A DNA stretch of 64,000 bases from Synechococcus sp. JA-2-3B'a(2-13) (lineage in GTDB: Bacteria > Cyanobacteriota > Cyanobacteriia > Thermostichales > Thermostichaceae), in contig NC_007776.1 in assembly GCF_000013225.1 (NCBI RefSeq), positions 577,277-641,276 on the forward strand. Reading direction: 5' to 3'. How positions within the stretch are numbered: the first letter of the stretch is position 1; every line of letters begins with the position of its first letter. Shown here in pieces: positions 1 to 64,000 of the stretch. The notes under the pieces were generated by a model. That model had not been told where the DNA came from. It did not search any database and saw only the letters and a program-made list of their open reading frames with translations. A program made the translations under genes and the position numbers.

Positions 1-202
1 TGAGCCAGTGGATGCCCTCCTGGAGGCTTCCTGGCCCAGAGCGTCGCCACACCTGCGCCTGCGGCGGCAACTCTGCCAACAAGCGCTCATCCACCAGCTC
101 GTCGATCCAGATAGCCTCAGCCTGCCGTAGGATCTCCAGTGCTCCCTGCGTCAGGCCCGCCCGCCCGCCCAGCCCTGCCCCCACTAGATACACCTTGCCC
201 AT
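1..202 (-). CDS. CobA-like uroporphyrinogen-III C-methyltransferase, N-terminal part (runs off left edge)
   Basis: On the minus strand an ATG at 202 opens a frame to the window edge. It begins MGKVYLVGAGLGGRAGLT and continues with LEILRQAEAIWIDELVDERL. This matches the start of the SUMT/CobA tetrapyrrole methylase family, which methylates uroporphyrinogen III with S-adenosylmethionine at the siroheme/cobalamin branch point. The glycine-rich first loop is usually GAGPGDP-LLT; here the Pro and Asp are replaced (GAGLGGRAGLT). Only about 67 residues are inside the window, so the catalytic core and length cannot be judged. Another tetrapyrrole methylase (for example a CbiE/F/L type) remains possible. 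Confidence 0.65.
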   Translation of the reverse strand, partial: MGKVYLVGAGLGGRAGLTQGALEILRQAEAIWIDELVDERLLAELPPQAQVWRRSGPGSLQEGIHWL

Positions 203-383
203 GCCCTACCCCTTGGAATGTCGATCTTGCCCCTTGTAAGAAGGGGATCCCGCTTGCTTTGCAAATATAAATATAAATCGAAGACGCCTCCCAACAGCTC
301 CTCTTCCAAGGGGTGGCCAGCCTGAGGAAAAACTGGTCTACTTGCGAGATACTGAAAGCGTGGCCGCCTGAGGATCCCTGCCT

Positions 384-1394
384 ATGTCCGGTGTAACTCC
401 AGAGCCTTGGCCGCGGCGGCGTTTTTTGGCCAGTGGAGCTGCTCTGCTAGCAGTAGGAGCGGGCTCCCGCCCCTCTTCGGCCAGATCCCGGCCCTTGCGA
501 CTGGTCACCAACTGGTACGCCCAGGCCGAACACGGCGGCTTTTACCAAGCCCTGGCCACCGGCATCTACGCCGACTACGGTCTGCAGGTGGAAATCCGCA
601 TGGGGGGAACGGCGGTTAACGTGCTGCAACTGCTAGCCGGGGGAGCGGCAGACTTTGTGCTCGGCGGCAGCCCCGACGCTCTGGCGGCTCTGCAAGCTGG
701 GATCCCTGTTCTCACCGTGGCCGCCTTTTTCCAGAAGGATCCCCAGTGTCTCTTGGCCCATCCAGGGGTGGGCATCGAGCGCCTGGAAGACCTGCGGGGC
801 AAGCCCATCTGGGTGTCACCGGGGGCCAACCTCACCTACTGGCCTTTTTTGCGGGCCAAATTTGGCTTTACCGACGAGCAGAAGCGCCCCTACAACCTCA
901 GCCTCACGCCCTTCTTGCTGGACAAGTCTTCTGCCCAGCAGGGCTATGTGACCTCCGAGCCCTTCCGCGTGCGCCAGGAGGGGGGCTTTGATCCCGTCGT
1001 TTTTCTGCTGGCCGACTACGGCTATTCCCCCTACGCCACCACCCTGGAGACCACCCGCCCCTTTGCCGAACAGCACCCGGAGCAGGTGCGAAAATTTGTA
1101 GCTGCCTCCATCCAGGGCTGGCAGAGCTACCTAGAGGATCCCCGCCCCGGCAATCGCCTCATCCGCCAAGACAACCCCAACATGAGCGAGGCCCTCCTGG
1201 CCTACGCCCACCAAGCCCTAAAAGACTACGGCCTTCTCACCAGTGGAGATGCCGCCACGCTGGGGATCGGGGCCATGACCCACCAGCGCTGGCAAACCTA
1301 CTTTCAGGAGATGGTGGCCCTGGGAACGGTGGAAGCCAACTTGGATGTGGGCCAAGCCTATACCCTCGACTTCCTCCCCGGCCCCACTGCCTAA
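384..1394 (+). CDS. NMT1/THI5-like (NitT/TauT family) ABC transporter substrate-binding protein
   Basis: This 336-residue exported protein has a twin-arginine-like leader (RRRFLASGAALLAVGAG, residues 11-27) followed by a periplasmic binding-protein fold. The segment LVTNWYAQAEHGGFYQALA is typical of NMT1/ThiY-type proteins that capture thiamine precursors or similar small organic ligands. GSPDALAALQAGIPVLTVAAF matches the NitT/TauT ligand-cleft region. No permease or ATPase gene is adjacent, so the transporter partners are elsewhere or the gene is an orphan. The stop overlaps the convergent linker gene by four bases. The substrate is not determined by sequence; a pyrimidine precursor of thiamine is the best family-level guess. 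Confidence 0.8.
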   Translation: MSGVTPEPWPRRRFLASGAALLAVGAGSRPSSARSRPLRLVTNWYAQAEHGGFYQALATGIYADYGLQVEIRMGGTAVNVLQLLAGGAADFVLGGSPDALAALQAGIPVLTVAAFFQKDPQCLLAHPGVGIERLEDLRGKPIWVSPGANLTYWPFLRAKFGFTDEQKRPYNLSLTPFLLDKSSAQQGYVTSEPFRVRQEGGFDPVVFLLADYGYSPYATTLETTRPFAEQHPEQVRKFVAASIQGWQSYLEDPRPGNRLIRQDNPNMSEALLAYAHQALKDYGLLTSGDAATLGIGAMTHQRWQTYFQEMVALGTVEANLDVGQAYTLDFLPGPTA

Positions 1395-1924
1395 GGGATC
1401 CCCACTTCCATCGCCGCCAAACTGTGCAAAAGCGGGGATCCCTGCATCCCCAGCTCATGGCGCCGGTGCATTTGGTTTGTCAGCAAGTAGGCCAAAGGTG
1501 GGTGGCCGCTCAGCCGTTGGCGGGGGTGGGGCAGATGGTCGTTGCCGAACTGGTGGCGGTACTCCTCCGAGTCGATAAAGGCATTGACCATGGCCTGCAA
1601 GCCCTGGTGCACCAAAATGTCGTGGTAGGCGGCCACCTCCTCCTTGCTGGCCGGGGCCCGTCCCAAAAAGTGCTTGAAGCCCTGCTCTACACAGCGGGTG
1701 TTGCAGCCGGCACTGAAAAAGAGTTGCCGGTAGAGCCGGGATCCCCCAATCTGGCGAACCAAGCGCTTAATCCCGATCCGCCCCCGCAAGAAGTCCTGCT
1801 CGATTTTCTCCAGCTCTCCTGTTTTCTCGTGCTGGTAGGGCTGGCGTTCCAAAAGCTGTTGGTAGGCAGCCCGCAACAGGTTTTGCAACGTTTGCGGATC
1901 CTGCCGGCGCTGGCGCGATTCCAT
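1391..1924 (-). CDS. Phycobilisome linker-domain protein
   Basis: The 177-residue protein is almost entirely one phycobilisome linker domain (Pfam PF00427 type). Seen motifs include FLRGRIGIKRLVRQIGGS, then RLYRQLFF, CVEQGFKHFLGRAP and FIDSEEYRHQFGND. These follow the order of rod-core and rod linkers (CpcG, CpcC, ApcE repeats). Linkers hold phycobiliprotein hexamers together on the thylakoid surface. There is no membrane anchor and no C-terminal CpcD domain, so it is a short stand-alone linker. The ATG at 1924 is preferred over an upstream in-frame TTG at 1939. The function (rod-core versus accessory linker) is inference. Confidence 0.85.
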   Translation of the reverse strand: MESRQRRQDPQTLQNLLRAAYQQLLERQPYQHEKTGELEKIEQDFLRGRIGIKRLVRQIGGSRLYRQLFFSAGCNTRCVEQGFKHFLGRAPASKEEVAAYHDILVHQGLQAMVNAFIDSEEYRHQFGNDHLPHPRQRLSGHPPLAYLLTNQMHRRHELGMQGSPLLHSLAAMEVGIP

Positions 1925-2510
1925 AACCCTAGCTCCCAATCGACGAAGCCAACAAAAACAGAAAAGATCGATTTACAGACAAAATGGGGGACTACTTTAA
2001 AGAAATTATGAAGGGAATAGCAAATGGCTCGATACGCTTTTACGGCGGACTTCAGCACATCCCTCTGCAACAAAACTGCCAACAAAAGACTATGAAGAGC
2101 CTACTTGAGATTTACCTTGACGATAGAATAACCGACGTAGATCCGCGATAAATATTTACAAAAGGATTGTCGTTGGCTCTGATTTACGTGATTTCACTTT
2201 GTGGCTTTCTGGGCGATAAAAAGATTCCGTGTTTATCCGTAGTTAAGGATTATGACATTTTCATCCAAGATGACCTCATCCAAATCCAAAATAAAGTAAA
2301 GAATATAGCCTTCCCCAGAGTTGCTTGTGCGGGACTCATCATCTGAGGTGACCTACATTTAACTTTAATCGACTGGGAAATCAGGTGTTGCCGTAGACCT
2401 GCAGAAGGACTGCAGGGAAGGGAGTTAATTGTTGTGATTTGTTTGCGTTGCTTTTGCAGTAGATCTTGCCCGCCGGGGTTTTTTGTCTGCCCTTAATGTG
2501 GATCCCGTCT
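1925..2510. other. Intergenic region, no gene seen
   Basis: About 585 bases between the linker gene and the 2Fe-2S gene. It is more AT-rich than its surroundings (about 1960-2400). I see no convincing reading frame, tRNA or strong hairpin. It presumably holds the promoters of the two divergent flanking genes. Confidence 0.5.
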
Positions 2511-2996
2511 ATGGTTAAACAAATCCGGCTAGAGCCTTTATCTCGTGTCTCGGAGGTCGATACCTACAGCAATCTGCTGTCGGCCATTTTGTCGGAGGAG
2601 CTGCAGGTTTCGCGGGAATGTAACGGTCGCGGCCTCTGCGCCACCTGTCATGTTTACGTCAAAGAGGGAATGGAAAGCCTCACTCCCATCACCCCCCGCG
2701 AGGCCAAGACTCTGGAGACCATTACCAGCGCCCGCAGCAATTCCCGGCTGGCCTGTCAGGCGCGGGTGGTTTCCGATGGCGTGGTGGTGGAGCTGCCGCC
2801 GGGGATGTACGTGAACTCGCTGAGGGATATCGAAGTGCTCATCGGTCGGCGGGCCGAACAAGACCTGCTGCACCCACGGACGGGGAAGGTTTTGGTGGAG
2901 CAGGGCAAGATCATCACTCGCTCTACTGTTAAGCAGCTAGAAAATGAAGATTTCCGCATCATCGGCAGTACACTTGCCCAAACTCGGGAAGTTTGA
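2511..2996 (+). CDS. 2Fe-2S ferredoxin-like protein (Slr0148-like)
   Basis: From the ATG at 2511 this is a 161-residue protein with a ferredoxin-fold cluster site: CNGRGLCATC (C-x5-C-x2-C) followed by a fourth Cys in LACQARV. This adrenodoxin-type spacing binds a [2Fe-2S] cluster for one-electron transfer. A C-terminal extension of about 60 residues (LLHPRTGKVLVEQGKIITRSTV) is not part of plant-type ferredoxin. The frame stays open upstream to a TTG at 2466, but the hydrophobic prefix is not family-like. The downstream neighbours are V4R and phycobiliprotein-fold genes, the set found in the Synechocystis slr0144-slr0152 cluster reported to affect photosystem II assembly. A role there is inference from context. 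Confidence 0.8.
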   Translation: MVKQIRLEPLSRVSEVDTYSNLLSAILSEELQVSRECNGRGLCATCHVYVKEGMESLTPITPREAKTLETITSARSNSRLACQARVVSDGVVVELPPGMYVNSLRDIEVLIGRRAEQDLLHPRTGKVLVEQGKIITRSTVKQLENEDFRIIGSTLAQTREV

Positions 2997-3227
2997 TGGA
3001 TTGTCGATGTTCAGGGATCCCTTGGGCTCGGCAGGTGTTGTTTTATAAACAATCAAACAAGAGTTGAACAATGTTGGATCCCTCAGATAGCTGACAAGTT
3101 TATCGAATGCTTAGCCATTCATTTTGTTGACTCATTGGCATTGTCTGGCCCAGTTGATCCCTACAAATCCCACCAAATCCTGTTGCTTTGCAATCTAGAA
3201 TTATCCATTTTTTATCAGGAGAGCGCC

Positions 3228-3908
3228 ATGGCCACCACATCTCGACCGGATCCCCGTCCTGCAGTCACCATGCCTGTGGGCCGTGACAAGCATGCTCACT
3301 ACAGTTACCGCGATTTCTTTCGCTTCAACCGAGATCAGGGCACGATTATCGATTGGAACAACACCCAAAATCTGCTGTTGAGCGAAGACTTTATTGTGGG
3401 CTTGCAAACAGGCCTGGAACGGGAAGTGGGGGATGCTTCGGCGGCGGTGATGTACACCATTGGCAGAGATTGGGGCATCCGCGATGCCAAGCACTTCTCC
3501 GAGTGGTACGAGCGGGAGTATGGGATTGGCGTAAAACAGTCCAACCTTTTGTTTTTGCTGGAGACTTGGTGGTGGCCTTTTACGGCTCAGGGCTGGGGCA
3601 AGTGGGAGGTGGAAACCGAATCCAAACAAAAAGGCTTCCTGTTTATCAACTTGTTTGACTCGATGGTGGCTCGCACCCTTGGGGATGTGGGCAAGCCGGT
3701 TTGTCATCTCTATGCCGGGCTATTTGCCGGGTTTTTCACCGCTATGACTTCCCGCGAGCTGGCCTGCATCGAGATCCAGTGCTACGCCATGGGGGAAACC
3801 TACTGCAAATTCCTGTTGGGCGGGCAAGAACGCATTGATGCCGCCAATTTTTGGATCACCGAAGGGGCCAGCGCCCGCGAGATCGAGCAGCGTTTGCACC
3901 AGTTGTGA
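3228..3908 (+). CDS. V4R-domain protein (Slr0147-like)
   Basis: The start at 3228 follows a good AGGAGAG ribosome site and gives 226 residues. The C-terminal half carries the V4R signature: IQCYAMGETYCKFLLGG has the paired cysteines and glycine typical of this small-molecule/metal-binding domain. The N-terminal half has the conserved segment MYTIGRDWGIRDAKHF. V4R proteins include the bacteriochlorophyll-related BchJ and regulatory domains binding hydrocarbons. In Synechocystis two V4R proteins (Slr0144, Slr0147) belong to a photosystem II assembly operon. The same combination occurs here with a second V4R gene at 5588. A tetrapyrrole or lipid ligand is plausible but unproven. Confidence 0.82.
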   Translation: MATTSRPDPRPAVTMPVGRDKHAHYSYRDFFRFNRDQGTIIDWNNTQNLLLSEDFIVGLQTGLEREVGDASAAVMYTIGRDWGIRDAKHFSEWYEREYGIGVKQSNLLFLLETWWWPFTAQGWGKWEVETESKQKGFLFINLFDSMVARTLGDVGKPVCHLYAGLFAGFFTAMTSRELACIEIQCYAMGETYCKFLLGGQERIDAANFWITEGASAREIEQRLHQL

Positions 3909-3967
3909 GGCTTGCTTGTGGCTTTTGAAGGCTCTCTGGGATCCCTCGACACTTTGGAGAAACGCCC

Positions 3968-4249
3968 ATGGTCACCTTCAACTTAGACACCGATCTGGAC
4001 TTAACCCAGCCGCTGGCGGTCTTTTTGCAGGGGTTGAACTGGGATAACCGACCCCCGGCCAAGGCTTCCTCCGCTCAAGAACTGCCGCCGCAGTCCCCCG
4101 TGCTCTTTGCCCAGTCGGTGGGACAGTTTTTTGCCGGCTTCAATTGGTCGGGCATCTGCCCACGCTCAGAGCCGCTGCCGGAATTTCCGGCAGAGGATCC
4201 CTTTACTCTTGAGGATTTTGCCGCTTTGTTTGGCGGAGCTTTGCTCTAG
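3968..4249 (+). CDS. Small conserved hypothetical protein of the PSII-assembly-like cluster
   Basis: A 93-residue soluble protein between the first V4R gene and a phycobiliprotein-fold gene. It has two similar short motifs, AVFLQGLNWDNR near residue 18 and QFFAGFNWSG near residue 53. It therefore looks like two copies of an (F/V)F-x-G-(L/F)NW element separated by a proline-rich linker. The end is acidic and hydrophobic (PFTLEDFAALFGG). I do not recognise a named domain. Same-strand packing with its neighbours suggests co-transcription. The tandem NW motifs could be docking peptides for the neighbouring phycobiliprotein-like proteins; that is speculation. Confidence 0.7.
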   Translation: MVTFNLDTDLDLTQPLAVFLQGLNWDNRPPAKASSAQELPPQSPVLFAQSVGQFFAGFNWSGICPRSEPLPEFPAEDPFTLEDFAALFGGALL

Positions 4250-4310
4250 CTCTGGTTTGTTCAGGGATCTCGGTTTTGTTTTGCCCTCTGTTTTTAAGGA
4301 GACTTCACCC

Positions 4311-4904
4311 ATGGATGACCTTCACTCTTGGCCGGAGCGCATTGCCGATCGAGAAGGGGGTTACCTAACACCCGACGATCTGCAAGACCTGATTCGCTAC
4401 TCTCTCTCTTTTCAAGAACGGCTGGAGCTTTACCAGGTCTTACAACAGCAGGAGCTGACCTGGATCCAAAAGGTTTTGCAACAGCAGGGGCCAACCCCCG
4501 TCGCGACAGCGTTGCCCAGCAGCAATCCCGCCAGAGAGGGGGCAGAACCTTCTCTAACCCCGGCTCAGCGCCTCTTGGCTCGTCAATTGGCCTTTTGCTT
4601 GCGCTCCCTGGGCCTGAGCCTGTTGATAGGGGATCCCACCCCTGTGCAGCAGGTAACTCTTGGTGCGATGGAACAGTACCTAGGGTTGCCGCAAGCGCTC
4701 GCTCAGCTACGGGCAGTGGTTCAGGGATCCCTGCCGGCGGATCAGCAGGGGTTGCTTGCCCCCTACTGGCAAGAGCTACAAGCTGTCTGCGCCACTTCTC
4801 AGGCCCAGTTCCCTTCCCCCTCTTCTTCTAGGTCTGAGGCCGAGGTTGACCTGCCCACAGTTCCGCCGGAGAGGGCTCTCACCTTGGCGGAAATGTTTGT
4901 GTGA
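4311..4904 (+). CDS. Phycobiliprotein-fold protein without bilin cysteine
   Basis: The ATG at 4311 follows AAGGAG and gives 197 residues. The N-terminus (ADREGGYLTPDDLQDLI) matches the start of phycobilisome proteins (PF00502). The stretch CLRSLGLSLLIGDPTPVQQ, continuing to a YLGLPQALAQL segment, lines up with the allophycocyanin helix after the chromophore Cys, including the conserved GDxTP turn. At the aligned Cys84 position there is Leu, so covalent bilin binding is not expected. A Pro/Ser-rich, acidic C-terminal tail of about 35 residues is unusual. It lies 24 bases before a second phycobiliprotein-fold gene, so the two may form a heterodimer. Confidence 0.7.
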   Translation: MDDLHSWPERIADREGGYLTPDDLQDLIRYSLSFQERLELYQVLQQQELTWIQKVLQQQGPTPVATALPSSNPAREGAEPSLTPAQRLLARQLAFCLRSLGLSLLIGDPTPVQQVTLGAMEQYLGLPQALAQLRAVVQGSLPADQQGLLAPYWQELQAVCATSQAQFPSPSSSRSEAEVDLPTVPPERALTLAEMFV

Positions 4905-4928
4905 AGCCCACTGAAGGAGGCTCTATCT

Positions 4929-5399
4929 ATGAATTCAAGGGTTGCCGAGCTGATGCACCAAAGTGAGGGCCGCTATCTGCGCCCAGATGAGTTGAAAACT
5001 CTACACGCCTACGTGGAAGGGATCCCGAAGCGGGTTCGCCTTTACCAGGTTCTGCAGGCCAAAGAACAAGAGCTGCTGGATCGGGTGATGGAGAAGTTTC
5101 AGCCGATGATGCCGAATTTAATCCGCCAGCATGGTCACCTGGCCTGGGAGCGCTGCCGCCGGGATCTGAGCATGGTGTGGCGCTACTGCTGCATGGCCAT
5201 GCTGCTCAACGACGAAGACTACCTGAGGGATAAATTGCTCTACTGGCTGGAGACGATCCTGAAATCCTTCAAGATGCGCGACCAATGCCAGCCTGCCTAC
5301 AAGTTAATGCTCGACTCCCTGACCTACATCTTTGGGGCAGAAGAGAGCGAGATGATCCGTCCTTATCTGCTTTTGGCCAAATCCATGCTGGTTAACTAG
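4929..5399 (+). CDS. Phycobiliprotein-fold protein retaining a bilin-type cysteine
   Basis: A 156-residue protein with the phycobilisome-domain start SEGRYLRPDELKTLHAYVEG and helical core. The segment CRRDLSMVWRYCCMAMLLND aligns to the allophycocyanin motif C-x-R-D-L...Y-x-x-x-x-x-x-x-GD. Cys76 sits where the bilin-linking Cys84 lies and Asp79 where the bilin-contacting Asp87 lies. The usual chromophore-lyase context is absent and the rest diverges from ApcA/ApcB. It may be a bilin-binding assembly factor or a degenerate non-pigmented relative. A distant paralogue without this Cys is encoded at 60668-61141. A start SD of GGAGG lies just upstream. Confidence 0.72.
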   Translation: MNSRVAELMHQSEGRYLRPDELKTLHAYVEGIPKRVRLYQVLQAKEQELLDRVMEKFQPMMPNLIRQHGHLAWERCRRDLSMVWRYCCMAMLLNDEDYLRDKLLYWLETILKSFKMRDQCQPAYKLMLDSLTYIFGAEESEMIRPYLLLAKSMLVN

Positions 5400-5587
5400 G
5401 TCCATTCGCCCTCAATCTATTCACCAAAGTTCCCTGCGCCCTCCGATAGCGACCTCCTTCTCCCGATTTACTGTATACAGCTTATACAGCTCACTCCTTA
5501 ATCATTCATTCCCTCACGCCAAAAATTCCAGCCGCTCCCCAATCTATCCATCCCCGCCCTCTTGTCCACCTGACTGCGAGAATAGCC

Positions 5588-6277
5588 ATGATCTCCCTGC
5601 AAGAGATTCTGCAAGACCAGATCTTGCCTGGGCACTGCTTTAGCCCTGCCTACTACATCCGCCCTGACATCCACACCGGACTGCTGTACAGCCGCGGAGG
5701 ATACCGCTTGGCGGCCTTTCCCATGCCCCTGCTGGAAGCTCTCTACTCCGGCCTGCGCTATGAAACTGGCCAAGCCACCCGCGTCATTCTCTACAACTGT
5801 GGCCGCGATTGGGGAGAGGCATTTTTCCGCCGTGTTGAAGACGAGCTTTCCGGCTACTACCAGCAGCTGCTGCAGGAATTGCCGATGGGGATCTTCCTGG
5901 ATGCCCTCAGCGACCTCTGGGCCACCCACGGTTGGGGACGCCTGGAGCTGGACTTTTCCGCTGCTGACCACGGCTTGGTTCAGGCCGGGATCCGCAATTC
6001 CGGGTTTGCCCTTGCCGCTCGCGCCAGCTTCAACCCGGAGGAACCTTCTGCACGGCGAGAGCCTGCCGGATATTTGGAGGCGGGAATGCTGGCCAGCCTC
6101 TTCTCCTTGCTTTCGGGGCGGGATCTCATCTGCGTACAGACCACCTGCGAATCCCTGGGGGCCGATCTCAACCGCTTCCTCATCGGCACGGCTCAGCGGC
6201 TGCACCACTGCGAGGAATGGGTGCGCAAGGGCCTCTCCCACGACGAGATTTTGGATCGGCTCACGGCCAGTCCCTAG
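5588..6277 (+). CDS. Second V4R-domain protein (Slr0144-like)
   Basis: This 229-residue protein shares the V4R layout: an N-terminal part with VILYNCGRDWGEAFF and a C-terminal part with ICVQTTCESLGADLNRFLIG. The first Cys and Gly of the V4R signature are present, but the second Cys seen in the paralogue at 3228 (GETYCKF) is replaced (GADLNRF). If the paired Cys bind metal or ligand, this copy would bind differently. It closes the same-strand cluster that starts at 2511, after a 188-base gap from the previous gene. The function in photosystem II assembly is inferred from the homologous Synechocystis operon. Confidence 0.8.
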   Translation: MISLQEILQDQILPGHCFSPAYYIRPDIHTGLLYSRGGYRLAAFPMPLLEALYSGLRYETGQATRVILYNCGRDWGEAFFRRVEDELSGYYQQLLQELPMGIFLDALSDLWATHGWGRLELDFSAADHGLVQAGIRNSGFALAARASFNPEEPSARREPAGYLEAGMLASLFSLLSGRDLICVQTTCESLGADLNRFLIGTAQRLHHCEEWVRKGLSHDEILDRLTASP

Positions 6278-6314
6278 AAAGGGATCCCTGGCCAGAGCTG
6301 TTTTCAGAAGCTCG

Positions 6315-7022
6315 CTAGGGCAGGTAGGGCTGAAAATCTTGGGTGACCGTCAGCGTCAAGTTGGCATTGGCGTCGATCACCGCCACTTCCGGCGCCGTTA
6401 CATTGCCGATGACAGCCCCTGCCGCCGCTCCACCCAGCACTTTCTCCGTCGAGATCACGCGGTCGCCGAACAAGCCTCCCAAGATGGCCCCCGCAGCTGC
6501 CCCAATCAAGGCATCTTGCACAATCGCTTCCCCGGAAGTGTGGCGGGGATCCTTGCGCAGCGGGATAACCTGGCTCTGAGCGTAGAGGGGGTAGGATTGG
6601 CCGTTGAAAATCAAAGCCCGCGAAACAAACTGGGTGCCGCCGCTCACCGGCTGAAATTGGCCTTCCAAAACAGCCCCCGCCGGGACGACCATGTTGCCGT
6701 AGATGTCCCGCAGAGGGGTATCCAAGCTAAGGCTGACGGCACGGGTTTCCCCAGGGGCAATCAAGAGGGTTTCTGGGGAGCGATGCACCGCCTGGATCAG
6801 ATCCCCAGAGCGCAATAGCAACGTGGTTTGCAGTTGAAAGGGCTGGCCAGGTTGCAGGGGTTGAGGGCCAGGGGGAAGGGGGCGAGGATTCACAGGACGC
6901 CATCCCTCACCGGCAGGCGGTGGTGGCAAGGGCCCCATTTGGGCCAAAACTGGGGCGGCCATCTGCGCTGAGAGCAATCCGCCAAGCAGAGGAGCCAACA
7001 GGCGGCTGGCTGGGTTGGTCAT
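6315..7022 (-). CDS. Secreted glycine-zipper protein
   Basis: A 235-residue protein with a signal peptide (LLAPLLGGLLSAQMAAPVLAQ), then a Pro-rich linker and a beta-rich middle. The C-terminal part has two glycine-zipper segments: LIGAAAGAILGGLFGDRV and VLGGAAAGAVIGNV. Glycine zippers of this kind pack helices in membranes or fold back in periplasmic proteins. The start at 7022 has a GGGGGT stretch at good spacing; ATGs at 7043 and 7040 are in frame but lack spacing for a ribosome site. The gene converges on the V4R gene. It is a conserved cyanobacterial type of envelope protein; no specific role can be assigned. Confidence 0.75.
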   Translation of the reverse strand: MTNPASRLLAPLLGGLLSAQMAAPVLAQMGPLPPPPAGEGWRPVNPRPLPPGPQPLQPGQPFQLQTTLLLRSGDLIQAVHRSPETLLIAPGETRAVSLSLDTPLRDIYGNMVVPAGAVLEGQFQPVSGGTQFVSRALIFNGQSYPLYAQSQVIPLRKDPRHTSGEAIVQDALIGAAAGAILGGLFGDRVISTEKVLGGAAAGAVIGNVTAPEVAVIDANANLTLTVTQDFQPYLP

Positions 7023-7306
7023 GGTCTTACCCCCATTCATCATTCCTACGCTAGCTGCAAACCGGACAAAACCGGGAGCCTTTCGGGCCTTACCTATCTT
7101 TTACCTATCTTGATCAAAGCCAACTGAATGGAAATGGGCTACCTCAGGTGAGCAGATTCCGCTGCTCTTCGCTCCAGATAGAAGTACGGAAAAACGCTAG
7201 GGTTGCCCACTCTGGGATCCCTGCTGTCCATGTTAGATTAGGCTCTAGGTTTCTTCCCCTGCGTGGGGCCGAAGTCTTGCAGCATCCCAACCCTCTTCTT
7301 GTAGCT

Positions 7307-8551
7307 ATGAAGCGCAGCACATCCATGCCGGGCCAGCCCTCTCCCGGGTCAGAAGCTTCCGCCCAACCTGCTCAATCCTCTTTCCAGCCTTTTGCCATCT
7401 CCACTTGGAAGTCTCTTCTCTCGTCAGTGCTGCTGGTGCTGCTGGGCATTGGGCTGGGAGCGGCTCTGGTGGGGGGCAAGGGGGTATCTGCCCAGACGAC
7501 GGCAACCCCGCCCCAACTGAACCTGAATTTCATCGCCGATGTGGCGCAAAAGGTGGGGCCGGCGGTGGTTCGCATCGATGCTGAGCGGACGGTGCGCGCC
7601 CCTGCCCCTTTTCCGGAGGAGTTTTTCAGCGATCCCTTTTTCCGGGATTTCTTTGGCCAAGCGATCCCTTCCATCCCTCGGCAGCGGCGACAGCAGGGAA
7701 CCGGCTCTGGGTTCATCATCAGCCCAGACGGCCAGATCATCACCAATGCCCATGTGGTCGAGGGATCCGACAAGGTAACGGTGACGCTCAAGGATACCCG
7801 CAGCTTTGATGGGCAGGTCATCGGTTCGGATCCGGTTACGGACATCGCCGTGGTGAAGATCAACGCCCAGAACCTGCCGACCGTGAAGCTGGGGCGCTCG
7901 GAAACCCTGGAGCCGGGCCAGTGGGCCATTGCCATCGGCAACCCCCTGGGTTTGGATAACACCGTTACGGCTGGGATCATCAGCGCTTTGGGCCGTTCCA
8001 GCGGGGAGATTCGGGTGCCTGACAAGCGGGTATCTTTTATCCAAACGGATGCGGCCATCAACCCCGGCAACTCCGGCGGGCCGCTGCTCAACGCCCAAGG
8101 GGAGGTGATCGGGGTGAACACCGCCATCATCCAGGGAGCGCAAGGGTTGGGCTTCGCCATCCCCATTGAGACGGCCCAGCGGGTGGCCAATCAGTTGATT
8201 ACTCGCGGCAAGGTGGATCACCCCTACCTGGGCATCCGCATGCTGACGCTGACTCCAGAGCTGAAGGAGCGCCTCAACCAGGATCCCAATAGCCGCATTT
8301 TGATAACGGTGGATCAGGGTGTACTGATCGGCGAAGTCATCCAGGGATCCCCGGCGGAACGGGCAGGGCTGCGGTCTGGGGATGTCATTCTCTCCATCAA
8401 TGGTCGTGCCGTAACCACAGCCGATCAGGTGCAACAGGAGGTGGAGCGCACTGAGGTGGGCAGCACCCTGGAGCTGGAGATCGAGCGAGCCGGGCGGCGA
8501 CAGAAGATCCGCGCGGTAACAGGCTCTTTCCCGGCCCCCAGCGGAGGCTGA
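7307..8551 (+). CDS. HtrA/DegP-family serine protease
   Basis: The 414-residue protein has an N-terminal membrane anchor or signal (LLSSVLLVLLGIGLGAALVG), a trypsin-like domain and one C-terminal PDZ domain. The catalytic triad is visible: His149 in TNAHVV, Asp179 in DPVTDIAVVK and Ser256 in NPGNSGGPL. The PDZ segment GVLIGEVIQGSPAERAGLRSG is standard. It matches the cyanobacterial HhoA/HhoB/HtrA proteases that handle misfolded proteins in the periplasm or lumen. The ATG at 7307 is preferred because the frame upstream to 7148 is not family-like. Confidence 0.93.
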   Translation: MKRSTSMPGQPSPGSEASAQPAQSSFQPFAISTWKSLLSSVLLVLLGIGLGAALVGGKGVSAQTTATPPQLNLNFIADVAQKVGPAVVRIDAERTVRAPAPFPEEFFSDPFFRDFFGQAIPSIPRQRRQQGTGSGFIISPDGQIITNAHVVEGSDKVTVTLKDTRSFDGQVIGSDPVTDIAVVKINAQNLPTVKLGRSETLEPGQWAIAIGNPLGLDNTVTAGIISALGRSSGEIRVPDKRVSFIQTDAAINPGNSGGPLLNAQGEVIGVNTAIIQGAQGLGFAIPIETAQRVANQLITRGKVDHPYLGIRMLTLTPELKERLNQDPNSRILITVDQGVLIGEVIQGSPAERAGLRSGDVILSINGRAVTTADQVQQEVERTEVGSTLELEIERAGRRQKIRAVTGSFPAPSGG

Positions 8552-8903
8552 TTGGGCATGGTTGACCGCCCCTCAAGTATCAACCAGACCCCAGCGACAC
8601 AGCAGGGTTGTTCTCAATGGGGGTGAACTTCCCTCTTCCCCTGGGAGAGGGGCTGGGGCGGTGCTGCTCGCGCCAGCGGGACGGAGTCCTTTCGCGCCAG
8701 CGGGACGGAGTCCTTACACTTGGGCTATTTCAAACCAACTTGCAGTGACCGTACTGGCGATCTCTACGGTTGGTTCTTGCAGTTACGGCTCAGGGAAAAT
8801 AATGGTTTAATGGTGACTTAACAGTCGAAACTTCCTGGCCCAGGCCGGAACGCTCTCGGCAGGGCCTCTTGTCATTAGCCTGGGATCCCTTCTCCCCTTG
8901 CCT
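8552..8903. other. Gap holding a tandem 24-bp pair
   Basis: About 350 bases without a gene between the protease and the betaine-binding protein. The only structure I see is the tandem pair of 24-bp units at 8668-8715 and a short GGAGAG-GGG purine run before it. The promoter of the ABC operon should lie in its right half. Confidence 0.5.
8668..8715 (+). repeat. 24-bp interspersed unit, tandem pair
   Basis: Two head-to-tail copies at 8668-8691 and 8692-8715 of the unit that starts TCGCGCCAGCGG and ends GGAGTCCTT. They are intergenic. This pair defines the 24-bp period used for the other copies. Confidence 0.95.
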
Positions 8904-9827
8904 ATGCTGAAAACCACTCGTCGCTTGGCTTTGCTGGCCCTGTCGGGGCTGGCAGCTCTTGTTCTCACTCCCCATCGCGCCAGCGGGACGGAGTCCTTAG
9001 GGGGCCTCGCCAAGCCCATTACCGTCGGCTCCAAGGACTTTACCGAGCAGTTTATTTTGGGGGAAATGTACGCCTTAGCCCTGGAGGCGGCAGGGTTCAC
9101 GGTGGAGCGCAAGCTCAACCTGGGGGGCACGCCGGTAGCCCATGCGGGCTTGTTGAGCGGCGAGATCGATCTCTACCCCGAGTACACCGGCACTGGCCTG
9201 CTGACAGTGCTCAAGTTGCCCAGCAGCGGCGACCCGGCAGAGGTGTACGCGACGGTGGCCCGCGAGTACGAGAGCCAGTTCCAACTGATTTGGCTGGATC
9301 CCGCCCCCCTGAACAACACCCAGGCCCTGGCCATGACCCGCGCCAGAGCGGCTGAGCTGGGCATTGCCACCATCTCGGACATGGTGGCCAAAGCGGGCGA
9401 GCTGGTGATGATCGGGCCGCCGGAGTTTCAAGCCCGCGAGGATGGCCTACCCGGGATCCAAGCCGTCTACGGTAATTTCCGGCTCAAGGCCTACAAAGCA
9501 GTGGATCCCGGCCTCCGCTACCAGGGCTTGGTCAATGGGGAAGCGGATGTGGCAGTGGCCTTCGGCACCGATGGAGAAATTGCCGCCTTTGACCTGGTGC
9601 TGCTGGAGGATGACAAGCAGCTTTTCCCCCCCTACCAGGTGGCGCCGGTGGTGCGCAAGGACACCCTGGAGGCCAACCCCGGCATTGCCGCTGCCTTAAA
9701 TGCCCTTTCCCCCCTGCTGACGGACGAGGTGATGCAGCGGTTGAACTACGAGGTGAGCGGCAACCGCAAGGAGCCGGCGGAGGTGGCCAGAACTTTCTTG
9801 GTGGAAGCCGGCATTCTCAAGAAATAA
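8904..9827 (+). CDS. Glycine betaine/choline-type ABC transporter substrate-binding protein (OpuBC/ProX-like)
   Basis: A 307-residue binding protein with signal peptide (LALLALSGLAALVLT) and an OpuAC-type fold. VGSKDFTEQFILGEMYALA is the classic start of the mature domain, and GEIDLYPEYTGTGL and VNGEADVAVAFGTDGEIAAFD are conserved. It binds quaternary-amine osmolytes in related systems. A 24-bp unit (8975-8998) lies in frame between signal peptide and mature domain, encoding RASGTESL, so it probably falls in a flexible segment. It is followed by an ATPase (27 bases later) and a permease, completing an importer. The start ATG at 8904 is chosen over an in-frame TTG six bases upstream. Confidence 0.88.
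   Translation: MLKTTRRLALLALSGLAALVLTPHRASGTESLGGLAKPITVGSKDFTEQFILGEMYALALEAAGFTVERKLNLGGTPVAHAGLLSGEIDLYPEYTGTGLLTVLKLPSSGDPAEVYATVAREYESQFQLIWLDPAPLNNTQALAMTRARAAELGIATISDMVAKAGELVMIGPPEFQAREDGLPGIQAVYGNFRLKAYKAVDPGLRYQGLVNGEADVAVAFGTDGEIAAFDLVLLEDDKQLFPPYQVAPVVRKDTLEANPGIAAALNALSPLLTDEVMQRLNYEVSGNRKEPAEVARTFLVEAGILKK
8975..8998 (+). repeat. 24-bp unit inside betaine-binding protein gene
   Basis: One unit in the frame that reads RASGTES-L, placed just after the signal peptide. Reading frame is preserved. Confidence 0.95.
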
Positions 9828-9853
9828 CCTTGCCTGTTGCATGAGACCCTGAG

Positions 9854-10822
9854 GTGAGCACCGTCGAGTTCGAGCGGGTATCGCTGCGCTTTCCCCACAG
9901 TTCCCAGCCGGCTGTGGAGGAGTGCAGTTTTTCCGTGGAGTCGGGCCAGTTGGTGGTCATTTTGGGGCCTTCTGGCTGCGGCAAAACCACCCTTCTGAAA
10001 ATGGTGAATCGCTTGCTGGATCCCACCCAGGGGCAGATTCGCTTGGACGGGCGGGATATCCGCCAGTTTCCCGTCACGGCTCTGCGGCAGCGGATCGGCT
10101 ATGTTATCCAGCAATCGGGGCTGTTTCCCCACATGACGGTGGCCCAGAATGTGGCGGTAGTGCCGCGACTTTTGGGATGGGCGAAGGAGCGCATCCGCGA
10201 GCGGGTGGACGAGCTGCTCAGCTTGGTTAATTTGCCCCCCCACGAGTACCGCCACCGCTACCCTGCCCAACTGTCGGGCGGACAACAACAGCGGGTGGGG
10301 CTGGCGCGGGCGCTGGCCGGGGATCCAGGGCTGCTGCTGATGGACGAGCCCTTTGGGGCCATCGACGCCATTACCCGCAGCAAGCTGCAAGAGGAGATCC
10401 TGCGCCTGCAACGGCAATTGAAAAAAACCATCCTGTTCGTCTCCCACGATGTGGAAGAGGCGCTGCGCCTGGCGGATCGCATTTTGGTGATGCAGAAGGG
10501 GCGGGTGGTGCAGTTCGACACTCCCTTTCGGCTGCTCACCCAGCCGGCTACTCCCTTTGTCAGGGAACTGCTGGGGGCAGATGACATGGTACGGCAGTTG
10601 AGTGTGCTGCGGGTGGAAACGGCGATGGCCGGGATCCCGCACAACCACAAAATCCAAGAGGGAGCGATGGTGAGGCCCCAGGCCACTTTGCGGCAAGCCT
10701 TGTCCCTGCTGTTGCGCACAGGGGCGGCAGCCCTGACGGTGTGGGAGGACGGGCGGGCCATCGGCGTTTTGACCTTGGATCACATTCGCAGCTTGGCCAT
10801 GCTGGAGGGGGGATCCGCGTGA
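9854..10822 (+). CDS. Glycine betaine-type ABC transporter ATP-binding protein (OpuBA/ProV-like)
   Basis: A 322-residue ATPase starting at GTG 9854. Walker A is GPSGCGKTT, the Q-loop is VIQQSGLFPHMTV, the signature is LSGGQQQRVGLARAL and Walker B is LLLMDEPFGAID. A C-terminal extension with TLRQALSLLLRTGAAALTVW and AIGVLTLDHI looks like one CBS-type module, as in ProV/OpuA ATPases that sense ionic strength. It powers the importer with the binding protein upstream and the permease downstream, whose GTG start overlaps the stop codon (GTGA). Confidence 0.92.
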   Translation: MSTVEFERVSLRFPHSSQPAVEECSFSVESGQLVVILGPSGCGKTTLLKMVNRLLDPTQGQIRLDGRDIRQFPVTALRQRIGYVIQQSGLFPHMTVAQNVAVVPRLLGWAKERIRERVDELLSLVNLPPHEYRHRYPAQLSGGQQQRVGLARALAGDPGLLLMDEPFGAIDAITRSKLQEEILRLQRQLKKTILFVSHDVEEALRLADRILVMQKGRVVQFDTPFRLLTQPATPFVRELLGADDMVRQLSVLRVETAMAGIPHNHKIQEGAMVRPQATLRQALSLLLRTGAAALTVWEDGRAIGVLTLDHIRSLAMLEGGSA

Positions 10823-11436
10823 GCTATCTCCTCAACCACCCCGGCCTGATGTGGCAGCTCACCCAAGAGCATCTGGCGATGGTGGGGATGACCTTGGGCA
10901 TGGCGGTGGTGCTGGCGGTGCCGCTGGCTCTGCTGGTTCACCACGTGCGCTGGTTGGCCCTGTCGGTCATGGGGATCCTCAGCATCCTGTACACAGTGCC
11001 CAGCCTGGCTTTGATCATTTTGTTGGTGCCCTGGCTTGGCCTCAATGCCCGCTCGGTGGTGGTGGCGATGGTGATCTACACGCAGGTGATCTTGGTGCGC
11101 CATTTTTGCGTGGGCCTGCGCTCGGTCGAGCCTGCCATCCTGGAAGCTGCCAAGGGCATGGGGATGAACCTCTGGCAACGGTGGTGGCAGGTGCAGGTGC
11201 CGCTCATGCTGCCCATTGTTTTGGCAGGGCTGCGGCTGGCGGCAATTGTGGCCATTGCCATTGCCACCGTGGGCGCCAAGTTTGGGGCAGGGGGACTGGG
11301 AACCCTGCTGTTCGATGGCATTGCCCAGGCCGGTCGCTACGACAAGATCTGGGCCGGATCCCTGGCGGTGGGATCCCTGGCCTTGCTGGTGAACACAGCC
11401 TTGCTCAGCCTGGAATGGGCGGCCCGTCGTGGCTGA
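10819..11436 (+). CDS. Glycine betaine-type ABC transporter permease (OpuBB/ProW-like)
   Basis: The 205-residue membrane protein begins at GTG 10819, overlapping the ATPase stop by four bases. It has about five hydrophobic segments and the BPD_transp_1 fold. The conserved EAA loop is EAAKGMGMNLWQRWWQVQVP, which contacts the ATPase. The length fits single-domain OpuBB/OpuCB permeases. An osmoprotectant substrate is inferred from family; no second permease gene is present, so it would act as a homodimer. Confidence 0.9.
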   Translation: MSYLLNHPGLMWQLTQEHLAMVGMTLGMAVVLAVPLALLVHHVRWLALSVMGILSILYTVPSLALIILLVPWLGLNARSVVVAMVIYTQVILVRHFCVGLRSVEPAILEAAKGMGMNLWQRWWQVQVPLMLPIVLAGLRLAAIVAIAIATVGAKFGAGGLGTLLFDGIAQAGRYDKIWAGSLAVGSLALLVNTALLSLEWAARRG

Positions 11437-11448
11437 GGGGGTAGACTT

Positions 11449-11472
11449 AAGGACTCCGTCCCGCTGGCGCGA
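11449..11472 (-). repeat. 24-bp unit, intergenic
   Basis: One unit in the gap between the permease and sigma-factor genes, in the AAGGACTCC...GCGCGA orientation, followed by TCGGG so that the junction reads GCGATCG. Confidence 0.95.
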
Positions 11473-11519
11473 TCGGGCAGGTTTATCCTCTAGTTGTGTG
11501 GGGCGAAACTGGGTGTAGC

Positions 11520-12185
11520 ATGGGTGAGCAACCAGGGACTCCGTCCCGCTGGCGTGAGCGGGTGAGAGATTGGTCATCCCGCGCCGATTGGGAGCTGATG
11601 GAAGCGCTCAAGGCGGGGCAACCTGCTGCTCTGGCTGCGCTCTACGATCGCTATGCCGGCTTGGTCTATGGGCTGGCCTTCAAGATCCTGGGCCACGTGG
11701 CCGAGGCAGAAGACCTGACTCAGGAGGTGTTTGTCGAGCTGTGGCGCAAGGTTGGCTGTGATCCAAGGACTCCGTCCGAGTCGCGCGAGCGGCGGGGATC
11801 CCTGAGCAGTTTTTTGTGCATCCTGACCCGCTCGCGGGCCATTGACCGTCTGCGTTCTCAGGGCAGCCACCAACTTCTTTTGAAACGCTGGCAGACCATT
11901 CTCAGCGCCGATCGCGTCAGCGGGACGGAGTCCTTTAGCAAGACTCGGTTCCCTTTTGAGCAGGTTTCCATCGAGGAGCGGCGGCAAGCGGTGCAAGCGG
12001 CCCTCAGCCAATTGCCCGAAAACCAACGGCAGATCCTGGAGTTGCTCTATTACCAAGGGTTGAGCCAGGCGGACATTGCTCGCCAATTGGGGATCCCGTT
12101 GGGGACGGTTAAGACCCGCTCTCGCCAAGCTCTCTGCAAATTGCGGGGATCCCTGCGCGCCCTTCTGGGTTTCTGCTCGCGTTAG
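11520..12185 (+). CDS. ECF-type (group 4) sigma factor carrying several 24-bp units
   Basis: A 221-residue sigma factor. Region 2 is LYDRYAGLVYGLAFKILG followed by EAEDLTQEVFVELWRKV, and region 4 is LPENQRQILELLYYQGLSQ with the helix-turn-helix DIARQLGIPLGTVKTR. It directs RNA polymerase to alternative promoters, and the next gene encodes an RskA-like anti-sigma, so stress control by sequestration is expected. Units lie in frame at the N-terminus (PGTPSRWRER), after region 2 start (a diverged copy at 11765) and in the region 2-4 linker (DRVSGTESF). The stop codon TAG itself lies in a further unit at 12177. Start 11520 (ATG) is preferred to a GTG at 11496. Confidence 0.88.
   Translation: MGEQPGTPSRWRERVRDWSSRADWELMEALKAGQPAALAALYDRYAGLVYGLAFKILGHVAEAEDLTQEVFVELWRKVGCDPRTPSESRERRGSLSSFLCILTRSRAIDRLRSQGSHQLLLKRWQTILSADRVSGTESFSKTRFPFEQVSIEERRQAVQAALSQLPENQRQILELLYYQGLSQADIARQLGIPLGTVKTRSRQALCKLRGSLRALLGFCSR
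11534..11557 (-). repeat. 24-bp unit at N-terminus of sigma gene
   Basis: A near-consensus unit read by the sigma frame as GTPSRWRE, at residues 6-13. Confidence 0.9.
11765..11788 (-). repeat. Diverged 24-bp unit in sigma gene
   Basis: Begins AAGGACTCCGTCC and ends GCGCGA but differs in the middle (GAGTC instead of CGCTG). The sigma frame reads RTPSESRERR here. Confidence 0.7.
11912..11935 (+). repeat. 24-bp unit in sigma region 2-4 linker
   Basis: Variant with GTCAGC in place of GCCAGC. The sigma frame reads RVSGTES-F in the linker between the two DNA-binding domains. Confidence 0.92.
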
Positions 12186-12224
12186 CGGGACCGCGTCCTT
12201 TCGCGTTAGCGGGACGGAGTCCTA
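12177..12224 (+). repeat. Tandem 24-bp units supplying the sigma stop codon
   Basis: Two GTTAGC-variant units (12177-12200 and 12201-12224). The TAG at 12183-12185 inside the first unit terminates the sigma factor gene, which reads CSR then stop. Confidence 0.92.
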
Positions 12225-12251
12225 GGTTTGGAGTTGAGTTCTGGTGTCGGG

Positions 12252-13082
12252 ATGGCCATGTCTGATCGCGTCAGCGGGACGGAGTCCTTTCGCGTCGGCG
12301 GGACGGAGTCCTTATCCACCTCGCCCCCTTTAACAGAGGAACGGGAAGAACTGGCCGGCTATCTGCTGGGGGACTTATCTCCTGAACAGGCGAGTGCTCT
12401 AGAGGCACGCCTAACTCAAGACCCTCGGCTGGTGGCCGAGCTGCAAGCTATGCAAGAAACCTTGGAGTTGTTGCCCTACGGATTGCCAGGAGTGCTCCCG
12501 CCCGCCAGCTTGCGCGACCAGGTGATGGCAGAGGTGGGGGCTATGGGCTTGCGCGAACAGGAGATGGCCATCCCCCTTCACTCCCCATTGCCTGCTTTTG
12601 GGGTTGGGTGGCGCTGGCTGGGAGGCTTGGTGGCGGCAATTTTGGTTCTGCTCAGCTTAGACAACTGGCGACTGCGGCAAGCACTGCAACTGGCCCAGCT
12701 AGAATCGGTGCGGGCATTATCCCATCTCTTGCAACAGCCGGGATCCCGTCTGGTGCATTTGCAGGGGGAGGTGGGGACGGCCAATGTGCTGTTTCGCCCA
12801 GGAGACTGGCAGGAGGTTATCTTGGCCGCACGGGATCTGCCCCAACCGGTGGCGGGGGAGCGCTACTCCCTCTGGCTCAAGCTGGATAATGGCGAGTTCC
12901 TCCACTGTGGTGACTTTCAGGTGGATGCTCAAGGCTCTGCTCTGGTGGCCCTACGCCCATCCCGCACGTTGCCGGCAGGTACCCGCGCCCAAGAGCTGCT
13001 GGTCGCGACCGGTTCCCGCCAACTGCCCGCTCGCGCTACTCGGACGGAGTCCTTGAAACCCCTTCTGACGGGCAAGGTGTGA
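12252..13082 (+). CDS. RskA-like anti-sigma factor
   Basis: A membrane-bound anti-sigma of about 276 residues. The cytoplasmic N-terminal part has EREELAGYLLGDLSPEQ and ARLTQDPRLVAEL, typical of anti-sigma-K type zinc-less domains. A transmembrane helix (WLGGLVAAILVLLSL) follows, then an extracytoplasmic RskA C-terminal domain (RPGDWQEVILAARDLPQP, YSLWLKLDNGEF). It should hold the ECF sigma factor encoded just upstream. Two tandem 24-bp units encode RVSGTESFRVGGTESL near the N-terminus, and one lies near the C-terminus (RATRTESL). ATG 12252 or 12258 could start; a TTG at 12228 is also in frame. Confidence 0.83.
   Translation: MAMSDRVSGTESFRVGGTESLSTSPPLTEEREELAGYLLGDLSPEQASALEARLTQDPRLVAELQAMQETLELLPYGLPGVLPPASLRDQVMAEVGAMGLREQEMAIPLHSPLPAFGVGWRWLGGLVAAILVLLSLDNWRLRQALQLAQLESVRALSHLLQQPGSRLVHLQGEVGTANVLFRPGDWQEVILAARDLPQPVAGERYSLWLKLDNGEFLHCGDFQVDAQGSALVALRPSRTLPAGTRAQELLVATGSRQLPARATRTESLKPLLTGKV
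12266..12313 (+). repeat. Tandem 24-bp units at anti-sigma N-terminus
   Basis: Units at 12266-12289 (GTCAGC variant) and 12290-12313 (GTCGGC variant), both read in the SGTES/GGTES frame. Confidence 0.93.
13031..13054 (+). repeat. 24-bp unit near anti-sigma C-terminus
   Basis: Diverged unit (CTACTC in the variable part), read as RATRTESL close to the end of the protein. Confidence 0.85.
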
Positions 13083-13083
13083 G

Positions 13084-13770
13084 GTGAGAGGAAGGGTTGA
13101 CCTGCGGAGGTTGGCTGTGCTGGTGGGGGCGCTACTGGCCCTTCTGGCCTTGTGGTGGACGGATCCCACGCCAACAACCCTAAGCCAATACGTTACTTCT
13201 TTGCAGGAGCGCACTCCTTCTCAACTCCACAACATTCGCCGAGCCGTCCAAAGCCTGGATGGAGTTTACATCATGCCTGCGACACGCTCACAGGAACAGG
13301 CAGAAGTGATTTTTTCCTTCAACCAAGTGGTGGGGCCGCGCAGCCTGGAACGAGGCTATGTGCCCGCGCCGGTGTTTATGGTGGCCGAAACCCTGGATTC
13401 GGTTGGGGGAGGAATCTGTCAGGTGTCCTCTAGCCTTTACAATGCCGCTCTGTTGGCAGGGCTGGAGGTGGTGGAGAGGCACCCCCATTACCGGCAGGTA
13501 GAGTCGGTGCCCCCTGGCTTAGATGCCACCGTTTGGTACGGCTTGGCCGACCTCAAGCTGCGCAACCCTTTCCCCTGGCCGGTGCGCCTACGAGTTCAGA
13601 TCCGCGGCCCAAACCTGATTGTGTCCGTGCTGGGACGGGGATCCCGCCACGCCCTGAGGATCCCACCCATCCGTGTAGAGGGGCACCGGCTGGATCCCCA
13701 GCATTTGCAGGTGAGCGTGTATCGGGGTAACGAGCGCCTCTCCCAAGATCGCTATGTCGTTGCTCCCTAG
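13084..13770 (+). CDS. VanW-family protein
   Basis: A 228-residue protein starting at GTG 13084, one base after the anti-sigma stop. An N-terminal hydrophobic helix (LAVLVGALLALLALWW) is followed by a VanW domain. Its hallmark is visible as ETLDSVGGGICQVSSSLYNA, with FSFNQVVGP before and ERHPHYRQVESVPPGLDATV after. VanW domains are found in cell-envelope proteins, sometimes with peptidoglycan-binding modules; the biochemical role is not established. Tight spacing implies co-transcription with the sigma/anti-sigma pair, which suggests an envelope-stress theme (inference). Confidence 0.9.
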   Translation: MRGRVDLRRLAVLVGALLALLALWWTDPTPTTLSQYVTSLQERTPSQLHNIRRAVQSLDGVYIMPATRSQEQAEVIFSFNQVVGPRSLERGYVPAPVFMVAETLDSVGGGICQVSSSLYNAALLAGLEVVERHPHYRQVESVPPGLDATVWYGLADLKLRNPFPWPVRLRVQIRGPNLIVSVLGRGSRHALRIPPIRVEGHRLDPQHLQVSVYRGNERLSQDRYVVAP

Positions 13771-13777
13771 CCTCTCA

Positions 13778-13801
13778 TCGCGCCAGCGGGACGGAGTCCT
13801 T
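13778..13801 (+). repeat. 24-bp unit, intergenic
   Basis: One consensus unit eight bases after the VanW stop codon. Confidence 0.95.
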
Positions 13802-14015
13802 TTTTCGCCCCATTGGCCCCCTACTTCAGCGTCTCAGGAGCAGCTCCCCAGCAACCTCCACACAGGGATCCATGTTAATTTCTACACCAACATGGTTAGC
13901 GACAGGGTCGGCGACAAGCCTCAAACCCTGATTCTTCCGTTGACCCGGTCGATCCCGCTCTGGGCAAGGGTTTCAGGCCCCTCGGCGGAGAAAAATAAGG
14001 GGAAATTGCAGCCGT

Positions 14016-14039
14016 TCGCGCCAGCGGGACGGAGTCCTT
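14016..14039 (+). repeat. 24-bp unit, intergenic
   Basis: One consensus unit between the two copies of the 22-base direct repeat. Confidence 0.95.
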
Positions 14040-14103
14040 AAACGAGACCCTGTCGATCTAGGCCCCTGGATCCCGCTCTGGGCAAGGGTTATAATCGGCG
14101 GAA

Positions 14104-14139
14104 GTCGCTTCCTTTCGGGGCAGTGGAATTAATGAAAAC
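14104..14139 (+). repeat. CRISPR-repeat-like orphan sequence
   Basis: A 36-base segment beginning GTCGCTTCC and ending ATTAATGAAAAC, with the inner CTTTCGGGG. It matches the segment at 14869-14904 at 28 of 36 positions. The GAAAC-type end is typical of cyanobacterial CRISPR repeats. It is unlike the active array repeat at 27.4 kb. Confidence 0.5.
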
Positions 14140-14598
14140 TCAATGGAAAATTAATCGAGCCAAGCGAATAACTATTAAAATGAAGATTATCAAATAGCAA
14201 ACAAATGTAGCGATACTCGTGGTTAAAAATAGAACTCCGCCCCATTTCCGGAGGAGAGGCTCCAGAAAGTTCGTGCATGGGAGGAGACGAATAGTCCACT
14301 TTACACTGGTATCATCGCCATCGAATTGAAATAACCAGGCCCAAAGATAGAAAAAATGAGTCGCGAGGTAGAGCGCAATATCGCTCTTTCTTGATTCAAA
14401 AACGCTAATGAATGTGATCATCAAAGCTATATGCACAAATGCCCATAAAGTAAGCAGCAAAATAAGCAGCGCTCCAAACATCATTAGAAGCCAACCGGCG
14501 ACTCCAAGACGCATGAGAAACAGGGCACAGACAAAAAGGATCTCCACTCCAACTAGGAGAAGTTTGGTTGGTGTATTCAGGCTTTCATGTTCTACCAT
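14140..14598 (-). CDS. Hypothetical integral membrane protein, AT-rich
   Basis: A 152-residue protein starting at ATG 14598, which has AGGAAG at good spacing; an in-frame ATG at 14643 is possible. Three or four hydrophobic helices are visible: LLLVGVEILFVCALFLM, WLLMMFGALLILLLTLW and SIATFVCYLIIFILIVI. I recognise no family. The base composition is clearly more AT-rich than the neighbours. The gene lies between two CRISPR-repeat-like segments beside the CRISPR operon, which suggests acquisition by transfer. Function unknown. Confidence 0.55.
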   Translation of the reverse strand: MVEHESLNTPTKLLLVGVEILFVCALFLMRLGVAGWLLMMFGALLILLLTLWAFVHIALMITFISVFESRKSDIALYLATHFFYLWAWLFQFDGDDTSVKWTIRLLPCTNFLEPLLRKWGGVLFLTTSIATFVCYLIIFILIVIRLARLIFH

Positions 14599-14868
14599 AT
14601 TACTTCCTTTTTTCGCGTTGTTCGTAATATGTGTCTCAGACAAGCTTAATAACTGCAGACGTGATGATCTAGATCTGATCTGGCACTTTTGGCAGGGGTA
14701 GTTGAAACGGATGATGGTCGAAGCGAATACGCTGTACTCGGTAATTTCCTGTTAATGGAACCGATCCTGAGCCGCAAGCAACTTCCACGCCACCCGGATC
14801 AACCGTTGTTCCGAATGCGATACCTTATTTTATGTAGGTTTGCGTAGCAAAAACCCTATACCTGATAA

Positions 14869-14904
14869 GTCACTTCCCTTTGGGGAAGCGGGATTCATGG
14901 AAAC
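14869..14904 (+). repeat. CRISPR-repeat-like orphan sequence
   Basis: A 36-base partner of 14104-14139, beginning GTCACTTCCCTTTGGGG and ending ATTCATGGAAAC, with an internal CTTCCC/GGGAAG pairing. It ends two bases before the stop codon of the CARF gene. Confidence 0.5.
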
Positions 14905-14906
14905 AC

Positions 14907-15803
14907 TCAAAGCAGACGGCCCAAGCGTTGCCGCAATTCGGTGGCAGCCAGCTCTAGGTGCTCGGGGGTGTAGCCGGTGGTTTCTACTCTGACAGCGAGG
15001 TGGGTGTCCTGGCTCTCGTGGAGGTGGATCCACAGAATGTGGCGGCCATCTTCGGTTTTGCGGTTTGAGGCTTTGACGCTGTTTTTGGGGGCAGCGTAGG
15101 CGTGTGGATCGTATCGAACCAGATCCACCCAGGGAATGTCTCGCAGGAGTCTTTCCACTTTGGCCCAACTGCGGGGTCGGTGATGGCTGGCATCGCTTCG
15201 GATTTGGATGATCTGGGAGCGATCTCGGCCTGAATCGGGGAGATCTGCCCGTGGGATCCGGGGCTGAACTTGCGGCTGTAGGTAGGGCAAGTAGACCAGG
15301 GATTTGTATTGCTCATGGATGTAGCAAACCGGGACCCCCAATTGGCTGCCCACCACAGCCATGATCATGGCTTGGGCTTTAAACCCGCCGGTAGCGGCAA
15401 AGGTGACGATCCCCCTGGCGCTCTCTGCCAACTGTTTCAACAGCTCGGCCATCCGCTCCAGTGAGGATCCCTCTAGCTCGTAGTTGATGCCGGGAAGGGG
15501 AACCAAAGAGACCTGCTGCTGACCCAGCTCTTGCTCAAAAAAGAGCTTCAAAATCTGGGCACACTCCAATCCGTCGGGGGTTTCTGAGTGCAGCAAAATC
15601 AAGGCATCATTCGAGGTGGGATCCAGCTGCAAGTAGGTGTTGGTTTCGGCGCTGATCAGCTCCAGATCGGTTCTTTTCATCCAGGCCAGCGCTTGCTCCG
15701 GATCCCCAATGGTTTTTTGTCCCAGCCAGGGGCGCTGCGGCTCTAGGTTCTTGTCGGGATTGGTGAGCAAGGAAGTGCCCACCGTCATGATGATGGTCTG
15801 CAT
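14907..15803 (-). CDS. APE2256-family CARF-domain protein (type III CRISPR ancillary)
   Basis: The 298-residue protein begins MQTIIMTVGTSLLTN, the hallmark of the APE2256 (TIGR02619) CRISPR-associated family, which has a CARF Rossmann fold. Other fold-defining segments are DALILLHSET, GIVTFAATGGFKAQAMIM and VPVCYIHEQYKSLVYLP. Family members in Sulfolobus (for example Sso1393) bind and slowly cleave cyclic tetra-adenylate. Here it could be a ring nuclease or a sensor-effector for the signal made by the Cas10 at the head of the operon. It is the last operon gene. A decayed paralogue carrying extra 24-bp units lies at 47324-48285. Confidence 0.85.
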   Translation of the reverse strand: MQTIIMTVGTSLLTNPDKNLEPQRPWLGQKTIGDPEQALAWMKRTDLELISAETNTYLQLDPTSNDALILLHSETPDGLECAQILKLFFEQELGQQQVSLVPLPGINYELEGSSLERMAELLKQLAESARGIVTFAATGGFKAQAMIMAVVGSQLGVPVCYIHEQYKSLVYLPYLQPQVQPRIPRADLPDSGRDRSQIIQIRSDASHHRPRSWAKVERLLRDIPWVDLVRYDPHAYAAPKNSVKASNRKTEDGRHILWIHLHESQDTHLAVRVETTGYTPEHLELAATELRQRLGRLL

Positions 15804-15852
15804 GGATGGCCGGTTAACTCAAACTTTTCGAGGGCTCTGTTCCGCTTTGTGC

Positions 15853-16566
15853 TCAGAGCAGCTTGGCCTTGCGGATTCTGCCATCTTCCTTTAGACCCAG
15901 AACTTCCACCTGCACCTCTTGCCCCACCGAGAGGGATCCCGCCCGTTTGGGCTCCTTCTGGGTGAGCTTGGTGTCTGTGTCCAGAATCTGGAAGGTGACT
16001 TCGTTGCCCTTGATGTTGGTGATGGTGGCCTTCAGCTTTTGCCCGGTCTGGAAGCGAGCTTTGCGGGCCTGATGCTGGGCCTGGTCTTGTTGGTGTTGAT
16101 GGTTTTGTTGTTGTCTGTCGTCCTGGGATTTGTTTCCCGCCCCTTGGGGAACGGAGTCCTTGCGACCGGAGTTGTCGTTGGGTTGGGATCCCTGAGGCGG
16201 CGGAATCTCGCCAATGGGCACTCCCCCATCTTTGTAGTAGCGGGCCAGGCGGGCGGCCCAGCCCAGGATCTGCAGCATCTCAGCCGGCCTATCCTGCAGA
16301 GATTGCAAGTACTTTTTACAGGTTTGGTCGATGAGCCGGTAGTAGCGTGGGGTTTCGTTGCTGCGGTGGAGGCCAGTTTCTCGCACCAGCTCGCCGGTGA
16401 ATCGGAAGAAACGGGATCCCGCGTCAGGGTGATGGGCAACCGAGCGCAGATAGGCGATGCACTTGCTCAACTCGTCGACATCCACCCTTTCTTTGGCCAA
16501 GGTCATGGCGATGCCGTGGGCGAGATCCCAAGATTGGGGGCTGAGATCGACAGTGTCTGACAGCAT
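15853..16566 (-). CDS. Type III CRISPR operon protein with disordered linker and OB/S1-like C-terminus
   Basis: A 237-residue protein of three parts. Residues about 1-120 are helical (AMTLAKERVDVDELSKCIAY, YYRLIDQTCKKYLQSLQ) and recall small helical subunits of type III complexes. Residues about 125-170 are Gln/His/Asp/Asn-rich and likely disordered (QQQNHQHQQDQAQHQ). The last 65 residues (ARFQTGQKLKATITNIKGNE, SLSVGQEVQVEVLGLKEDG) look like a small beta-barrel of the S1/OB type. It lies 10 bases after the RAMP gene, so it is in the operon. I know no named family. RNA binding is a reasonable guess. A remnant of a duplicate is at 48300-48690. Confidence 0.7.
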   Translation of the reverse strand: MLSDTVDLSPQSWDLAHGIAMTLAKERVDVDELSKCIAYLRSVAHHPDAGSRFFRFTGELVRETGLHRSNETPRYYRLIDQTCKKYLQSLQDRPAEMLQILGWAARLARYYKDGGVPIGEIPPPQGSQPNDNSGRKDSVPQGAGNKSQDDRQQQNHQHQQDQAQHQARKARFQTGQKLKATITNIKGNEVTFQILDTDTKLTQKEPKRAGSLSVGQEVQVEVLGLKEDGRIRKAKLL

Positions 16567-16576
16567 GGGGGAACCC

Positions 16577-17662
16577 TCAGTACACTCCGGTGGGTGGCTC
16601 GCGCAGAGCAGTGGGACTCAGGATGGCGGCCAATCGCTTGAGTTGTTCGGGCAAGATGTAGCCCTGGGCAGCTCCAATTTGCTCTTGCACAAAGGCTTGG
16701 AGGCGTTTTCCTTCCAGGGTATCGGCTTCTGGGGGATCGTAGCGGCTGTAGCGATCTTTTAGGTTGCCGGGCCGCTCGATCTTGTCGAGGGTCACCTGCA
16801 GGGATCCCAGGCCCACGGGCTTGCCGCCCCCCACCTTCAGCAGCATGGAATGCTTGGGATCCTGCCCCAAGACCGTGAGCAAGGTGCCCAGCTCAGCAGG
16901 GGTGAGGTTTTTGAAATGGATTTGGGTTTTGAAAACTGTGTTTTGTATCGCTTGCTGGGTGGGCGTTCCCCTTGAACTGTCCTGCAACGCGTTTCTGTGG
17001 GTGTAGTAGAACTTGCGCCCGATGACTCTGCCGTTTTCCTTCTGAAAATAAGCTTTGCACTGATCCGGGCGTGGACGGTACAGGGGGGGCAGGGATCCGC
17101 CGCCGGATCCGGCACTGGTGGCAATGGCATCCCTGAACTCCACCAATCCCTGCCAGTTCAGGGCACCGAAAACGCGGCTGGCCGGACAAAGCTGCTCTTT
17201 GTTGCGGCAGGGGTGCCGCTCTGGGGGGATCCGATTTCGGTACCGGCTCGTCATCACCGCAAGGGTGCTGTTGGTGATCGCCTCGTACATGGCCCGGATG
17301 GCCCCCTTGAGGGAGCTGCCCTGGATTTTAAGCCTTCCGTTGGGAGTGGTGGTCATGGTTTTGAGCACCGGGATCCCTTTCACCCCGACATCGCTGCCCA
17401 AGGCCAAGTGGCCGGTGGAGATGTGGACGGCAGTCTGCACCGTTAGGGTGAGGAAGAGGGTGCCGTGCAACCTATCGGGATGGAACTGGGCGTGGCCGGC
17501 GGGCCGCTCCAGCTTGGGGGGCTGGGTGGGAAACGGGATCAGCTCATAGGGTTTGGGAGACACGGTTGGGTTACCTCCACCTCGACTGCTGTTGCCGGCA
17601 GACGATCTTGCAGATGCGGCCTGGTTGGGCAATGGGCGAGGGCCTTGGGGGGTCATGGTCAC
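16577..17662 (-). CDS. TIGR03986-type RAMP (Cas7-like) protein of type III CRISPR complex
   Basis: The 361-residue protein has a low-complexity N-terminus of about 40 residues, then a RAMP fold. Evidence is the GSSLKGAIRAMYEAITN loop and helix, FGALNWQGLVEFRDA, the RKFYYTHRNALQD segment and the glycine-rich KVGGGKPVGLGSLQV loop. The position of the Csm3 catalytic Asp (D-x-P-V) reads KGIPVLK, so RNA cleavage by this subunit is not expected. It starts inside the end of the Csx19-like gene (four-base overlap). It resembles the large inserted Cas7 subunit of III-Dv complexes. Subunit placement is inference. Confidence 0.8.
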   Translation of the reverse strand: MTMTPQGPRPLPNQAASARSSAGNSSRGGGNPTVSPKPYELIPFPTQPPKLERPAGHAQFHPDRLHGTLFLTLTVQTAVHISTGHLALGSDVGVKGIPVLKTMTTTPNGRLKIQGSSLKGAIRAMYEAITNSTLAVMTSRYRNRIPPERHPCRNKEQLCPASRVFGALNWQGLVEFRDAIATSAGSGGGSLPPLYRPRPDQCKAYFQKENGRVIGRKFYYTHRNALQDSSRGTPTQQAIQNTVFKTQIHFKNLTPAELGTLLTVLGQDPKHSMLLKVGGGKPVGLGSLQVTLDKIERPGNLKDRYSRYDPPEADTLEGKRLQAFVQEQIGAAQGYILPEQLKRLAAILSPTALREPPTGVY

Positions 17663-18111
17663 CTCGGAATCAGGGCAATAAAGTGAACGCGGGCAGTTCG
17701 CTCATCTCGGAAGTAGCGCTGGCCCACCTTGAGATCTTGGGGATGGCTGAGGGGCTTGGGAAAGCGGGTTTCTCGATTTTGGGATCCGTACAGGTCGGCT
17801 GCGTGATCCTCCCACCGCCACTCTCCCGGCAGAGGGATAAAGGAGTCCGGGGGAGCTTGGATCCCCAGATACAGCAGATCCCAGCCGTGGGGGGTGCTTT
17901 TCCAGCGCAGTTCCCCTTGTTGGGAGAAAACTTGCCCCTCTGGACAGACGGGATCCGCCGGGATCCCCACCTGAATGCCGCTGACTCGATGGGGCCAGCG
18001 CAGAAAGGAGTAGGTTTTTTCAGAAGTGGAAAAACAAGCCGAGAGCACTTGGGAAAGCGAGGACTCTGCCCCATCTTGAATCTTGAGGGAGGCGACGTAG
18101 GCTGGTTTCAT
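17659..18111 (-). CDS. csx19: Csx19-like (TIGR03984) type III-D CRISPR protein
   Basis: A 150-residue protein from ATG 18111, overlapping both neighbours by four bases. Segments such as GELRWKSTPHGWDLLYLGIQ, EWRWEDHAADLYGS and YFRDERTARVHFIALIPR fit the Csx19 family found with type III-D operons; in the Synechocystis III-Dv complex Csx19 is a structural subunit. The family call rests on length, context and partial motif recall, not on a diagnostic active site. It is flanked by two RAMP genes in the expected order. Confidence 0.65.
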   Translation of the reverse strand: MKPAYVASLKIQDGAESSLSQVLSACFSTSEKTYSFLRWPHRVSGIQVGIPADPVCPEGQVFSQQGELRWKSTPHGWDLLYLGIQAPPDSFIPLPGEWRWEDHAADLYGSQNRETRFPKPLSHPQDLKVGQRYFRDERTARVHFIALIPR

Positions 18112-19088
18112 ACGGCTTTGGCCTCCGCTTGCAGGAGTTTGGCCCAACTGTTGACGGCGGTGGCGAGCAGATGTTCCACCTTGGCCTCAGACGTCTGATC
18201 CCAGGTCAGCCGCGCCCCAAATCCCAAAGGCATTGGCTCCGCTCCCACCGGCACCGCTTGGCAATCGGGTTTGGGGAAGCCGTATTTGCCTGCCTCTTCG
18301 GGGGTTAAAAATTCGCCCGCCCCCAACAGGGATCCCTGTGGCCAGGTCAGGGGGGATCCCAGCAGTCGAATCTGCCTGTTTGCCTCATCCACCAGGCAGC
18401 CCGGGTAGTCCACCGTCGCCCACTCGTACTCAACCCGAACGGTGCCCATGCCGCGGGACTTGGCAAAGCCGATGCCAAACCAGCCTTCATCCAGATCCCG
18501 CAACGCCAGTCCCAGCAGACCCAGTTGGGCCAGGGTAAAGTTTTTCAGGTGGATCTTGGTTTGAAAGGATCCCTCTACGCACACTTGATAGCTGAACGGC
18601 CCCAGCCCCACCGCCACTGAGCCGAAGACGCGGTCGATGGCCACCCCATTACGTTCCTCCAGGCGCAGAGGGGTTCCCGGCTTGGGATAGGCATCTTCGA
18701 TGCGGACCCGGCTGGCGATGGCTGTGTTGCCGAACATCTGATCCGTAAAGGAAGAAAGGGCGTAAACCTGGTGGGGCTCTTCAATTTTTTCCAGCCATTG
18801 ATTGGCCTTTTGGTCGAGGGGATCGCTGGCCCAGAGTTTGAAGCCTCCCCCCTCAGGACGTCTGTCGCTGCCCACCGTTCGGACGATGCGCTCCGCATGG
18901 GCGCGAATTGCCCCTTTGAGGGAGCTGCCGGGAAAATAGACCGTTCGCCCGCCGCCGTGATAGGTTTCGACGAACTCCATATCCGGCTTCGTCGGGTCAG
19001 CCCCTTCTTTGCCCGCCTTGATGAGAACAGGGCCATCGGGCTTGAGGGTGAGGCAGAGGGTGCAATGGTTAACGTAGCGTTTGTGCAT
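18108..19088 (-). CDS. Csm3-like RAMP (Cas7) protein of type III-D complex
   Basis: A 326-residue RAMP protein. The diagnostic loop is FPGSSLKGAIRAHAERIV near residue 53, followed by DQMFGNTAIASRVRIEDA, RNGVAIDRVFGSVAVG and the glycine-rich GIGFAKSRGMGTVRVEYEW. These are the features of Cas7 backbone subunits that bind crRNA and, when an N-terminal Asp is present, cut target RNA at 6-nt intervals. A DPTKPDMEF segment offers Asp candidates, but alignment is uncertain. About 170 bases separate it from the preceding RAMP gene. It pairs with that gene as two separate Cas7 units. Confidence 0.83.
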   Translation of the reverse strand: MHKRYVNHCTLCLTLKPDGPVLIKAGKEGADPTKPDMEFVETYHGGGRTVYFPGSSLKGAIRAHAERIVRTVGSDRRPEGGGFKLWASDPLDQKANQWLEKIEEPHQVYALSSFTDQMFGNTAIASRVRIEDAYPKPGTPLRLEERNGVAIDRVFGSVAVGLGPFSYQVCVEGSFQTKIHLKNFTLAQLGLLGLALRDLDEGWFGIGFAKSRGMGTVRVEYEWATVDYPGCLVDEANRQIRLLGSPLTWPQGSLLGAGEFLTPEEAGKYGFPKPDCQAVPVGAEPMPLGFGARLTWDQTSEAKVEHLLATAVNSWAKLLQAEAKAV

Positions 19089-19254
19089 AGCCTGGGATCC
19101 TTCACACCAGAACAGGAGCTTTTGGTTGAGGGGCTTGGGGCGGCAAGCAGTCTGTCCAGTTTGTCAACCGATAGGGGTGGAAAACGCTGACCGTATCGCC
19201 AACCGTTGTAGAGTCCATGAAGACCATCGGGATCCCTCCTGACATGAAATAGGG

Positions 19255-20106
19255 CTAGCGGCGGGGGCCGACCGATTGCCGTTGAGAGGCCGTTGTTAAT
19301 TTGGCAACCAGGGCTTCCACCCAGTCTTGGCGCAAAGCGGCAGCCTGCTCCGGGCTGAGCGGCTGTCGGGATCCGGCCACCAGCTCTTGAAGGTAGGCCA
19401 GCAGCCGTCTTGGATCCCCTTCCGAGTCGAACCAATAGATTGCCGAGATCTGCAGGCGGACAACCCCCAAGCCACGGGAGCGCCCCCCTCCCAGGGGGAT
19501 CTGTTCCGTTTCCAATTGGTGCAGGCCAATGGCCAAGAGGCCCAGTTCCCATTCCTCGGCATTTTCGACGACGGCATGAAACCGGAAGGGGGTGCTGGCA
19601 GGCACCACTTGCAAGTCGTACAGCTTGCCATCTGCCGCCGTTTCCGTATCCCGATCGATGGCCACGCCATCCCGCTCTTGGTACTGGCCAAACCAGGCTT
19701 CCGGCACCACGGGCAAATCTCGGATCTGCACCTTGCCGGCCAACCAAGGGGATCCAAACACCTGCGAGACCCAGTCGGTGGCCTCAATGAGCTTTTGAGT
19801 CAGAGCCGCATCGTCCCCTTTGTAGTCATTTTTAATTTGGTTGATGATCTGAAATTGCTCGCTGCTGGTCAATTCGCCGGGATCCCTGGCCAGCTCTGGG
19901 TTGATGCCCCGCAAGAAACTTTCCAGGCGAGAGCGCATCGCCCCCTTCAAACTGGAGCCGGGAATGAGCGGACGGCCCAGCGCATCCTTGAGAACCGGCA
20001 AATCCGAGCCGATGGGTTCGGTGGAGCGGCCCACCCCGATGTGCAGAGCGGTCACGGTGGTGAGGGTGCCGGTGATTTCCAAGCGGTTTTTGAAAACGTC
20101 GAACAT
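19255..20106 (-). CDS. Csm3-like RAMP (Cas7, SSO1426/Csx7 type)
   Basis: A 283-residue RAMP protein. The N-terminal ITGTLTTVTALHIGVG strand is followed by IGSDLPVLKDALGRPLIPGS, which contains the Asp in the Csm3-type catalytic position, then SLKGAMRSRLESFLRG. Later come VFGSPWLAGKVQIRDL, RDGVAIDRDTETAADG and the glycine-rich loop LGGGRSRGLGVVRLQ. It should be a target-RNA-cleaving backbone subunit. It lies 19 bases after the putative nuclease gene at 20126. Confidence 0.85.
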   Translation of the reverse strand: MFDVFKNRLEITGTLTTVTALHIGVGRSTEPIGSDLPVLKDALGRPLIPGSSLKGAMRSRLESFLRGINPELARDPGELTSSEQFQIINQIKNDYKGDDAALTQKLIEATDWVSQVFGSPWLAGKVQIRDLPVVPEAWFGQYQERDGVAIDRDTETAADGKLYDLQVVPASTPFRFHAVVENAEEWELGLLAIGLHQLETEQIPLGGGRSRGLGVVRLQISAIYWFDSEGDPRRLLAYLQELVAGSRQPLSPEQAAALRQDWVEALVAKLTTASQRQSVGPRR

Positions 20107-20125
20107 TGTTCCCTCAAATGGCTGC

Positions 20126-20773
20126 TCAAGTTAAGGCTTGTACTGCAGAGGTTTGCCATTCCCGAAGCGAGACGGAGCCCTTAATAAAACTCAAGAGGAT
20201 CCCTAGGATCTGAGCAATTTCTGAGATAAAGTACTCCCTGTCATCGATAAAGAGTTGGTCACCCTCGAGTTTTGCAAATCGCCAGTTGGTTCCTGAGGTT
20301 ACTGCTCCATAGACACTGTCTACTTGAGAATTGGAGTTCTTGTTAAAGACCTGTGCCCCCACCATACCGGCAACGCACTGGCCCAGACCCCCGATCAAGT
20401 CTTCTTTTTTGGCCTCAACGATAATCACCACCGGATCTTGAATGTAGAGTTGGAGAGGGGATAGGCAAATGATGTAGTCGCATAGGCCCACCAACCCCCT
20501 CTCGGGATCCACGTTGAATTCCTTGCCGGAAAACAGCGAGATTTGATCCCGACATAGGTACTTCACCTCTCCCAGCACAGGGGCGATGATAAACTCGGAG
20601 CGGGCTTTTTCGCTGTTGACCGAGGTGGCCAAGCCGAGATAGCGATCTAGGGTTATTTTCAAGTAATCGGAGCACTCAGTCAGTGGAACCTCTGCAAACA
20701 GGCCATGGATGATTCTTGACCTGAGCTGAAAGGTCGAAATGGCTCTCTCAAGGGTAAAACTGCTGTAGGTCAC
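20126..20773 (-). CDS. Putative PD-(D/E)XK-type nuclease within CRISPR operon
   Basis: A 215-residue protein with a restriction-endonuclease-like core. Glu60 (SEFIIAPVLGEV), Asp99 (GLCDYIICLS) and Glu120-x-Lys122 (VVIIVEAKKEDL) give the E...D...ExK arrangement, followed by GLGQCVAGMVGA. This is a common cyanobacterial protein family, often unrelated to CRISPR, so its position in the operon may be incidental. No CARF domain is fused to it. It lies only three bases after the Cas11-like gene, so it is co-transcribed. The C-terminal KGSVSLREWQ may reflect a worn 24-bp unit. DNA or RNA cleavage is inference. Confidence 0.7.
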   Translation of the reverse strand: MTYSSFTLERAISTFQLRSRIIHGLFAEVPLTECSDYLKITLDRYLGLATSVNSEKARSEFIIAPVLGEVKYLCRDQISLFSGKEFNVDPERGLVGLCDYIICLSPLQLYIQDPVVIIVEAKKEDLIGGLGQCVAGMVGAQVFNKNSNSQVDSVYGAVTSGTNWRFAKLEGDQLFIDDREYFISEIAQILGILLSFIKGSVSLREWQTSAVQALT

Positions 20774-20776
20774 GGT

Positions 20777-21217
20777 CTAGGATCCTCCTCCCTCTCGCTT
20801 GTACTTGAGGTAGCGGGCCCCATAGCCCAGGTAGCGCCGAATCAAGTCAATTTTGATCTCGTTGACTTTGGGGGATGCTCTTTCAATTCCGGCTTCCCTG
20901 GCGATGGCTATAGCCCTTTGATGAATCCAGTTGTCGATGTCTTTGATGATGGCTTCTGCCAAAGAGTCTTTGCCCCGCCCCCACTTGTCACCGCGCCCCA
21001 CCTGGTAGCGCAAAAAGTTCTTGATCACCTCTGAGCTTTCGGTGGAAGCTGCCACGTGCAATAGGTTGCGATATTGGGCCTCTTCCAATCTGTTGAGACC
21101 TCTGAAGTTATCCAAGGCGGCTTGAATTCTGGCGACCAGATCATCTTCGGCCAGCCGGATTTGCCGTTGGATCTTGAGCTCTTGTTCCGATGTGATCTCG
21201 CTGGTGGCGAAGGTCAT
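20777..21217 (-). CDS. Putative small subunit (Cas11/Csm2-like) of type III-D complex
   Basis: A 146-residue all-helical protein, starting at ATG 21217 and overlapping csx10 by four bases. Segments include LAEDDLVARIQAALDNFRGL, LLHVAASTESSEVIKNFLRY and KIDLIRRYLGYGARYL. Size, helical content and position directly after the Cas5-like gene fit Cas11 small subunits, which line the target strand. Sequence conservation in this group is weak, so the call is positional. An upstream in-frame ATG at 21256 lies inside csx10. Confidence 0.6.
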   Translation of the reverse strand: MTFATSEITSEQELKIQRQIRLAEDDLVARIQAALDNFRGLNRLEEAQYRNLLHVAASTESSEVIKNFLRYQVGRGDKWGRGKDSLAEAIIKDIDNWIHQRAIAIAREAGIERASPKVNEIKIDLIRRYLGYGARYLKYKREGGGS

Positions 21218-22446
21218 AGCGGGTTCTCCCAGAAATGATGATGGAACGGACTGCAAACTTCGATTTGGCCGAATCCTTCAGCAGTGCGTTCGCCAATCCC
21301 CCAGTATTCCATCTCCGCCAAAATCGGGATCCAACGCTCCAGTTGCGTGGTGCTCAGCAGAAAGACACTGCCCTGCGTGGTTACCAATTCTACATCTTTG
21401 AACAGACCCCAGGCGGCGTTCCAGCCGGAGACATAGGCGTAGCTGCTACAGGCCAGCTCCAAGACCAGGGATCCGTCCTCGCAGTTGGCCTCCTCCTGGA
21501 GCATCGGCGGCGTGAGCACCGTGGTGCGTTGCCAGCGCTCCTTGAGGATGGCCCCCGACTGCAGCCCGATGGAGAAATACTGCCGCTCCGGCGGAAGGGG
21601 CTGCCAGGGATCCCCGAACACCTGCCATTGTTGCCAGCGCTGCCGCAGCTTTTGGTTGAAGGCTTCCACCCGCTGGGCCAGGGAAGGCCGGGGAGCAGCC
21701 AGACACCGAGCCGTGACGTTGACCCGGCCCAATCCCCGCGACACCCCTCCTCCCAAGCGCAGCAGGTGGGCGTGGGCGTTGAGGTAGCGGGTGAGGGTCT
21801 CGGCCAGCTTGGGATCCCGCAGGTAGATGTAGCCGCTGAAAAGGGAGCGCTCCAGATGCCCATTGGGGCGGGCTTTGCCCTCGTTCATCACCTCTAGGCT
21901 GTAGAGGATTTGGTCGGCAGCAGTGGCGCGGCGACGGTTGATCCCCACCCGCGTGAGCAGGCGTTTGGACACAGCAGCTCGTTCGTAGCGGGGCCCCAGG
22001 TCAGACTCCTGCTGGCTGTAGAACCCCCCGAAGGGCTCCACTCTTCCCCCGGAACCGTCCGGCTCTGTGGGATCGAACGGGATCCCCAGCCGCTGTGAGC
22101 AGAAGCGATCCAGGAGCGTGTCGAACACCCCCGTTTTGCCCGCCTCTGAGCGGAAGCCGGGATTGTTTTTCGAGCTGAAGGCCGTGGCCGGCAAGACCTT
22201 GCTGCCGGATCCCGGATAGGCGTGGGTAAACACAGCAGGCCGAGCTGCCGTAAACAGGGCGGCCAAATCTCCTTCCAGCGCCTCGGCAGGGCGATGTTGG
22301 GTTTGGCTGAGCATGAGGTCGGCCAGAGCACCGCGAATCACGCTGCCGGGAATGTAATCCTGGGCCTCGCTGATGGAGCCGCCCGGCTTTTGCCGACCGA
22401 TGGCCAAGGGAGACTGAGCCGTTAGGGTGAGTTGAATGGCTTCCAT
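21214..22446 (-). CDS. csx10: Csx10 (Cas5-group RAMP of type III-D)
   Basis: The 410-residue protein begins MEAIQLTLTAQSPLAIG at 22446, sharing a base with the previous stop. Features fit Csx10: PGSVIRGALADLMLSQ loop, AGKTGVFDTLLDRF, RVGINRRRATAADQILYSLE and LRLGGGVSRGLGRVNVT. A long C-terminal region ends in MEYWGIGERTAEGFGQIEVC. Csx10 replaces Csm4 and caps the crRNA 5' handle next to Cas10 in type III-D. The frame stays open about 170 bases upstream, but that part overlaps the RAMP gene and is not family-like. Confidence 0.85.
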   Translation of the reverse strand: MEAIQLTLTAQSPLAIGRQKPGGSISEAQDYIPGSVIRGALADLMLSQTQHRPAEALEGDLAALFTAARPAVFTHAYPGSGSKVLPATAFSSKNNPGFRSEAGKTGVFDTLLDRFCSQRLGIPFDPTEPDGSGGRVEPFGGFYSQQESDLGPRYERAAVSKRLLTRVGINRRRATAADQILYSLEVMNEGKARPNGHLERSLFSGYIYLRDPKLAETLTRYLNAHAHLLRLGGGVSRGLGRVNVTARCLAAPRPSLAQRVEAFNQKLRQRWQQWQVFGDPWQPLPPERQYFSIGLQSGAILKERWQRTTVLTPPMLQEEANCEDGSLVLELACSSYAYVSGWNAAWGLFKDVELVTTQGSVFLLSTTQLERWIPILAEMEYWGIGERTAEGFGQIEVCSPFHHHFWENPL

Positions 22447-23171
22447 CAGCTCCCTCCCTGGGCCAAGAAAGCCCAATCGGCTGCGGTGGGCTGGAGAGCC
22501 TGCAGGGATCCAGGATCCCAGTGCAGCCAGCCCAAACCTGCGGATTTGCTGCCCCCCAGCGCGATCAGGTGGTGCAGGGCCGCCAACAGGAGAGTTTTGC
22601 CCCAGGAAGGGCAATCGGGCAAAAGCTGCAGGGATCCGGAAAAAGTCAGCTCAGCCGCGGGAGAGGTCTCAATGAGGTAGAGCCGCTGATCCTCGGCGGT
22701 GCGGCGGCGGCGGTTGAGGGTGACCCCAGGGCGAAGGGTTGGTTCCAGAGCTGCTGGCGGCACCTCGCAGACGAGATCCTCCACCCACAGGCGGGCAGGC
22801 AGGGCCGGATTGCCGAATATCTGGCAGACCAGACAATGGGATCCGGCGTAGCCCTCCACCTGGTATTCGGGGCGGTGGAAATTTCCTGCGCTGCCCTCCC
22901 GCTGCGGACACATGCGCTCTGGGTCGGGAGAGCGGCAAATGGCCCAGCCCAGGCCACGGGCCAGTTTCTCGCACTCGTGGCGCAGCCGCCCCTTCAGTTG
23001 GGAGCCGGGAATGATCAGCCTGCCAAAGGCATCTTTGAGCAGGGGCTTATCCGCCAGGGAGCCGCTGGAGCCGCCGGCTCCCACCGCCAGGGCAGAGGCG
23101 AGGGTGGCCCTCAAAGGGATAGAGGTGATCGTTCGCCCCGCTTGGGGCAGCTCTGCCAGTCTCACCATCAC
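22446..23171 (-). CDS. Csm3-like RAMP (Cas7) of type III-D complex
   Basis: A 241-residue RAMP protein overlapping cas10 by four bases. It has LADKPLLKDAFGRLIIPGS, with an Asp at the Csm3-type position, QLKGRLRHECEKLARGLG, CLVCQIFGNPALPARLWVED, TLNRRRRTAEDQRLYLIETS and the glycine-rich loop LGGSKSAGLGWLHW. A Cys cluster (ICRSPDPERMCPQ, HCLVCQ) could bind zinc, as in some Cas7 proteins. Order cas10, cas7, csx10, cas11 mirrors the Cas7-5-11 fusion of III-Dv. Confidence 0.85.
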   Translation of the reverse strand: MMVRLAELPQAGRTITSIPLRATLASALAVGAGGSSGSLADKPLLKDAFGRLIIPGSQLKGRLRHECEKLARGLGWAICRSPDPERMCPQREGSAGNFHRPEYQVEGYAGSHCLVCQIFGNPALPARLWVEDLVCEVPPAALEPTLRPGVTLNRRRRTAEDQRLYLIETSPAAELTFSGSLQLLPDCPSWGKTLLLAALHHLIALGGSKSAGLGWLHWDPGSLQALQPTAADWAFLAQGGS

Positions 23172-25492
23172 TCCACCTCCGCCAGAACGGGCCGACCCTC
23201 GGCCTGGGGCTGTTTTTGCACAAAGGCGTACAAATCCACCAGATCCCGCCAGATGGTTTCATAGGTTGGCGTTGACGAGGATACCTGTGGCTCAACATAC
23301 ATCCAGGGGGGAAGGTGGCCGTCGTTGGTTTTGGCCTTGCACCAGGTGCGCTCAAAAGCCTCCATCAGCGGCTGCCCCTTTTTGCCCAGGCGGCTGCGGA
23401 AATAGAGATAGTTGAGGGTGGCGGTGCGTTTGCCTTTTTCCAAGAAGCTGCGAATCTGATAAAGCTGGGAGCGAGGAAAATTGGCCTCCTGCAGGGCTTG
23501 TACCGTTCTCAGCAACCCGTGGATTTCCGGGACGGTATAGGGGCCGGCGTAGAGCTTGAGGGTGTGGCTGTTCTGGCGGATCTCCAGAGCTTCCCGACGA
23601 AAATCCTGGATGCTGGAGACAACCAGGGCGACCGACTTCAACGAGAGAAAGTCGATGGTGGCCACAGAGCAGTCCTTGTCTTTGGGCTTCAGCTTTTTCG
23701 CGTAGCTCTTGGCGGATTTCAACAGTTGTTCGGTGAGCTTTTCGGCGTAGTAAATGGGGGTGTCTTCCGAGGCGATCAGCACCCCCACCGAGGCGGAGAG
23801 CCGACAGAGCTTCCGATCTGCCGCCGGGTAGCGGTGAGGCACCTTGCCGGAAGATTGAGCTGCATAGGTTGCCGAGGTGTCCAGCAGGAGCTGCTCAAAC
23901 TGCTCACAGAAGGTGGCGGCAATTTCCAGGGCTTTGTGGGCAGGCACCACCACCAACACATCGTCTCCGCCGATGGTCAGGATCTCGAAGGGGTGGATCC
24001 ACTCGCCGTTGCGGTCTCTGCCGGTTTCCGGATCTGGGGATAGGCCGTGCAGCCGATGGGCCTGCAGGTGCTGGGCGAGGGCGTGGTAAACGGCTTTTTC
24101 CGTTGCCTCGGAAACATCCCGGCTAAATTGTCGGTAGGCTTCTGGGGTTTGGATCTGCTGCACATAGCCCCCCATGTCGTTGCCATCGGCGTAAAGGTAA
24201 GCCACAAAGCCCTGGCTGCCCAGGCTGGCGTTGGCCACTTCCCGTAGAGATTGGGCCTCGCCGATCCCCTGGACAGATCCCTGATGGGGCTGCAAATAGC
24301 GCTCCCGGTAGGGCTCGCCGGCGGGAGAGTTGAGAAAGCGGGCAAATCGCGTTACCCAGCTTTCCACAAAGCCGGGATCCCAGGTGGGGAACTTGCGGAA
24401 CCACCCTTGCTTGCCTGTTTCAATGCGCTTGGCCTGGCGACCCACCAGGGCTTTGCGAGCGGTGGCTTCCGAGAGCCAGGGCTGATCGACCAGGTCGGCT
24501 TTGGCGATGGCAGGGCGACGGTCGGTGCTGTCGCGGCGCAGGTAGGGATGGGTTTCAAAAAAGGCGGGATGGGCGCGGCTGGGGCGACCGGGATCCGGAT
24601 TGCCGTTGCGGCGGTGGTTGAAGCGGGCGGCCAGGTAACCCACCAACTCGTTGAAACTTTTGCGGTCTTGAAATCTGGCTTCGCTGCCATCCCCAAAATA
24701 GGCTCTCACCAGGGGATGGGTTTTGTGTTGCGCCAGCCAATCCAGCCAGGGGGTGCGTTCGATGGGATCCCGCAACAGGCCGTAGCGCAGTTCCAGCAGC
24801 CGAAAGGCGGATCCCACGGCGCAGGCGTTAGCGGTGAGGGTTTCTTCGGTGTAGCGCCGCTCGATGGCCTCACAGAGATCGTCCACATGGGCCGCCGGGC
24901 AAAAGGCCAGGAGATTGCCCCCGGTGGAGTAGATGATGAGCTCCGGGATCAGGGCTTGCGCCAAAGCCGGGTAGTGCTGCTGCAGCCAAGGCCGGATCTG
25001 CTCGGCCACATAGGCCCTCAGCTCTGCTTGAGACTCTTTCCCCAAACCTTCCCATCCCAGGTAGGTTTGCTCGGGATCCCCGAAAAAGGCGGGCAGATCC
25101 ACCAGGTTAATGCGATCCAACAAAGCGGAGGCCCCGCGGATTTCCGACAGCTTGGCCGACTCGAAGACATAGCTCTTGATCTTGGTGGCCCCCCCGTAAA
25201 CCAAGCCGATGCGGGTTGTCTGCTGCCACAGCTCCGGGTAGCGGGATTGCAGCTCCGCCGGGGTTCTGGGAAAGGTCTTCGCCGCCATGCTCTCCTGAAA
25301 TTGGCGCACCTGAGCCAAAATGGGCCGTAGCTCTTCTGGGATCCCGGCCTCGTTGTCGGCGCGAACGGCGGCCCGCATCTGCTGCAAGGTCTCCAGGGCA
25401 AACTGGGGATCCCGCTGGTCTCCCCACGCCAGGCACCAGGCCAAGGCAACAGGAACGGGAGAGGGAGCGGAAGTAGGGGTCATGAGCAGCAC
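23168..25492 (-). CDS. cas10: Cas10, type III-D (palm domain intact, no HD motif seen)
   Basis: A 774-residue Cas10. The second palm domain carries ILTIGGDDVLVVVPAHKAL with the GGDD cyclase motif; the first palm-like segment is YLYADGNDMGGYVQQIQ. An IYSTGGNLLAFCPA segment near residue 190 is typical of these proteins. I find no HD dyad near the N-terminus, so ssDNA cleavage by an HD nuclease is not expected, while synthesis of cyclic oligoadenylate from ATP is. It is the first gene of the eleven-gene operon. The start could be at 25492 (MLLMTP) or at the internal Met nine bases later. Confidence 0.92.
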   Translation of the reverse strand: MLLMTPTSAPSPVPVALAWCLAWGDQRDPQFALETLQQMRAAVRADNEAGIPEELRPILAQVRQFQESMAAKTFPRTPAELQSRYPELWQQTTRIGLVYGGATKIKSYVFESAKLSEIRGASALLDRINLVDLPAFFGDPEQTYLGWEGLGKESQAELRAYVAEQIRPWLQQHYPALAQALIPELIIYSTGGNLLAFCPAAHVDDLCEAIERRYTEETLTANACAVGSAFRLLELRYGLLRDPIERTPWLDWLAQHKTHPLVRAYFGDGSEARFQDRKSFNELVGYLAARFNHRRNGNPDPGRPSRAHPAFFETHPYLRRDSTDRRPAIAKADLVDQPWLSEATARKALVGRQAKRIETGKQGWFRKFPTWDPGFVESWVTRFARFLNSPAGEPYRERYLQPHQGSVQGIGEAQSLREVANASLGSQGFVAYLYADGNDMGGYVQQIQTPEAYRQFSRDVSEATEKAVYHALAQHLQAHRLHGLSPDPETGRDRNGEWIHPFEILTIGGDDVLVVVPAHKALEIAATFCEQFEQLLLDTSATYAAQSSGKVPHRYPAADRKLCRLSASVGVLIASEDTPIYYAEKLTEQLLKSAKSYAKKLKPKDKDCSVATIDFLSLKSVALVVSSIQDFRREALEIRQNSHTLKLYAGPYTVPEIHGLLRTVQALQEANFPRSQLYQIRSFLEKGKRTATLNYLYFRSRLGKKGQPLMEAFERTWCKAKTNDGHLPPWMYVEPQVSSSTPTYETIWRDLVDLYAFVQKQPQAEGRPVLAEVE

Positions 25493-25937
25493 CTGCGAAA
25501 TGCGAAAAAGGAAGACAAGTCTTGGACAGGGCTTCCATCGGCTGCGACGGACAGATCCCTAAAGGCTGGGGGCAATTGGCCTCGATTTTTAATCCTTCGC
25601 GGAAGACCAAAGCCCTTCAAAAAAGGGTTTGCCGGTTGGGTGGGTAACCAATCGAATCAAGCCGAGAGATGCCATTGAGGTTACCGATTGTTTCAGCCAT
25701 ATCCGATAAACGCTCTCGCCTCATGGTTTTCAGTCCTCTAGCTTGCTGGCAGTATAGATCGAGTGCGATGGGTTGCAGACGATTTCAAGGCTTTCTTCAG
25801 ATTGTGAGATTTTTTCTGCCTGTACAACGGGCAATTCGAGAGTAAACCCAATAAGAAGGGATCCCTTCTAAAATTTTCTCAATGGAAAGTTGGGTTTTGT
25901 GTTGATTGTTGCTGTGGACTGGGAATGGGCTGTGCCT
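25493..25937. promoter_or_regulatory. Divergent control region between cas10 and cas6
   Basis: About 445 bases with no gene, between divergently transcribed cas10 and cas6. Both promoters must lie here. It is more AT-rich than its flanks near 25760-25900. I cannot fix a -10/-35 pair with confidence. Confidence 0.4.
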
Positions 25938-27080
25938 ATGCTGAGTTTCTCAGAGCCATCTGCTGATAGAGAAGCGAACGGCAAGTGGCCGACGGGATCC
26001 GAGTTGGTGGGGATCACCTTGGAAGTTCAGGCTCCTCGGTCTTACCTGCTGGATCCCCACTATGCCAAAGGGCTGCACGCCTGGTTCTTGAGCCAGGTGC
26101 AAGAGACAGACCCGCAGCTATCGGCCTATTTGCACGATGGAGAATCGGAGAAACCTTTTACCCTCTCCCGGCTGATGGGGCCGTTCCGCGAGCAGGGGGG
26201 GCGACCGCTGATCCCGCCTCATCTCCCCTTCCGCTGGTGGATCACCGGCCTCAACCCGCCGGTGGTGGAGTGGCTGCGAGGGTGGTGCCAACGGCTGCCC
26301 ACTTGGCTGGAATTGCGGGGATCCCCGCTGCAGATCCTGGGATGGCAGATCTCGATCCCCCCGCGCACCTATCGTCAACTGTTGGAGCAGCCTCTTTCCC
26401 CCCGCTCCTGGAGCCTTTCCTTCGTCTCGCCCACCAGCTTTCGCCACCGGGGCCACCATCTGCCGCTGCCGATCCCTCGCAACCTGTTCCACAGCTATCT
26501 GCGCCGTTGGAACGATTTTTCCGGTCTGCCCATCGAGGCGGAGCCTTTTCTGGATTGGGTGGATGGGGAAGTGATCATCCAGCGGCACCGTCTGGAATCG
26601 GTCAAAACCACCGCAGGTCGCCAGGGATCCGTGACGGGATTCATCGGCTGTGTGCAGTTGGCTGTCTCCTCCCGTGCGCCTGAGCTGTTGCAGCAGCAGC
26701 TCCAAGCCCTGATCCACCTTGCCCCCTACTGCGGCACCGGCCACAAAACCCCCTTTGGGCTAGGGCAAACCCGCCTGGGTTGGTTGGCCGAAGAGCTACC
26801 CGCCTCCCCTGTCCCTTCCCGGGAAGAGCAGGTGGCCCAGCGGATCGAGGAGCTGAGCGCCCTCTTTCTCAGCCAGCGGCAACGACAAGGGGGATCCCGC
26901 GCCGAAAAAACTGCCCAACTGTGGGCGACGATCCTGGCCCGCCGCGAAGGTGGAGAGAGCTTACAACAGATCGCCGCTGATTTGGAGATGCCCTACGAGA
27001 CGGTGAAGACCTATGCCAAGCTGGCCCGCCGCTCTCTCCAGTCTGGATCCCAGGACTACTCGTCGAGCAGTCTTCCCTAG
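25938..27080 (+). CDS. cas6: Cas6-family crRNA endoribonuclease with C-terminal helix-turn-helix extension
   Basis: A 380-residue protein from ATG 25938 (an in-frame TTG at 25890 is less likely). The Cas6 part ends with the typical G-rich loop HLAPYCGTGHKTPFGLGQTR. Upstream features are TPTSFRHRGHHLPLPIPRN and GFIGCVQLAVSS. It should cut the array transcript within repeats. About 75 residues follow the Cas6 fold: EEQVAQRIEELSALFLSQRQ, then GGESLQQIAADLEMPYETV continuing into KTYAKLARRSL. That reads as a helix-turn-helix like sigma region 4. The extension could bind repeat DNA or RNA. The gene converges on the array. Confidence 0.88.
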   Translation: MLSFSEPSADREANGKWPTGSELVGITLEVQAPRSYLLDPHYAKGLHAWFLSQVQETDPQLSAYLHDGESEKPFTLSRLMGPFREQGGRPLIPPHLPFRWWITGLNPPVVEWLRGWCQRLPTWLELRGSPLQILGWQISIPPRTYRQLLEQPLSPRSWSLSFVSPTSFRHRGHHLPLPIPRNLFHSYLRRWNDFSGLPIEAEPFLDWVDGEVIIQRHRLESVKTTAGRQGSVTGFIGCVQLAVSSRAPELLQQQLQALIHLAPYCGTGHKTPFGLGQTRLGWLAEELPASPVPSREEQVAQRIEELSALFLSQRQRQGGSRAEKTAQLWATILARREGGESLQQIAADLEMPYETVKTYAKLARRSLQSGSQDYSSSSLP

Positions 27081-27363
27081 ATGACTTGAGGTACTTTGTT
27101 GAGCCTGATACATTCACGCTGAACTCTCCTGAACATGGTTCAGGAAAGAAGCGATCGCATCCTGCCTATCTCTGAGCAGGAAGGCGGTATCCCGCAAAGC
27201 CCTGAGGAATACCCCCCGAGCGCTTTCCCCCTTCACTTCCCGGCAACCGTTGCGGTGGACTCAAGGATCAGGGGGAAACTTGGTCTACTATATCCCTCTC
27301 AATGACTTTTGCCAAACCGCCTAAAGCTCAGTAAATTCAGCAAAGTTCAGGGTTTTGGGGGTT

Positions 27364-27400
27364 AGAGGCATGCTCTTGCAGGGAGAAGGTAGAGATCAAC
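27364..27400 (-). CRISPR. Degenerate terminal CRISPR repeat
   Basis: Similar to the array repeat only in its second half (CTTGCAGGGAGAAGGTAGAG...). It is separated from the first good repeat by a 35-base spacer. Degenerate repeats usually mark the leader-distal end, which supports transcription on the minus strand. Confidence 0.8.
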
Positions 27401-27435
27401 CTCACTTCTCTTTGCTCATTACTCGCTTCTCTCTA

Positions 27436-27991
27436 GTTTCCGTCCCCTTGCGGGGAAAAGGTAGGGATCAACAATACGAGCGAATTGACTGCGATATTCC
27501 TCACTACTATGGTTTCCGTCCCCTTGCGGGGAAAAGGTAGGGATCAACAAGCCTTGACGAGCAAGGACTGCTCCTACCGTTCTAAGCACAAGTTTCCGTC
27601 CCCTTGCGGGGAAAAGGTAGGGATCAACTTGGTTAAGGATGGCCTGGTCATAGACTTCTATGACTGTTTCCGTCCCCTTGCGGGGAAAAGGTAGGGATCA
27701 ACAACGAGACTAATTTTGGATCCGAATCGGAGTCTTTCGTTTCCGTCCCCTTGCGGGGAAAAGGTAGGGATCAACACGACATTCCCGAAGGCGCAACGAT
27801 CAAATGGGGGTTTCCGTCCCCTTGCGGGGAAAAGGTAGGGATCAACCATCCGGGAAACCGGGTGGGAGAGACTCTATTCAGCGTTTCCGTCCCCTTGCGG
27901 GGAAAAGGTAGGGATCAACAACATCGTCGATGGTTTTCCCCATTTCGACTGGGCGTTTCCGTCCCCTTGCGGGGAAAAGGTAGGGATCAAC
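27436..27991 (-). CRISPR. CRISPR array, eight identical 37-bp repeats
   Basis: Repeats start at 27436, 27512, 27592, 27666, 27739, 27810, 27883 and 27955. On the plus strand each begins GTTTCCGTCCCCTTGCGGGG and ends AGGGATCAAC. Spacers are 39, 43, 37, 36, 34, 36 and 35 bases. Read on the minus strand the repeat begins GTTGATCCC and ends GGGGACGGAAAC, with an internal CCCC-GCAA-GGGG stem. It resembles the Synechocystis CRISPR2 repeat, whose 5' tag is ACUGAAAC; here the tag would be ACGGAAAC. The leader is therefore on the right. Cas6 and the type III-D operon lie to the left. Confidence 0.98.
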
Positions 27992-28132
27992 CCTACCCTC
28001 GGAAAAGCCTGAATTCATGAGGTTTTCAAGGTGCGTTCGCGAGGGAGTACGGAGATTCCTCGACACAGATGTTAACATTGTCCTCGCGGCCAAGCGCAAG
28101 CGGGGAAATTGAGCTTGCTACGGCCATTATGT
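27992..28132 (-). promoter_or_regulatory. Probable CRISPR leader
   Basis: The stretch between the last repeat and the original end of the WYL gene. On the minus strand a CATAAT box (28126-28131) directly follows the ancestral WYL stop codon and could be the -10 element of the array promoter. A matching -35 is not obvious. Confidence 0.5.
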
Positions 28133-28200
28133 CACGTTTTTGGGCCAATCGGGGCAAAAGATCTAAAGTTTCCCTTAAAATCTTGTGCCGGCAGAGTCAG
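28133..28200 (-). pseudogene. Detached 3' end of the WYL-regulator gene
   Basis: Removing the IS at 28201-29490 joins this segment in frame to the gene at 29440-30897. The frame after CGC CCC GAC would continue as LTLPAQDFKGNFRSFAPIG and end PKT-stop at 28133. The insertion replaced these 22 codons with IS-encoded ones. This is a reconstruction from the present sequence, not a comparison with an intact relative. Confidence 0.65.
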
Positions 28201-29490
28201 CTAGAAATCGCAGGAGCCCCGCCCTCTGTCCGTAGGACGAGGGTCGGGAGGAATGCGGAAGTTATGATAGAACCATGACCCAAGTCCTGACCGTCTCCTG
28301 CAAGCTCAAGGTGTCCCAGTCGCAAGCCGCCAAATTGGACGCGACGATGGAGGCTTTTGGCCAAGCCTTGAACTGGGTCAACCAGAACACGCCGGAGAAA
28401 GTCGCCAACGCCGTTAAGCTCCAGTCTCTGTGCTACCGCGAAATCCGGGCCCGGTTCGGCTTGTCCAGTAACTTGGCCCAGCAGGTCTGCAGACGGCTGG
28501 CCGGCGCCCGTAAAGTTGCCCGACAGAAAAACCGCCCCGTCAAAGTGTTCAAGGGTGGCTTCGCTACCTACGATGCACGTATCTTTTCGTTCCGCGAGAA
28601 AGACTGGACGGTGTCGCTGACCACGGTGGAGGGTCGAGAGCGCTTTGAGCTGGCGATTGGCCGTTACCAGAGAGAACAGCTGACAGGCTCCAATCCAAAA
28701 TCCGCCACTCTGGTCAAACGCAAAGATGGCTCCTACTTCATTCAAATCTGTGTGGAAGCGGAGCCATCCCCACCGCAACGCACGGGCAGAGTGTTGGGGG
28801 TGGATTTGGGCAGGACGGATATTGCTCATACATCGGAAGGAGATAACTGGAATGGACAGCAGCTGAACAAAGTCCGAGACCATTACTCGCGGTTGAGGGC
28901 GGTACTCCAACGCAAAGCCAGTAAGGGCACACGCAGTTCGCGACGCAGATGCCGTCAACTGCTGCAACGGCTGTCTGGCAAGGAGAGGCGCTTTCAGGCG
29001 TGGGTCAATCATCGCATCTCCAAAGCTATTGTCTCTAGGGCAAAGACCACAAACAGCGCTATTGCCCTGGAAGACCTGACAGGGATCCGGGAAAGGGTCA
29101 ATCAACAGCCACGAGGTAAGACAGAGTGCAGGCGGGCCAATAGTTGGGCATTCTACCAGCTCAGGATGTTCGTGGCCTACAAGGCTGCCATCGCCGGAGT
29201 ACCTGTGGTACTGGTGTCGCCCGCCTACACGTCGCAGACCTGCCACCGGTGTTTGCACATCCATCCCGATCCTACGCAATCCTATCGCAGTGGTAAGTCG
29301 TTCAAGTGTGGGCACTGTGGATGGGAAGGGGATGCGGATTTGAATGGTGCGAATGTGATTGCGCTCTTGGGGGCTGTCGTAAACCAGCCTAGAGGTCCGG
29401 GCTTGTTTTGTTCTCTGGTAGAGCAGAACAGGCTCAGGGCTACTGAAAGCCCGCTCCGTACCGCTTAGCGGTCGGAGCCGGGTAGTTTAC
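28201..29490 (+). mobile_element. IS200/IS605-type element, TnpB only (copy A, 1290 bp)
   Basis: Boundaries come from comparison with copies at 52129 and 61283: all begin CTAGAAATCGCAGGAGCC after TCAG and end GGGTAGTTTAC. The left end has a hairpin (28222-28243) and the right end another (29453-29478, GCTCCG...CGGAGC around ACCGC-TTA-GCGGT). There are no flanking direct repeats, as expected for this family. No TnpA transposase is encoded, so movement needs a transposase in trans. Confidence 0.9.
28275..29468 (+). CDS. tnpB: TnpB RNA-guided nuclease (copy A, without 24-bp unit)
   Basis: A 397-residue TnpB. RuvC residues are visible: Asp in GVDLGRTDIAH, Glu in AIALEDLTGIR and Asp in GDADLNGANVIAL. 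The zinc finger is CHRCLHIHPDP...CGHCGWEG. The protein looks intact. The stop codon lies within the right-end hairpin, where the omega-RNA of related elements is encoded; its guide would be read from the sequence after 29490. Relative to copies B and C it lacks nine residues (RTTSRLRDQ type) near residue 71 because it has no 24-bp unit. Confidence 0.93.
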   Translation: MTQVLTVSCKLKVSQSQAAKLDATMEAFGQALNWVNQNTPEKVANAVKLQSLCYREIRARFGLSSNLAQQVCRRLAGARKVARQKNRPVKVFKGGFATYDARIFSFREKDWTVSLTTVEGRERFELAIGRYQREQLTGSNPKSATLVKRKDGSYFIQICVEAEPSPPQRTGRVLGVDLGRTDIAHTSEGDNWNGQQLNKVRDHYSRLRAVLQRKASKGTRSSRRRCRQLLQRLSGKERRFQAWVNHRISKAIVSRAKTTNSAIALEDLTGIRERVNQQPRGKTECRRANSWAFYQLRMFVAYKAAIAGVPVVLVSPAYTSQTCHRCLHIHPDPTQSYRSGKSFKCGHCGWEGDADLNGANVIALLGAVVNQPRGPGLFCSLVEQNRLRATESPLRTA

Positions 29491-30897
29491 GTCGGGGCGA
29501 TAAAACTGCAGCTCTGCCTGGGCTTCCCGAGCCATCTGTTCCCGGTAGGCCAGGGGAGCGATGACCTCGCCGTTGGGCCGCCAATCCCGCAGGCGCATGG
29601 TGAAATTGGTATCTCCCACCCGTACCCAGGCGCGGAAGTACCGGTCGCTGGTTGGTCTTTGCCGGACAATGTTCAAAATCTGTTCGCGCTCCCGCGCATC
29701 CGCCACTGCCTGCTGCACCAAAGCCGGGATCCGCTCGTAGGCAATGGGCTGGAAGGTGGGATGTCGCACTGTGCTTTCCACATAGCGACGGGCAAACTCC
29801 GGGGAAAATCGAAGGATCAACAATGCCTTGGGCAAGTAAAAATCGGATCCCCAGGCTTCTTCCCATGCTGCTTGGACTTCCTCTGGGCTGGGCAGCTTCT
29901 TTTGCCGTTTGCGGATTGCCAGCTCTGGCGGAATGGAAGGAGCGTCCCAGGGAATCACCGCCAGGCGCTCAGACTGGATCCGATCTAAGCGGAAATTGTG
30001 CCAGCCCAGGGATCCTTCGGGGGTGGGAAGCTGGCCAAAGGCTGCCAAATACTTGGCGCGGCGGGCATAGAACAAACAGACTGGGTAAGTGAGAACGTGT
30101 CGGATCCCATGTTGGCGGGTGGCGTAGTCAAAACCGATCACCCCTGCTTCTGGGTTGGCCCAAAGGGCTTCTAGCTGGCTTTGATATTCATCCACCCGTT
30201 CTTGCTGTTCGTCCGAGAGGATGTACTCAAACCACACAAACAGCCGCCGCTGCGAGTGCTGATCGCGCCAGCGGGACGGAGTCCTTTGGTTGGCCCAGAT
30301 TTCATCCAGCAAAACCTGGACATCTGGATGCACAAAGGCCACATCGCTGAGGATGTGATAAATCTGCTCAAGCTGCTTGCCCGATAGAGTCCAAGTGGAT
30401 GAAGGTGCCGGCAACTGGGGATGAGCCCCTGGGGCGCAGCAGCGGAAGTTGTCTCTTCGCTTGGGGTTGGCCTGAATTTGCTGCAGCCAACCCTGGGCGG
30501 CCAGGTAGTCCAGCTCTTTGCGCAGGGTGCGGTGGGTCTTGTGAAAGGGTCGGGCAGATAGCAGCGCTTCCAGATCCGGAACTTCTACTTTTAAGGCGGC
30601 CAATAGGTTGGGATCCTTCAGCCAAAACCTCAAGGGTTTCCAGCAAATGCAGTCAACATCAGGACAGGGTGAAGGGATCCCTTGTGCCAGATCCTGCTTG
30701 GGGTGCCGTGGTGAGAGCAAGCGATCCCGGATGTGGGTGTAGCCAAAGGTTTCCGGCAGGTCTGGCCAGCGGTTTTCGCCATAGAGGCAGTGGAGCAGTA
30801 CCCACAGGCGCACGGCCCGCTCCAGGCGCTCGGCCAACTGACCGCCCGCTAACCAACGCAACACTTCCACCGTCAAAGGCAGCTCAAATCCGCTCAT
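29440..30897 (-). CDS. TIGR03985-type CRISPR-associated WYL regulator, C-terminus replaced by IS
   Basis: A 485-residue protein with an N-terminal helical DNA-binding part, the segment LEALLSARPFHKTHRTLRKE, a WYL-like middle (GVIGFDYATRQHGIRHVLTY, PVCLFYARRAKYLAAFGQLP) and a C-terminal domain. It fits the cyanobacterial CRISPR-associated family TIGR03985. WYL proteins regulate CRISPR and defence genes. Two oddities: a 24-bp unit at 30263-30286 is read in frame (RTPSRWRD), and the last 16 residues ([16 protein letters not shown]) come from the end of the IS. The native 22-codon end appears stranded at 28133-28200. Before the insertion it lay just upstream of the array, co-oriented. Confidence 0.82.
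   Translation of the reverse strand: MSGFELPLTVEVLRWLAGGQLAERLERAVRLWVLLHCLYGENRWPDLPETFGYTHIRDRLLSPRHPKQDLAQGIPSPCPDVDCICWKPLRFWLKDPNLLAALKVEVPDLEALLSARPFHKTHRTLRKELDYLAAQGWLQQIQANPKRRDNFRCCAPGAHPQLPAPSSTWTLSGKQLEQIYHILSDVAFVHPDVQVLLDEIWANQRTPSRWRDQHSQRRLFVWFEYILSDEQQERVDEYQSQLEALWANPEAGVIGFDYATRQHGIRHVLTYPVCLFYARRAKYLAAFGQLPTPEGSLGWHNFRLDRIQSERLAVIPWDAPSIPPELAIRKRQKKLPSPEEVQAAWEEAWGSDFYLPKALLILRFSPEFARRYVESTVRHPTFQPIAYERIPALVQQAVADAREREQILNIVRQRPTSDRYFRAWVRVGDTNFTMRLRDWRPNGEVIAPLAYREQMAREAQAELQFYRPDVNYPAPTAKRYGAGFQ
30263..30286 (+). repeat. 24-bp unit inside WYL-regulator gene
   Basis: One consensus unit, read by the minus-strand gene as RTPSRWRD; frame kept. Confidence 0.95.
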
Positions 30898-31062
30898 CCG
30901 ACAGTTCCCTCGGTTCTTAGGTCAACCAGTTGATGGCACTCCAGGCCAGGGGTTTTCTTGGAGCAAGGCGCAAGTGAGAGCCTGACCACTCTGACATGAG
31001 TTGGAACCTTCCACTTCCAATCTCTTCCATACTGAAGTCAACCTGTCTCGTCAAATCTGCCC

Positions 31063-32031
31063 ATGGCTGCTGTGGCACTGCATTTGCTTTCCGGCTGTCT
31101 GGCCGCTCGCGCCAGCGGGACGGAGTCCTTTCGCGCCAGCGGGACGGAGTCCTTGGACCCTCGAAGATCCCATTCTTCGGAACTGTCTTTTCAGGTCATC
31201 GAAATTGAGCTGACCCGACCGGATCGCCTGGTTTTTCCAGAGGATTTGGCTCAGCTTCAGCTGCCTGCCGGGATCAATGCCCAGCTGGGGGTGGTTCTGA
31301 CGGGGCGGGCCCCCATTTGGCTGTATGGCTGGCTGGTGCATGAGTGCCACTTCACCCGTTGGGTGGCCTGTTATGACCCACGCTTGGGCGCGGTGGTGGT
31401 CTCCAGCCATACCCCCGAAGTGCGGGTGGGCCAGGTCATCCCCTGGGTGCAGGGAAGGCCGGGCAAGGCCTACGGCCCGCTGACGCGAACAGAATTGGCA
31501 GCGGCGGTGATGGTGGTGGGCCCCCCCGACAGTGGCAAAAGCCGTCTTGCCCGCGCCCTCTTCGAAGCTCTGCTGCCGGAGCATCCCGATATTTATCTGC
31601 AACGGGCCCATTGGGATGGGGAAGGCAATTGGACTTTAGACTTGCCACCAGAAGAGGCGAAGATCCTCAAGCACCAGTACCGGGGCTCTTTTACCCCCGA
31701 ATTTTTCAGCTTCCATGCCCAGGCCATTCTGGCTTTGCGCCGGCAAAAGAGTTTGGTGATTGTGGATGTGGGCGGCAAGGTGGATCCGCAAAAGCAGCCG
31801 ATCCTGGAAGCCTGCTCCCACTACCTGGTGGTCAGCCGGGATCCCGAGGCTATCCCTCTCTGGCACGAGTTTTGTCGAGACCGGGGCAATTTGCGCTGTG
31901 TGGCCATCCTGCACACCTCGCCCGGCCCTCCTCAAGTGCTCAAAGACTCACCTGAGTTGGAAATTCGCTGGGATCCCAACTCTCCTCCCCCCGCGGAGCT
32001 GCTTCGGGCGGTGCGCCGCTTGATTGCCTAG
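31063..32031 (+). CDS. csx3: Csx3 fused to a P-loop ATPase domain
   Basis: A 322-residue protein. The Csx3 domain (residues about 42-135) shows GRAPIWLYGWLVHECHFTRW and VACYDPRLGAVVVSSHTPEV, matching the family of cyclic tetra-adenylate ring nucleases (Crn3). The second half has Walker A (GPPDSGKS, near residue 151), SLVIVDVGGKV as a Walker-B-like strand and HYLVVSRDPEAI. Such Csx3-ATPase fusions are known in cyanobacteria; the role of the ATPase is not settled. The N-terminal 40 residues are largely two 24-bp units (RASGTESFRASGTESL). The start is uncertain: ATG 31063 includes the units, a later TTG would exclude them. Confidence 0.88.
   Translation: MAAVALHLLSGCLAARASGTESFRASGTESLDPRRSHSSELSFQVIEIELTRPDRLVFPEDLAQLQLPAGINAQLGVVLTGRAPIWLYGWLVHECHFTRWVACYDPRLGAVVVSSHTPEVRVGQVIPWVQGRPGKAYGPLTRTELAAAVMVVGPPDSGKSRLARALFEALLPEHPDIYLQRAHWDGEGNWTLDLPPEEAKILKHQYRGSFTPEFFSFHAQAILALRRQKSLVIVDVGGKVDPQKQPILEACSHYLVVSRDPEAIPLWHEFCRDRGNLRCVAILHTSPGPPQVLKDSPELEIRWDPNSPPPAELLRAVRRLIA
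31107..31154 (+). repeat. Tandem 24-bp units at Csx3 N-terminus
   Basis: Units at 31107-31130 and 31131-31154 upstream of the recognisable Csx3 domain, in frame from ATG 31063. Confidence 0.95.
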
Positions 32032-32134
32032 GGGTGCGGATTCAGAATTGGATGGGCGGGCGAGCCTTTTCGGAAACGGCGAGATTGAGAACCGGGAGAT
32101 TGAGAACTGGGAAAAGAAAAAGGAGAGGGTACTG

Positions 32135-32926
32135 ATGCTGGGAGCCATTGCCGGGGATGTTATCGGCTCTGTCCATGAGCACTCGGGCACCAAAACGAAG
32201 AACTTTCCGCTGTTCGTCGAGGCCAGCCAATTTACCGATGACACGGTTCTGACGGTCGCTGTGGCCGAGCGGCTGCTGCGGGGCGGTAGCTACGTCGATT
32301 GGTACCATGAGTACTTCCACGCCTACCCAGAGGCTGGGTACGGGAGCAGCTTCATCCACTGGGCCGAGCATCGCTGCCGTGAGCCGTACTACAGTTGGGG
32401 CAACGGAGCCGCCATGCGGGTTAGCCCCATTGGCATCGCCTGCAACACGCTGGAAGAAGTGCTGGCCCAGGCGCGGGCCAGTGCCGAGGTAACCCACAAC
32501 CACCCGGAGGGCATCCGCGGCGCTCAGGCTACGGCAGCCGCCGTGTTTCTCGCCCGGTCAGGGTACACCAAGGCCGACATCAAGACGTACATCGAGCAAG
32601 AGTTCGGATACTGCCTATCCGAGCGGCTGGACGATATCCGGGAGCACTACTGCTTCGATGTCTCCTGTCAGGGCTCGGTGCCCCAGTCGATCATCGCGTT
32701 CCTAGAGGCAGACGGTTTTGAAGACGCGGTGCGCAACGCCATCTCCCTTGGTGGAGACGCAGACACCATGGCCTGCATTGCCGGGGGCATTGCGGAGGCG
32801 TTTTTCGGCGGCGTGCCGGACGAGATCGCATCCCGGACGCTGGCCGTTTTGGACGAGCGGTTGCACGGCGTTGTGTGCGAGTTCCAAGAGAGGTTTGCGG
32901 ATCGCCTGACCAGGGGCTGCACCTGA
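32135..32926 (+). CDS. ADP-ribosylglycohydrolase family protein
   Basis: A 263-residue protein starting at ATG 32135 after AAGGAGAG. It opens MLGAIAGDVIGSVHEH and has the metal-site motifs of the DraG/ARH fold: QFTDDTVLTVAVAERL and SLGGDADTMACIAGGIAEAF. These coordinate two magnesium ions and remove ADP-ribose from proteins or other targets. It is about 100 bases after the Csx3 gene on the same strand, so a defence-related role is possible, but the family is widespread and no partner ADP-ribosyltransferase is visible. Confidence 0.9.
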   Translation: MLGAIAGDVIGSVHEHSGTKTKNFPLFVEASQFTDDTVLTVAVAERLLRGGSYVDWYHEYFHAYPEAGYGSSFIHWAEHRCREPYYSWGNGAAMRVSPIGIACNTLEEVLAQARASAEVTHNHPEGIRGAQATAAAVFLARSGYTKADIKTYIEQEFGYCLSERLDDIREHYCFDVSCQGSVPQSIIAFLEADGFEDAVRNAISLGGDADTMACIAGGIAEAFFGGVPDEIASRTLAVLDERLHGVVCEFQERFADRLTRGCT

Positions 32927-33001
32927 TGGCCAAGGTGTGTGGTTTTTGGGTTTTGGGTTGCCTTGTCGCCCTCTCGCTCCGTCAACTGCTCCAGGTTGGA
33001 T

Positions 33002-33904
33002 TTACCGGTAAGCCGCCTCTGGGTTGGCTTCATGGCCGTAGAGATAGCTGAGAACCGAGTTGCGCAGGCGGTAGTACTGCGGATCTTCAAGAATCCGCTC
33101 GCGATCCCGAGGGCGCGGGAAGGGGATGGTCACGATCTGCCCGATGGTGGCTGCAGGGCCATTGGTCAAAGGACTCCGTCCCGCTGGCGCGAAAGGACTC
33201 CGTCCCGCTGGCGCGATCAGCACCAGGCGGTCGGCCAAAAACAGCGCCTCATCAATGTCGTGGGTAATCATCAAAACCGTGCAGCGATGTTCATCCCAAA
33301 TGCGCAACAGCTCCTCTTGCAGCTCCTCTTTGGTAATGGCATCCAAGGCCCCGAAGGGTTCATCCAAAATCAGCACTTCTGGACGGATGGCCAACGCACG
33401 AGCAATGGCTACCCGCTGTTTCATCCCTCCCGAAATTTGCGAGGGATATTTCTGAGCGGCTTCCCCCAGCCCCACCAAATCCAAATGTTCTTCCACAATT
33501 CGATGCTTTTCCGACTGGCTCTTTTGGGGAAATACCGACCGAACGGCCAAATAAACATTTTCATAAACCGTGAGCCAAGGCAACAGGGCATACCCTTGAA
33601 ACACTACCATGCGCTCCGGGCCAGGAGCTGTAATCGGCTGCCCTTTCAGCTTCACCGAGCCACTGGTGGGCTGGGCAAATCCGGAAACCATATTCAGCAG
33701 GGTGGTTTTGCCACAGCCGGAATGCCCAACCAAGCAGACAAACTCTCCCTCGTTCACACTGAGGTTGATATCTCGCAAGACGGGATAATCCCCCTTGGGA
33801 GTTGAGTAGGTCTTGCTGACATTCTCAAGGCTTAGGTAGGGTTCTGCGGCTACGTTCGCTGGGGTAGAGGTTGTCAAGAGGGCAGTCATCGTAGGGTGCT
33901 CCAA
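33002..33904 (-). CDS. cmpD: CmpD/NrtD-type ABC transporter ATP-binding protein
   Basis: A 300-residue ATPase: Walker A VGHSGCGKTTLLN, signature ISGGMKQRVAIARAL, Walker B VLILDEPFGALD, H-loop MITHDIDEAL. It is the last gene of a four-gene importer (37376, 36027, 33961, this one) of the bicarbonate/nitrate class. Two 24-bp units in tandem (33169-33216) are read as APAGRSPFAPAGRSP between DRLVLI and LTNGPAA, lengthening the segment after the H-loop by 16 residues. The cmp rather than nrt name rests on the binding protein (see that entry). Confidence 0.85.
   Translation of the reverse strand: MEHPTMTALLTTSTPANVAAEPYLSLENVSKTYSTPKGDYPVLRDINLSVNEGEFVCLVGHSGCGKTTLLNMVSGFAQPTSGSVKLKGQPITAPGPERMVVFQGYALLPWLTVYENVYLAVRSVFPQKSQSEKHRIVEEHLDLVGLGEAAQKYPSQISGGMKQRVAIARALAIRPEVLILDEPFGALDAITKEELQEELLRIWDEHRCTVLMITHDIDEALFLADRLVLIAPAGRSPFAPAGRSPLTNGPAATIGQIVTIPFPRPRDRERILEDPQYYRLRNSVLSYLYGHEANPEAAYR
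33169..33216 (-). repeat. Tandem 24-bp units inside ATPase gene
   Basis: Units at 33169-33192 and 33193-33216, here read in the third frame of the unit (APAGRSP), so insertion frame is not fixed. Confidence 0.95.
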
Positions 33905-33960
33905 CTCATGATTTTCTCACAACGGGGAATGTGCTTTTGCAAGGGCGCCCAAGTGGGTAT

Positions 33961-35958
33961 CTAGAGCAACACAGGACGACGATCTAAGGCAACCTCGGCT
34001 ACATAAATATCGTGCTTAATCGCCAAACTGTTGAGGTAGGCCAGGGGATCCTCACCATTAAAGGGGATCCCGTCGAACAACTGAATGGGCTGCCGCTGGT
34101 AAGACACATCCAGCCCCAGCTCGCGGGCTGCCGTACTGAATACCCCCACCTGACATACCCGCTCCACGATCTCCACCCAGTTGCGAGGGAAGGGCAGATC
34201 CCCCCAGCGGGCCATTTGGGTCATCATCCACAGATGCTCGGTGCGGCTGGGACGGTTGCCGGCTCCCAGAAAGAAGCGGTGGTGGGCATATTCCCGCATC
34301 GGCCTGTCCAAGTCACAGATCAGACGCTGGGGATCCCCCAGATGAATGTAGGATGGGTCGGTGCTCAGGTAGGCGCGGCGGCTGAGCAGCTCGCGAATCT
34401 CGTCGTGATGGGCCGGGTCTTCACAGTAGCGGCAGGCTTCCAACAGCGCTTTGACCAAGGCAATGTGGGTGTTGGGGTAGGCTCTGGCCCAATCTTCTCG
34501 CACCCCCAACACTTTGCCGGGATGGCCCAGCCAAATCTCCAGATCTGTAGCCACCGTAAAGCCACTGCCCTCTAAGGCTGCCCGCAAATTCCAGGGCTCT
34601 CCCACACAGTACCCATCGATGTTGCCGGCTGTCAGGTTGGCCACCATCTGGGCCGGAGGCAGCGTTTTCAGTACCACATCGTGATCCGGGTGGATCCCGC
34701 CGGCTGCCAGCCAATAGCGCAACAGCAAATTGTGCATAGAGCTGGGATGCACCACCCCAAAGGTAAGCCGACGGCTGGGACTATCCAGAATGTAAGCCTT
34801 CAACTGGCTGAGGGTGTGGATCCCTTGCTCATAGAACCGCTTGTGCAAGGTGATAGCATTGCCGTTGCGGGTCAAGGTGAGGGCCGTAACCACCGGCTGA
34901 GGCGGGTTATCCCCTCCGCCCAAAGACATCCACACCGGCATACCGGCGGGCATTTGGGCCGCATCCAGATAACCTCCCTGAATGTCGTCTTGGATCCCTC
35001 GCCAACTGGTTTCCCGCACCAAATTCACTTCTTCCAAGCCGTGTTTGGCAAAAAACCCTTTTTCTTTAGCTACAGCCAAGGGAGCACAGGCAGTGAGGGG
35101 CACAAAGCCAATCTCCAGGTTGATCTTTTCCAAGCCATGCTTGGCCACCACAGTGCTGCGGCGAGCACGCCATTGCTTGATGCGTTTTTGTTGGTTCAAA
35201 AAGTAGATGATCTCGCTGCGGTAGCTGTAGTAGCTGGGATGGTTGACCACCTCCAGCCGACGGCGGGGCCGAGGAATGTCAATGGTCAAAATGTTCCCAA
35301 TTCGGGATCCCGGCCCGTTGGTGAGCATGACCACACGATCTGACAGAAGAACCGCTTCGTCCACATCGTGGGTGACCATGAGGGTGGTCATCTGATGTTC
35401 TTCACAGATGCGAATTAACTGCTCTTGCAAGTTCCCGCGCGTGAGCGCATCCAAAGCGCCAAATGGCTCATCCAACAACAACACTTTGGGCCGCAAAGCC
35501 AGGGCACGGGCAATGGCCACCCGCTGCTTCATACCCCCGGACAATTGGGCTGGGAGCTTATCTGCTGCGTGGCGCAAGCCCACCAGATCAATGTGCTCTT
35601 CCACGATCTGCTGACGCTCGGCTGGAGAATGGTTTTTAAGAACGGCATTCACCGCTAGCGCAATGTTTTGCCGAACCGTTAGCCAAGGCAAAAGCGAGTA
35701 ATGCTGAAACACCACCATGCGATCGGGGCCGGGAGCGGTGATGGTATGCCCATCCAAAGCCACGATCCCCCCCGTAGGCAAAGACAGCCCCGCCACCATG
35801 TTCAATAGGGTGGATTTGCCACAGCCGGAGTGGCCGATTAAGGAGACAAACTCCCCTCGATGGATTTGCAGATCGATCCCTTTCAGAGCAAGGTATTCCT
35901 GCCCTCCGGACAGAGGAAAAGATTTTTCCACCTGCTCCACACTGACCAATACAGACAC
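33961..35958 (-). CDS. cmpC: CmpC/NrtC-type ATPase fused to a substrate-binding-like domain
   Basis: A 665-residue two-domain protein. Residues about 1-260 are an ABC ATPase (IGHSGCGKSTLLN, LSGGMKQRVAIARALAL, VLLLDEPFGALD). From about residue 280 a binding-protein-like domain follows (LEIGFVPLTACAPLAVAKEK, GYLDAAQMPAGMPVW, GNIDGYCVGEPWNLRAAL). In NrtC and CmpC this second domain senses intracellular ligand and regulates transport. It sits between the permease and the second ATPase gene. Length is as expected for the family. Confidence 0.9.
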   Translation of the reverse strand: MSVLVSVEQVEKSFPLSGGQEYLALKGIDLQIHRGEFVSLIGHSGCGKSTLLNMVAGLSLPTGGIVALDGHTITAPGPDRMVVFQHYSLLPWLTVRQNIALAVNAVLKNHSPAERQQIVEEHIDLVGLRHAADKLPAQLSGGMKQRVAIARALALRPKVLLLDEPFGALDALTRGNLQEQLIRICEEHQMTTLMVTHDVDEAVLLSDRVVMLTNGPGSRIGNILTIDIPRPRRRLEVVNHPSYYSYRSEIIYFLNQQKRIKQWRARRSTVVAKHGLEKINLEIGFVPLTACAPLAVAKEKGFFAKHGLEEVNLVRETSWRGIQDDIQGGYLDAAQMPAGMPVWMSLGGGDNPPQPVVTALTLTRNGNAITLHKRFYEQGIHTLSQLKAYILDSPSRRLTFGVVHPSSMHNLLLRYWLAAGGIHPDHDVVLKTLPPAQMVANLTAGNIDGYCVGEPWNLRAALEGSGFTVATDLEIWLGHPGKVLGVREDWARAYPNTHIALVKALLEACRYCEDPAHHDEIRELLSRRAYLSTDPSYIHLGDPQRLICDLDRPMREYAHHRFFLGAGNRPSRTEHLWMMTQMARWGDLPFPRNWVEIVERVCQVGVFSTAARELGLDVSYQRQPIQLFDGIPFNGEDPLAYLNSLAIKHDIYVAEVALDRRPVLL

Positions 35959-36026
35959 AGAAAACCTCCCAACCTATCACCCGTCTAGCCTCAAACCAAC
36001 CACATACTGACAACACATCCAACACA

Positions 36027-36854
36027 TCATTGATTGGCTATCTTGTTTTGCAAAACAGACATCAGGCGATCCAAAAGCAATCCCACCGCTCCAATGTAGA
36101 TGACGGCAACGATGATTTCCGTAACGTAGTTCTGCTGGTAGGCATCCCAGATGAAAAAGCCGATCCCCGGCACACCCGACATCACAATCTCTGCGGCAAT
36201 AATGGCCAGCCAAGACAGGCCAATACCAATGCGCAGACCTGTGAACATGTAGGGCAGGGCTGAGGGCAGCAACACCTTAAAAAAGAAGTCCACTTTGGAG
36301 AGCTTGAGCACTTTGGAGACGTTGATGTAGTCTTCCGGGATCTGTCTCACCCCCACAGCCGTGTTGATGAGAATGGGCCAAATTGAGGTAATAAAAATAA
36401 CGAACAGGGCAGCCGGCTCATTGCGTTGCAAAGCAGCCAAGGAAATGGGCACCCAAGCCAAGGGAGCTACCATGCGCAAAAATTGGAAAATGGGATCCAA
36501 AGCTCGGTTGATCCACACACTGCTTCCCACCAAAATGCCCAACGTGATGCCCACCAAAGCGGCACTGCAATAGCCGATGGCCACCCTTTGTAAGCTGGCC
36601 AAGGTTTGGCGCAGCAGCCCTTGGTCGAGGTCGCTGTTGCGATACAAAGGATGCAGGATCAGGTACCGGCTGCGCTCATCCATCCACACATCCCAGGGCC
36701 CCGGCAGCCGAATTAGGTTGGCACTGGCCAAGATCTGCCAGATGAGCAGAAATCCAACAATACCCACCACAGGGGGGAGAATCTGATCTCGGTACTTCGC
36801 CAAATCGAACTTCGCCGTTGCAGATTTTGCCGGAGAAGAAAGTGTTGTCGTCAT
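36027..36854 (-). CDS. cmpB: CmpB/NrtB-type ABC transporter permease
   Basis: A 275-residue inner-membrane permease with about six hydrophobic helices and the conserved loop DYINVSKVLKLSKVDFFFKV that contacts the ATPases. GIGLSWLAIIAAEIVMSGVP is the typical family segment. It lies 68 bases before cmpC. Substrate specificity is set by the binding protein, so bicarbonate versus nitrate cannot be decided from this gene. Confidence 0.9.
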   Translation of the reverse strand: MTTTLSSPAKSATAKFDLAKYRDQILPPVVGIVGFLLIWQILASANLIRLPGPWDVWMDERSRYLILHPLYRNSDLDQGLLRQTLASLQRVAIGYCSAALVGITLGILVGSSVWINRALDPIFQFLRMVAPLAWVPISLAALQRNEPAALFVIFITSIWPILINTAVGVRQIPEDYINVSKVLKLSKVDFFFKVLLPSALPYMFTGLRIGIGLSWLAIIAAEIVMSGVPGIGFFIWDAYQQNYVTEIIVAVIYIGAVGLLLDRLMSVLQNKIANQ

Positions 36855-37375
36855 AGCTCCTGGAGAGGATAGGGTTTTACAAGGTTCTCTGTTGTCGCGC
36901 TCTCAGAACATTCCAGCCGCAGGGTTCTACAACGTGTTGGAAACAGAGCATGAACTGGGATTGGCCTTGCCTTTTCGTTGGATGGGCAAACACAGGGATT
37001 GCAAACTCAACAAAACTCTCACGACAATCAGAAAACTCAGGATTCCTACGGCTATTGAAAGGATGAGCTTGTCCCAGCGAGGCTGGGCCGGCCTCTCAAA
37101 AGGAGGATCCCTGAAGAGTTCGCGCGGAACGTGAAGTAGAGCCAACATAGCCGATCCTCAACATAGCATTCAAAGTTATTCAAAAAGTGCGAGGCTCATA
37201 GCATCCATCAACTTTCCATCGTTTGGGCAGAAAGCTCGGCACAGCTTTTTTCGACCTCGTGGGATCCCGCAGGTAGGCAGGATCCCTGTCGCGCGAGAGA
37301 TTCGAACAAGGAAACGGTAAGCCATGGACTTCCTGCGAAAGAAGGTGAGGAACTTGGCCCAATCAAGCTATTCAG
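36855..37375. other. Gap in transporter operon with a doubtful small ORF
   Basis: About 520 bases between the binding-protein and permease genes. A minus-strand frame at 36927-37148 encodes 73 residues with one strong hydrophobic helix (LILSIAVGILSFLIVVRVLL). I do not recognise it; it might be a single-span peptide or chance. A GGATCC-rich stretch occurs near 37260-37280. Confidence 0.35.
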
Positions 37376-38680
37376 CTAGACCCTTTTGATTTTCAGGCTG
37401 TTCAGGTAAGCCTGCGGATCCTGTGGGTCAAACACCACACCGTCAAAGAAACGCTCTGTTCCCCGCGAGGTGTTGTTGGGGATGTTCTTCACCCCCAGTG
37501 CCTGGGCGGCCTCACGCCAGAGATCTTCACGGTTCACTTCATCCACCAGACGACGGGCAGTATCCAGATCGGGAAGGAAGCGAGCGTGGAAGCCCCAACG
37601 CAAGGATTCCGTCAGGAACCAAAGGTCATGGCTCTTATAGGGGTAAGAGACGCTGCCTCGGCCATCTTCCCAGTACAAGGGCCCGGCATTGAAATCTTGA
37701 ACAGCTGGCTTGCCGTCTCCCAATTCGTAGTTGCCTTGAAAGGGAGGGGTGAGAACTTCAACCGGCACATTCAGGTAGGCACGCCCTGAGAGAATGCGTG
37801 TCAGTTCTTCTCGGTTGGCCGGATCATCACACCATTGCTGCGCTTCCATCACCGCCATCAAAACCGCTTGCGTGGCTCTGGGGTTTTGCTCCACCCAGTC
37901 GGCGCGAATGGCCAAGTATTCTTCGGGGTGAAAGGGCCAAATCTGTTGAGTAAGAGCCGCCATAAACCCGATCCCATCGGCCACAATCCGGTAGGGCCAG
38001 GGATCCCCCGTGCTAAAAGCATCCATGGTGCCATTGCGCATTCCCTGCACCGTTTCGGCAGAGGGAACCGCCAACAGGTCAATGTCTTGATCCGGATCCA
38101 CCCCCCCGGCGGCAAGCCAGTAGCGGATCCAAAAATCTTGATTGGCGTTGGGGAAGGTATAGGCAGCTTTGAACTTGCGCCCGTTGCTGGCGCTGAAATT
38201 TTTGATGTAATCCGCGGCTCCCGAGATATCCAGCCCCAAACCCTTGCCAGCATGCATTCCGGCAATGGCAATCCCGTTGCCTTGGGTGATCAGCTGACAC
38301 AGAACTGCCATGCGCACCGGCTGATTGTTGGTGATGGCGCCAATGTGGATCATGTGAGGCATCGGCATCTGCCACTGGCCACCGTCGATTCCCCCACCCG
38401 CTGAGCCGATGACCACGTTGTCACGGGCTGCCGGCCAACTGGCCTGCTTCAACACCTCTACACCGGTCATGCCGTGCTTGTCGAAAAAGCCCTTCTCCTT
38501 GGCGATGATCAGGGGGGCAGACTCCACAATCGGTATAAAGCCTAACCTGAGATTGGGGGTTTCTGGGCCGCTGGCCTGGGCAACCCAGTAGCCTGTGCTG
38601 GCCCGTGCTAAGCTGCCACTCACGAGTCCACCCACGGTGGCCGCACCCGCAGACAGCAAAAAGTTACGACGTGACGTCAT
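37376..38680 (-). CDS. cmpA: CmpA/NrtA-family substrate-binding lipoprotein or Tat-exported protein, bicarbonate type favoured
   Basis: A 434-residue binding protein from ATG 38680. The leader [18 protein letters not shown] has twin arginines. Mature-domain motifs are [54 protein letters not shown] and [19 protein letters not shown]. From memory, CmpA proteins have Glu where NrtA has the nitrate-binding Lys, and here [12 protein letters not shown] has Glu at that place. No nitrite or nitrate reductase gene is adjacent, which also favours bicarbonate. Both points are recall and context, not proof. The frame extends upstream to 38851 but the Tat leader fixes the start. Confidence 0.85.
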
Positions 38681-38890
38681 GCTCACCTCATCGAAAGGAT
38701 ATGTGAAGGCAAGATGGAAGCTTTCCGGTTCAAGTTGCCTGACCCACGGATTTCCTTCGTGAAATCTCAAGAAATCCTTAAATCTCAGCTTGGTTGATAT
38801 CCTAAGGGCAAATAAATATAGAAACAATACAATTATTATTTTGGTAAGCATAGACTTTCGTTTATCATTGTTGCGATGGCTTAGGTCTCA

Positions 38891-39988
38891 ATGGCGTTTC
38901 CTCCAACGGCGGCTTGCTCTGGGCAAAACAACTCAACAGATTGGGGATCCCTGCCCCATGCCGGCTATCACTGGGATGGCTGCACAGAGCGGTTTTTTGA
39001 GGGTTGGTATAGCCGCGTCACCTTGCCCGGGGATCCGCCCATTAGCTTTGCCTTCATGTACGCCATCGATCCCAAGCGCGGGGGCATGGCTCAGGTGTTG
39101 GGGCCAGAGGAGGAGCTGCATTGGCGCACCTTCCCCAATCCCCGCCGCTTTTGGGCCAGCTCAACCCATCTGGCCTTGGGGCACTCAGGGATCCCAGGCC
39201 CCGGCTGTCGCGGCCTTCAGGATCCCTTCACCTTCTTCCAGCGCACCGCCAGTGGCTACCAATACACCGCCCACCTCAATCAGGGGATTTTGCCGGATCC
39301 CTTGGGCTCTGAGCCCATTCGCTGGCTTTACCGCATTCAGCCTCGTTTTGCCTATGGGATCCCACCCCGAGCCACCATGGGAGCCTGGTCTTATCTGCCC
39401 ATCTTTGAGCCGGGCTGGCAGATCCTCATGAGCCATGGCTTGGCCACCGGCTGGGTGGAGTGGAGAGGCAGGCGCTATGCATTTCAGCAGGCTCCCGCCT
39501 ACGCCGAAAAAAATTGGGGCCAAAGCTTTCCTCGCCGCTGGTTTTGGATCCAGTGCAACGCCTTTCCCCAACATCCCGGCCTTAGCCTCACCTGTGCCGG
39601 AGCTGAGCGGCAGGTGCTCACCCGCCCCGAAGAAGTGGCCCTGATCAGCCTGCATGGATGGGGATCCCAGCCCTTTTTGGAATGGCGACCCGGATCCGCT
39701 CGGCTGACCTGGCAAGTGGATCCCTGGGGATCTTGGCGAATCCGGGGAGAGAGCGCCCTCTGGTGTATTCAGCTAGAAGGGCACACGCGGCGGCCTGGCC
39801 AAACTGTATTCGCCCCTGGCCCAGAAGGGATGCAGCGCAACTGTCGGGATACCCTGGCAGGACATCTGCACCTGCAGCTTTGGCAGCGCAACGGCCAAGT
39901 CTGGACGCCGGTGATCAAGGCCACCAGCCCCCAAGCCGGCCTGGAAGTGGGGGGAGAAGTCCGGCAACCTTGGCAAGGGCAATGTTAA
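38891..39988 (+). CDS. Tocopherol cyclase (VTE1/Slr1737 family)
   Basis: A 365-residue protein beginning with a G-x-H-W-D-G motif (HAGYHWDGCTERFFEGWYSR) typical of tocopherol cyclases, then ISFAFMYAIDPKRGG and RYAFQQAPAYAEKNWGQSFP, and WFWIQCNAF. It closes the chromanol ring of methyl-phytyl-benzoquinol in vitamin E synthesis at the thylakoid or envelope membrane. Length agrees with Slr1737. It is divergent from the cmp operon and not linked to other tocopherol genes here. Confidence 0.9.
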   Translation: MAFPPTAACSGQNNSTDWGSLPHAGYHWDGCTERFFEGWYSRVTLPGDPPISFAFMYAIDPKRGGMAQVLGPEEELHWRTFPNPRRFWASSTHLALGHSGIPGPGCRGLQDPFTFFQRTASGYQYTAHLNQGILPDPLGSEPIRWLYRIQPRFAYGIPPRATMGAWSYLPIFEPGWQILMSHGLATGWVEWRGRRYAFQQAPAYAEKNWGQSFPRRWFWIQCNAFPQHPGLSLTCAGAERQVLTRPEEVALISLHGWGSQPFLEWRPGSARLTWQVDPWGSWRIRGESALWCIQLEGHTRRPGQTVFAPGPEGMQRNCRDTLAGHLHLQLWQRNGQVWTPVIKATSPQAGLEVGGEVRQPWQGQC

Positions 39989-40040
39989 CGCTGGCGGATA
40001 TCTACACCCCCGTTGGACTTTCCAAAAAACGCTCTTGTGC

Positions 40041-40046
40041 TAGAAT
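40041..40046 (+). promoter_or_regulatory. Candidate extended -10 upstream of tRNA-Arg
   Basis: TGCTAGAAT matches an extended -10 (TG-N-TAGAAT) and shares CTTGTGCTAG with the clpC promoter candidate. It lies about 120 bases before the tRNA, with imperfect repeats of GGATAGTA and TATGGACAGA between them. Confidence 0.4.
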
Positions 40047-40163
40047 GCCTAAGCCACATTGATAGATGTCCATCTCTATCTCTGGATAGTACTGGATAGT
40101 ATCTGAGTAACTATGGACAGATAGTATGGACAGACAGTCAACCGTGGTTGGCCCGCCCCTTTT

Positions 40164-40237
40164 GCGCCTGTAGCTCAGTGGACTAGAGCACGTGGCTACG
40201 GACCACGGTGTCGGGAGTTCAAATCTCTCCAGGCGCG
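40164..40237 (+). tRNA. tRNA-Arg (anticodon ACG)
   Basis: Cloverleaf visible: acceptor GCGCCTG/CAGGCGC, D-stem GCTC/GAGC, anticodon stem CGTGG/CCACG with loop CTACGGA (anticodon ACG), T-stem GGGAG/CTCTC with loop TTCAAAT, discriminator G. The 3' CCA is not encoded. Confidence 0.95.
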
Positions 40238-40243
40238 TTTTGG

Positions 40244-40266
40244 CCCCAGACAGCTTCCGTCTGGGG
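40244..40266 (+). terminator. Hairpin after tRNA-Arg
   Basis: CCCCAGAC and GTCTGGGG form a perfect 8-bp stem with a 7-base loop, starting six bases after the tRNA. The T-run after it is weak, so it may be a terminator or processing signal. Confidence 0.6.
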
Positions 40267-40279
40267 TATTTACCGTCCC

Positions 40280-40307
40280 TTGGTTTCGCCAGAACTTGTG
40301 CTAGGAT
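40280..40307 (+). promoter_or_regulatory. Candidate clpC promoter
   Basis: TTGGTT at 40280 and TAGGAT at 40302 with a 16-base spacer, and a TG before the -10. It lies about 50 bases before the clpC start. Confidence 0.45.
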
Positions 40308-40355
40308 TACCCCTATCAAGTCCGCCTTGATGCAGGCGTAGGGAGCCCGAGGATC

Positions 40356-42830
40356 ATGTTTGAACGCTTTACAGAAAAAGCCATCAAGGTGATCATGCTG
40401 GCCCAAGAAGAAGCCAGACGGTTAGGTCACAATTTCGTTGGCACCGAGCAAATTTTGTTGGGGTTAATCGGCGAGGGCACTGGGGTCGCCGCCAAAGTTC
40501 TCAAGTCCATGGGAGTGAACTTGAAGGACGCCCGCATTGAAGTCGAGAAAATCATCGGTCGGGGATCCGGTTTTGTGGCCGTCGAGATCCCTTTCACTCC
40601 CCGCGCCAAGCGAGTGCTGGAACTCTCCCTAGAAGAGGCCCGCCAGCTCGGCCACAACTACATCGGCACTGAGCACCTGCTCCTGGGACTAATCCGAGAA
40701 GGGGAAGGGGTGGCAGCCCGCGTTTTGGAAAACCTGGGGGTGGATCTGTCCAAGGTGCGCACCCAGGTGATCCGCATGTTGGGCGAGACTGCCGAAGTGA
40801 CGGCAGGGGGGGGATCCTCCAGCCGCACCAAAACGCCCACCCTGGACGAATTCGGCTCCAACCTCACCCAACTGGCCCAGGAGGGCAAGCTGGATCCGGT
40901 GGTCGGTCGGACGCGGGAGATCGAGCGGGTGATCCAGATCTTGGGCCGCCGCACCAAGAACAACCCCGTCCTCATTGGCGAGCCGGGGGTAGGCAAAACC
41001 GCCATCGCCGAGGGTTTGGCCCAGCGCATCGTGCAGGGGGATGTGCCGGATATTTTGGCCGACAAGCGGGTGATCAGCCTGGATATTGGTTTGCTGGTGG
41101 CCGGCACCAAGTACCGCGGCGAGTTTGAAGAGCGCCTCAAGAAAATCATGGATGAGATCCGCAATGCCGGCAACATCATCCTGGTCATCGACGAGGTGCA
41201 TACCCTGATCGGGGCCGGGGCTGCGGAAGGGGCGATTGATGCCGCCAACATCCTCAAGCCTGCTTTGGCCCGCGGCGAGCTGCAGTGCATCGGCGCCACC
41301 ACCCTGGATGAGTACCGCAAGCACATCGAGCGGGATGCTGCTCTGGAGCGCCGCTTCCAGCCCATCATGGTGGGCGAGCCGACGGTCTCCGAGACCATCG
41401 AGATCCTGTTTGGCTTGCGGGAGCGCTACGAGCAGCACCACAAGCTGAAGATCTCCGATGCCGCCTTGGATGCGGCAGCCAAGCTGGCCGACCAGTACAT
41501 CTCCGACCGGTTCTTGCCAGATAAGGCCATCGATTTGATCGACGAGGCTGCTTCGCGGGTGCGCCTGATCAACTCTCAACTGCCCCCGGCGGCCCGGGAG
41601 CTGGATCAAGAGTTGCGGCGAGTGCTCAAGGAGAAAGACGCTGCGGTGCGGGCCCAGAACTTCGACAAGGCTGGTGAGCTGCGGGATCGGGAGATGGAGA
41701 TCAAGCAGCAGATCCGCGCCATTGCCGCTGCCAAAAAAGCCGAGGAGAGCAGCCGCAGCGAAATGCCTGAGGTAACCGAAGAGGACGTGGCCCAAGTGGT
41801 CAGCGCCTGGACGGGGGTGCCGGTGGCCAAGCTGACCGAGAGCGAGTCAGTGAAGCTGCTGAACATGGAAGAAACCCTGCACCAGCGCATCATCGGCCAA
41901 GACGAAGCGGTGCGGGCCATCTCCCGGGCCATCCGCCGCGCTCGGGTGGGGCTGAAAAATCCCAACCGCCCCATCGCCAGCTTCATCTTCTCCGGCCCAA
42001 CAGGGGTGGGCAAAACCGAGCTGACCAAGGCTTTGGCAGCCTACTTCTTCGGCTCCGAGTCGGCCATGATCCGCCTCGACATGTCGGAATACATGGAGCG
42101 GCACACGGTCAGCAAGCTGATCGGATCCCCGCCGGGCTATGTGGGCTACAACGAGGGGGGTCAGCTCACAGAAGCGGTGCGGCGTCGCCCCTACACGGTG
42201 GTGCTTTTCGATGAGATCGAGAAGGCGCACCCGGATGTGTTTAACCTATTGCTGCAAATCCTGGAGGATGGCCGCCTGACCGATGCCAAAGGCCGCACGG
42301 TGGACTTCAAGAACACCCTGATCGTGATGACCTCTAACATCGGCTCGAAGGTCATCGAGAAGGGCGGCGGTAGCCTCGGCTTCGAGTTCAACACCAACGA
42401 CGAGGATGCCAACTACAACCGCATCCGCAACCTGGTGAACGAGGAGCTGAAGCAGTACTTCCGTCCGGAGTTCCTCAACCGCGTGGACGAGATCATCGTC
42501 TTCCGGCAACTGACCAAGGATGAGGTGAAGCAGATTGCCGACATCCTGCTCAAGGAAGTGTTTGACCGCATGACGGAGAAGAAAATCCGCCTTACGGTCA
42601 GCGACCGCTTCAAAGACTTGGTGGTGGAGGAGGGGTATAACCCCAGCTACGGGGCACGCCCGCTGCGCCGCGCCATCCAACGCCTGCTGGAAGACATCCT
42701 GGCGGAAGAGATCCTGACTGGGCATGTCCGGGAGGGATCGGAGGTGCTCATCGATGTGGATGAGGAGCGCAAGCCCAAGGTGCTGGTCACGGAGCCGGAG
42801 CGGGTTCTCTTGCCTCAAGGGGCGGAGTAA
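40356..42830 (+). CDS. clpC: ClpC, Hsp100 ATPase of the Clp protease
   Basis: An 824-residue AAA+ unfoldase. The N-domain ([20 protein letters not shown]) has two repeats; the first AAA module has Walker [10 protein letters not shown] near residue 208, and the second GPTGVGKTE near residue 547. A UVR-like middle segment ([17 protein letters not shown]) identifies ClpC rather than ClpB. It unfolds proteins into the Clp proteolytic core; ClpR and ClpP genes follow. Length matches cyanobacterial ClpC. A strong hairpin follows the gene. Confidence 0.97.
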
Positions 42831-42857
42831 AGCTGGCTTTGAGAGGTCCTCAGACTG

Positions 42858-42890
42858 CAAGGGATCCGTTGGGATGCTGCGGATCCCTTG
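42858..42890 (+). terminator. Rho-independent-like terminator after clpC
   Basis: CAAGGGATCCG (42858-42868) and CGGATCCCTTG (42880-42890) form a perfect 11-bp stem with an 11-base loop, followed by TTGTTTTT. Both arms contain GGATCC. Confidence 0.8.
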
Positions 42891-42957
42891 TGGTCCTCAA
42901 GTGTTGTTTTTCTGGTGTTTTTCAGTTGAACAGACCCAGGCGTAGGAGATCTCTGGC

Positions 42958-43593
42958 ATGGTGCAATCGACCTACTACTACTATGGCGGCGCTCCGGTTC
43001 GTACCCCACCCCCAGATTTGGCTTCGCTGCTGCTGCAGGAGCGCATTGTCTACCTGGGCTTGCCCCTTGCAGAGGAGTCGAATGCCAACGTCACCAAGCT
43101 GATCATCGAGCAACTGCTGTATCTGCAGTACGAGGATCGGGAAAAGCCGATCAAGATGTACATCAACTCGACGGGCACCTATAACTACGACACAGCGGCC
43201 TTTGCCATTCTGGACACCATGAACTACATCAAGCCGCCTGTGCATACTATCTGCATCGGCAATGCCATTGGGATGGCGGCCATGTTATTGGCAGCAGGAG
43301 CCAAAGGATTTCGGGCCAGTCTGCCCAATGCCACGATCGTGCTCCACCAGCCCTATGGGGGCACCCGTGGACAGGCCAGCGACATCGAAATTCGCACCCG
43401 CGAGATTCTGACTTTGCGCAACATGATGCTGGAGCAACTGTCCCGCAGCACGGGCCAGCCTATGGAGCGCATCAAGAAGGACACGGAGCGGCTATTTTTC
43501 ATGACACCAGAGGAAGCCAAAGCCTACGGCCTCATCGATCAGGTGCTGACCAGTTCCAAAGGCGTGCCGAAGTTGGCAGCAGCCAAAAACTAA
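42958..43593 (+). CDS. clpR: ClpR, catalytically inactive Clp core subunit
   Basis: A 211-residue ClpP-fold protein. The usual catalytic serine motif AxSMGA is replaced by GNAIGMAAMLL, so the Ser is absent, while the His segment IVLHQPYGG remains. This is the definition of ClpR, which pairs with ClpP3 in a mixed core that works with ClpC in cyanobacteria. The partner clpP gene follows at 44207, with a broken Uma2 gene between them. Confidence 0.93.
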   Translation: MVQSTYYYYGGAPVRTPPPDLASLLLQERIVYLGLPLAEESNANVTKLIIEQLLYLQYEDREKPIKMYINSTGTYNYDTAAFAILDTMNYIKPPVHTICIGNAIGMAAMLLAAGAKGFRASLPNATIVLHQPYGGTRGQASDIEIRTREILTLRNMMLEQLSRSTGQPMERIKKDTERLFFMTPEEAKAYGLIDQVLTSSKGVPKLAAAKN

Positions 43594-43610
43594 AGCAGAG
43601 GGATCCGTCC

Positions 43611-44190
43611 ATGGTTCAAGTTCCCGTACAGCCTTTAACGGCGGAGGAGTACCTCCACCTCACGGACTGGCCTTATGGAGGACGGATTGAACTTGAAGAC
43701 GGGTCTATTCGGGAAGTGCCAACCGAGGAGCGCATCAACACCCTCATTGAGCTGTTTCTGGTTGCGGAATTGCTCAAGTTTTTGCCCATCCAACGCCTGA
43801 GCTTGGGCCAAGTTGAGGTCGAAGTGCCCGCAGCCAAGGCTCGGTTGCGCAATCCAGAGGTGATGGCTTTGCATCCCGCTATGTGAGCTTGCTGGGAAAC
43901 GGTTGCGGAATCCTTGCCTGCACATGCCCCTGCCGCTGTTGGTGGTGGAAGTCGTTTCCCCCGGAGTAGACAATGAAAAACACGATTATCAAGACAAGCG
44001 CAAAGATTACGCTGCCCGTGGGATCCCAGTGGATCCAGCCAAGCAGTCCGTTTCCGCGGTGCGCTGGGTTGGCGGAGAATACGAAGGCGAGGTCAAAACT
44101 GGATCTGGACGCATTGTTTCCTCGGTTTTGCCCCAGCTGGATTTGAGCGCGGAAGATATCTTACAAGCGCGTCGTTCTGTGTTTCATACT
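43611..44190 (+). pseudogene. Broken Uma2-family (DUF820) gene
   Basis: The first part (43611-43886) encodes LTAEEYLHLTDWPYGGRIEL and NPEVMALHP, then stops. The frame resumes one register over from about 43903 with MPLPLLVVEVVSPGVDNEKH and DYQDKRKDYAARGIP. The expected EYWIVD segment after GIP is missing, and the tail [21 protein letters not shown] follows. So there is a frameshift plus a small deletion. Uma2 proteins have a PD-(D/E)XK fold and are often multicopy in cyanobacteria. It sits between clpR and clpP. Confidence 0.85.
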
Positions 44191-44206
44191 TTGCCAGGAG
44201 AAACTT

Positions 44207-44818
44207 ATGCCGATTGGAGTGCCTCGGGTTCCCTACCGTTTGCCCGGCGAGCCCTATAGCCAGTGGATTAGCCTTGACGATCGCCTGTACCAAGAGCGGA
44301 TTTTGTTTATCGGCGAGCCCATTGACGATAGCTTGGCCAATACCATCGTGGGGGTGATGCTCTACCTCAACTCGCAGGATCCGCAAAAGGACATTGTGAT
44401 GTACATCAATTCTCCCGGTGGCTCTGTGACGGCGGGCATGGCCATCTACGACACCATGAACCACATCAAGCCAGATATCGTTACGGTTTGCGTGGGCCAA
44501 GCAGCTTCAATGGGAGCCTTTTTGTTGGCTGCTGGCACCAAGGGCAAGCGGTTTGCCCTGCCCCACTCCCGCATCATGCTGCACCAGCCTTCTCTGGGCA
44601 CGATCCAAGGCCAAGCCAGCGACATTGAAATTCGCGCCCGCGAAACTCTGCGAGTCAAACGACGCATGAACGAGATCTTGGCGCAAACCACCGGCCAACC
44701 GCTGGAGAAAATCGAGCGGGATGTGGAGCGAGACTTTTACCTCTCGGCCACGGAAGCTCAGGCTTACGGCATCGTGGATCGGGTGATCCAAGAGCGCTCG
44801 GAAGCCATGGCCAGCTAA
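44207..44818 (+). CDS. clpP: ClpP protease subunit (ClpP3 type)
   Basis: A 203-residue ClpP with intact catalytic residues: Ser in [14 protein letters not shown], His in [10 protein letters not shown] and Asp in the [19 protein letters not shown] region. The N-terminus [17 protein letters not shown] is typical of ClpP3, the partner of ClpR. Its start lies inside the tail of the broken Uma2 frame. It degrades proteins unfolded by ClpC. Confidence 0.95.
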
Positions 44819-44925
44819 AGGGATCCCCCCCTTTCCCCCAGCAACAGGTCGAGGGGTTGGGAAAGGTTGGGAGGGATCCCTTCAAGGGGTGGAGTTCAGT
44901 GGACAACGCTAGGAGAACCGGTCGG

Positions 44926-45228
44926 ATGGGCCAACGGCTCTGGAGTGCAGGACTGGGCTGCTGCGCGGGTCTGCTGCTGCTTTGGCCGGAAGCTTGGGCA
45001 CTGCCCCCTGCCGATGAGATCCCGGAAGAGGTGTTGCGGGCCCAGCCAGATTTGCGGGCTCCCTCTCCGGTCGATAATCAGCCCCTCACCGCCGCCGAAG
45101 CTCTAGAACTCCAGGAAGCCTTGGCAGCTCGGCCCGAAACCGGATCTGTCTCTCCAGAGGTGGAGCGGCTGATCTTTTTGCTCAGGCTGCGCAAAGGGTT
45201 TCGAGATCTGTTTCCCTTCCTGTTTTGA
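44926..45228 (+). CDS. Small secreted cyanobacterial protein, unknown function
   Basis: A 100-residue protein from ATG 44926 with signal peptide (SAGLGCCAGLLLLWPEAWAL) followed by PPADEIPEEVLRAQ and DNQPLTAAEALELQEALAA. It ends VERLIFLLRLRKGFRDLFPF. I have seen similar short cyanobacterial proteins with this EIPEEVLR...LTAAE pattern, but no function is known to me. The frame upstream to 44857 lacks the signal-peptide logic. It converges on the CpcT gene. Confidence 0.7.
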   Translation: MGQRLWSAGLGCCAGLLLLWPEAWALPPADEIPEEVLRAQPDLRAPSPVDNQPLTAAEALELQEALAARPETGSVSPEVERLIFLLRLRKGFRDLFPFLF

Positions 45229-45232
45229 AGGT

Positions 45233-45820
45233 TCAGACCTGAAGAGGAGCCGGTGGGATCCCTTTTTGGTAGCGGTAGGGTCCGGCGCGGGATCCCCAGG
45301 TTTGTTGGCCAGTGGCGGCGTCAAAGCCCCGATCCCAGGTGATGAATTCGCTGGGGGTGAGGTCGAACTCGATGTGGATATAGGTGCTATCCCCGGGGTT
45401 CAGACGACATTCTCCACCTGGCAGCATTTCGCCGTGGTAGCAGTCTGGGCGCTTTTCCACCAAAATGCGACAACCGGGCAAATGCTCCAGGTCGGCCAAG
45501 GAGAGCTGCGCCAAGCGCTGCGGATCCTGAGAGGCACCTGCCCAAGCTGCTTGATCCCGCAATTTGTAGTTCTCGATCCGCAAGGGATCCCCCAATACCT
45601 GGAGCACCCGGCTGCGATAAAACTGGCCCGGCGTGTGCTGGTTAAATTGCTCGGTAAAAAAGCCGATCCCCTCCGAGAACAGGTGGGGAAGGCGCACGTA
45701 CCAAAGGCTGACCGGCACAAACCACACCGGCTCTGCCATCGCCTGGGTGCGGTTGCTGTAGTAGCCCTCCAGCCAGTTGGCCAGGGTGTGCAAGTCGGAA
45801 GCGGATTTTTCGTCTACCAT
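45233..45820 (-). CDS. cpcT: CpcT/CpeT-family chromophore lyase
   Basis: A 195-residue protein with the CpcT signature: LANWLEGYYSNRTQAMAEPV, WFVPVSLWYVRLP, VLGDPLRIENYKL, LPGCRILVEKRPDCYHGEM, GDSTYIHIEFDLTPSEFITW and DRGFDAATGQQTWGSRAG. CpcT attaches phycocyanobilin to Cys153 of phycocyanin beta; CpeT acts on phycoerythrin. With no phycoerythrin genes visible, CpcT is the better name. It diverges from the malic enzyme gene, with eight bases between the starts. Confidence 0.93.
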   Translation of the reverse strand: MVDEKSASDLHTLANWLEGYYSNRTQAMAEPVWFVPVSLWYVRLPHLFSEGIGFFTEQFNQHTPGQFYRSRVLQVLGDPLRIENYKLRDQAAWAGASQDPQRLAQLSLADLEHLPGCRILVEKRPDCYHGEMLPGGECRLNPGDSTYIHIEFDLTPSEFITWDRGFDAATGQQTWGSRAGPYRYQKGIPPAPLQV

Positions 45821-45828
45821 AGGGAGCT

Positions 45829-47223
45829 ATGACAAAACTTACCCCCAGCTCTAGCTATAGCATTGCCCTGCGCATTCGCCTGCTCAACCAGCCGGGAGCC
45901 CTAGCCCGCGTCACCCAGGCCATTGCGGAAGTGGGAGGCAGCCTCAGCCAGATCGATCTCATCCACCAATCGGCAGCAGAAACGGTGCGAGAAATCTGTG
46001 TAGATGCCGTCAGCAGCGAGCATGCTCAGCAAATTTACACCGCCGTTGCCTCCTTGGCCAATGTGAAGGTGGAGCGGGTGGTGGACCGCACCTTTGAGCT
46101 GCACCGCGGGGGAAAGCTGCAGGTGGTGGCCAAAAGCCCCCTGGAGAGCGCCGCCGATCTGGCCATGGCCTACACGCCGGGGGTGGGGCGGGTTTCCCTA
46201 GAAATTGCTGCCAACCCCGCCGCGGTCTATGAGTACACCATCAAGGGCAACAGTGTAGGCATTGTAACCGATGGCAGTGCGGTGCTGGGCTTGGGGAATG
46301 TCGGCCCGGAGGCAGCTTTGCCGGTGATGGAGGGGAAGGCGGCGCTGTTCAAGCGCTTTGCCGATATCGATGCCTTTCCTCTGTGCCTGGCCACTCAGGA
46401 GGTGGGGGAAATTGTAGAGACGGTGGTGCGCCTGGCGCCGGGATTTGGCGGCTTTAACCTGGAAGACATCAGCGCCCCTCGCTGCTTTGCCATTGAGTCT
46501 CAGCTCAAGGCCCGCCTCAACCTGCCGGTGTTTCACGACGATCAGCACGGCACCGCCATTGTGGTGCTGGCGGCGCTGCTGAATGCCCTGAAAGTGGTGA
46601 AAAAGAGCCTAGACGAGGTGCGCATTGTCCTCAACGGGGCCGGGGCAGCCGGCATTGCCGTGACGCAACTGCTGCGGCGGGCCGGGGCAGCCCACATCCT
46701 GGTCTGCGACCGCCAAGGGATCCTTAGCCGCTCCCGTTCCGATCTCACCCCCGAGAAGGCGGCCATTGCCGTCGAGGAGAAGGGATCCCTGGCGGAAGCC
46801 TTGGTGGGAGCGGATGTGTTTATTGGGGTGAGCGTGGCCAATGCCCTGACAGTGGAGATGGTAGAAAAAATGGCACCGGATCCCATCGTCTTTGCCCTGG
46901 CCAACCCGGTGCCCGAGATCCAGCCGGAGCTGGTGGGCAATCGGGTGGCAGTGATGGCCACGGGCCGCAGCGACTACCCCAACCAAATCAACAACGTGCT
47001 GGCCTTTCCGGGCGTGTTTCGCGGCGCCCTCGACTGCCGCGCCAAGCAGATCAACACCGAGATGTGTGTGGCTGCCGCTCAGGCCATTGCTGCCTTGATC
47101 CCTGCCGAAGAGTTGGATCCCCAGTGGATCATCCCCTCGGTCTTCGACGGGCGGGTGGTTCCTCAGGTGGCCGCTGCGGTAATCCAGGCTGCCCGCCAAA
47201 CCGGCGTGGCCGGGATCCCTTGA
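45829..47223 (+). CDS. Malic enzyme with N-terminal ACT domain
   Basis: A 464-residue protein. Residues about 10-85 form an ACT-type regulatory domain (IRLLNQPGALARVTQAIAEV). The malic enzyme core shows AYTPGVGRVSLEIAANP, VTDGSAVLGLGNVGPEAALP, MEGKAALFKRFADIDAFPLC and DDQHGTAIVVLAALLNAL, then an NAD(P)-binding domain with VLNGAGAAGIAVTQLL. It converts malate to pyruvate and CO2. Cofactor choice is not clear from the motif. Length and layout match prokaryotic NAD-type malic enzymes with an ACT domain. Confidence 0.92.
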   Translation: MTKLTPSSSYSIALRIRLLNQPGALARVTQAIAEVGGSLSQIDLIHQSAAETVREICVDAVSSEHAQQIYTAVASLANVKVERVVDRTFELHRGGKLQVVAKSPLESAADLAMAYTPGVGRVSLEIAANPAAVYEYTIKGNSVGIVTDGSAVLGLGNVGPEAALPVMEGKAALFKRFADIDAFPLCLATQEVGEIVETVVRLAPGFGGFNLEDISAPRCFAIESQLKARLNLPVFHDDQHGTAIVVLAALLNALKVVKKSLDEVRIVLNGAGAAGIAVTQLLRRAGAAHILVCDRQGILSRSRSDLTPEKAAIAVEEKGSLAEALVGADVFIGVSVANALTVEMVEKMAPDPIVFALANPVPEIQPELVGNRVAVMATGRSDYPNQINNVLAFPGVFRGALDCRAKQINTEMCVAAAQAIAALIPAEELDPQWIIPSVFDGRVVPQVAAAVIQAARQTGVAGIP

Positions 47224-47230
47224 GGGCTAC

Positions 47231-47308
47231 CTAGGGCACCAGGTGACAAGCCACAAAATGCCCCGCGCTCACCTCGCGAAAGGCCGGGGGTGGATCTTGG
47301 CCTGTTCC
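47231..47308 (-). pseudogene. 3' remnant of an oligopeptide-type ABC ATPase gene
   Basis: The minus strand reads PPPAFREVSAGHFVACHLVP then stop, which is the usual C-terminus of OppD/OppF-type ATPases. The rest of the gene is missing; the fragment abuts the duplicated CRISPR segment, suggesting loss by recombination at that junction. Confidence 0.6.
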
Positions 47309-47651
47309 TTCCCTGGGGGGAACTCACACCAGACGACCCAAGCGCTCCCGCAACTCAGCGGCGGCCTGCTCCAGGTGCTCAGGGGTGTAACCGGTGGTCT
47401 CTACCCTGACAGCAAGGTGGGTGTCCTGGCTCTCGTGGAGGTGGATCCACAGAATGTGGCGGCCGTCCTCTGTTTTGCGGTTTGCAGCTTTGAGGCTGTT
47501 TTTGGGGGCAGAGTAAGCGTGCGGGTCGTAGCGGACCAGATCCACCCAGGGAATGTCTCGCAGGAGTTTTTCCACCTTGACCCAGCTGCGAGGACGGTGG
47601 TGGCTGCTGTCGACCTGCAGCTGGATGACTTCGGAGCGAGGTCGGCCTGAA

Positions 47652-47699
47652 AAGGACTCCGTCCCGCTGGCGCGATAGGACTCCGTCCCGCTGGCGCGA
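47652..47699 (-). repeat. Tandem 24-bp units at a filled site
   Basis: 48 bases absent from the paralogue at about 15234, where the surrounding bases are continuous (CCTGAA joined to TCGGG). The second unit begins T instead of A. Confidence 0.97.
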
Positions 47700-48104
47700 T
47701 CGGGAAGACCTGCCCGAGGGATCCGGGGCTGAACTTCCGGCTGTAGGTAGGGCAGGTAGACCAAAGACTTGTATTGCTCATGGATGTAGCAAACTGGGAT
47801 CCCCAATTGGCTGCCCACCACAGCCATGATCATGGCTTGGGCTTTGAACCCACCGGTGGCGGCAAAGGTGACGATCCCCTTGGCGCTCTCTGCCAACTGT
47901 TTCAACAGCTCGGCCATCCGCTCCAGAGAGGATCCCTCTAGCTCGTAGTCGATGCCGGGAAGGGGCACCAGAGAAACCTGTTGTTGGCCCAGTTCTCTTT
48001 CAAAGAAGAGCTTCAAAATCCGGGCACACTCCAGCCCATTGCGGAGTGCAGCAGAACCAAAGCATCGCCGGGGGTGGGATCCAGGCGGTAGTAGGTGTTG
48101 GTTA

Positions 48105-48128
48105 AGGACTCCGTCCCGCTGGCGCGAT
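48105..48128 (-). repeat. 24-bp unit at a filled site
   Basis: 24 bases absent from the paralogue near 15645, where GTTGGTT is joined directly to TCGGCGCTGATC. Confidence 0.97.
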
Positions 48129-48299
48129 CGGCGCTGATCAGCTCCAGATCGGTTCTTTTCATCCAGGCCAGCGCTTGCTCCGGATCCCCGATGGTTTTTT
48201 GTCCCACCCAGGGGCGCTGCGGCTGCAGGTCTTTGTCAAGGTTGGTGAGCAAGGAGGTGCCCACAGTCATGATGATGGTCTGCATGATAGGCGGTTAAC

Positions 48300-48690
48300 T
48301 CAAATTTTTCGAGAGCTCTGTCTTGCTTTGCGCCCAGAGCAGCTGGACTTTGCCGATTCTGCTATCTTCTCTGATATCTTCAAATCTGGAAAGTAACTTC
48401 GTTGCCCTTGATGTTGGTGATGGTGGCCTTCAGTTTTTGACCAATCTGGAAGCAGGCTTGGCGGGCCCGCTGTTGGGTCTAGTCTTGTGGGTATTGGTTG
48501 TTTTGCTGTGGTCTGTCCTGCTGGGGCTCGTTTGCCGCGCCTTGGGGAACGGCGTCCCTGCGACCAGAGTGGCTGTTGGGCTGGGATCCCTGGTGTGGCG
48601 GAGTCTCGCCAGCAGGCATCCCCCCATTCCCGTAGTAGCGGGCCATGCCTAGCCCAGGATCTGCAGCACCTCTGCCGGCCTGTCCTGTAG
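48300..48690 (-). pseudogene. Decayed duplicate of the linker-containing CRISPR operon gene
   Basis: Matches 15820-16300, the gene for the 237-residue protein, with a deletion of roughly 90 bases near 48378, several smaller changes and loss of the 5' half after about 48690. With the CARF paralogue it shows that a segment of about 1.4 kb of the operon end was duplicated here. Confidence 0.85.
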
Positions 48691-48888
48691 GGCTACATCT
48701 TCAGAGACTACCGCAAGTGGAACATTCATACTGAACAGTATCTGCGCGACCTTTGCTTCGAGACTGTTGAAGAATCTAATCACATCAAAATTCGGTTTTA
48801 TGGAGATCCGCGCTATCAAATCGTTATGGCTAAAACTCCTGGCGACTGGAGGGCTGGCTGCAATATTTCAAGGACTCCGTCCCGCTAA
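48691..48888 (+). pseudogene. Possible gene fragment
   Basis: An open stretch without a start codon reads GYIFRDYRKWNIHTEQYLRD, then LCFETVEESNHIKIRFYGDP, and stops at a TAA contributed by a 24-bp unit variant (48870-48893). It looks protein-like, but I recognise no family. An overlapping ATG frame (48767-48997) is an alternative. The AT-rich composition suggests foreign origin. Confidence 0.35.
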
Positions 48889-48893
48889 CGCGA
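48870..48893 (-). repeat. 24-bp unit, CTAACG variant
   Basis: Variant unit outside recognised genes; its TAA closes the fragment at 48691. Confidence 0.92.
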
Positions 48894-49038
48894 TCGGGAT
48901 ATTCGCAACCTCATTTTTGGCCTTTGAGATCCTGAAACGAATAAAGTTTAGTTGCAAACCTAACTTTCTCAGGGGGCACGCAGCTGAGAAAAGTTGAACC
49001 GAGTCCTGATAGGCTGAAGAAAAGTTGGGATCCCTGCC

Positions 49039-49710
49039 ATGTTCTACCTGCCGGTCTCGCTGCTGTTGTTTTTCATGCTGGTGTTGCTGCTGCCTTTCCT
49101 CTGGCTGGGGCTGGCAGTGGATGTGGTGGCGCTGGCGGTGGGAAAGCTGGGGTTCTCGCGGGAGGGAGCGCTGTTACTGCTGCTGGCCATCCTGGTGGGC
49201 AGCTCGGTCAATATTCCCCTCTATCGGGTGAAATGCGAGGTGACGCTGGTAGAAGACCTAGCTAGCTTGTGGATGCGGCAGTTCTGGGGGATCCCTTTGA
49301 CCAAGCTTTCCCAGGAGACGGTGATTGCCTTGAACGTGGGCGGGGGGCTGATCCCGGTGCTCTTGGCCCTATATCAATTTGGGCGGGCCGACAGCGTGCT
49401 GATCCTGGCGGTGACGGCGCTGGTAACCTTGGTCAGCTACTATGCTTCCCACGTGGTGCCGGGGATCGGCATTCAAATGAACCCCTTGATTGCCCCGGCT
49501 ACGGCAGCCTTAGCCGCTCTGTTTTGGGCAGGGGACCAGGCACCGGCAGTGGCCTTTGCTGGTGGAGTTTTGGGCACGGTGATCGGGGCAGATCTCCTGC
49601 ATCTGCCAGAAGTCCTGCGGCGCAACTGCTCTGGCATTCTCAGCATTGGCGGGGCCGGGGTTTTCGATGGTATTGCCCTCTGTGGCTTGTTTGCCCTGCT
49701 GCTGAGCTAA
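49039..49710 (+). CDS. DUF1614 membrane protein
   Basis: A 223-residue polytopic membrane protein with about six helices. NVGGGLIPVLLALYQFGRAD, the HVVPGIGIQMNPLIAPATAA segment and SIGGAGVFDGIALCGLFALL are typical of the DUF1614 family. The conserved GGAGVFDGI region contains an Asp within a membrane segment. Its biochemical role is unknown. The stop overlaps the convergent caspase-like gene by four bases. Confidence 0.87.
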   Translation: MFYLPVSLLLFFMLVLLLPFLWLGLAVDVVALAVGKLGFSREGALLLLLAILVGSSVNIPLYRVKCEVTLVEDLASLWMRQFWGIPLTKLSQETVIALNVGGGLIPVLLALYQFGRADSVLILAVTALVTLVSYYASHVVPGIGIQMNPLIAPATAALAALFWAGDQAPAVAFAGGVLGTVIGADLLHLPEVLRRNCSGILSIGGAGVFDGIALCGLFALLLS

Positions 49711-51905
49711 ACCAGCAAATAGGTAAGGGAAAGGGTGATGGATTGGGCGGGATCCAGCCAACGCAAGTCGGGATCCCCTAAGGACTCCGTCCCGCTGGCG
49801 CGATCGGAGGCACGCTGAGTCAACTCCTCGAGGAGCGTTTGCGTCCATTCCAGCGGCCCATTGAGCAACATCGGCGAACGGGCTACCCCCAGTTTGCGGG
49901 CCATAGCCTTGAGGGCTTCCAAGCTGGCGGACAGGGGGCGGGTGCTGGCCACAAACAACAGCTCCGTCAGCCCTTGGGCATGACAGGTGAGCAAGTCAGA
50001 GCTCACAGCAGAGCGCAGCTCGCCATCGACCTCCGGCAAGGGTGGCAAAGTTAAACTGCTCTTGGCTTCCAAGCGAAGAGGTGTGGTGAAGTTGTCCTGA
50101 GGCAGGGGGGCCAGCAGGTGCAGTTGTCCGGTCGGGTCGATCAGCAACAGGTAGCCGTAGAGATCCTGCTCGCTGTTGTTGCAAAGGGTGAGATGCAAGG
50201 GATCCCCTCGCGTAAACCGCTGCATACCCACCTCAGCAGGAGCGGAAGTTGCGGACTGGACAAGGCGTGCCGCCAACGAGGGAGCTAAGGACTCCGTCCC
50301 GCTGGCGCGATTGGCAGCTCTACCTTTGACGGCCAACTCCGCCACCACCGCCAAGGAAGAGGAAACCGCATTGAGGGTGGTGCGCAAACGTTTGGCAGCC
50401 AGCAGATGGGCAAGACGGGGAGCTAACCGCTGGACGGCCATTGCTGCAGCCTCTCCTGCTGGGCCACAGGAATTCAGGAGCAATTCTCGCCCCGGCCAGA
50501 ACAGGCTGTAGCTGTTCACTTCCAGGGGTTTGAGCAGGGTATCCGACCGTTCGCGCCAGCGGGACGGAGTCCTAAAAGCAGCGGCCATTTCCGGGGTGAT
50601 GCGGCCCAACAAACAGTCCACCTGTCGCTCGCGGGGGTTGGCCGTTTCCATCCAGCTATAGCCGGCAATGGCATTGGTCAGATCCACCTTTTCAATGCGG
50701 CCCAGGTTCTCCTCTAGGCCAACCAAAAGCTTGAGCGTGCTGGAGAGGCCGCGCAGCTGCTCCCGCAAAGGTGTGCCCACAGGGGGAAGCTGCCCTTCCG
50801 GACTGGCCATCTGAACCTGAGCCAACAGCCCACTGCGAGAACGCATGAGCAGCGGCGTCGGCGAAGAGGCGGAAGGATCGGCGGGAATGGGAACCAAAAG
50901 AGTACCCGGCTGCAAACCACACAGGGCCGCCGATGGGATCCCGCCTAACCACACCTGAGCCCGATTTCCCTTCACTTCTTGAACTACCCCGCTGACCCCT
51001 GCCGGTGTGGGCATGAGAAAATAGGGGTGGATGTGTCGAGCAGTGTCTTTGCCTTCCAAGGTGGGGCGTTGGCAGGCGAAGAGGCCCAGCTCCCGCCGGC
51101 TGACCACCTGGTTAAAGGCCACCAGCAGACGGGTGGCAGGCGTGGTTTCCCACAGGTACTGCGTCAGCAGATAGGTGAGTACCCCGGCATAGAATCCTGG
51201 CCAAGCGGCTTCTGCTGCCAAGTCTTGCGGGGTGGTGGCCGAAATCAGCAAGCCCTTGGGCGGAGACGGCCAAACCCGCTGCGGCTCCGATCGCGCCAGC
51301 GGGACGGAGTCCTTGGAGTCCGAGATCGCGGCTGGGGGACGGGAACGCAGTTGCAAGTTGCCTCGCACCGACGGCGAGACATAGGTAAAGCCACAGTCCA
51401 GAAGGGTGGTGATCTGGGCAGTGCCCAAGCCTTCCAAAAGCCGGAAAAAGCTGTCTAGCTCCATTGCTGCCACTCCCTCAGAGCCAGACAACAGCAGCAC
51501 CGGCTGCCAACAGTTGGGCGCGGATCCCAGCCGCCACTGGCCATAGCCGCTAAACTGCACCACCACTGTTTCAGCCGTGTGCCCTTGACCCCCCAAGTGC
51601 TCTGCAAAGGCCGATTGGATCCCAGCCGGCGTGGCTGCCCCATCGGTAAGGGTGAGAATGTCTGCCGGGTCAAAACCAAAGCGATAGAGGAGTAGCTCCC
51701 GCTGCAACTCCACATCTGTCAAACACCCTTGTAGCGCGGATCCCTCGCCAAGGTAGCGGTTAATACCGATGAGAACAGCCAGCTTGCGGGAGCCAGCCGC
51801 CAAAGCTTGCCCATATCGCTCAGCCCGGCCCCTCAACCAGCCAGGGGATAGGCCAAGACCGGCAGCAACCAGGAGGAGTTTTTGCAGAAAAGACCGCCTT
51901 TCCAT
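49707..51905 (-). CDS. Caspase-fold (orthocaspase-like) protein lacking the catalytic dyad, with DUF4384-like C-terminus
   Basis: From ATG 51905 the protein has 732 residues. A Tat-like or signal leader (RRSFLQKLLLVAAGLGLSPG) precedes a p20-like domain (KLAVLIGINRYLGEGSALQG). The usual catalytic His motif SGHG reads QFSGYGQW, and the usual DCCHSG reads LLDCGFTYV, so His is Tyr and the catalytic Cys is Gly. It is therefore a pseudo-caspase. The end has a DUF4384-like domain (LCNNSEQDLYGYLLLIDPTG). Four 24-bp units lie in frame. Pseudo-orthocaspases occur in cyanobacteria; function unknown. Confidence 0.82.
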   Translation of the reverse strand: MERRSFLQKLLLVAAGLGLSPGWLRGRAERYGQALAAGSRKLAVLIGINRYLGEGSALQGCLTDVELQRELLLYRFGFDPADILTLTDGAATPAGIQSAFAEHLGGQGHTAETVVVQFSGYGQWRLGSAPNCWQPVLLLSGSEGVAAMELDSFFRLLEGLGTAQITTLLDCGFTYVSPSVRGNLQLRSRPPAAISDSKDSVPLARSEPQRVWPSPPKGLLISATTPQDLAAEAAWPGFYAGVLTYLLTQYLWETTPATRLLVAFNQVVSRRELGLFACQRPTLEGKDTARHIHPYFLMPTPAGVSGVVQEVKGNRAQVWLGGIPSAALCGLQPGTLLVPIPADPSASSPTPLLMRSRSGLLAQVQMASPEGQLPPVGTPLREQLRGLSSTLKLLVGLEENLGRIEKVDLTNAIAGYSWMETANPRERQVDCLLGRITPEMAAAFRTPSRWRERSDTLLKPLEVNSYSLFWPGRELLLNSCGPAGEAAAMAVQRLAPRLAHLLAAKRLRTTLNAVSSSLAVVAELAVKGRAANRASGTESLAPSLAARLVQSATSAPAEVGMQRFTRGDPLHLTLCNNSEQDLYGYLLLIDPTGQLHLLAPLPQDNFTTPLRLEAKSSLTLPPLPEVDGELRSAVSSDLLTCHAQGLTELLFVASTRPLSASLEALKAMARKLGVARSPMLLNGPLEWTQTLLEELTQRASDRASGTESLGDPDLRWLDPAQSITLSLTYLLV
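49780..49803 (-). repeat. 24-bp unit in pseudo-caspase gene
   Basis: Read by the gene as RASGTES-L near the C-terminus; followed by TCGG so the junction is GCGATCG. Confidence 0.95.
50287..50310 (-). repeat. 24-bp unit in pseudo-caspase gene
   Basis: Read as RASGTES-L, frame kept. Confidence 0.95.
50551..50574 (+). repeat. 24-bp unit in pseudo-caspase gene
   Basis: Opposite orientation to the unit at 50287; read by the gene as RTPSRWRE. Confidence 0.95.
51291..51314 (+). repeat. 24-bp unit in pseudo-caspase gene
   Basis: Read as KDSVPLAR, a third reading of the unit within the same protein. Confidence 0.95.
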
Positions 51906-52208
51906 GTTGACCCTCTGGGCTGACCCCCGGCCCAACGACTACCCCATCGGCCAGCGAGCCACAGCTAAACTTTGCACTGGAATCTGTTGCTGCCTATTTC
52001 AGGATATCCCCATCCACACAGCTTTTTCCCGAGATCGAGTGACAGTTTTTGGCGTTTTCTTTGCATTCCTTATCAATCAAACCTCCGCTACTTCCCATGG
52101 GGATCCCACGGCAGCGCTCTTCTGTCAGCTAGAAATCGCAGGAGCCCCGCACTGTACCCGTAGGGTCAGTGTCGGGAGGAATGCGCTTTGATGAAGTACA
52201 ATGAACTT

Positions 52209-53426
52209 ATGAGCCAAGTCCTGAGCATATCCTGCAAGCTCAAGGTGTCCCCGTCGCAAGCCGCCAAATTGGACGAGACATTGGATGCTTTCGGCCAAGC
52301 CTTGAATTGGGTCAACCAAAACACGCCAGAGAAAGTCGTCAACGCCGTTAAGCTCCAGTCTCTGTGCTACCGCGAAATCCGCGCCCGGTTCGGCTTGTCC
52401 AGTAACTTGGCAAGGACTACGTCCCGCTTACGCGACCAGCAGGTCTGCAGACGGCTGGCCGGCGCCCGTAAAGTTGCCCGACAGAAAAACCGCCCCGTCA
52501 AAACGTTCAAGGGTGGCTTCGCTACCTACGATGCACGTATCTTTTCGTTCCGCGAGAAAGACTGGACGGTGTCGCTGACCACGGTGGAGGGTCGGGAGCG
52601 CTTTGAGCTGGCGATTGGCCGCTACCAGAGAGAACGGCTGGCGGGCTCCAATCCCAAATCTGCCACTCTGGTCAAGCGTAAAGACGGCTCCTACTCTATT
52701 CAGATCTGTGTGGAAACGGAGCCATCCCCACCGCAACGCACGGGTAGAGTGCTGGGGGTGGACTTGGGGAGGACGGATATTGCCCATACGTCAGAGGGTG
52801 ATAACTGGAATGGACAGCAGTTGAACCGAATCCGAGACCACTACTCCAAGCTGAGGGCGGCACTCCAACGCAAAGCCAGTAAGGGCACACGCAGTTCGCG
52901 GCGCAGATGCCGTCAACTGCTGCAACGGCTGTCTGGCAAGGAGAGACGCTTTCAAACGTGGGTCAATCATCGCATCTCCAAAGCTATTGTCTCCAGGGCA
53001 AAGGCTACCAACAGCGCTATCGCCCTGGAAGACCTGACAGGGATCCGGAAAAGAGTCAATCAACAGCCGCGCAGCAAAGCCGAGCGGCGCAGGGCCAACA
53101 GTTGGGCGTTCTACCAACTACGTCAATTTCTGGAATACAAGGCGAGGGTTGCAGGGGTTTCTCTGGTTCTTGTGCCGCCTGCTTACACGTCGCAGACCTG
53201 TCACAAGTGTTTACACATCCATCCCGACCCTGCGCAATCCTACCGCAGTGGAAAGAAGTTTAAGTGTGGACACTGTGGATGGGAAGGGGATGCGGATTTG
53301 AATGGTGCGAATGTGATTGCGCTCTTGGGGGCTGCCGTAAACCAGCCTGGAGGTCCGGGCTTGTTTTGTTCTCTGGTAGAGCAGAGCAGGCTCAGGGCTA
53401 CTGAAAGCCCGCTCCGTACCGCTTAG
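52209..53426 (+). CDS. tnpB: TnpB RNA-guided nuclease (copy B, with 24-bp unit)
   Basis: A 405-residue TnpB with intact RuvC residues (GVDLGRTDIAH, AIALEDLTGIR, GDADLNGANVIAL) and zinc-finger cysteines (CHKCLHIHP, CGHCGWEG). Start ATG 52209 (MSQVLSISCKLKV) is preferred to 52188. It contains one 24-bp unit near residue 70, giving ARTTSRLRD that copy A lacks. The stop lies in the right-end hairpin. Confidence 0.93.
   Translation: MSQVLSISCKLKVSPSQAAKLDETLDAFGQALNWVNQNTPEKVVNAVKLQSLCYREIRARFGLSSNLARTTSRLRDQQVCRRLAGARKVARQKNRPVKTFKGGFATYDARIFSFREKDWTVSLTTVEGRERFELAIGRYQRERLAGSNPKSATLVKRKDGSYSIQICVETEPSPPQRTGRVLGVDLGRTDIAHTSEGDNWNGQQLNRIRDHYSKLRAALQRKASKGTRSSRRRCRQLLQRLSGKERRFQTWVNHRISKAIVSRAKATNSAIALEDLTGIRKRVNQQPRSKAERRRANSWAFYQLRQFLEYKARVAGVSLVLVPPAYTSQTCHKCLHIHPDPAQSYRSGKKFKCGHCGWEGDADLNGANVIALLGAAVNQPGGPGLFCSLVEQSRLRATESPLRTA
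52412..52435 (-). repeat. 24-bp unit variant inside tnpB copy B
   Basis: Reads AAGGACTACGTCCC...TTACGCGA. Copy A has the empty site: AACTTGGC joined to CCAGCAGG near 28478. Confidence 0.97.
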
Positions 53427-53805
53427 CGGTCGGAGTCGGGTAGTTTACGTAGATCATCAGTAAAGTTGTGCCGATGGAGAGCACTACCAAAGCCGGCACC
53501 ACCCGCAGCAGGGATCCCCAAGGAATAGCAGCCCGCCAGTTGCCCCACAGCCGTCTCATCTGCAGATGGGCTTGCTGCCCCCGTCGCCAGCTCCAGATAC
53601 AGGTGAGGACAAATGTAGCGCAATAGACAAAGTCGGCCAGCAGAGGATCGTCAGATGGGAGATGAAACAGCTGGGCCAAGGCGATGGCTCCCAAGCCTAC
53701 CCCCAGGTTGATCACCAAGAAGGCCAACAGCAGGTGGCGCGCCTTAAGGGCTGCAAATCCGGTCACACTCGGCTCGGCAGGCCGTAGAGGGGGGGATCCA
53801 GACAC
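53398..53805 (-). CDS. Membrane protein with IS-derived C-terminus
   Basis: A 135-residue frame with three hydrophobic helices (LLLAFLVINLGVGLGAIALA, LADFVYCATFVLTCIWSW, VVPALVVLSIGTTLLMIY). The last 16 residues ([16 protein letters not shown]) come from the end of IS copy B, almost identical to the tail of the WYL regulator. Without the IS, the frame would run on to a TAG about 45 codons later, ending near 51993. It may be the N-terminal part of a larger membrane protein such as a CPBP-type protease; I cannot confirm that. Confidence 0.6.
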   Translation of the reverse strand: MSGSPPLRPAEPSVTGFAALKARHLLLAFLVINLGVGLGAIALAQLFHLPSDDPLLADFVYCATFVLTCIWSWRRGQQAHLQMRRLWGNWRAAIPWGSLLRVVPALVVLSIGTTLLMIYVNYPTPTAKRYGAGFQ

Positions 53806-54015
53806 AAAGGCAGAGATCGCGGTTTTCCCATTTTAGGTTTGGCGGGGATCCCCGTAGGTGGGCTGCTGTCACCTTCTCCGGGAGAGGATGAAGATCCTTT
53901 TCTGAAGGTTTGGCCGGCCTTTTCAAGCCCAATCGAGCAGGCTGGTGGCTGTCTCCGAGGGTCGCCAGGCTGAGCCAGCAAGTTAAGATGTGTTACGGAA
54001 TCCGTTGGGGCATCT

Positions 54016-55935
54016 ATGGGCGCAACACCGGTAGTGACAATAGCAGCGAGGCAGGATGGCTTGGGTTCTGGGGCTGTCTCCATCCCTCCGGCAGATCTGG
54101 GGGTGGTTCCTGAGCCAAGCTTGCGTTACGACCCAGAGCAGTTGGCCAAGCAATATCGAGGGCGCTGGGATCTGGTGGTGCGGCGCCTGTTTCAGTTGAT
54201 CACCCCCTTTTTGGGCTTGTTGGCCTGGGTGTTTTGGGATCGCTGGCGGGGAGTAGAACTGAAGAATCGCCCGAAACATGCGGCCCGGCTACGGGAGATC
54301 CTCACGGAATTGGGGCCGACAGCCATCAAAATCGGCCAAGCCCTCTCCACCCGTCCCGATCTGGTTTCGCCCCTGTTTCTGGAGGAGCTGGCCAAACTGC
54401 AGGATGAGCTGCCCCCCTTCGAGAATGCCATTGCTTTTGCCCTCATCGAGTCGGAGATCGGCAAACCCATAGACAAAATCTTTCGAGAGATCAGCCCTGA
54501 ACCGATTGCCGCCGCCAGCTTGGGGCAAGTGTACCAGGCCTACTTGCACAGCGGGGAGAAAGTCGCCGTCAAGGTGCAGCGGCCCGACTTGATTGGGCGC
54601 ATCTCTCTCGACATGTATATTGTCCGCAGCCTGGCCGCCTGGGCCAAACGCACTTTCCGCCGCATCCGCAGCGACCTGGTGGGCATCGTCGATGAGTTTG
54701 CCGGGCGCCTCTACGAAGAAATGGACTACACGCAGGAGGGCCGCAATGCCGAGCGGTTCCTGGCGCTGTACCGTCACCCCTCCATCTACGCTCCCAAAAT
54801 TTACTGGGAGTACACCCGCACCAAGGTGCTGACGATGGAGTGGATTGATGGCATCAAGCTGACTCAGGTTGACAAAATCGCTGCTGCGGGGCTGGATGGA
54901 CGGCACTTGATCGAGATCGGTGTCAATTGCTCCCTCAAGCAGCTTTTGGAAAATGGCTTTTTCCACGCCGATCCCCACCCGGGCAACCTCTTGGCCATGT
55001 ACGACGGGCGGCTGGCCTATATCGATTTCGGCATGATGAGCACCATCGCGCCCCATCAGCGCTACGGCCTGATCAAGGCGATTGTGCATTTGGTAAACCG
55101 AGACTTTGCCGGGCTGGCCCAAGACTACGTGGACTTGGAGTTCCTGGATCCAGATACCGACCTGACTCCCATCATCCCTGCTCTGGAAGCTGTCTTCGCC
55201 GAAGCGATGGGCAAATCGGTCTCCGAACTGAATTTCAAGAGCATCACCGATCGGCTCTCGGGGGTGATGTACGACTTTCCCTTTCGAGTTCCCGCCTACT
55301 ACGCCTTGATCATCCGCTCTTTGCTCACCCTGGAAGGGATCGCCATCGGCCTGGATCCCAACTTTAAGGTGTTGAGCGTGGCCTATCCCTACGTGGCTCA
55401 GCGCCTGCTCACCGACCCGGCCCCGGAGCTGCGCGTATCTCTGCGGGAGCTGCTGTTTAACCAGGGGCAATTTCGCTGGAACCGCCTGGAGAACCTGCTG
55501 CGCAACGCCGTCAACAGCGAGGATTTTGACCTGCAGGGATCCCTGGAAAAGGCCGTTGATTTTATCTTTTCTGAGCGGGGCGCTTTCCTGCGGGAGCGCC
55601 TAGTGGATGTGCTCTTTTCCAGCTCCGGATCCCAGGGTGGCTCAGATGGCTTGGCTCATTTGCAGCGTCTGTGGGAACTCCTCAGCAGCAACCCGAGCTT
55701 TCAGCCGCTGCAGCTTCTGCCGATTGTTGCCAAGGTGGCTGCCAAACCGGAAGCTCAACAACTGGGCCGTCAATTGGCCTCCCGCTGGTTGCAACGCTCG
55801 GCAGCTCGCCTCATCCGCGACCTGCTATTGCCGGATACAGAAAAGCCCAGTTCACCCTCTTCCCTCAACGGGCGTGGCGGGATCCCTGGGCCAGCAACCT
55901 CTGCTTCTACCGCTCAACTTCCCCTTCCGGCCTAG
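54016..55935 (+). CDS. ABC1/UbiB-family atypical kinase
   Basis: A 639-residue protein. Family motifs: LGPTAIKIGQALSTRPDL (KxGQ), the PIAAASLGQVYQAYLHSGE segment with Ala-rich loop, VAVKVQRPDL (Lys), ENGFFHADPHPGNLLAM and LAYIDFGMM. These ADCK/UbiB proteins support quinone synthesis and, in phototrophs, plastoquinone or tocopherol metabolism. A C-terminal extension of about 150 residues with low-complexity end is common in cyanobacterial members. Start ATG 54016 is uncertain by a few codons. Confidence 0.92.
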   Translation: MGATPVVTIAARQDGLGSGAVSIPPADLGVVPEPSLRYDPEQLAKQYRGRWDLVVRRLFQLITPFLGLLAWVFWDRWRGVELKNRPKHAARLREILTELGPTAIKIGQALSTRPDLVSPLFLEELAKLQDELPPFENAIAFALIESEIGKPIDKIFREISPEPIAAASLGQVYQAYLHSGEKVAVKVQRPDLIGRISLDMYIVRSLAAWAKRTFRRIRSDLVGIVDEFAGRLYEEMDYTQEGRNAERFLALYRHPSIYAPKIYWEYTRTKVLTMEWIDGIKLTQVDKIAAAGLDGRHLIEIGVNCSLKQLLENGFFHADPHPGNLLAMYDGRLAYIDFGMMSTIAPHQRYGLIKAIVHLVNRDFAGLAQDYVDLEFLDPDTDLTPIIPALEAVFAEAMGKSVSELNFKSITDRLSGVMYDFPFRVPAYYALIIRSLLTLEGIAIGLDPNFKVLSVAYPYVAQRLLTDPAPELRVSLRELLFNQGQFRWNRLENLLRNAVNSEDFDLQGSLEKAVDFIFSERGAFLRERLVDVLFSSSGSQGGSDGLAHLQRLWELLSSNPSFQPLQLLPIVAKVAAKPEAQQLGRQLASRWLQRSAARLIRDLLLPDTEKPSSPSSLNGRGGIPGPATSASTAQLPLPA

Positions 55936-56330
55936 CTCAGGTGCTCTTGGGGGGCAGTATCGCTGTTGGGGTTAACAGAGGCCAGAGCCAGCGTAATCCA
56001 CTCGGAAAATTCATCGCGGCGGAAAACCTGGGGGCGGGAGCGGGGGCCAAAACGCAGCAGGCTGGGCATGCCGTGCTCCTTGAGTCGAGACTGTAGCCAG
56101 GTGCCCACACCGGTTTTGCCATCGTTGGGCATTTCGGTTTGGAAGTCACTGTACATCAACAACAACTGGCTGCGAGATTGGAGCACCGCATTCTCTTGAA
56201 TTAACTTCGGCAAGGAGAGATGGGTGGCTGAGACTGACCCTTTGCTCCCTTTGGCCGATTCACGACGACGGTCGCGCGGGCGCGGGTTAGTGCTTTCACG
56301 GCTCTTGCGGGTTTTGGGTTCACTAGGCAT
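55932..56330 (-). CDS. Conserved hypothetical protein
   Basis: A 132-residue soluble protein from ATG 56330. The N-terminal 30 residues are basic and likely disordered (KTRKSRESTNPRPRDRRRES). The rest reads THLSLPKLIQENAVLQSRSQ, LLLMYSDFQTEMPNDGKTGV, GTWLQSRLKEHGMPSLLRFG and VFRRDEFSEWITLALASVNP. I recognise no named domain, though the pattern seems conserved-like. The frame stays open far upstream without family character. It converges with the UbiB gene by four bases. Confidence 0.65.
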   Translation of the reverse strand: MPSEPKTRKSRESTNPRPRDRRRESAKGSKGSVSATHLSLPKLIQENAVLQSRSQLLLMYSDFQTEMPNDGKTGVGTWLQSRLKEHGMPSLLRFGPRSRPQVFRRDEFSEWITLALASVNPNSDTAPQEHLS

Positions 56331-56839
56331 AGAATCTCCTAAACGACAGAGTGCTCCCCAACGGGGGTTAAAGCGGGAACTCGCAGGCCAAAAGCCGAGC
56401 CCGCTGTGAAAGTGGCTCGATGGGTACAGTTCTGGAGAATCGCTGAGAAGAGGGACACCTGCTCTTGAGTAAGCGAAGAAGAACTGCGCTGAGCCGGCAC
56501 GAAAGGCTGGGATCCCTTCGGCGCAACAGCAGTCCACAGCGGGCCGAGCTCCTGCCAATACATCCAAGGCCTGCCCTTGTTTTTCCTGTCGGAGGCCAGT
56601 TTGGCTACCACGAATCCGCAGGGCAAGCAAGCCCGGATGTTACCCCTATATTGACTTAAAAATGGACAAGTGGACAGTCCCTGGCCGAGAATTTAGCTGC
56701 TGCGGCGGGAGCTTCGGAAGGAACTAGGCTTGCCCGCCGGTGGCGAGTATCGCTGAGCTACGGGAGTAGCCTCCTACTACACCTGGAAGCGGTTGTTGGT
56801 GGTGTCAAAAAAGGAGTTTCACTGGCTTACTGAGATACT
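56331..56839. other. Intergenic region, no gene seen
   Basis: About 510 bases between divergent genes. Open frames here lack starts with ribosome sites and have no recognisable content. Promoters for both neighbours presumably lie inside. Confidence 0.45.
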
Positions 56840-57730
56840 ATGTGCATTGCCATTGTCGGGTTGGGGTTGATTGGCGGATCCCTGGCCCTCAAACTGACCG
56901 AAAAGGGATATTCCGTCTGGGGGATAAGCCGCAACCCGGCCACCTGCAAACAGGCTCTGGAACGGGGTGCTGTCCAAGGCTGTGGAACCGAGTTGGCCCA
57001 GTTGGCCCGCTTTGATCCGCAAATGGTGCTGATCTGTACCCCTCTGGAGCAGGTGTTGGCCACGCTAGCCGCCCTGTTGCCTTATTTGTCGGCAGAAACC
57101 GTAGTGAGCGATGTCGGCTCGGTTAAGCAGCCCATCGTTGCTCCGGCAACCGAATTGTGGCCCTGGTTTGTGGGGGGGCACCCCATAGCCGGCAAAAGCC
57201 TGCAAGGGATCCAAGCGGCAGAAGCTGACTTGTTTCGGGGGCGGCCTTACGTGCTCACTCCCATCGCCGAGACCCAACCTCAGGCTCTCGATGCGGTGAA
57301 AGAACTGATTGCTGCTGTTGGCGCAGAAGCTGTCCTCACGGATCCCGCACGCCATGACCGAGCGGTGGCCTGGATCAGCCATTTGCCAGTTATGGTCAGC
57401 GCCAGTTTGATCGCAGCGGTTAGCCAAGAAGGGGATCCCGCGATTCTGGAATTGGCCCGCACTTTGGCCAGCAGCGGATTCCGCGATACCAGCCGTGTTG
57501 GCGGAGGGATCCCGCAATTGGGTTTGGAAATGGCCCGCCACAACCGACAGGCGCTGCTGACTGCCCTGCACAGCTACCAAGCCCAGTTACGACAGATAGA
57601 GCAGTTGATCGCTGGCGAAAGGTGGGACGAATTGCTCCTGGTGCTGCAACGAGCTCAACAGGAATGGCAGCAGTTCCCCGTCAACCATCCTCGCGAAATT
57701 CTCCACAACCTGGGCGGTGGGAATGGATAG
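56840..57730 (+). CDS. tyrA: Prephenate/arogenate dehydrogenase (TyrA)
   Basis: A 296-residue enzyme. The NAD(P)-binding loop is IAIVGLGLIGGSLALKL, followed by VLICTPLEQVLATL, VVSDVGSVKQPIV, FVGGHPIAGKSLQG with the catalytic His, and AWISHLPVMVSASLI. It oxidises prephenate or arogenate toward tyrosine; cyanobacterial enzymes usually prefer arogenate and NADP. Tyrosine also feeds tocopherol synthesis. No ACT domain is present and the length is normal. Confidence 0.94.
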   Translation: MCIAIVGLGLIGGSLALKLTEKGYSVWGISRNPATCKQALERGAVQGCGTELAQLARFDPQMVLICTPLEQVLATLAALLPYLSAETVVSDVGSVKQPIVAPATELWPWFVGGHPIAGKSLQGIQAAEADLFRGRPYVLTPIAETQPQALDAVKELIAAVGAEAVLTDPARHDRAVAWISHLPVMVSASLIAAVSQEGDPAILELARTLASSGFRDTSRVGGGIPQLGLEMARHNRQALLTALHSYQAQLRQIEQLIAGERWDELLLVLQRAQQEWQQFPVNHPREILHNLGGGNG

Positions 57731-57798
57731 CAAAGATATCTTGAACGGGCTCGGGGATCCTTCATGCTACCTTGGGCTTATGTTGACAGATTGAGCTT

Positions 57799-58548
57799 AT
57801 GTTGAATGCGGCTCAGCTCTGGCTTTACCACCTAGAACAATGGGCAACTGAGCTGGTTCAGTTTCAACTGCAGCACCTTTCTCCCGTTAGTCTGTTGGTG
57901 GTGGGTCTGGCGGGCTTGCTCACCAGTCTTTCCCCCTGCACGTTGTCTATGCTGCCGGTGACCATCGGCTACATCGGCGGCTACACCCCCGCTTCTGAGG
58001 AAACGGCTGGGGAAGGGCGGTGGCAAGTTTGGGCTCAATCTTTGGGTTTTGCGGCTGGGGTGGCTTTTACCCTGACCCTGCTGGGTTTGTCGGCAGCTTT
58101 GCTGGGTCGCGTTTACGGACAAACCGGATCCTTCGGGCCTGTTGTGGTGGGGGGAATTGCTATTTTGATGGGGCTGAACTTGTTGGAGGTGATCCCCCTG
58201 CGTTTTCCCGATTGGTTTAACCGCCTCGAGATTCCCGGAGAATGGCCCAGGCTGGGTCGGGCAGTGTTGCTGGGGTTAACCTTTGGCCTGGTGGCCTCTC
58301 CCTGCAGTACGCCGGTTTTGGTGGCTTTGCTGGCCTGGGTTTCCACCACAGGGCAACCCTGGGTAGGGGGTGGGCTGTTGCTGGCTTACGGGCTGGGGTT
58401 GGCCTTTCCCCTGCTCCTGGCGGGGGTGTTTACCGGGTTGGTGAAGCAACTGTTGGCCCTGCGGCGCTGGTCGGGCTGGCTCACTTATGCCAGTGGGGTG
58501 GTGTTGGTGGGGTTCGGCAGCGTAACGATCCTGTCGGCCTGGGTCTAA
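57799..58548 (+). CDS. ccdA: CcdA-type thiol-disulfide transporter for cytochrome c assembly
   Basis: A 249-residue membrane protein with six helices. The two redox cysteines are in LTSLSPCTLSMLPVTIGYIG and VASPCSTPVLVALLAW. It passes reducing power across the thylakoid or plasma membrane to keep apocytochrome c thiols reduced. Ccs1, another part of the system II cytochrome c assembly pathway, follows 112 bases downstream. Confidence 0.93.
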   Translation: MLNAAQLWLYHLEQWATELVQFQLQHLSPVSLLVVGLAGLLTSLSPCTLSMLPVTIGYIGGYTPASEETAGEGRWQVWAQSLGFAAGVAFTLTLLGLSAALLGRVYGQTGSFGPVVVGGIAILMGLNLLEVIPLRFPDWFNRLEIPGEWPRLGRAVLLGLTFGLVASPCSTPVLVALLAWVSTTGQPWVGGGLLLAYGLGLAFPLLLAGVFTGLVKQLLALRRWSGWLTYASGVVLVGFGSVTILSAWV

Positions 58549-58659
58549 GGGATCCCTGCTGCTGCAGGCTAAGATGGGGCTACACCTACAGCACCCTGTT
58601 GGGGACTGCACCTTGCCTGGCAAGAGCAGCGGTCTGAATCTTGAGCCGACAAACTTCTC

Positions 58660-60069
58660 ATGGTCATATACTCTCTCCCGCTTGCCCGCTGGGTTTCCTC
58701 GCTGCGGCGGTACTTTCGTCATGAGCTGCTGCCGCTGCTGGCGGATCTGCGCCTGGCCATTGGCCTTTTGTTGGCAATTGCGGTCTTGAGCGCCACCGGC
58801 ACGGTGATCGAGCAAGAGGAAACGGCGGCTTTTTATCAGGCTCACTATCCAGAGCATCCGGCCCTGTTTGGCTTTCTCACCTGGCGGGTGATCCTGAGCT
58901 TGGGATTGGATCACGTCTACCGCACCCCTTGGTTTCTGGCCATTTTGATCCTGTTCGGCAGCAGCCTTGCCGCCTGTTCCCTGACGCGCCAATGGCCGAT
59001 GTTGAAGAGGGCCCGCCGTTGGAGCTATCTCACCCGCCCGCAGTCTTTTCAGCGCCTGCCGTTTCGGACGTATCTGCCTCAGCAATCTTTACAAGGTCTG
59101 CCGCAGCAGTTGCGTCGACAGGGCTATCTGGTGTTTCAGGAGGGCCATTACCTCTACGCCCGCAAAGGGTTAATCGGCAGGATCGGCCCCATCTTGGTGC
59201 ATGTCAGCATGCTGCTGATCTTGCTGGGGGCCATTTGGGGCAGCATTAGCGGCTTCAAGGCCCAAGAACTCATTCCCAGCGGCGGCGTGGCTTCCATTCA
59301 ACACTTGACCGGAGCAGGGGATCTGGCTCGCGCTCACTTGCCTACCTGGCAAATTCGGGCCAATCGCTTCTGGATTGACTACGCTGCCGATGGCCGGGTC
59401 AAGCAGTTTTATTCCGACCTCTCGATTTTGGATCAGGGTCAGGAGGTTAAACGTCAGACCATTTCCGTCAACCATCCTCTCTCCTACCGGGGTGTGACCC
59501 TTTACCAAGCCGATTGGAGCATCGACAGCATCCGCATCCGCATCAACAACAGCCCCACTTTTCAAATCCCGGTGGTGCCGGTGCGTACCGAGGCAGGCAA
59601 CAAACTCTGGGGCGCTTTTGTGCCCACCCAGCCGGACATGAGCCAGGGACTCACGCTGCTGCTGCCGGATTTGCAGGGGACAGCCCTGCTCTACGACACT
59701 GAAGGGCAATGGATGGGATCCCTGCGCCAAGGCATGAGCTTGGCCCTCGACGAGGTCGCTCCCCAACGCTTCCCCAACCCCCTCACTCTGTATCTGGATG
59801 AGGTGATCGGCGCTACCGGACTGCAAATTAAATCGGATCCAGGGATCCCTGCGGTGTATCTCGGATTTGGCCTGTTGATGGTGGGGGTGGTGATGAGCTA
59901 CTTCAGCTACAGCCAAATCTGGGCTTTGCAAACGGAGACGGGGCTCTACTTGGGGGGCAAAACCAACCGGGCCTTGGTCACCTTCGAGCGAGAATTCGAC
60001 CGCTTGGTGGAGCAACAAAAGGTCGCCTTCTCTCTTTCCCAGATCCCGGTGGAAGCTGAGATTGGCTAG
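58660..60069 (+). CDS. ccs1: Ccs1/ResB cytochrome c biogenesis protein
   Basis: A 469-residue ResB-family membrane protein. LLPLLADLRLAIGLLLAIAV and ATGTVIEQEETAAFYQAHYP form the first helix and loop; RTPWFLAILILFGSSLAACS, GRIGPILVHVSMLLILLGAI and a C-terminal helix (YLGFGLLMVGVVMSYFSYSQ) follow. A large lumenal domain lies between helices 3 and 4. With CcsA it delivers haem to apocytochromes c. It forms an apparent operon with ccdA. Confidence 0.93.
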   Translation: MVIYSLPLARWVSSLRRYFRHELLPLLADLRLAIGLLLAIAVLSATGTVIEQEETAAFYQAHYPEHPALFGFLTWRVILSLGLDHVYRTPWFLAILILFGSSLAACSLTRQWPMLKRARRWSYLTRPQSFQRLPFRTYLPQQSLQGLPQQLRRQGYLVFQEGHYLYARKGLIGRIGPILVHVSMLLILLGAIWGSISGFKAQELIPSGGVASIQHLTGAGDLARAHLPTWQIRANRFWIDYAADGRVKQFYSDLSILDQGQEVKRQTISVNHPLSYRGVTLYQADWSIDSIRIRINNSPTFQIPVVPVRTEAGNKLWGAFVPTQPDMSQGLTLLLPDLQGTALLYDTEGQWMGSLRQGMSLALDEVAPQRFPNPLTLYLDEVIGATGLQIKSDPGIPAVYLGFGLLMVGVVMSYFSYSQIWALQTETGLYLGGKTNRALVTFEREFDRLVEQQKVAFSLSQIPVEAEIG

Positions 60070-60410
60070 ACGCAGCTTTTTCCGGCGAAACCAGCCTCCT
60101 GCCCAATAGGGATCCCATGAGGTTGAAAGCCCTCATTTGATTTTCCTTGCCACACCCTAAAGTTCTCTGGAAGGATGTATACAATGCAGGGATCCAGTGG
60201 CCAGTCAGGGGGATCCCTTGGGTCGGGCTCATGGCTTGAGTTTGAGGGAATGTTCTCGGGTCATCCAAAGTGAGAGGGAACTTGAGAAAAATGCAAACTA
60301 CTGTTTCAGTTTCCACACACTTCTCCACATCCGGAAAGCTTGCTTAGAGATTGAGTTAGAGTGTTTCCAGTCGGTTCCTGCAGTATGCTGCCTTTTCAGG
60401 AGGGCAAGAC
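60070..60410. other. Intergenic region before ftrV, no gene seen
   Basis: About 340 bases. A TGTATACAATG box near 60176 could be a -10 region. I see no other structure. Confidence 0.4.
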
Positions 60411-60671
60411 ATGAAAGTTGGAGATCGGGTGCGGGTGCGTACCAGCGTGATTGTCTATCACCACCCGGAACATCGCAATCAACCTTTCGACCTCAAAGGC
60501 ATGGAAGGGGAGCTGAAGGCCGTGATTCGGGATTGGAATGGCCGCCCGATCAGCGCCAACTTTCCCTTTCAGGTGCAGTTTGACAACAAGTTCCGTGCCC
60601 ATCTCCAGGCTGATGAGCTGGAGGTGGTGGAGTCGGCTGGTTCTGGAGAGTCTGCTGAGACGGCTGCCTAG
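60411..60671 (+). CDS. ftrV: Ferredoxin-thioredoxin reductase variable (alpha) chain
   Basis: An 86-residue SH3-like beta-barrel protein: MKVGDRVRVRTSVIVYHHPE, GMEGELKAVIRDWNGRPISA, PFQVQFDNKFRAHLQADELE. It stabilises the catalytic FTR subunit that passes electrons from ferredoxin to thioredoxin. Length is normal for cyanobacterial FtrV with a slightly extended acidic tail. It overlaps the convergent gene by four bases. Confidence 0.95.
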   Translation: MKVGDRVRVRTSVIVYHHPEHRNQPFDLKGMEGELKAVIRDWNGRPISANFPFQVQFDNKFRAHLQADELEVVESAGSGESAETAA

Positions 60672-61141
60672 TTGAGGCCCAACAGCGTGCGGTTGGTTTC
60701 CAGAATCGGCCTGATCAACTTGGTTTCTTCGGGGGTGAGGTAATTGGCTATCACTTCTTGTAGGAAGCGATAGGTGGCCTCGCAACTGCGTTGGGTGCGG
60801 AAGGCTCGCATCAGTGTTTGGAACCAGTAGAGAAATCGATCTTTGTAGCGTTGCTCATCGTCCAGGAGCATGGCCAAAGCCGAAAGGCGCAAAACCCGCA
60901 CGGTGTCAGCCTTCCACTTGTTGCTGAAGTCTTCCACCCCTCGCATGAGCAAGTAGGGATCCAGCGCGCGCATTTTCATCTCCACATCCCGGATGATCTG
61001 GGCCTCCGCCGCCTGAATCTTGCGATAGGCGCTCAGGCGAAGGTCAAAGGAGGCTAGATAGGTCTCCATGAACTGCAGCTCCTCATCCCTGAGATAGCGC
61101 CCGTCGGCAGCGATGCTCAGTTCGCGCAGTTGAGTCAGCAT
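60668..61141 (-). CDS. Phycobiliprotein-fold protein without bilin cysteine (paralogue of 4929-5399)
   Basis: A 157-residue protein from ATG 61141. The start ELSIAADGRYLRDEELQFME has the phycobilisome-domain pattern, and KADTVRVLRLSALAMLLDDE aligns with CRRDLSMVWRYCCMAMLLND of the gene at 4929. Here Trp replaces the bilin Cys, while the Asp three residues later is kept. The C-terminal helices (LIRPILETNRTLLG) match those of the paralogue. It is a non-pigmented phycobilisome-like protein of unknown role. Confidence 0.75.
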   Translation of the reverse strand: MLTQLRELSIAADGRYLRDEELQFMETYLASFDLRLSAYRKIQAAEAQIIRDVEMKMRALDPYLLMRGVEDFSNKWKADTVRVLRLSALAMLLDDEQRYKDRFLYWFQTLMRAFRTQRSCEATYRFLQEVIANYLTPEETKLIRPILETNRTLLGLN

Positions 61142-61356
61142 AGGGATCCCTGGGCAAGCTGGAATGAGAATGGAAAAAACACCACCTATCCTGGCTGACG
61201 GCACAGCCTTGGTCCCTCAATCCTATCCCCAAACTCCTGGCCAGAAGAGGGGAATTGCAGGGATCCCCGGCAACCCTCTCAGCTAGAAATCGCAGGAGCC
61301 CCGCACTGTACCCGTAGGGTCAGTGCCGGGAGGAATGCGGAAGTTATGATAGAACC

Positions 61357-62574
61357 ATGACCCAAGTCCTGACCGTCTCCTGCAAGCTCAAGGTAGCCCA
61401 GTCGCAAGCCGCCAAATTGGACGCGACTTTGGAGGCTTTTGGCCAAGCCTTGAATTGGGTCAACCAGAACACGCCGGAGAAGATCGTCAACGCGGTCAAG
61501 CTGCAATCCCTTTGCTACTACGAGATTCGAGCCCGGTTTGGCTTGTCCAGTAACTTGGCAAGGACTACGTCCCGCTTACGCGACCAACAGGTGTGCAGAC
61601 GGGTAGCGGGTTCCCGCAAAGTGGCTAAGCAGAAAAAGCGTCCCGTCAAGGAGTTTAAGAGCGGCTTTGTTACCTACGACGCCCGTATCTTTTCGTTCCG
61701 TCAAAAAGACTGGACGGTGTCGCTGACCACGGTGGAAGGGAGAGAACGCTTTGAACTGGCCATTGGCAACTACCAGCGTGGGATGCTGGCTGGTTCCAAC
61801 CCCAAATCTGCCACCCTGGTCAAGCGCAAAGATGGCTCCTACTACATCCAGATTTGCGTAGAGAAAAAGCCACCCAAACAACAAGATACCGACAAGGTGA
61901 TCGGGGTGGACTTGGGAAGGACGGATATTGCCCATACGTCAGAAGGGGACAACTGGAATGGACAGCAGTTGAACAGAGTCCGCGACCGCTACTCCCGGTT
62001 GAGGGCGGCACTCCAACGCAAAGCCAGTAAGGGCACACGCAGTTCGCGGCGCAGATGCCGTCAACTGCTGCAACGGCTGTCTGGCAAGGAGAGGCGCTTT
62101 CAGGCGTGGGTCAATCATCGCATCTCCAAAGCTATTGTCTCTAGGGCAAAGACCACAAACAGCGCTATTGCCCTGGAAGACCTGACAGGGATCCGGAAAA
62201 GAGTCAATCAACAGCCGCGCAACAAGGCCGAACGGCGCAGAACCAACAGTTGGGCGTTCTACCAACTGAGGCAGTTTCTGGAATACAAGGCGAGGGTTGC
62301 AGGGGTTTCTCTGATTCTTGTGCCGCCCGCCTACACGTCGCAGACCTGCCACAAGTGTTTGCACATCCATCCCGACCCTGCGCAATCCTATCGCAGTGGC
62401 AAGTCGTTCAAGTGTGGGCACTGTGGATGGGAAGGGGATGCGGATTTGAATGGTGCGAATGTGATTGCGCTCTTGGGGGCTGTCGTAAACCGGCCTAGAG
62501 GTCCGGGCCTGTTTTGTTCTCTGGTAGAGCAGAACAGGCTCAGGGCTACTGAAAGCCCGCTCCGTACCGCTTAG
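61357..62574 (+). CDS. tnpB: TnpB RNA-guided nuclease (copy C, with 24-bp unit)
   Basis: A 405-residue TnpB with the same RuvC residues and zinc finger as copies A and B. The region from about 61600 to 61900 is clearly more diverged (SRKVAKQKKRPVKEFKSGF, KKPPKQQDTDKVIGVDLG) than the rest, suggesting recombination between related elements. It carries the same 24-bp unit variant as copy B near residue 70. Confidence 0.93.
   Translation: MTQVLTVSCKLKVAQSQAAKLDATLEAFGQALNWVNQNTPEKIVNAVKLQSLCYYEIRARFGLSSNLARTTSRLRDQQVCRRVAGSRKVAKQKKRPVKEFKSGFVTYDARIFSFRQKDWTVSLTTVEGRERFELAIGNYQRGMLAGSNPKSATLVKRKDGSYYIQICVEKKPPKQQDTDKVIGVDLGRTDIAHTSEGDNWNGQQLNRVRDRYSRLRAALQRKASKGTRSSRRRCRQLLQRLSGKERRFQAWVNHRISKAIVSRAKTTNSAIALEDLTGIRKRVNQQPRNKAERRRTNSWAFYQLRQFLEYKARVAGVSLILVPPAYTSQTCHKCLHIHPDPAQSYRSGKSFKCGHCGWEGDADLNGANVIALLGAVVNRPRGPGLFCSLVEQNRLRATESPLRTA
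61560..61583 (-). repeat. 24-bp unit variant inside tnpB copy C
   Basis: Identical to the unit in copy B (ACTACG...TTACGCGA) and at the same site. Confidence 0.97.
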
Positions 62575-62715
62575 CGGTCGGAGCCGGGTAGTTTACTCAG
62601 GTTAATATTAATTAACAGTCTGTTGCTGCAAGAACCCACCCGACCCCAGATTGTTACCCATAGGTCACCATCTGCGAGTTCGATTCAAAAACACCCTTTG
62701 GGAGGAAACACTTCC

Positions 62716-64000
62716 GTGAGTCAGAAAGGTAAAAACAAGAAATGGAGAAGCGCGGGGTTATATGCGCTGCTGGCCATCGTCTTGATCTCTTTAGCCACCA
62801 CCTTCTTGGGTAATCGCCCGCCTGAGCGTTTGGAGATCAGCTACTCCGACCTGATCAGCCGCGTCGAACGGGGCGAGGTCAGCAAAGTTTTGGTGGAGAC
62901 GGCCCCGGATGGTCGCCAGGTTGCCATCGCCGAGGCAGAAATCAACAACCGCGCCACCCAAGTGCAGGTGAATCTGCCCCCCCTTACCCCCGAGTTTGAG
63001 AACACCCTGGTTGCCAACGGGGTGGAGCTGGCCGTGCGTCCTGTCCAAGAGGAGGGGCTACTCGGGCGCATTCTCAGCACCTTCTTCCTGCCAGTTTTGC
63101 TCTTGCTGGGGCTCTTTTTCCTGCTGCGGCGGGCTCAAAATGGCCCAGGCAGCCAAGCTCTCAACTTCGGCAAATCCAGGGCACGGGTGCAAATGGAGCC
63201 GAAAACCCAAATTACCTTCAACGATGTGGCCGGCATCGATCAGGCCAAGCTGGAGCTGGCAGAAGTGGTGGATTTCCTGAAAAACTCAGAGCGCTTCACC
63301 GCTTTGGGAGCCAAGATTCCCCGCGGGGTGCTGCTGGTGGGCCCGCCCGGCACCGGTAAGACCCTGTTGGCCCGCGCCGTAGCCGGAGAAGCAGGTGTGC
63401 CCTTTTTCTCCATTTCCGGCTCCGAGTTTGTGGAGATGTTTGTTGGGGTCGGCGCTTCTCGCGTGCGGGATCTGTTCGAGCAGGCCAAGCAAAATGCTCC
63501 CTGCATCGTCTTCATCGATGAAATTGATGCAGTCGGTCGCCAGCGGGGAGCTGGCTTGGGAGGTGGCAACGACGAACGGGAGCAGACCCTGAACCAGTTG
63601 CTCACCGAGATGGACGGTTTTGAGGGCAACTCCGGTATCATCGTCATTGCGGCCACCAACCGACCGGATGTGCTGGATGCGGCGCTGCTGCGGCCCGGTC
63701 GCTTCGACCGCCAAGTTACGGTGGATCGCCCCGATTTTCAGGGCCGGCTAGAAATCCTCAAGGTGCATGCCCGCGGCAAAACCCTGTCTGCCGATGTGGA
63801 TCTGGAGAAATTGGCCCGCCGTACCCCTGGGTTTACCGGTGCCGATTTGGCCAACCTCCTGAACGAAGCAGCCATTCTGGCAGCCCGCCGCAACCTCACC
63901 GAGATCTCCATGGACGAGATCAACGACGCGGTGGATCGGGTGTTGGCCGGCCCAGAGAAGAAGGATCGGCTGATGAGCGAGCGGCGCAAGGAATTGGTGG
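62716..64000 (+). CDS. ftsH: FtsH AAA+ metalloprotease, N-terminal part (runs off right edge)
   Basis: Starts at GTG 62716 after GGGAGG. The first helix ([18 protein letters not shown]), an exported domain of about 70 residues and the second helix ([15 protein letters not shown]) precede the AAA module: Walker A GPPGTGKT, Walker [14 protein letters not shown] and the second region of homology ([23 protein letters not shown]). The zinc HEXXH site lies beyond the window. Thylakoid FtsH degrades damaged photosystem II D1 and other membrane proteins. 428 codons are visible. Confidence 0.96.

Follow-up and report, generated by a model that had tools for sequence, protein, structure and literature searches.

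An Fe-S/V4R/Globin Gene Cluster of the Thermostichales, its NW-Repeat Protein, and a Proposed Ancestral Role in Bilin Handling

Introduction

The operon at 2511-6277 of a 64,000-nucleotide stretch of DNA (the window) from Synechococcus sp. JA-2-3B'a(2-13), a hot-spring cyanobacterium, belongs to the Fe-S/V4R/globin clusters (slr0144-slr0149 type or cyanobacterial BBAG cluster), of which it is the Thermostichales variant. Most of what is described here has already been published; the new elements are a sixth gene overlooked by the first-pass annotation (3968-4249, the NW-repeat protein, or NW) and its recurrence in the same gap between cluster genes across phyla. Since the cluster is found in phyla without photosystem II (PSII), mostly where the genome also encodes a bilin reductase, its ancestral role is likelier to have been bilin handling than PSII assembly.

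The slr0144-slr0149 cluster is described as "cyanobacterial BBAGs" in the excerpted text of PMC10151467 (Rockwell, Martin and Lagarias 2023), which reports that BBAG-1, -2 and -3 relatives from bacteria bind bilin in E. coli and states that the functions of BBAGs are unknown. No mention of an NW-repeat protein and no demonstration of bilin binding by a cyanobacterial BBAG were found in those excerpts, and only a passing mention of slr0145 was found in the literature.

Gene Content and Relation to Known Clusters

The first-pass annotation had named a 2Fe-2S protein, two V4R proteins and phycobiliprotein-fold proteins, and Pfam matches above curated cut-offs bear this out for one 2Fe-2S, two V4R and two phycobiliprotein-fold proteins, as well as for a stand-alone paralogue at 60668. 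The last cluster gene stops at 6277, and the next ORF accepted as a gene lies on the opposite strand (6315-7043) and has weak glycine-zipper matches only. On the other side, the divergent neighbour encodes a short phycobilisome-linker protein of 182 amino acids (1391..1939, minus strand; PF00427, 127 bits), whose membership in the system is uncertain. A substrate-binding protein neighbouring the cluster had no match at loci L121, L122, L123 and L124. Elsewhere in the genome the cluster recurs as a second, partial copy, which the first-pass annotation also overlooked.

The same components are found together again in other cyanobacteria. As in the published cyanobacterial BBAG clusters, an Fe-S protein, V4R clades A and B and phycobiliprotein-like globins are encoded together, with a CxRD motif in some copies and without an adjoining bilin reductase or heme oxygenase. 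Neither enzyme gene is present within the cluster of the window, and the single bilin reductase match of this genome is far away (716357-717022). Unlike those clusters, a globin lacking the bilin Cys (PBS1) precedes BBAG, and the gene order of this Thermostichales cluster 1 is the common non-cyanobacterial one, Fd-V4RA-NW-globin-V4RB. The comparison with slr0144-slr0152, the pap operon of Synechocystis, made by the first-pass annotation is sound for the gene types. By position, slr0144 corresponds to V4RA, slr0145 to the small protein, slr0146 to a globin, slr0147 to V4RB, slr0148 to the Fe-S protein and slr0149 to a further globin; slr0150-slr0152 are absent from the cluster here. The operon of the window further differs from pap in that the 2Fe-2S gene comes first and only five of the slr0144-slr0149 types are clustered, the slr0149-type globin being encoded about 54 kb away with Trp in place of Cys.

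The Globins

BBAG, the bilin-type globin (156 amino acids; 4929..5399, plus strand; Pfam Phycobilisome, 63.5 bits), was modelled by AlphaFold2 with a pLDDT of 94.6, and the best PDB matches of the model are allophycocyanin chains (Foldseek E 3.8e-06; VIA Z 18.4 over 154 residues). The first-pass annotation had placed Cys76 and Asp79 at bilin-binding positions. Aligned with eight phycobiliproteins encoded in this genome, the residues C76-R-R-D79 (5154..5165, plus strand) do coincide with the C-x-R-D chromophore motif and form a candidate attachment site. The annotation had also proposed comparing this residue among orthologues, and Cys76 is kept in 7/7 Thermostichales orthologues found (CRRD in all six genomes of the genus, CHRD in one of another genus), which rules out a chance residue. 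The dN/dS of BBAG is 0.07-0.09 (five comparisons). From the alignment and the structural model, it is inferred that BBAG may bind a bilin covalently at Cys76.

Despite the shared fold and CxRD motif, BBAG is distinct from allophycocyanin and other phycobiliproteins. Identity in the structural matches is approximately 15-23%, and BBAG falls below all NCBIfam subunit cut-offs, e.g. the equivalogs apcB (36 vs 228 bits) and ApcA (23.5 vs 270 bits). In a quick tree that carries a long-branch warning, it belongs to a clade of 57 rows made up of globins from cyanobacterial clusters (SH-aLRT 94), and the eight phycobiliproteins lie across a branch of SH-aLRT 95 from that clade. CxxD is kept in 13/38 globins outside cyanobacteria and in 4/75 globins at the slr0146 position; the Cys is not universal in cluster globins, so not every copy needs to attach a bilin.

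PBS1 (4311..4904, plus strand; Pfam Phycobilisome, 25 bits for the enclosing ORF against a cut-off of 22.2) and the slr0149-type paralogue (60668..61141, minus strand; 55 bits for 60668-61204) were both said in the first-pass annotation to lack the Cys, correctly so: PBS1 has L-A-R-Q, with Leu at this position in 7/7 orthologues, and the paralogue has W-K-A-D, with Trp in 8/8 orthologues. The paralogue groups (25 rows, SH-aLRT 100) with those globins of other cyanobacteria whose genes lie 3' of the 2Fe-2S gene. The C-terminal tail of PBS1, ALTLAEMFV, resembles the C-terminal motif of NW.

The 2Fe-2S and V4R Proteins

The first gene of the cluster encodes a 2Fe-2S ferredoxin-like protein (slr0148 position; 2511..2996, plus strand; Pfam Fer2, 34.4 bits), whose four Cys are present in 95/95 aligned cluster members. 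Although it has the pattern Cx5Cx2C...C, it fell short of the ISC-type ferredoxin cut-off (TIGR02007; 57 vs 132 bits).

V4R protein A (V4RA, slr0144 type; 3228..3908, plus strand; Pfam V4R, 69 bits for the enclosing ORF) has C159, E182, C185 and C193 in 127/127 aligned sequences, a count that is partly selected, since some of its loci had been retrieved by patterns spanning the WWW and E-x-Q-C stretches. Among solved structures, the closest profile matches of V4RA, albeit weak, are the PoxR/MopR aromatic-sensor V4R domains (5fru, E 0.0014; 5kbe, E 0.0039), and the four residues align in the same order with the metal-site residues of these sensors, which are presumed here to be zinc ligands; a literature search on MopR zinc found nothing. 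Unlike PoxR and MopR, V4RA has no ATPase or DNA-binding part. In V4R protein B (V4RB, slr0147 type; 5588..6277, plus strand; Pfam V4R, 39.5 bits) the metal-site residues are degenerate, positions 161 and 194 being highly variable and 184 being Q or E.

The NW-Repeat Protein

NW (93 amino acids; 3968..4249, plus strand) occupies the slr0145 position and is probably disordered. It carries repeated motifs of the form V-x2-FF-x3-NW-x-G, namely W motif 1 (residues 16-27, 4013-4048) and W motif 2 (residues 50-62, 4115-4153), and also a C-terminal motif (residues 79-89, 4202-4234), all on the plus strand. Neither NW nor its family has a Pfam or NCBIfam match, and a sequence search found no solved structure for NW. 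AlphaFold2 gave a pLDDT of 69 and predicted short helices that coincide with the motifs or lie next to them.

The motifs were found in the same gap at 80/90 cyanobacterial and 21/32 other loci, compared with 6% and 3% of background ORFs; the remaining 10/90 and 11/32 had fewer than two motifs. Duplicate loci were removed on the basis of their longest gap ORF (L139 duplicates L085 and was discarded), and the non-cyanobacterial loci L144, L168 and L194 were left out as they have no downstream partner. The motif pattern was derived from cyanobacterial sequences, and the non-cyanobacterial count is partly post hoc because those gap ORFs were inspected before counting. Chance occurrence of the motifs was rejected by residue shuffles and background ORFs. 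NW is present in 33/40 V4R-bearing cyanobacterial genomes vs 1/154 others. The seven V4R-bearing genomes without a match are G005 (contig edge), G054 and G191 (divergent type), and G004, G018, G035 and G092; when seven genomes of the order of G032 were searched for NW without V4R, none came up except G032 and G010, the latter known beforehand. At four related cyanobacterial loci (L081, L083, L084 and L086) the gap protein has differently worded repeats. A spurious ORF is rejected by the dN/dS of 0.12-0.22 (four comparisons), syntenic recurrence and co-occurrence. The reading frame is broken in one relative, L120, where what looked like a natural fusion of NW proved to be a gene with a frameshift next to PBS1. 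Judging by its motif grammar, its position and its co-occurrence with V4R, NW may be a multivalent tether of the complex.

Distribution Outside Cyanobacteria and Competing Explanations

Cluster relatives occur in Myxococcota, Planctomycetota, Verrucomicrobiota, Acidobacteriota and other phyla, most of them not known for photosynthesis, and are common where PSII is absent. A bilin reductase family match is present in 25/29 non-cyanobacterial cluster genomes, and the gene lies inside 17/35 fetched loci; one 3.5 kb contig combines a repeated-globin ORF, heme oxygenase, bilin reductase and an NW protein. This distribution, together with the 25/29 genomes, argues against photosystem assembly as the original role. 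The spread across phyla also weighs against the pigment chaperone proposed by the first-pass annotation, in which the V4R proteins and globins bring a chlorophyll precursor or bilin to nascent PSII, an explanation considered unlikely here. In its favour, the slr0144-slr0151 operon bears the name pap, its products being credited with the stabilisation of PSII intermediates (excerpts of PMC4853703), and a review lists slower growth and lower PSII activity (excerpts of PMC9145668); both accounts concern Synechocystis. However, V4R was detected in only 40/194 sampled genomes of the phylum, and some studies imply that photosystem functions may be mediated by the slr0150-slr0152 genes missing from this cluster (excerpts of PMC10151467). 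The chlorophyll part of the earlier proposal found no support, as V4RA scored 21 bits against a cut-off of 74 for BchJ (bacteriochlorophyll 4-vinyl reductase, TIGR02019) and V4RB had no match listed.

The weak resemblance of V4RA to ligand-sensing domains would suit a sensor, in which BBAG and V4RA would respond to light, to the bilin level or to a hydrophobic metabolite. The redox protein would then reset or report the state. Such a sensor is judged distinctly improbable: Pfam and NCBIfam recognised no output domain in the cluster proteins of the window, and the bilin holoproteins of BBAG-1 and two tested BBAG-2 are reported to be photoinactive or photoinert (excerpts of PMC10151467), although a protein kinase-like ORF was seen by eye between cluster genes at one non-cyanobacterial locus, L141. 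A minor phycobilisome or antenna component, with BBAG and PBS1 as an alpha/beta-like pair held by the 182-amino-acid linker, is very improbable. The linker gene adjoins 7/7 Thermostichales cluster-1 loci, window included, and BBAG matches allophycocyanin chains along its whole length; however, the linker was not detected at other cluster loci searched, the subunit scores and the tree set BBAG apart from phycobiliproteins, and characterised BBAGs are weakly fluorescent at 3-7% (excerpts of PMC10151467).

Proposed Role and Significance

The balance of evidence tips, if slightly, towards a single complex of the cluster products that would hold a bilin or related open tetrapyrrole and exchange electrons with the ligand or its surroundings. 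Affinity purification of Slr0149-GFP in Synechocystis supports interactions among Slr0144-Slr0149 (excerpts of PMC9880817). In such a complex, the bilin would be attached covalently to Cys76 of BBAG, PBS1 and V4RB would be ligand-poor partners, V4RA may provide a hydrophobic ligand pocket, and electrons would come from the 2Fe-2S protein. By docking on the folded subunits, the short helical W motifs of NW would act as their tether. Going by the literature, cyanobacteria appear to have recruited the complex to photosystem assembly or repair; its origin would lie in the handling of bilins by bacteria that have heme oxygenase and bilin reductase. A further proposal is offered only tentatively, namely that the cluster is an ancient bilin-handling assembly that predates photosynthetic use and is organised by the disordered, multi-motif NW family, hitherto unrecognised. 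Its V-x2-FF-x3-NW-x-G helices would each hold a partner, so that several globins and V4R proteins are docked simultaneously, much as a rudimentary precursor of phycobilisome linkers might do.

A conserved multi-motif NW protein in the same cluster across phyla provides a handle on what holds the complex together and on whether bilin-protein assemblies preceded phycobilisomes, and it points to a late use behind the photosystem II label of the operon.

Gene content of the cluster

Six plus-strand genes at window 2511-6277 encode, in order, a 2Fe-2S protein, V4R protein A (V4RA), the 93-aa NW protein (3968-4249, the slr0145 position), the Cys-less phycobiliprotein-fold protein PBS1, the bilin-type globin BBAG (4929-5399) and V4R protein B (V4RB). 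The first-pass annotation, which described this cluster from the sequence, was right in that observation and correct in its coordinates and residue claims; the NW gene was absent from its list. All 127 V4RA sequences examined retain C159, E182, C185 and C193, and these align with PoxR/MopR sensor residues that presumably have a zinc role. Much of this C/E/C/C set is lost in V4RB, and the 2Fe-2S protein has its four Cys in 95 of 95 sequences.

The genome (3,046,682 bases) also holds a second, partial cluster (locus L019, 3523-5938) comprising V4RA, NW, a globin with C-R-R-H and V4RB, without a 2Fe-2S gene or PBS1. A stand-alone globin at window 60668-61141 has W-K-A-D at the bilin-Cys position. 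The two clusters are consistent with the V4R duplications within Thermostichales reported in PMC13326532. A short phycobilisome linker (182 aa, window 1391-1939) is the divergent neighbour at all seven Thermostichales cluster-1 loci; linker domains also occur elsewhere in the genome.

A gene for a ferredoxin-thioredoxin reductase variable chain (PF02941, window 60411-60671) overlaps the Trp-type globin tail to tail, and a homologue of this gene was found at 6 of the 7 further stand-alone globin loci that were fetched. The ORF at window 61357-62574 resembles a TnpB/OrfB transposon protein by eye.

Distribution and origin

The core of the finding is already in print (PMC10151467; PMC13326532; PMC9880817; PMC4853703; PMC9145668). 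Rockwell et al. 2023 (PMC10151467) describe cyanobacterial clusters of this same type, trace them back to pre-PcyA-associated clusters in other bacteria and note CxRD in some cyanobacterial BBAGs; they show bilin binding for BBAG-1, -2 and -3 proteins, report none for cyanobacterial BBAGs in the sections consulted, and call BBAG functions unknown. Other papers report interactions among Slr0144-Slr0149 supported by affinity purification (PMC9880817) and link the operon to photosystem II (PMC4853703; PMC9145668).

Of 194 genomes sampled from the phylum, 40 have V4R matches. The usual cyanobacterial order, from 40 fetched loci, is V4RA, NW, globin, V4RB, 2Fe-2S, globin, which is taken to be that of slr0144 to slr0149. 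A V4RA profile search of the genome collection gave 328 relatives, and 35 of the best 80 of these lie outside photosynthetic cyanobacteria by record title. Among the best 80, the common non-cyanobacterial order is 2Fe-2S, V4RA, an ORF in the gap, globin, V4RB, and the window cluster shares this order. A bilin reductase search, for which 31 of the 35 non-cyanobacterial loci were submitted, found matches in 25 of the 29 genomes searched, and 17 of the 35 loci themselves contain an ORF of that family. This evidence puts the system's beginnings on the bilin side and not with photosystem II. Of the chlorophyll or bilin chaperone step in photosystem assembly suggested by the first-pass annotation, the bilin half is favoured; the photosystem half comes from the literature, and that role is probably secondary.

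Related clusters at L081, L083, L084 and L086 have a gap ORF with a different repeat (F-x-L-G-L ... W), ending in three of the four in a D-L-x-L-L-E-D-L-L-like sequence; L083, L084 and L086 have a second 2Fe-2S gene.

The bilin position in the globins

The proposed bilin Cys of BBAG (C76-R-R-D79) withstood comparison with its relatives: C-x-R-D is kept in 7 of 7 orthologues from eight genomes of the family, one of which (G195) yielded no cluster-1 copy. The ordinary phycobiliproteins of the genome have C-x-R-D in 8 of 8 aligned. At the same position, PBS1 orthologues have Leu (7/7) and stand-alone globin orthologues Trp (8/8). BBAG evolves slowly (dN/dS 0.07-0.09, five comparisons), and its confidently predicted structure matches allophycocyanin chains over the whole length. 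On these grounds, namely Cys conservation, slow evolution and the allophycocyanin-like model, a covalent bilin on BBAG is plausible.

In cyanobacteria outside Thermostichales, globins at the slr0146 position rarely have C-x-x-D (4 of 75). The remaining 53 cyanobacterial cluster globins, most of which are slr0149-type, divide into 26 with Cys, 26 with Trp and 1 with Ser; once the Thermostichales stand-alone copies are added, the whole set (window 60668-61141 and loci L049-L218) counts 26, 34 and 1 (n=61). On a quick tree the Trp state needs at least five changes, and branches with good support make at least three of these unavoidable. The position thus tends to carry either the bilin Cys or a Trp, and the Trp might fill the pocket.

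Second loci in G173 (L060) and G085 (L061) pair V4RA with two C-R-R-D globins, with no adjoining NW, V4RB or 2Fe-2S gene.

The NW protein

Cyanobacterial NW proteins, encoded between the V4RA and globin genes, have about 80-250 aa, repeats of V-x2-F-F-x3-N-W-x-G and a C-terminal L-T-L-x-D-L-x-x-L-F. Around every Trp the preferences (Val at -9, Phe at -6/-5, aliphatic at -2, Asn/Pro at -1, Gly/Asn at +2) are the same in cyanobacteria and elsewhere. Gap regions with at least two loose motifs number 80 of 90 in cyanobacteria and 21 of 32 elsewhere; 500 residue shuffles, in which the best ORF at each locus was likewise picked out of several, gave means of 11.9 (maximum 22) and 2.4 (maximum 8). Among background ORFs of 80-350 aa from the same loci, 221 of 3757 cyanobacterial and 54 of 1996 other ones reached this level, a comparison in which choosing the best ORF slightly advantages the gap regions. 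A tighter pattern was found in 62 of 90 cyanobacterial and 10 of 32 other gap regions and in none of 5753 background ORFs.

When an equally sized sample of 194 genomes was searched with an alignment of 16 NW proteins, 34 gave a match: 33 among the 40 genomes that have V4R and 1 among the remaining 154. In all 33 the match adjoins V4R genes. In the exception, G032 (87% complete, no V4R found), the match lies on a 3.5 kb contig (L219). There a 505-aa repeated-globin ORF (12-1529), with three globin-like repeats by eye and two stretches matching PF00502, precedes genes for heme oxygenase, a short bilin reductase fragment and a three-motif NW protein, so that NW accompanies bilin globins even where V4R is not seen. 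G196 has a broken NW reading frame, which could mean either that this genome manages without NW or that its record is wrong.

Pfam and NCBIfam hold no family model for NW, no solved structure matched it by sequence, and one passing mention of slr0145 was found in the literature. The structure prediction for NW has low confidence (pLDDT 69) and places short helices on or right next to the two motifs and on the C-terminal one. The cluster itself being known, the new element is the NW protein, whose membership in the system is well supported and which, we hypothesize, acts as a tether.

Follow-up and report, generated by a model that had tools for sequence, protein, structure and literature searches.

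Several families of short bacterial repeats resemble the 24-bp unit analysed here. The closest are the SDRs, very small mobile repeats of 21-27 nt that Elhai et al. 2008 (Genome Res) reportedly described in Nostoc and its relatives, and the likeness extends to the size class, the high copy number, compensatory changes in a common structure, the occurrence in minitransposons and precise insertion. PMC4390886 places one of them, SDR5, between nucleotides 3 and 4 of HIP1. The REP/REPIN and TnpA-REP (RAYT) system shares with the unit short hairpins, a high copy number and the position of some copies beside a Y1 gene, and the ends of IS200/IS605 elements (IS608, ISDra2) share single-stranded hairpins, a one-sided target motif and the absence of target duplication. 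Rickettsia palindromic elements (RPEs) are likewise palindromic units that lie in genes, in frame, and add a peptide; they are several times longer than the unit and unrelated to it in sequence. To our knowledge, the question of how elements of ~20-30 nt are mobilised has stood open ever since their description. The unit of this hot-spring cyanobacterium is among the smallest mobile elements whose individual jumps can be read directly, and its target rule, its one-base scar and its spatial signature are constraints for any mechanism.

The window, that is, the whole 64-kb stretch of DNA analysed (G000:C1:577277-641276), belongs to a single-contig genome of 3,046,682 bp (3.05-Mb). The comparison set consisted of six genomes of the genus, the source genome G000 and its relatives G001-G005, of which G001 measures 2,932,766 bp and G004 is Synechococcus sp. 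M44_DOE_062; beyond the window, the DNA read comprised the stretches around unit copies and their orthologues. Two copies of a CARF gene, sharing only ~81% identity, differ by the presence of three units:

14907..15803, minus strand, CARF copy 1, intact, both sites empty (Pfam PF09651, E=1.2e-19)
47324..48285, minus strand, CARF (Cas_APE2256-like) copy 2, carrying a frameshift due to a separate 7-bp deletion
47652..47675, plus strand, unit 1 of the tandem pair at site 1 of CARF copy 2; empty in copy 1, G001, G003, G004 and G005
47676..47699, plus strand, unit 2 of the same pair, starting with TAGG and preceding the target TCGGG
48104..48127, plus strand, single unit at site 2 of CARF copy 2, preceding the target TCGGC; empty in copy 1, G001, G004 and G005

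The unit in copy 2 reads AAGGACTCCGTCCCGCTGGCGCGA. The preliminary description had claimed that copy 2 exceeds copy 1 by exactly 48 and 24 bp, and the alignment of the two copies bears out this surplus, together with the reported joins CCTGAA/TCGGG and GTTGGTT/TCGGCG and the lack of target duplication at both sites. Its second block, given as 48105-48128, is corrected to 48104-48127, because the empty join GTTGGTT/TCGGCG fixes the position. It had also proposed that the unit inserts, or is removed, as a discrete block: insertion is upheld by the contrast of empty and filled states at 44 independent sites, while removal as a block is at most a possibility. The check that it suggested, whether the unit-free state is ancestral, was run, and the orthologues are empty like copy 1 at the CARF sites (at site 2 these are G001, G004 and G005, with G003 giving no clean alignment there). 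Since copy 1 and the relatives are empty at the two sites, the units at both sites are, on this sequence comparison, gains in copy 2 and not losses. That copy 1 and its orthologues instead lost their units precisely is barely credible: such a loss would restore the same sequence, and site 33169, filled in G000 and G001 and empty in G004, leaves room for loss or recurrence, but this reading would call for independent precise losses at two sites in copy 1 and in as many as four relatives, with the same demand repeated at many of the 44 sites, which parsimony disfavours. The 7-bp deletion, ~60 bp from site 2, splits copy 2 into the ORFs 47324-48016 and 48013-48285; the units leave the frame open, and the open frame 47324-48235 covers all three of them. 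The locus of copy 2 is missing in G001, where just 339 bp lie between query positions 3027 and 4803. A search of viral contigs for CARF gave no match, and carriage of the unit by phage was rejected, the single viral match being an unpaired chance match.

The window contains 26 matches to the unit with at most 3 mismatches, against 0.00 expected in shuffles. The whole G000 genome holds 269 copies when two loop bases are left free (reversed-pattern control: 0) and 308 once the stem is allowed to vary. All genus members searched carry the unit, with 24-203 copies in each of the five others and the 203 in G004, and the exact type has any match in 14 of 390 cyanobacterial genomes, making it nearly confined to the genus; an Rfam search with the unit returned no match. 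The other units and the genes that host some of them are the following:

8668..8715, minus strand, tandem pair of units (pattern search)
8975..8998, minus strand, unit in an OpuAC-domain gene; five relatives empty
11449..11472, plus strand, unit (pattern search)
11534..11557, plus strand, diverged unit near the start of a sigma-70 family gene; G001 empty, G004 filled
11765..11788, plus strand, variant unit; G001, G003 and G004 empty
11912..11935, minus strand, unit; G001 and G003 empty
12177..12224, minus strand, two units; one in G004
12266..12313, minus strand, two units of unlike sequence; one in G004, none in G001
13031..13054, minus strand, variant unit; G004 empty
13778..13801, minus strand, unit; G004 empty
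14016..14039, minus strand, unit (pattern search)
30263..30286, minus strand, unit in a 485-aa open frame; G001 and G004 empty
31107..31154, minus strand, tandem pair; G001 and G004 empty, target T changed to G
31465..31488, plus strand, unit with swapped stem GGCC/GGCC, common to G001 and G004
33169..33216, plus strand, tandem pair in an ABC-transporter gene; one unit in G001, none in G002-G005
48870..48893, plus strand, unit with AA loop (pattern search)
49707..51935, minus strand, caspase-domain (Peptidase_C14) gene, 742 aa, with four 8-aa insertions in three frames
49780..49803, plus strand, unit in the caspase-domain gene; G001 and G004 empty
50287..50310, plus strand, unit in the caspase-domain gene; G004 empty
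50551..50574, minus strand, unit in the caspase-domain gene; five relatives empty, +1 base T changed to A
51291..51314, minus strand, unit in the caspase-domain gene; G004 empty
52125..53449, plus strand, IS605-type tnpB element, with ends unlike the unit and the unit's target
52412..52435, plus strand, unit inside tnpB of this high-copy IS605-type element; copies in G001 and G005 empty
61560..61583, plus strand, unit inside the second copy of the IS605-type tnpB element (pattern search, orthologue comparison)

The clearest single illustration of gain is the caspase-domain protein, whose G004 orthologue (89% identical) has gaps exactly at the four 8-residue insertions. By adding 8-residue peptides in several frames, the units are a steady source of in-frame protein change, of which this protein with its four insertions is an example. 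The variant units at 11765-11788 and 13031-13054 have another second half, CCGAGT[A/C]GCGCGA, in which the usual second hairpin is not formed. The IS605-type tnpB element is present in dozens of copies in G000, and the compared G000 copies hold a unit in tnpB, the G001 copy none; this element was rejected as a source of the unit, as both its ends and its site differ.

Every unit with orthologous DNA was compared, and 44 independent sites have at least one relative with a clean empty join. At these sites, the gain is exactly 24n bp, it lies upstream of T-C-R-G(-C), and target duplication is absent. The pre-insertion consensus is H^T-C-R-G-C (T.82, C.73, R.84, G.84, C.55), the base at -1 being seldom G. 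The same T-C-R-G-C motif recurs as the 3' flank of 45 G001 copies taken as an independent set, and a flank of this type also stands beside unit copies in other cyanobacterial families. Moreover, the T adjoining the unit (+1) is altered at 26 of the 44 sites (59%), compared with 145 of 1012 (14%) other flanking positions (P=4e-11), and the net gain stays 24n despite this overwriting. Loop type and the +1 base show no correlation; targeting guided by the loop was rejected, the variable loop pair having no clear correlation to the target bases.

The folded unit consists of two hairpins side by side, with stems 3-6/10-13 and 14-16/21-23, and its top strand is laid out as AA-[GGAC TCC GTCC]-[CGC TNNC GCG]-A. 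The first stem occurs as GGAC/GTCC, GGCC/GGCC, GTGC/GCAC, GCGC/GCGC and GGGC/GCCC, the remainder of the unit being kept. Three pairing tests agree with this structure. Among all units with at most 6 mismatches, cells altered on both sides of a stem are mostly Watson-Crick. An alignment of 52 sequences, hand-picked from 139 distinct units and biased to well-paired ones, has 35 compensatory cells against 8.3 in shuffles (0/500), and sliding the register abolishes the signal; the other two tests were not so picked. Lastly, when no constraint was put on the four variable stem bases, pairing was seen in 26 of the 29 exact-pattern copies of G001, among them every one of the 12 whose stem is GGCC, GCGC or GTGC. 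Compared with shuffles, neither strand stands out in its predicted folding energy. Loops closed by C-G and of the forms GNNA and GNA are found on the bottom strand, and cGNNAg and cGNAg are unusually stable loops in DNA. The hairpin d(GCGAAGC) has been described as extraordinarily stable (PMC6582339).

Taken as a whole, the blocks very probably represent a recently gained, site-preferring and structured 24-nt mobile unit, a grade that covers this statement of identity alone and not the route of copying. The unit matches the SDRs in its 24 nt and 269 copies, in a structure with compensatory changes and in its filled and empty sites (n=44). It is also found inside a minitransposon: a 282-bp minitransposon-like repeat, with dozens of copies 99-100% identical (L083 ~13921-14215; L193, L194, L185), includes a 306-bp subfamily set apart by the insertion of one unit (TTGGACTCCGTCCCGCTAACGCGA), on either side of which a base is changed. 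Conversely, in a comparison by description, its stems differ from those of the SDRs, and its second loop has four bases; its target is T-C-R-G-C, whereas that of SDR5 lies within HIP1. Specifically, SDR5 enters GCG^ATCGC, and the pre-insertion sites of the unit are H^TCRGC, with no upstream GCG. The polarised gains, the one-base scar and the local spread are further differences.

Two-hairpin repeats of this form are known from Nostoc and prompted a search of family f32, which we take to be the Nostocaceae. A form whose second loop has three bases, C-TNC-G-NNN-CGC-TNC-GCGA, reaches up to 90 copies per genome there (control: 0). Among 30 loci of this form, each of the three stem positions left free is paired in 22, and ACR follows the repeat at most loci. 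The unit appears to belong to a superfamily of two-hairpin repeats abundant in Nostocaceae, and it may be read as a Thermostichus branch of an SDR-type element, as judged by the likeness to SDRs as described. Outside the genus, the exact unit was seen in a small-genome cyanobacterial genus (g31; L198, L195-L197), with one tandem pair and with ACGG or TCAT flanks.

Copies that resemble each other lie close together. Pairs with the same loop within 50 kb number 145, against 65.6 expected after label shuffling (0/1000), and the G000 genome has 24 perfect GG-loop copies, the majority of them within the window; this clustering of same-loop copies within 50 kb indicates local spread. Neighbours within 5 kb have the same orientation in 116 cases against 90 (P=0.002) in pooled G000 stretches that were partly chosen among the matches listed; the orientation is also coherent in G004 (P=0.03) and reaches no significance in the window or in G001. 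The members of a tandem pair often have unlike loops (e.g., 321287/321311 and 325259/325283), and for this reason they are regarded as re-insertions; slippage was rejected for mixed-loop and diverged pairs and stays possible for identical ones. The second unit at 12266..12313 likewise looks like a new insertion rather than slippage. Insertion can therefore, to judge from these arrangements, occur beside a resident unit and produce tandem pairs. At 33169-33216 (L066:4722), the G001 unit occupies the same nucleotide and G004 is empty though closest in sequence there; the site may reflect either a precise loss in G004 or repeated insertion at one place. Long open frames contain 90 of 121 units, somewhat under the 89% coverage of such frames, and the GG form of the unit has no stop codon in any frame.

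For the copying route, the reading favoured, tentatively and at somewhat less than even confidence, is that the unit is copied locally through single-stranded DNA, with priming at the GCYG end of the target. The copied form would be the bottom strand; its loops match the stable motifs cGNNAg and cGNAg, and on this strand the unit enters 3' of GCYGA. The 3' end of the target strand, ...GCYG(A), would pair with the CRGC that flanks a resident copy close by, be extended across that unit and then return to its own template; the terminal A would often be swapped for the base of the donor template, leaving the one-base scar. That the +1 base is inherited from the donor is kept as a supposition, because it does not correlate with loop type. 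The new unit would keep CRGC alongside and hence inherit the target preference, and the short reach of copying would result in local spread. Template switching would not by itself explain the exactness of the left end.

The main rival, possible though on the unlikely side, is that an HUH (Y1) TnpA of the IS200/IS605-REP type mobilises the unit in trans as a minimal passenger, binding the hairpins on single-stranded DNA, excising or copying the unit and joining it, on the bottom strand, to the 3' side of GCYGA. IS608, for comparison, joins after TTAC. The one-sided target motif, the lack of target duplication and the two hairpins suit this rival, as does the element end CCTT, beside which there can be entry of another unit. 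Y1 transposase genes are present in all six genomes, with one intact in G000, and unit-like hairpins lie within ~100 bp of the tnpA 3' end both in G000, where they form an inverted pair, and in G004, recalling the REPs that flank RAYT genes (PMC6006769); the transposase could act on units there. However, a joining reaction of this kind should spare the flanking target base, and a T overwritten at 59% of the sites is hard to square with simple Y1 joining. On the bottom strand, a single unpaired base precedes the hairpin foot, leaving no room for a guide tetranucleotide, and GTAG/GTGG is absent. Furthermore, G004 has its many units with Y1 matches that are all broken or partial, the sampled Y1 loci of G002, G003 and G005 have no unit near, the G001 loci scanned have none within 100 bp and one ~450 bp off, and the ends of the high-copy tnpB element differ from the unit. 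In contrast to REP/REPIN, the unit has no GTAG/CGTC foot tag, is mostly intragenic and read in frame, forms head-to-tail tandems rather than mainly inverted pairs and has its junction base overwritten, and unlike IS200/IS605 ends, it is 24 nt overall, has no guide sequence and alters the target base on insertion.

An RNA copy reverse transcribed into nicked targets has reportedly been suggested for SDR elements in Nostoc. For the unit, such a route would agree with the conserved secondary structure and the one-sided target, and target-primed reverse transcription could presumably also leave a one-base scar, but it is judged highly unlikely: a search for RVT_1 across the six genomes, of which two are single-contig, gave no reverse transcriptase match, the loops suit stable DNA motifs better than the GNRA loops of RNA (TA alone of the common loops gives GNRA), and a diffusible RNA is not expected to cluster its products locally. 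As no reverse transcriptase is recognisable in these six genomes, the field of mechanisms is narrowed. A dedicated but unrecognised nuclease or recombinase, neither Y1 nor reverse transcriptase, is an unlikely agent too; the precise ends, the one-sided target and the recurrence of this rule in distant genera suggest a conserved machine acting in trans, yet in the data examined no gene shows a consistent linkage to units. The RVT_1 result and the pattern of linkage to Y1 tnpA genes are the reasons for ranking copying through single-stranded DNA first, followed by Y1 in trans, the unrecognised enzyme and RNA.

Under the favoured copying through single-stranded DNA, it is conceivable, if doubtful, that the unit is a self-spreading 24-nt DNA with no transposase of its own, moving by local same-strand template switching between its own CRGC 3' flank and matching sites. 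The whole element would then consist, on the same doubtful footing, of its structure and a four-base inherited microhomology.

Two minor observations concern single loci. At L085:9267-9314, two unit-like hairpins in inverted arrangement directly adjoin the stop codon of the one Y1 tnpA gene that is intact in G000, and the last codons of this gene appear to derive from a unit. Lastly, the window contains a short CRISPR-like repeat array at 27435-27704 (GTTTCCGTCCCCTTGCGGGG...) with a period of 76.
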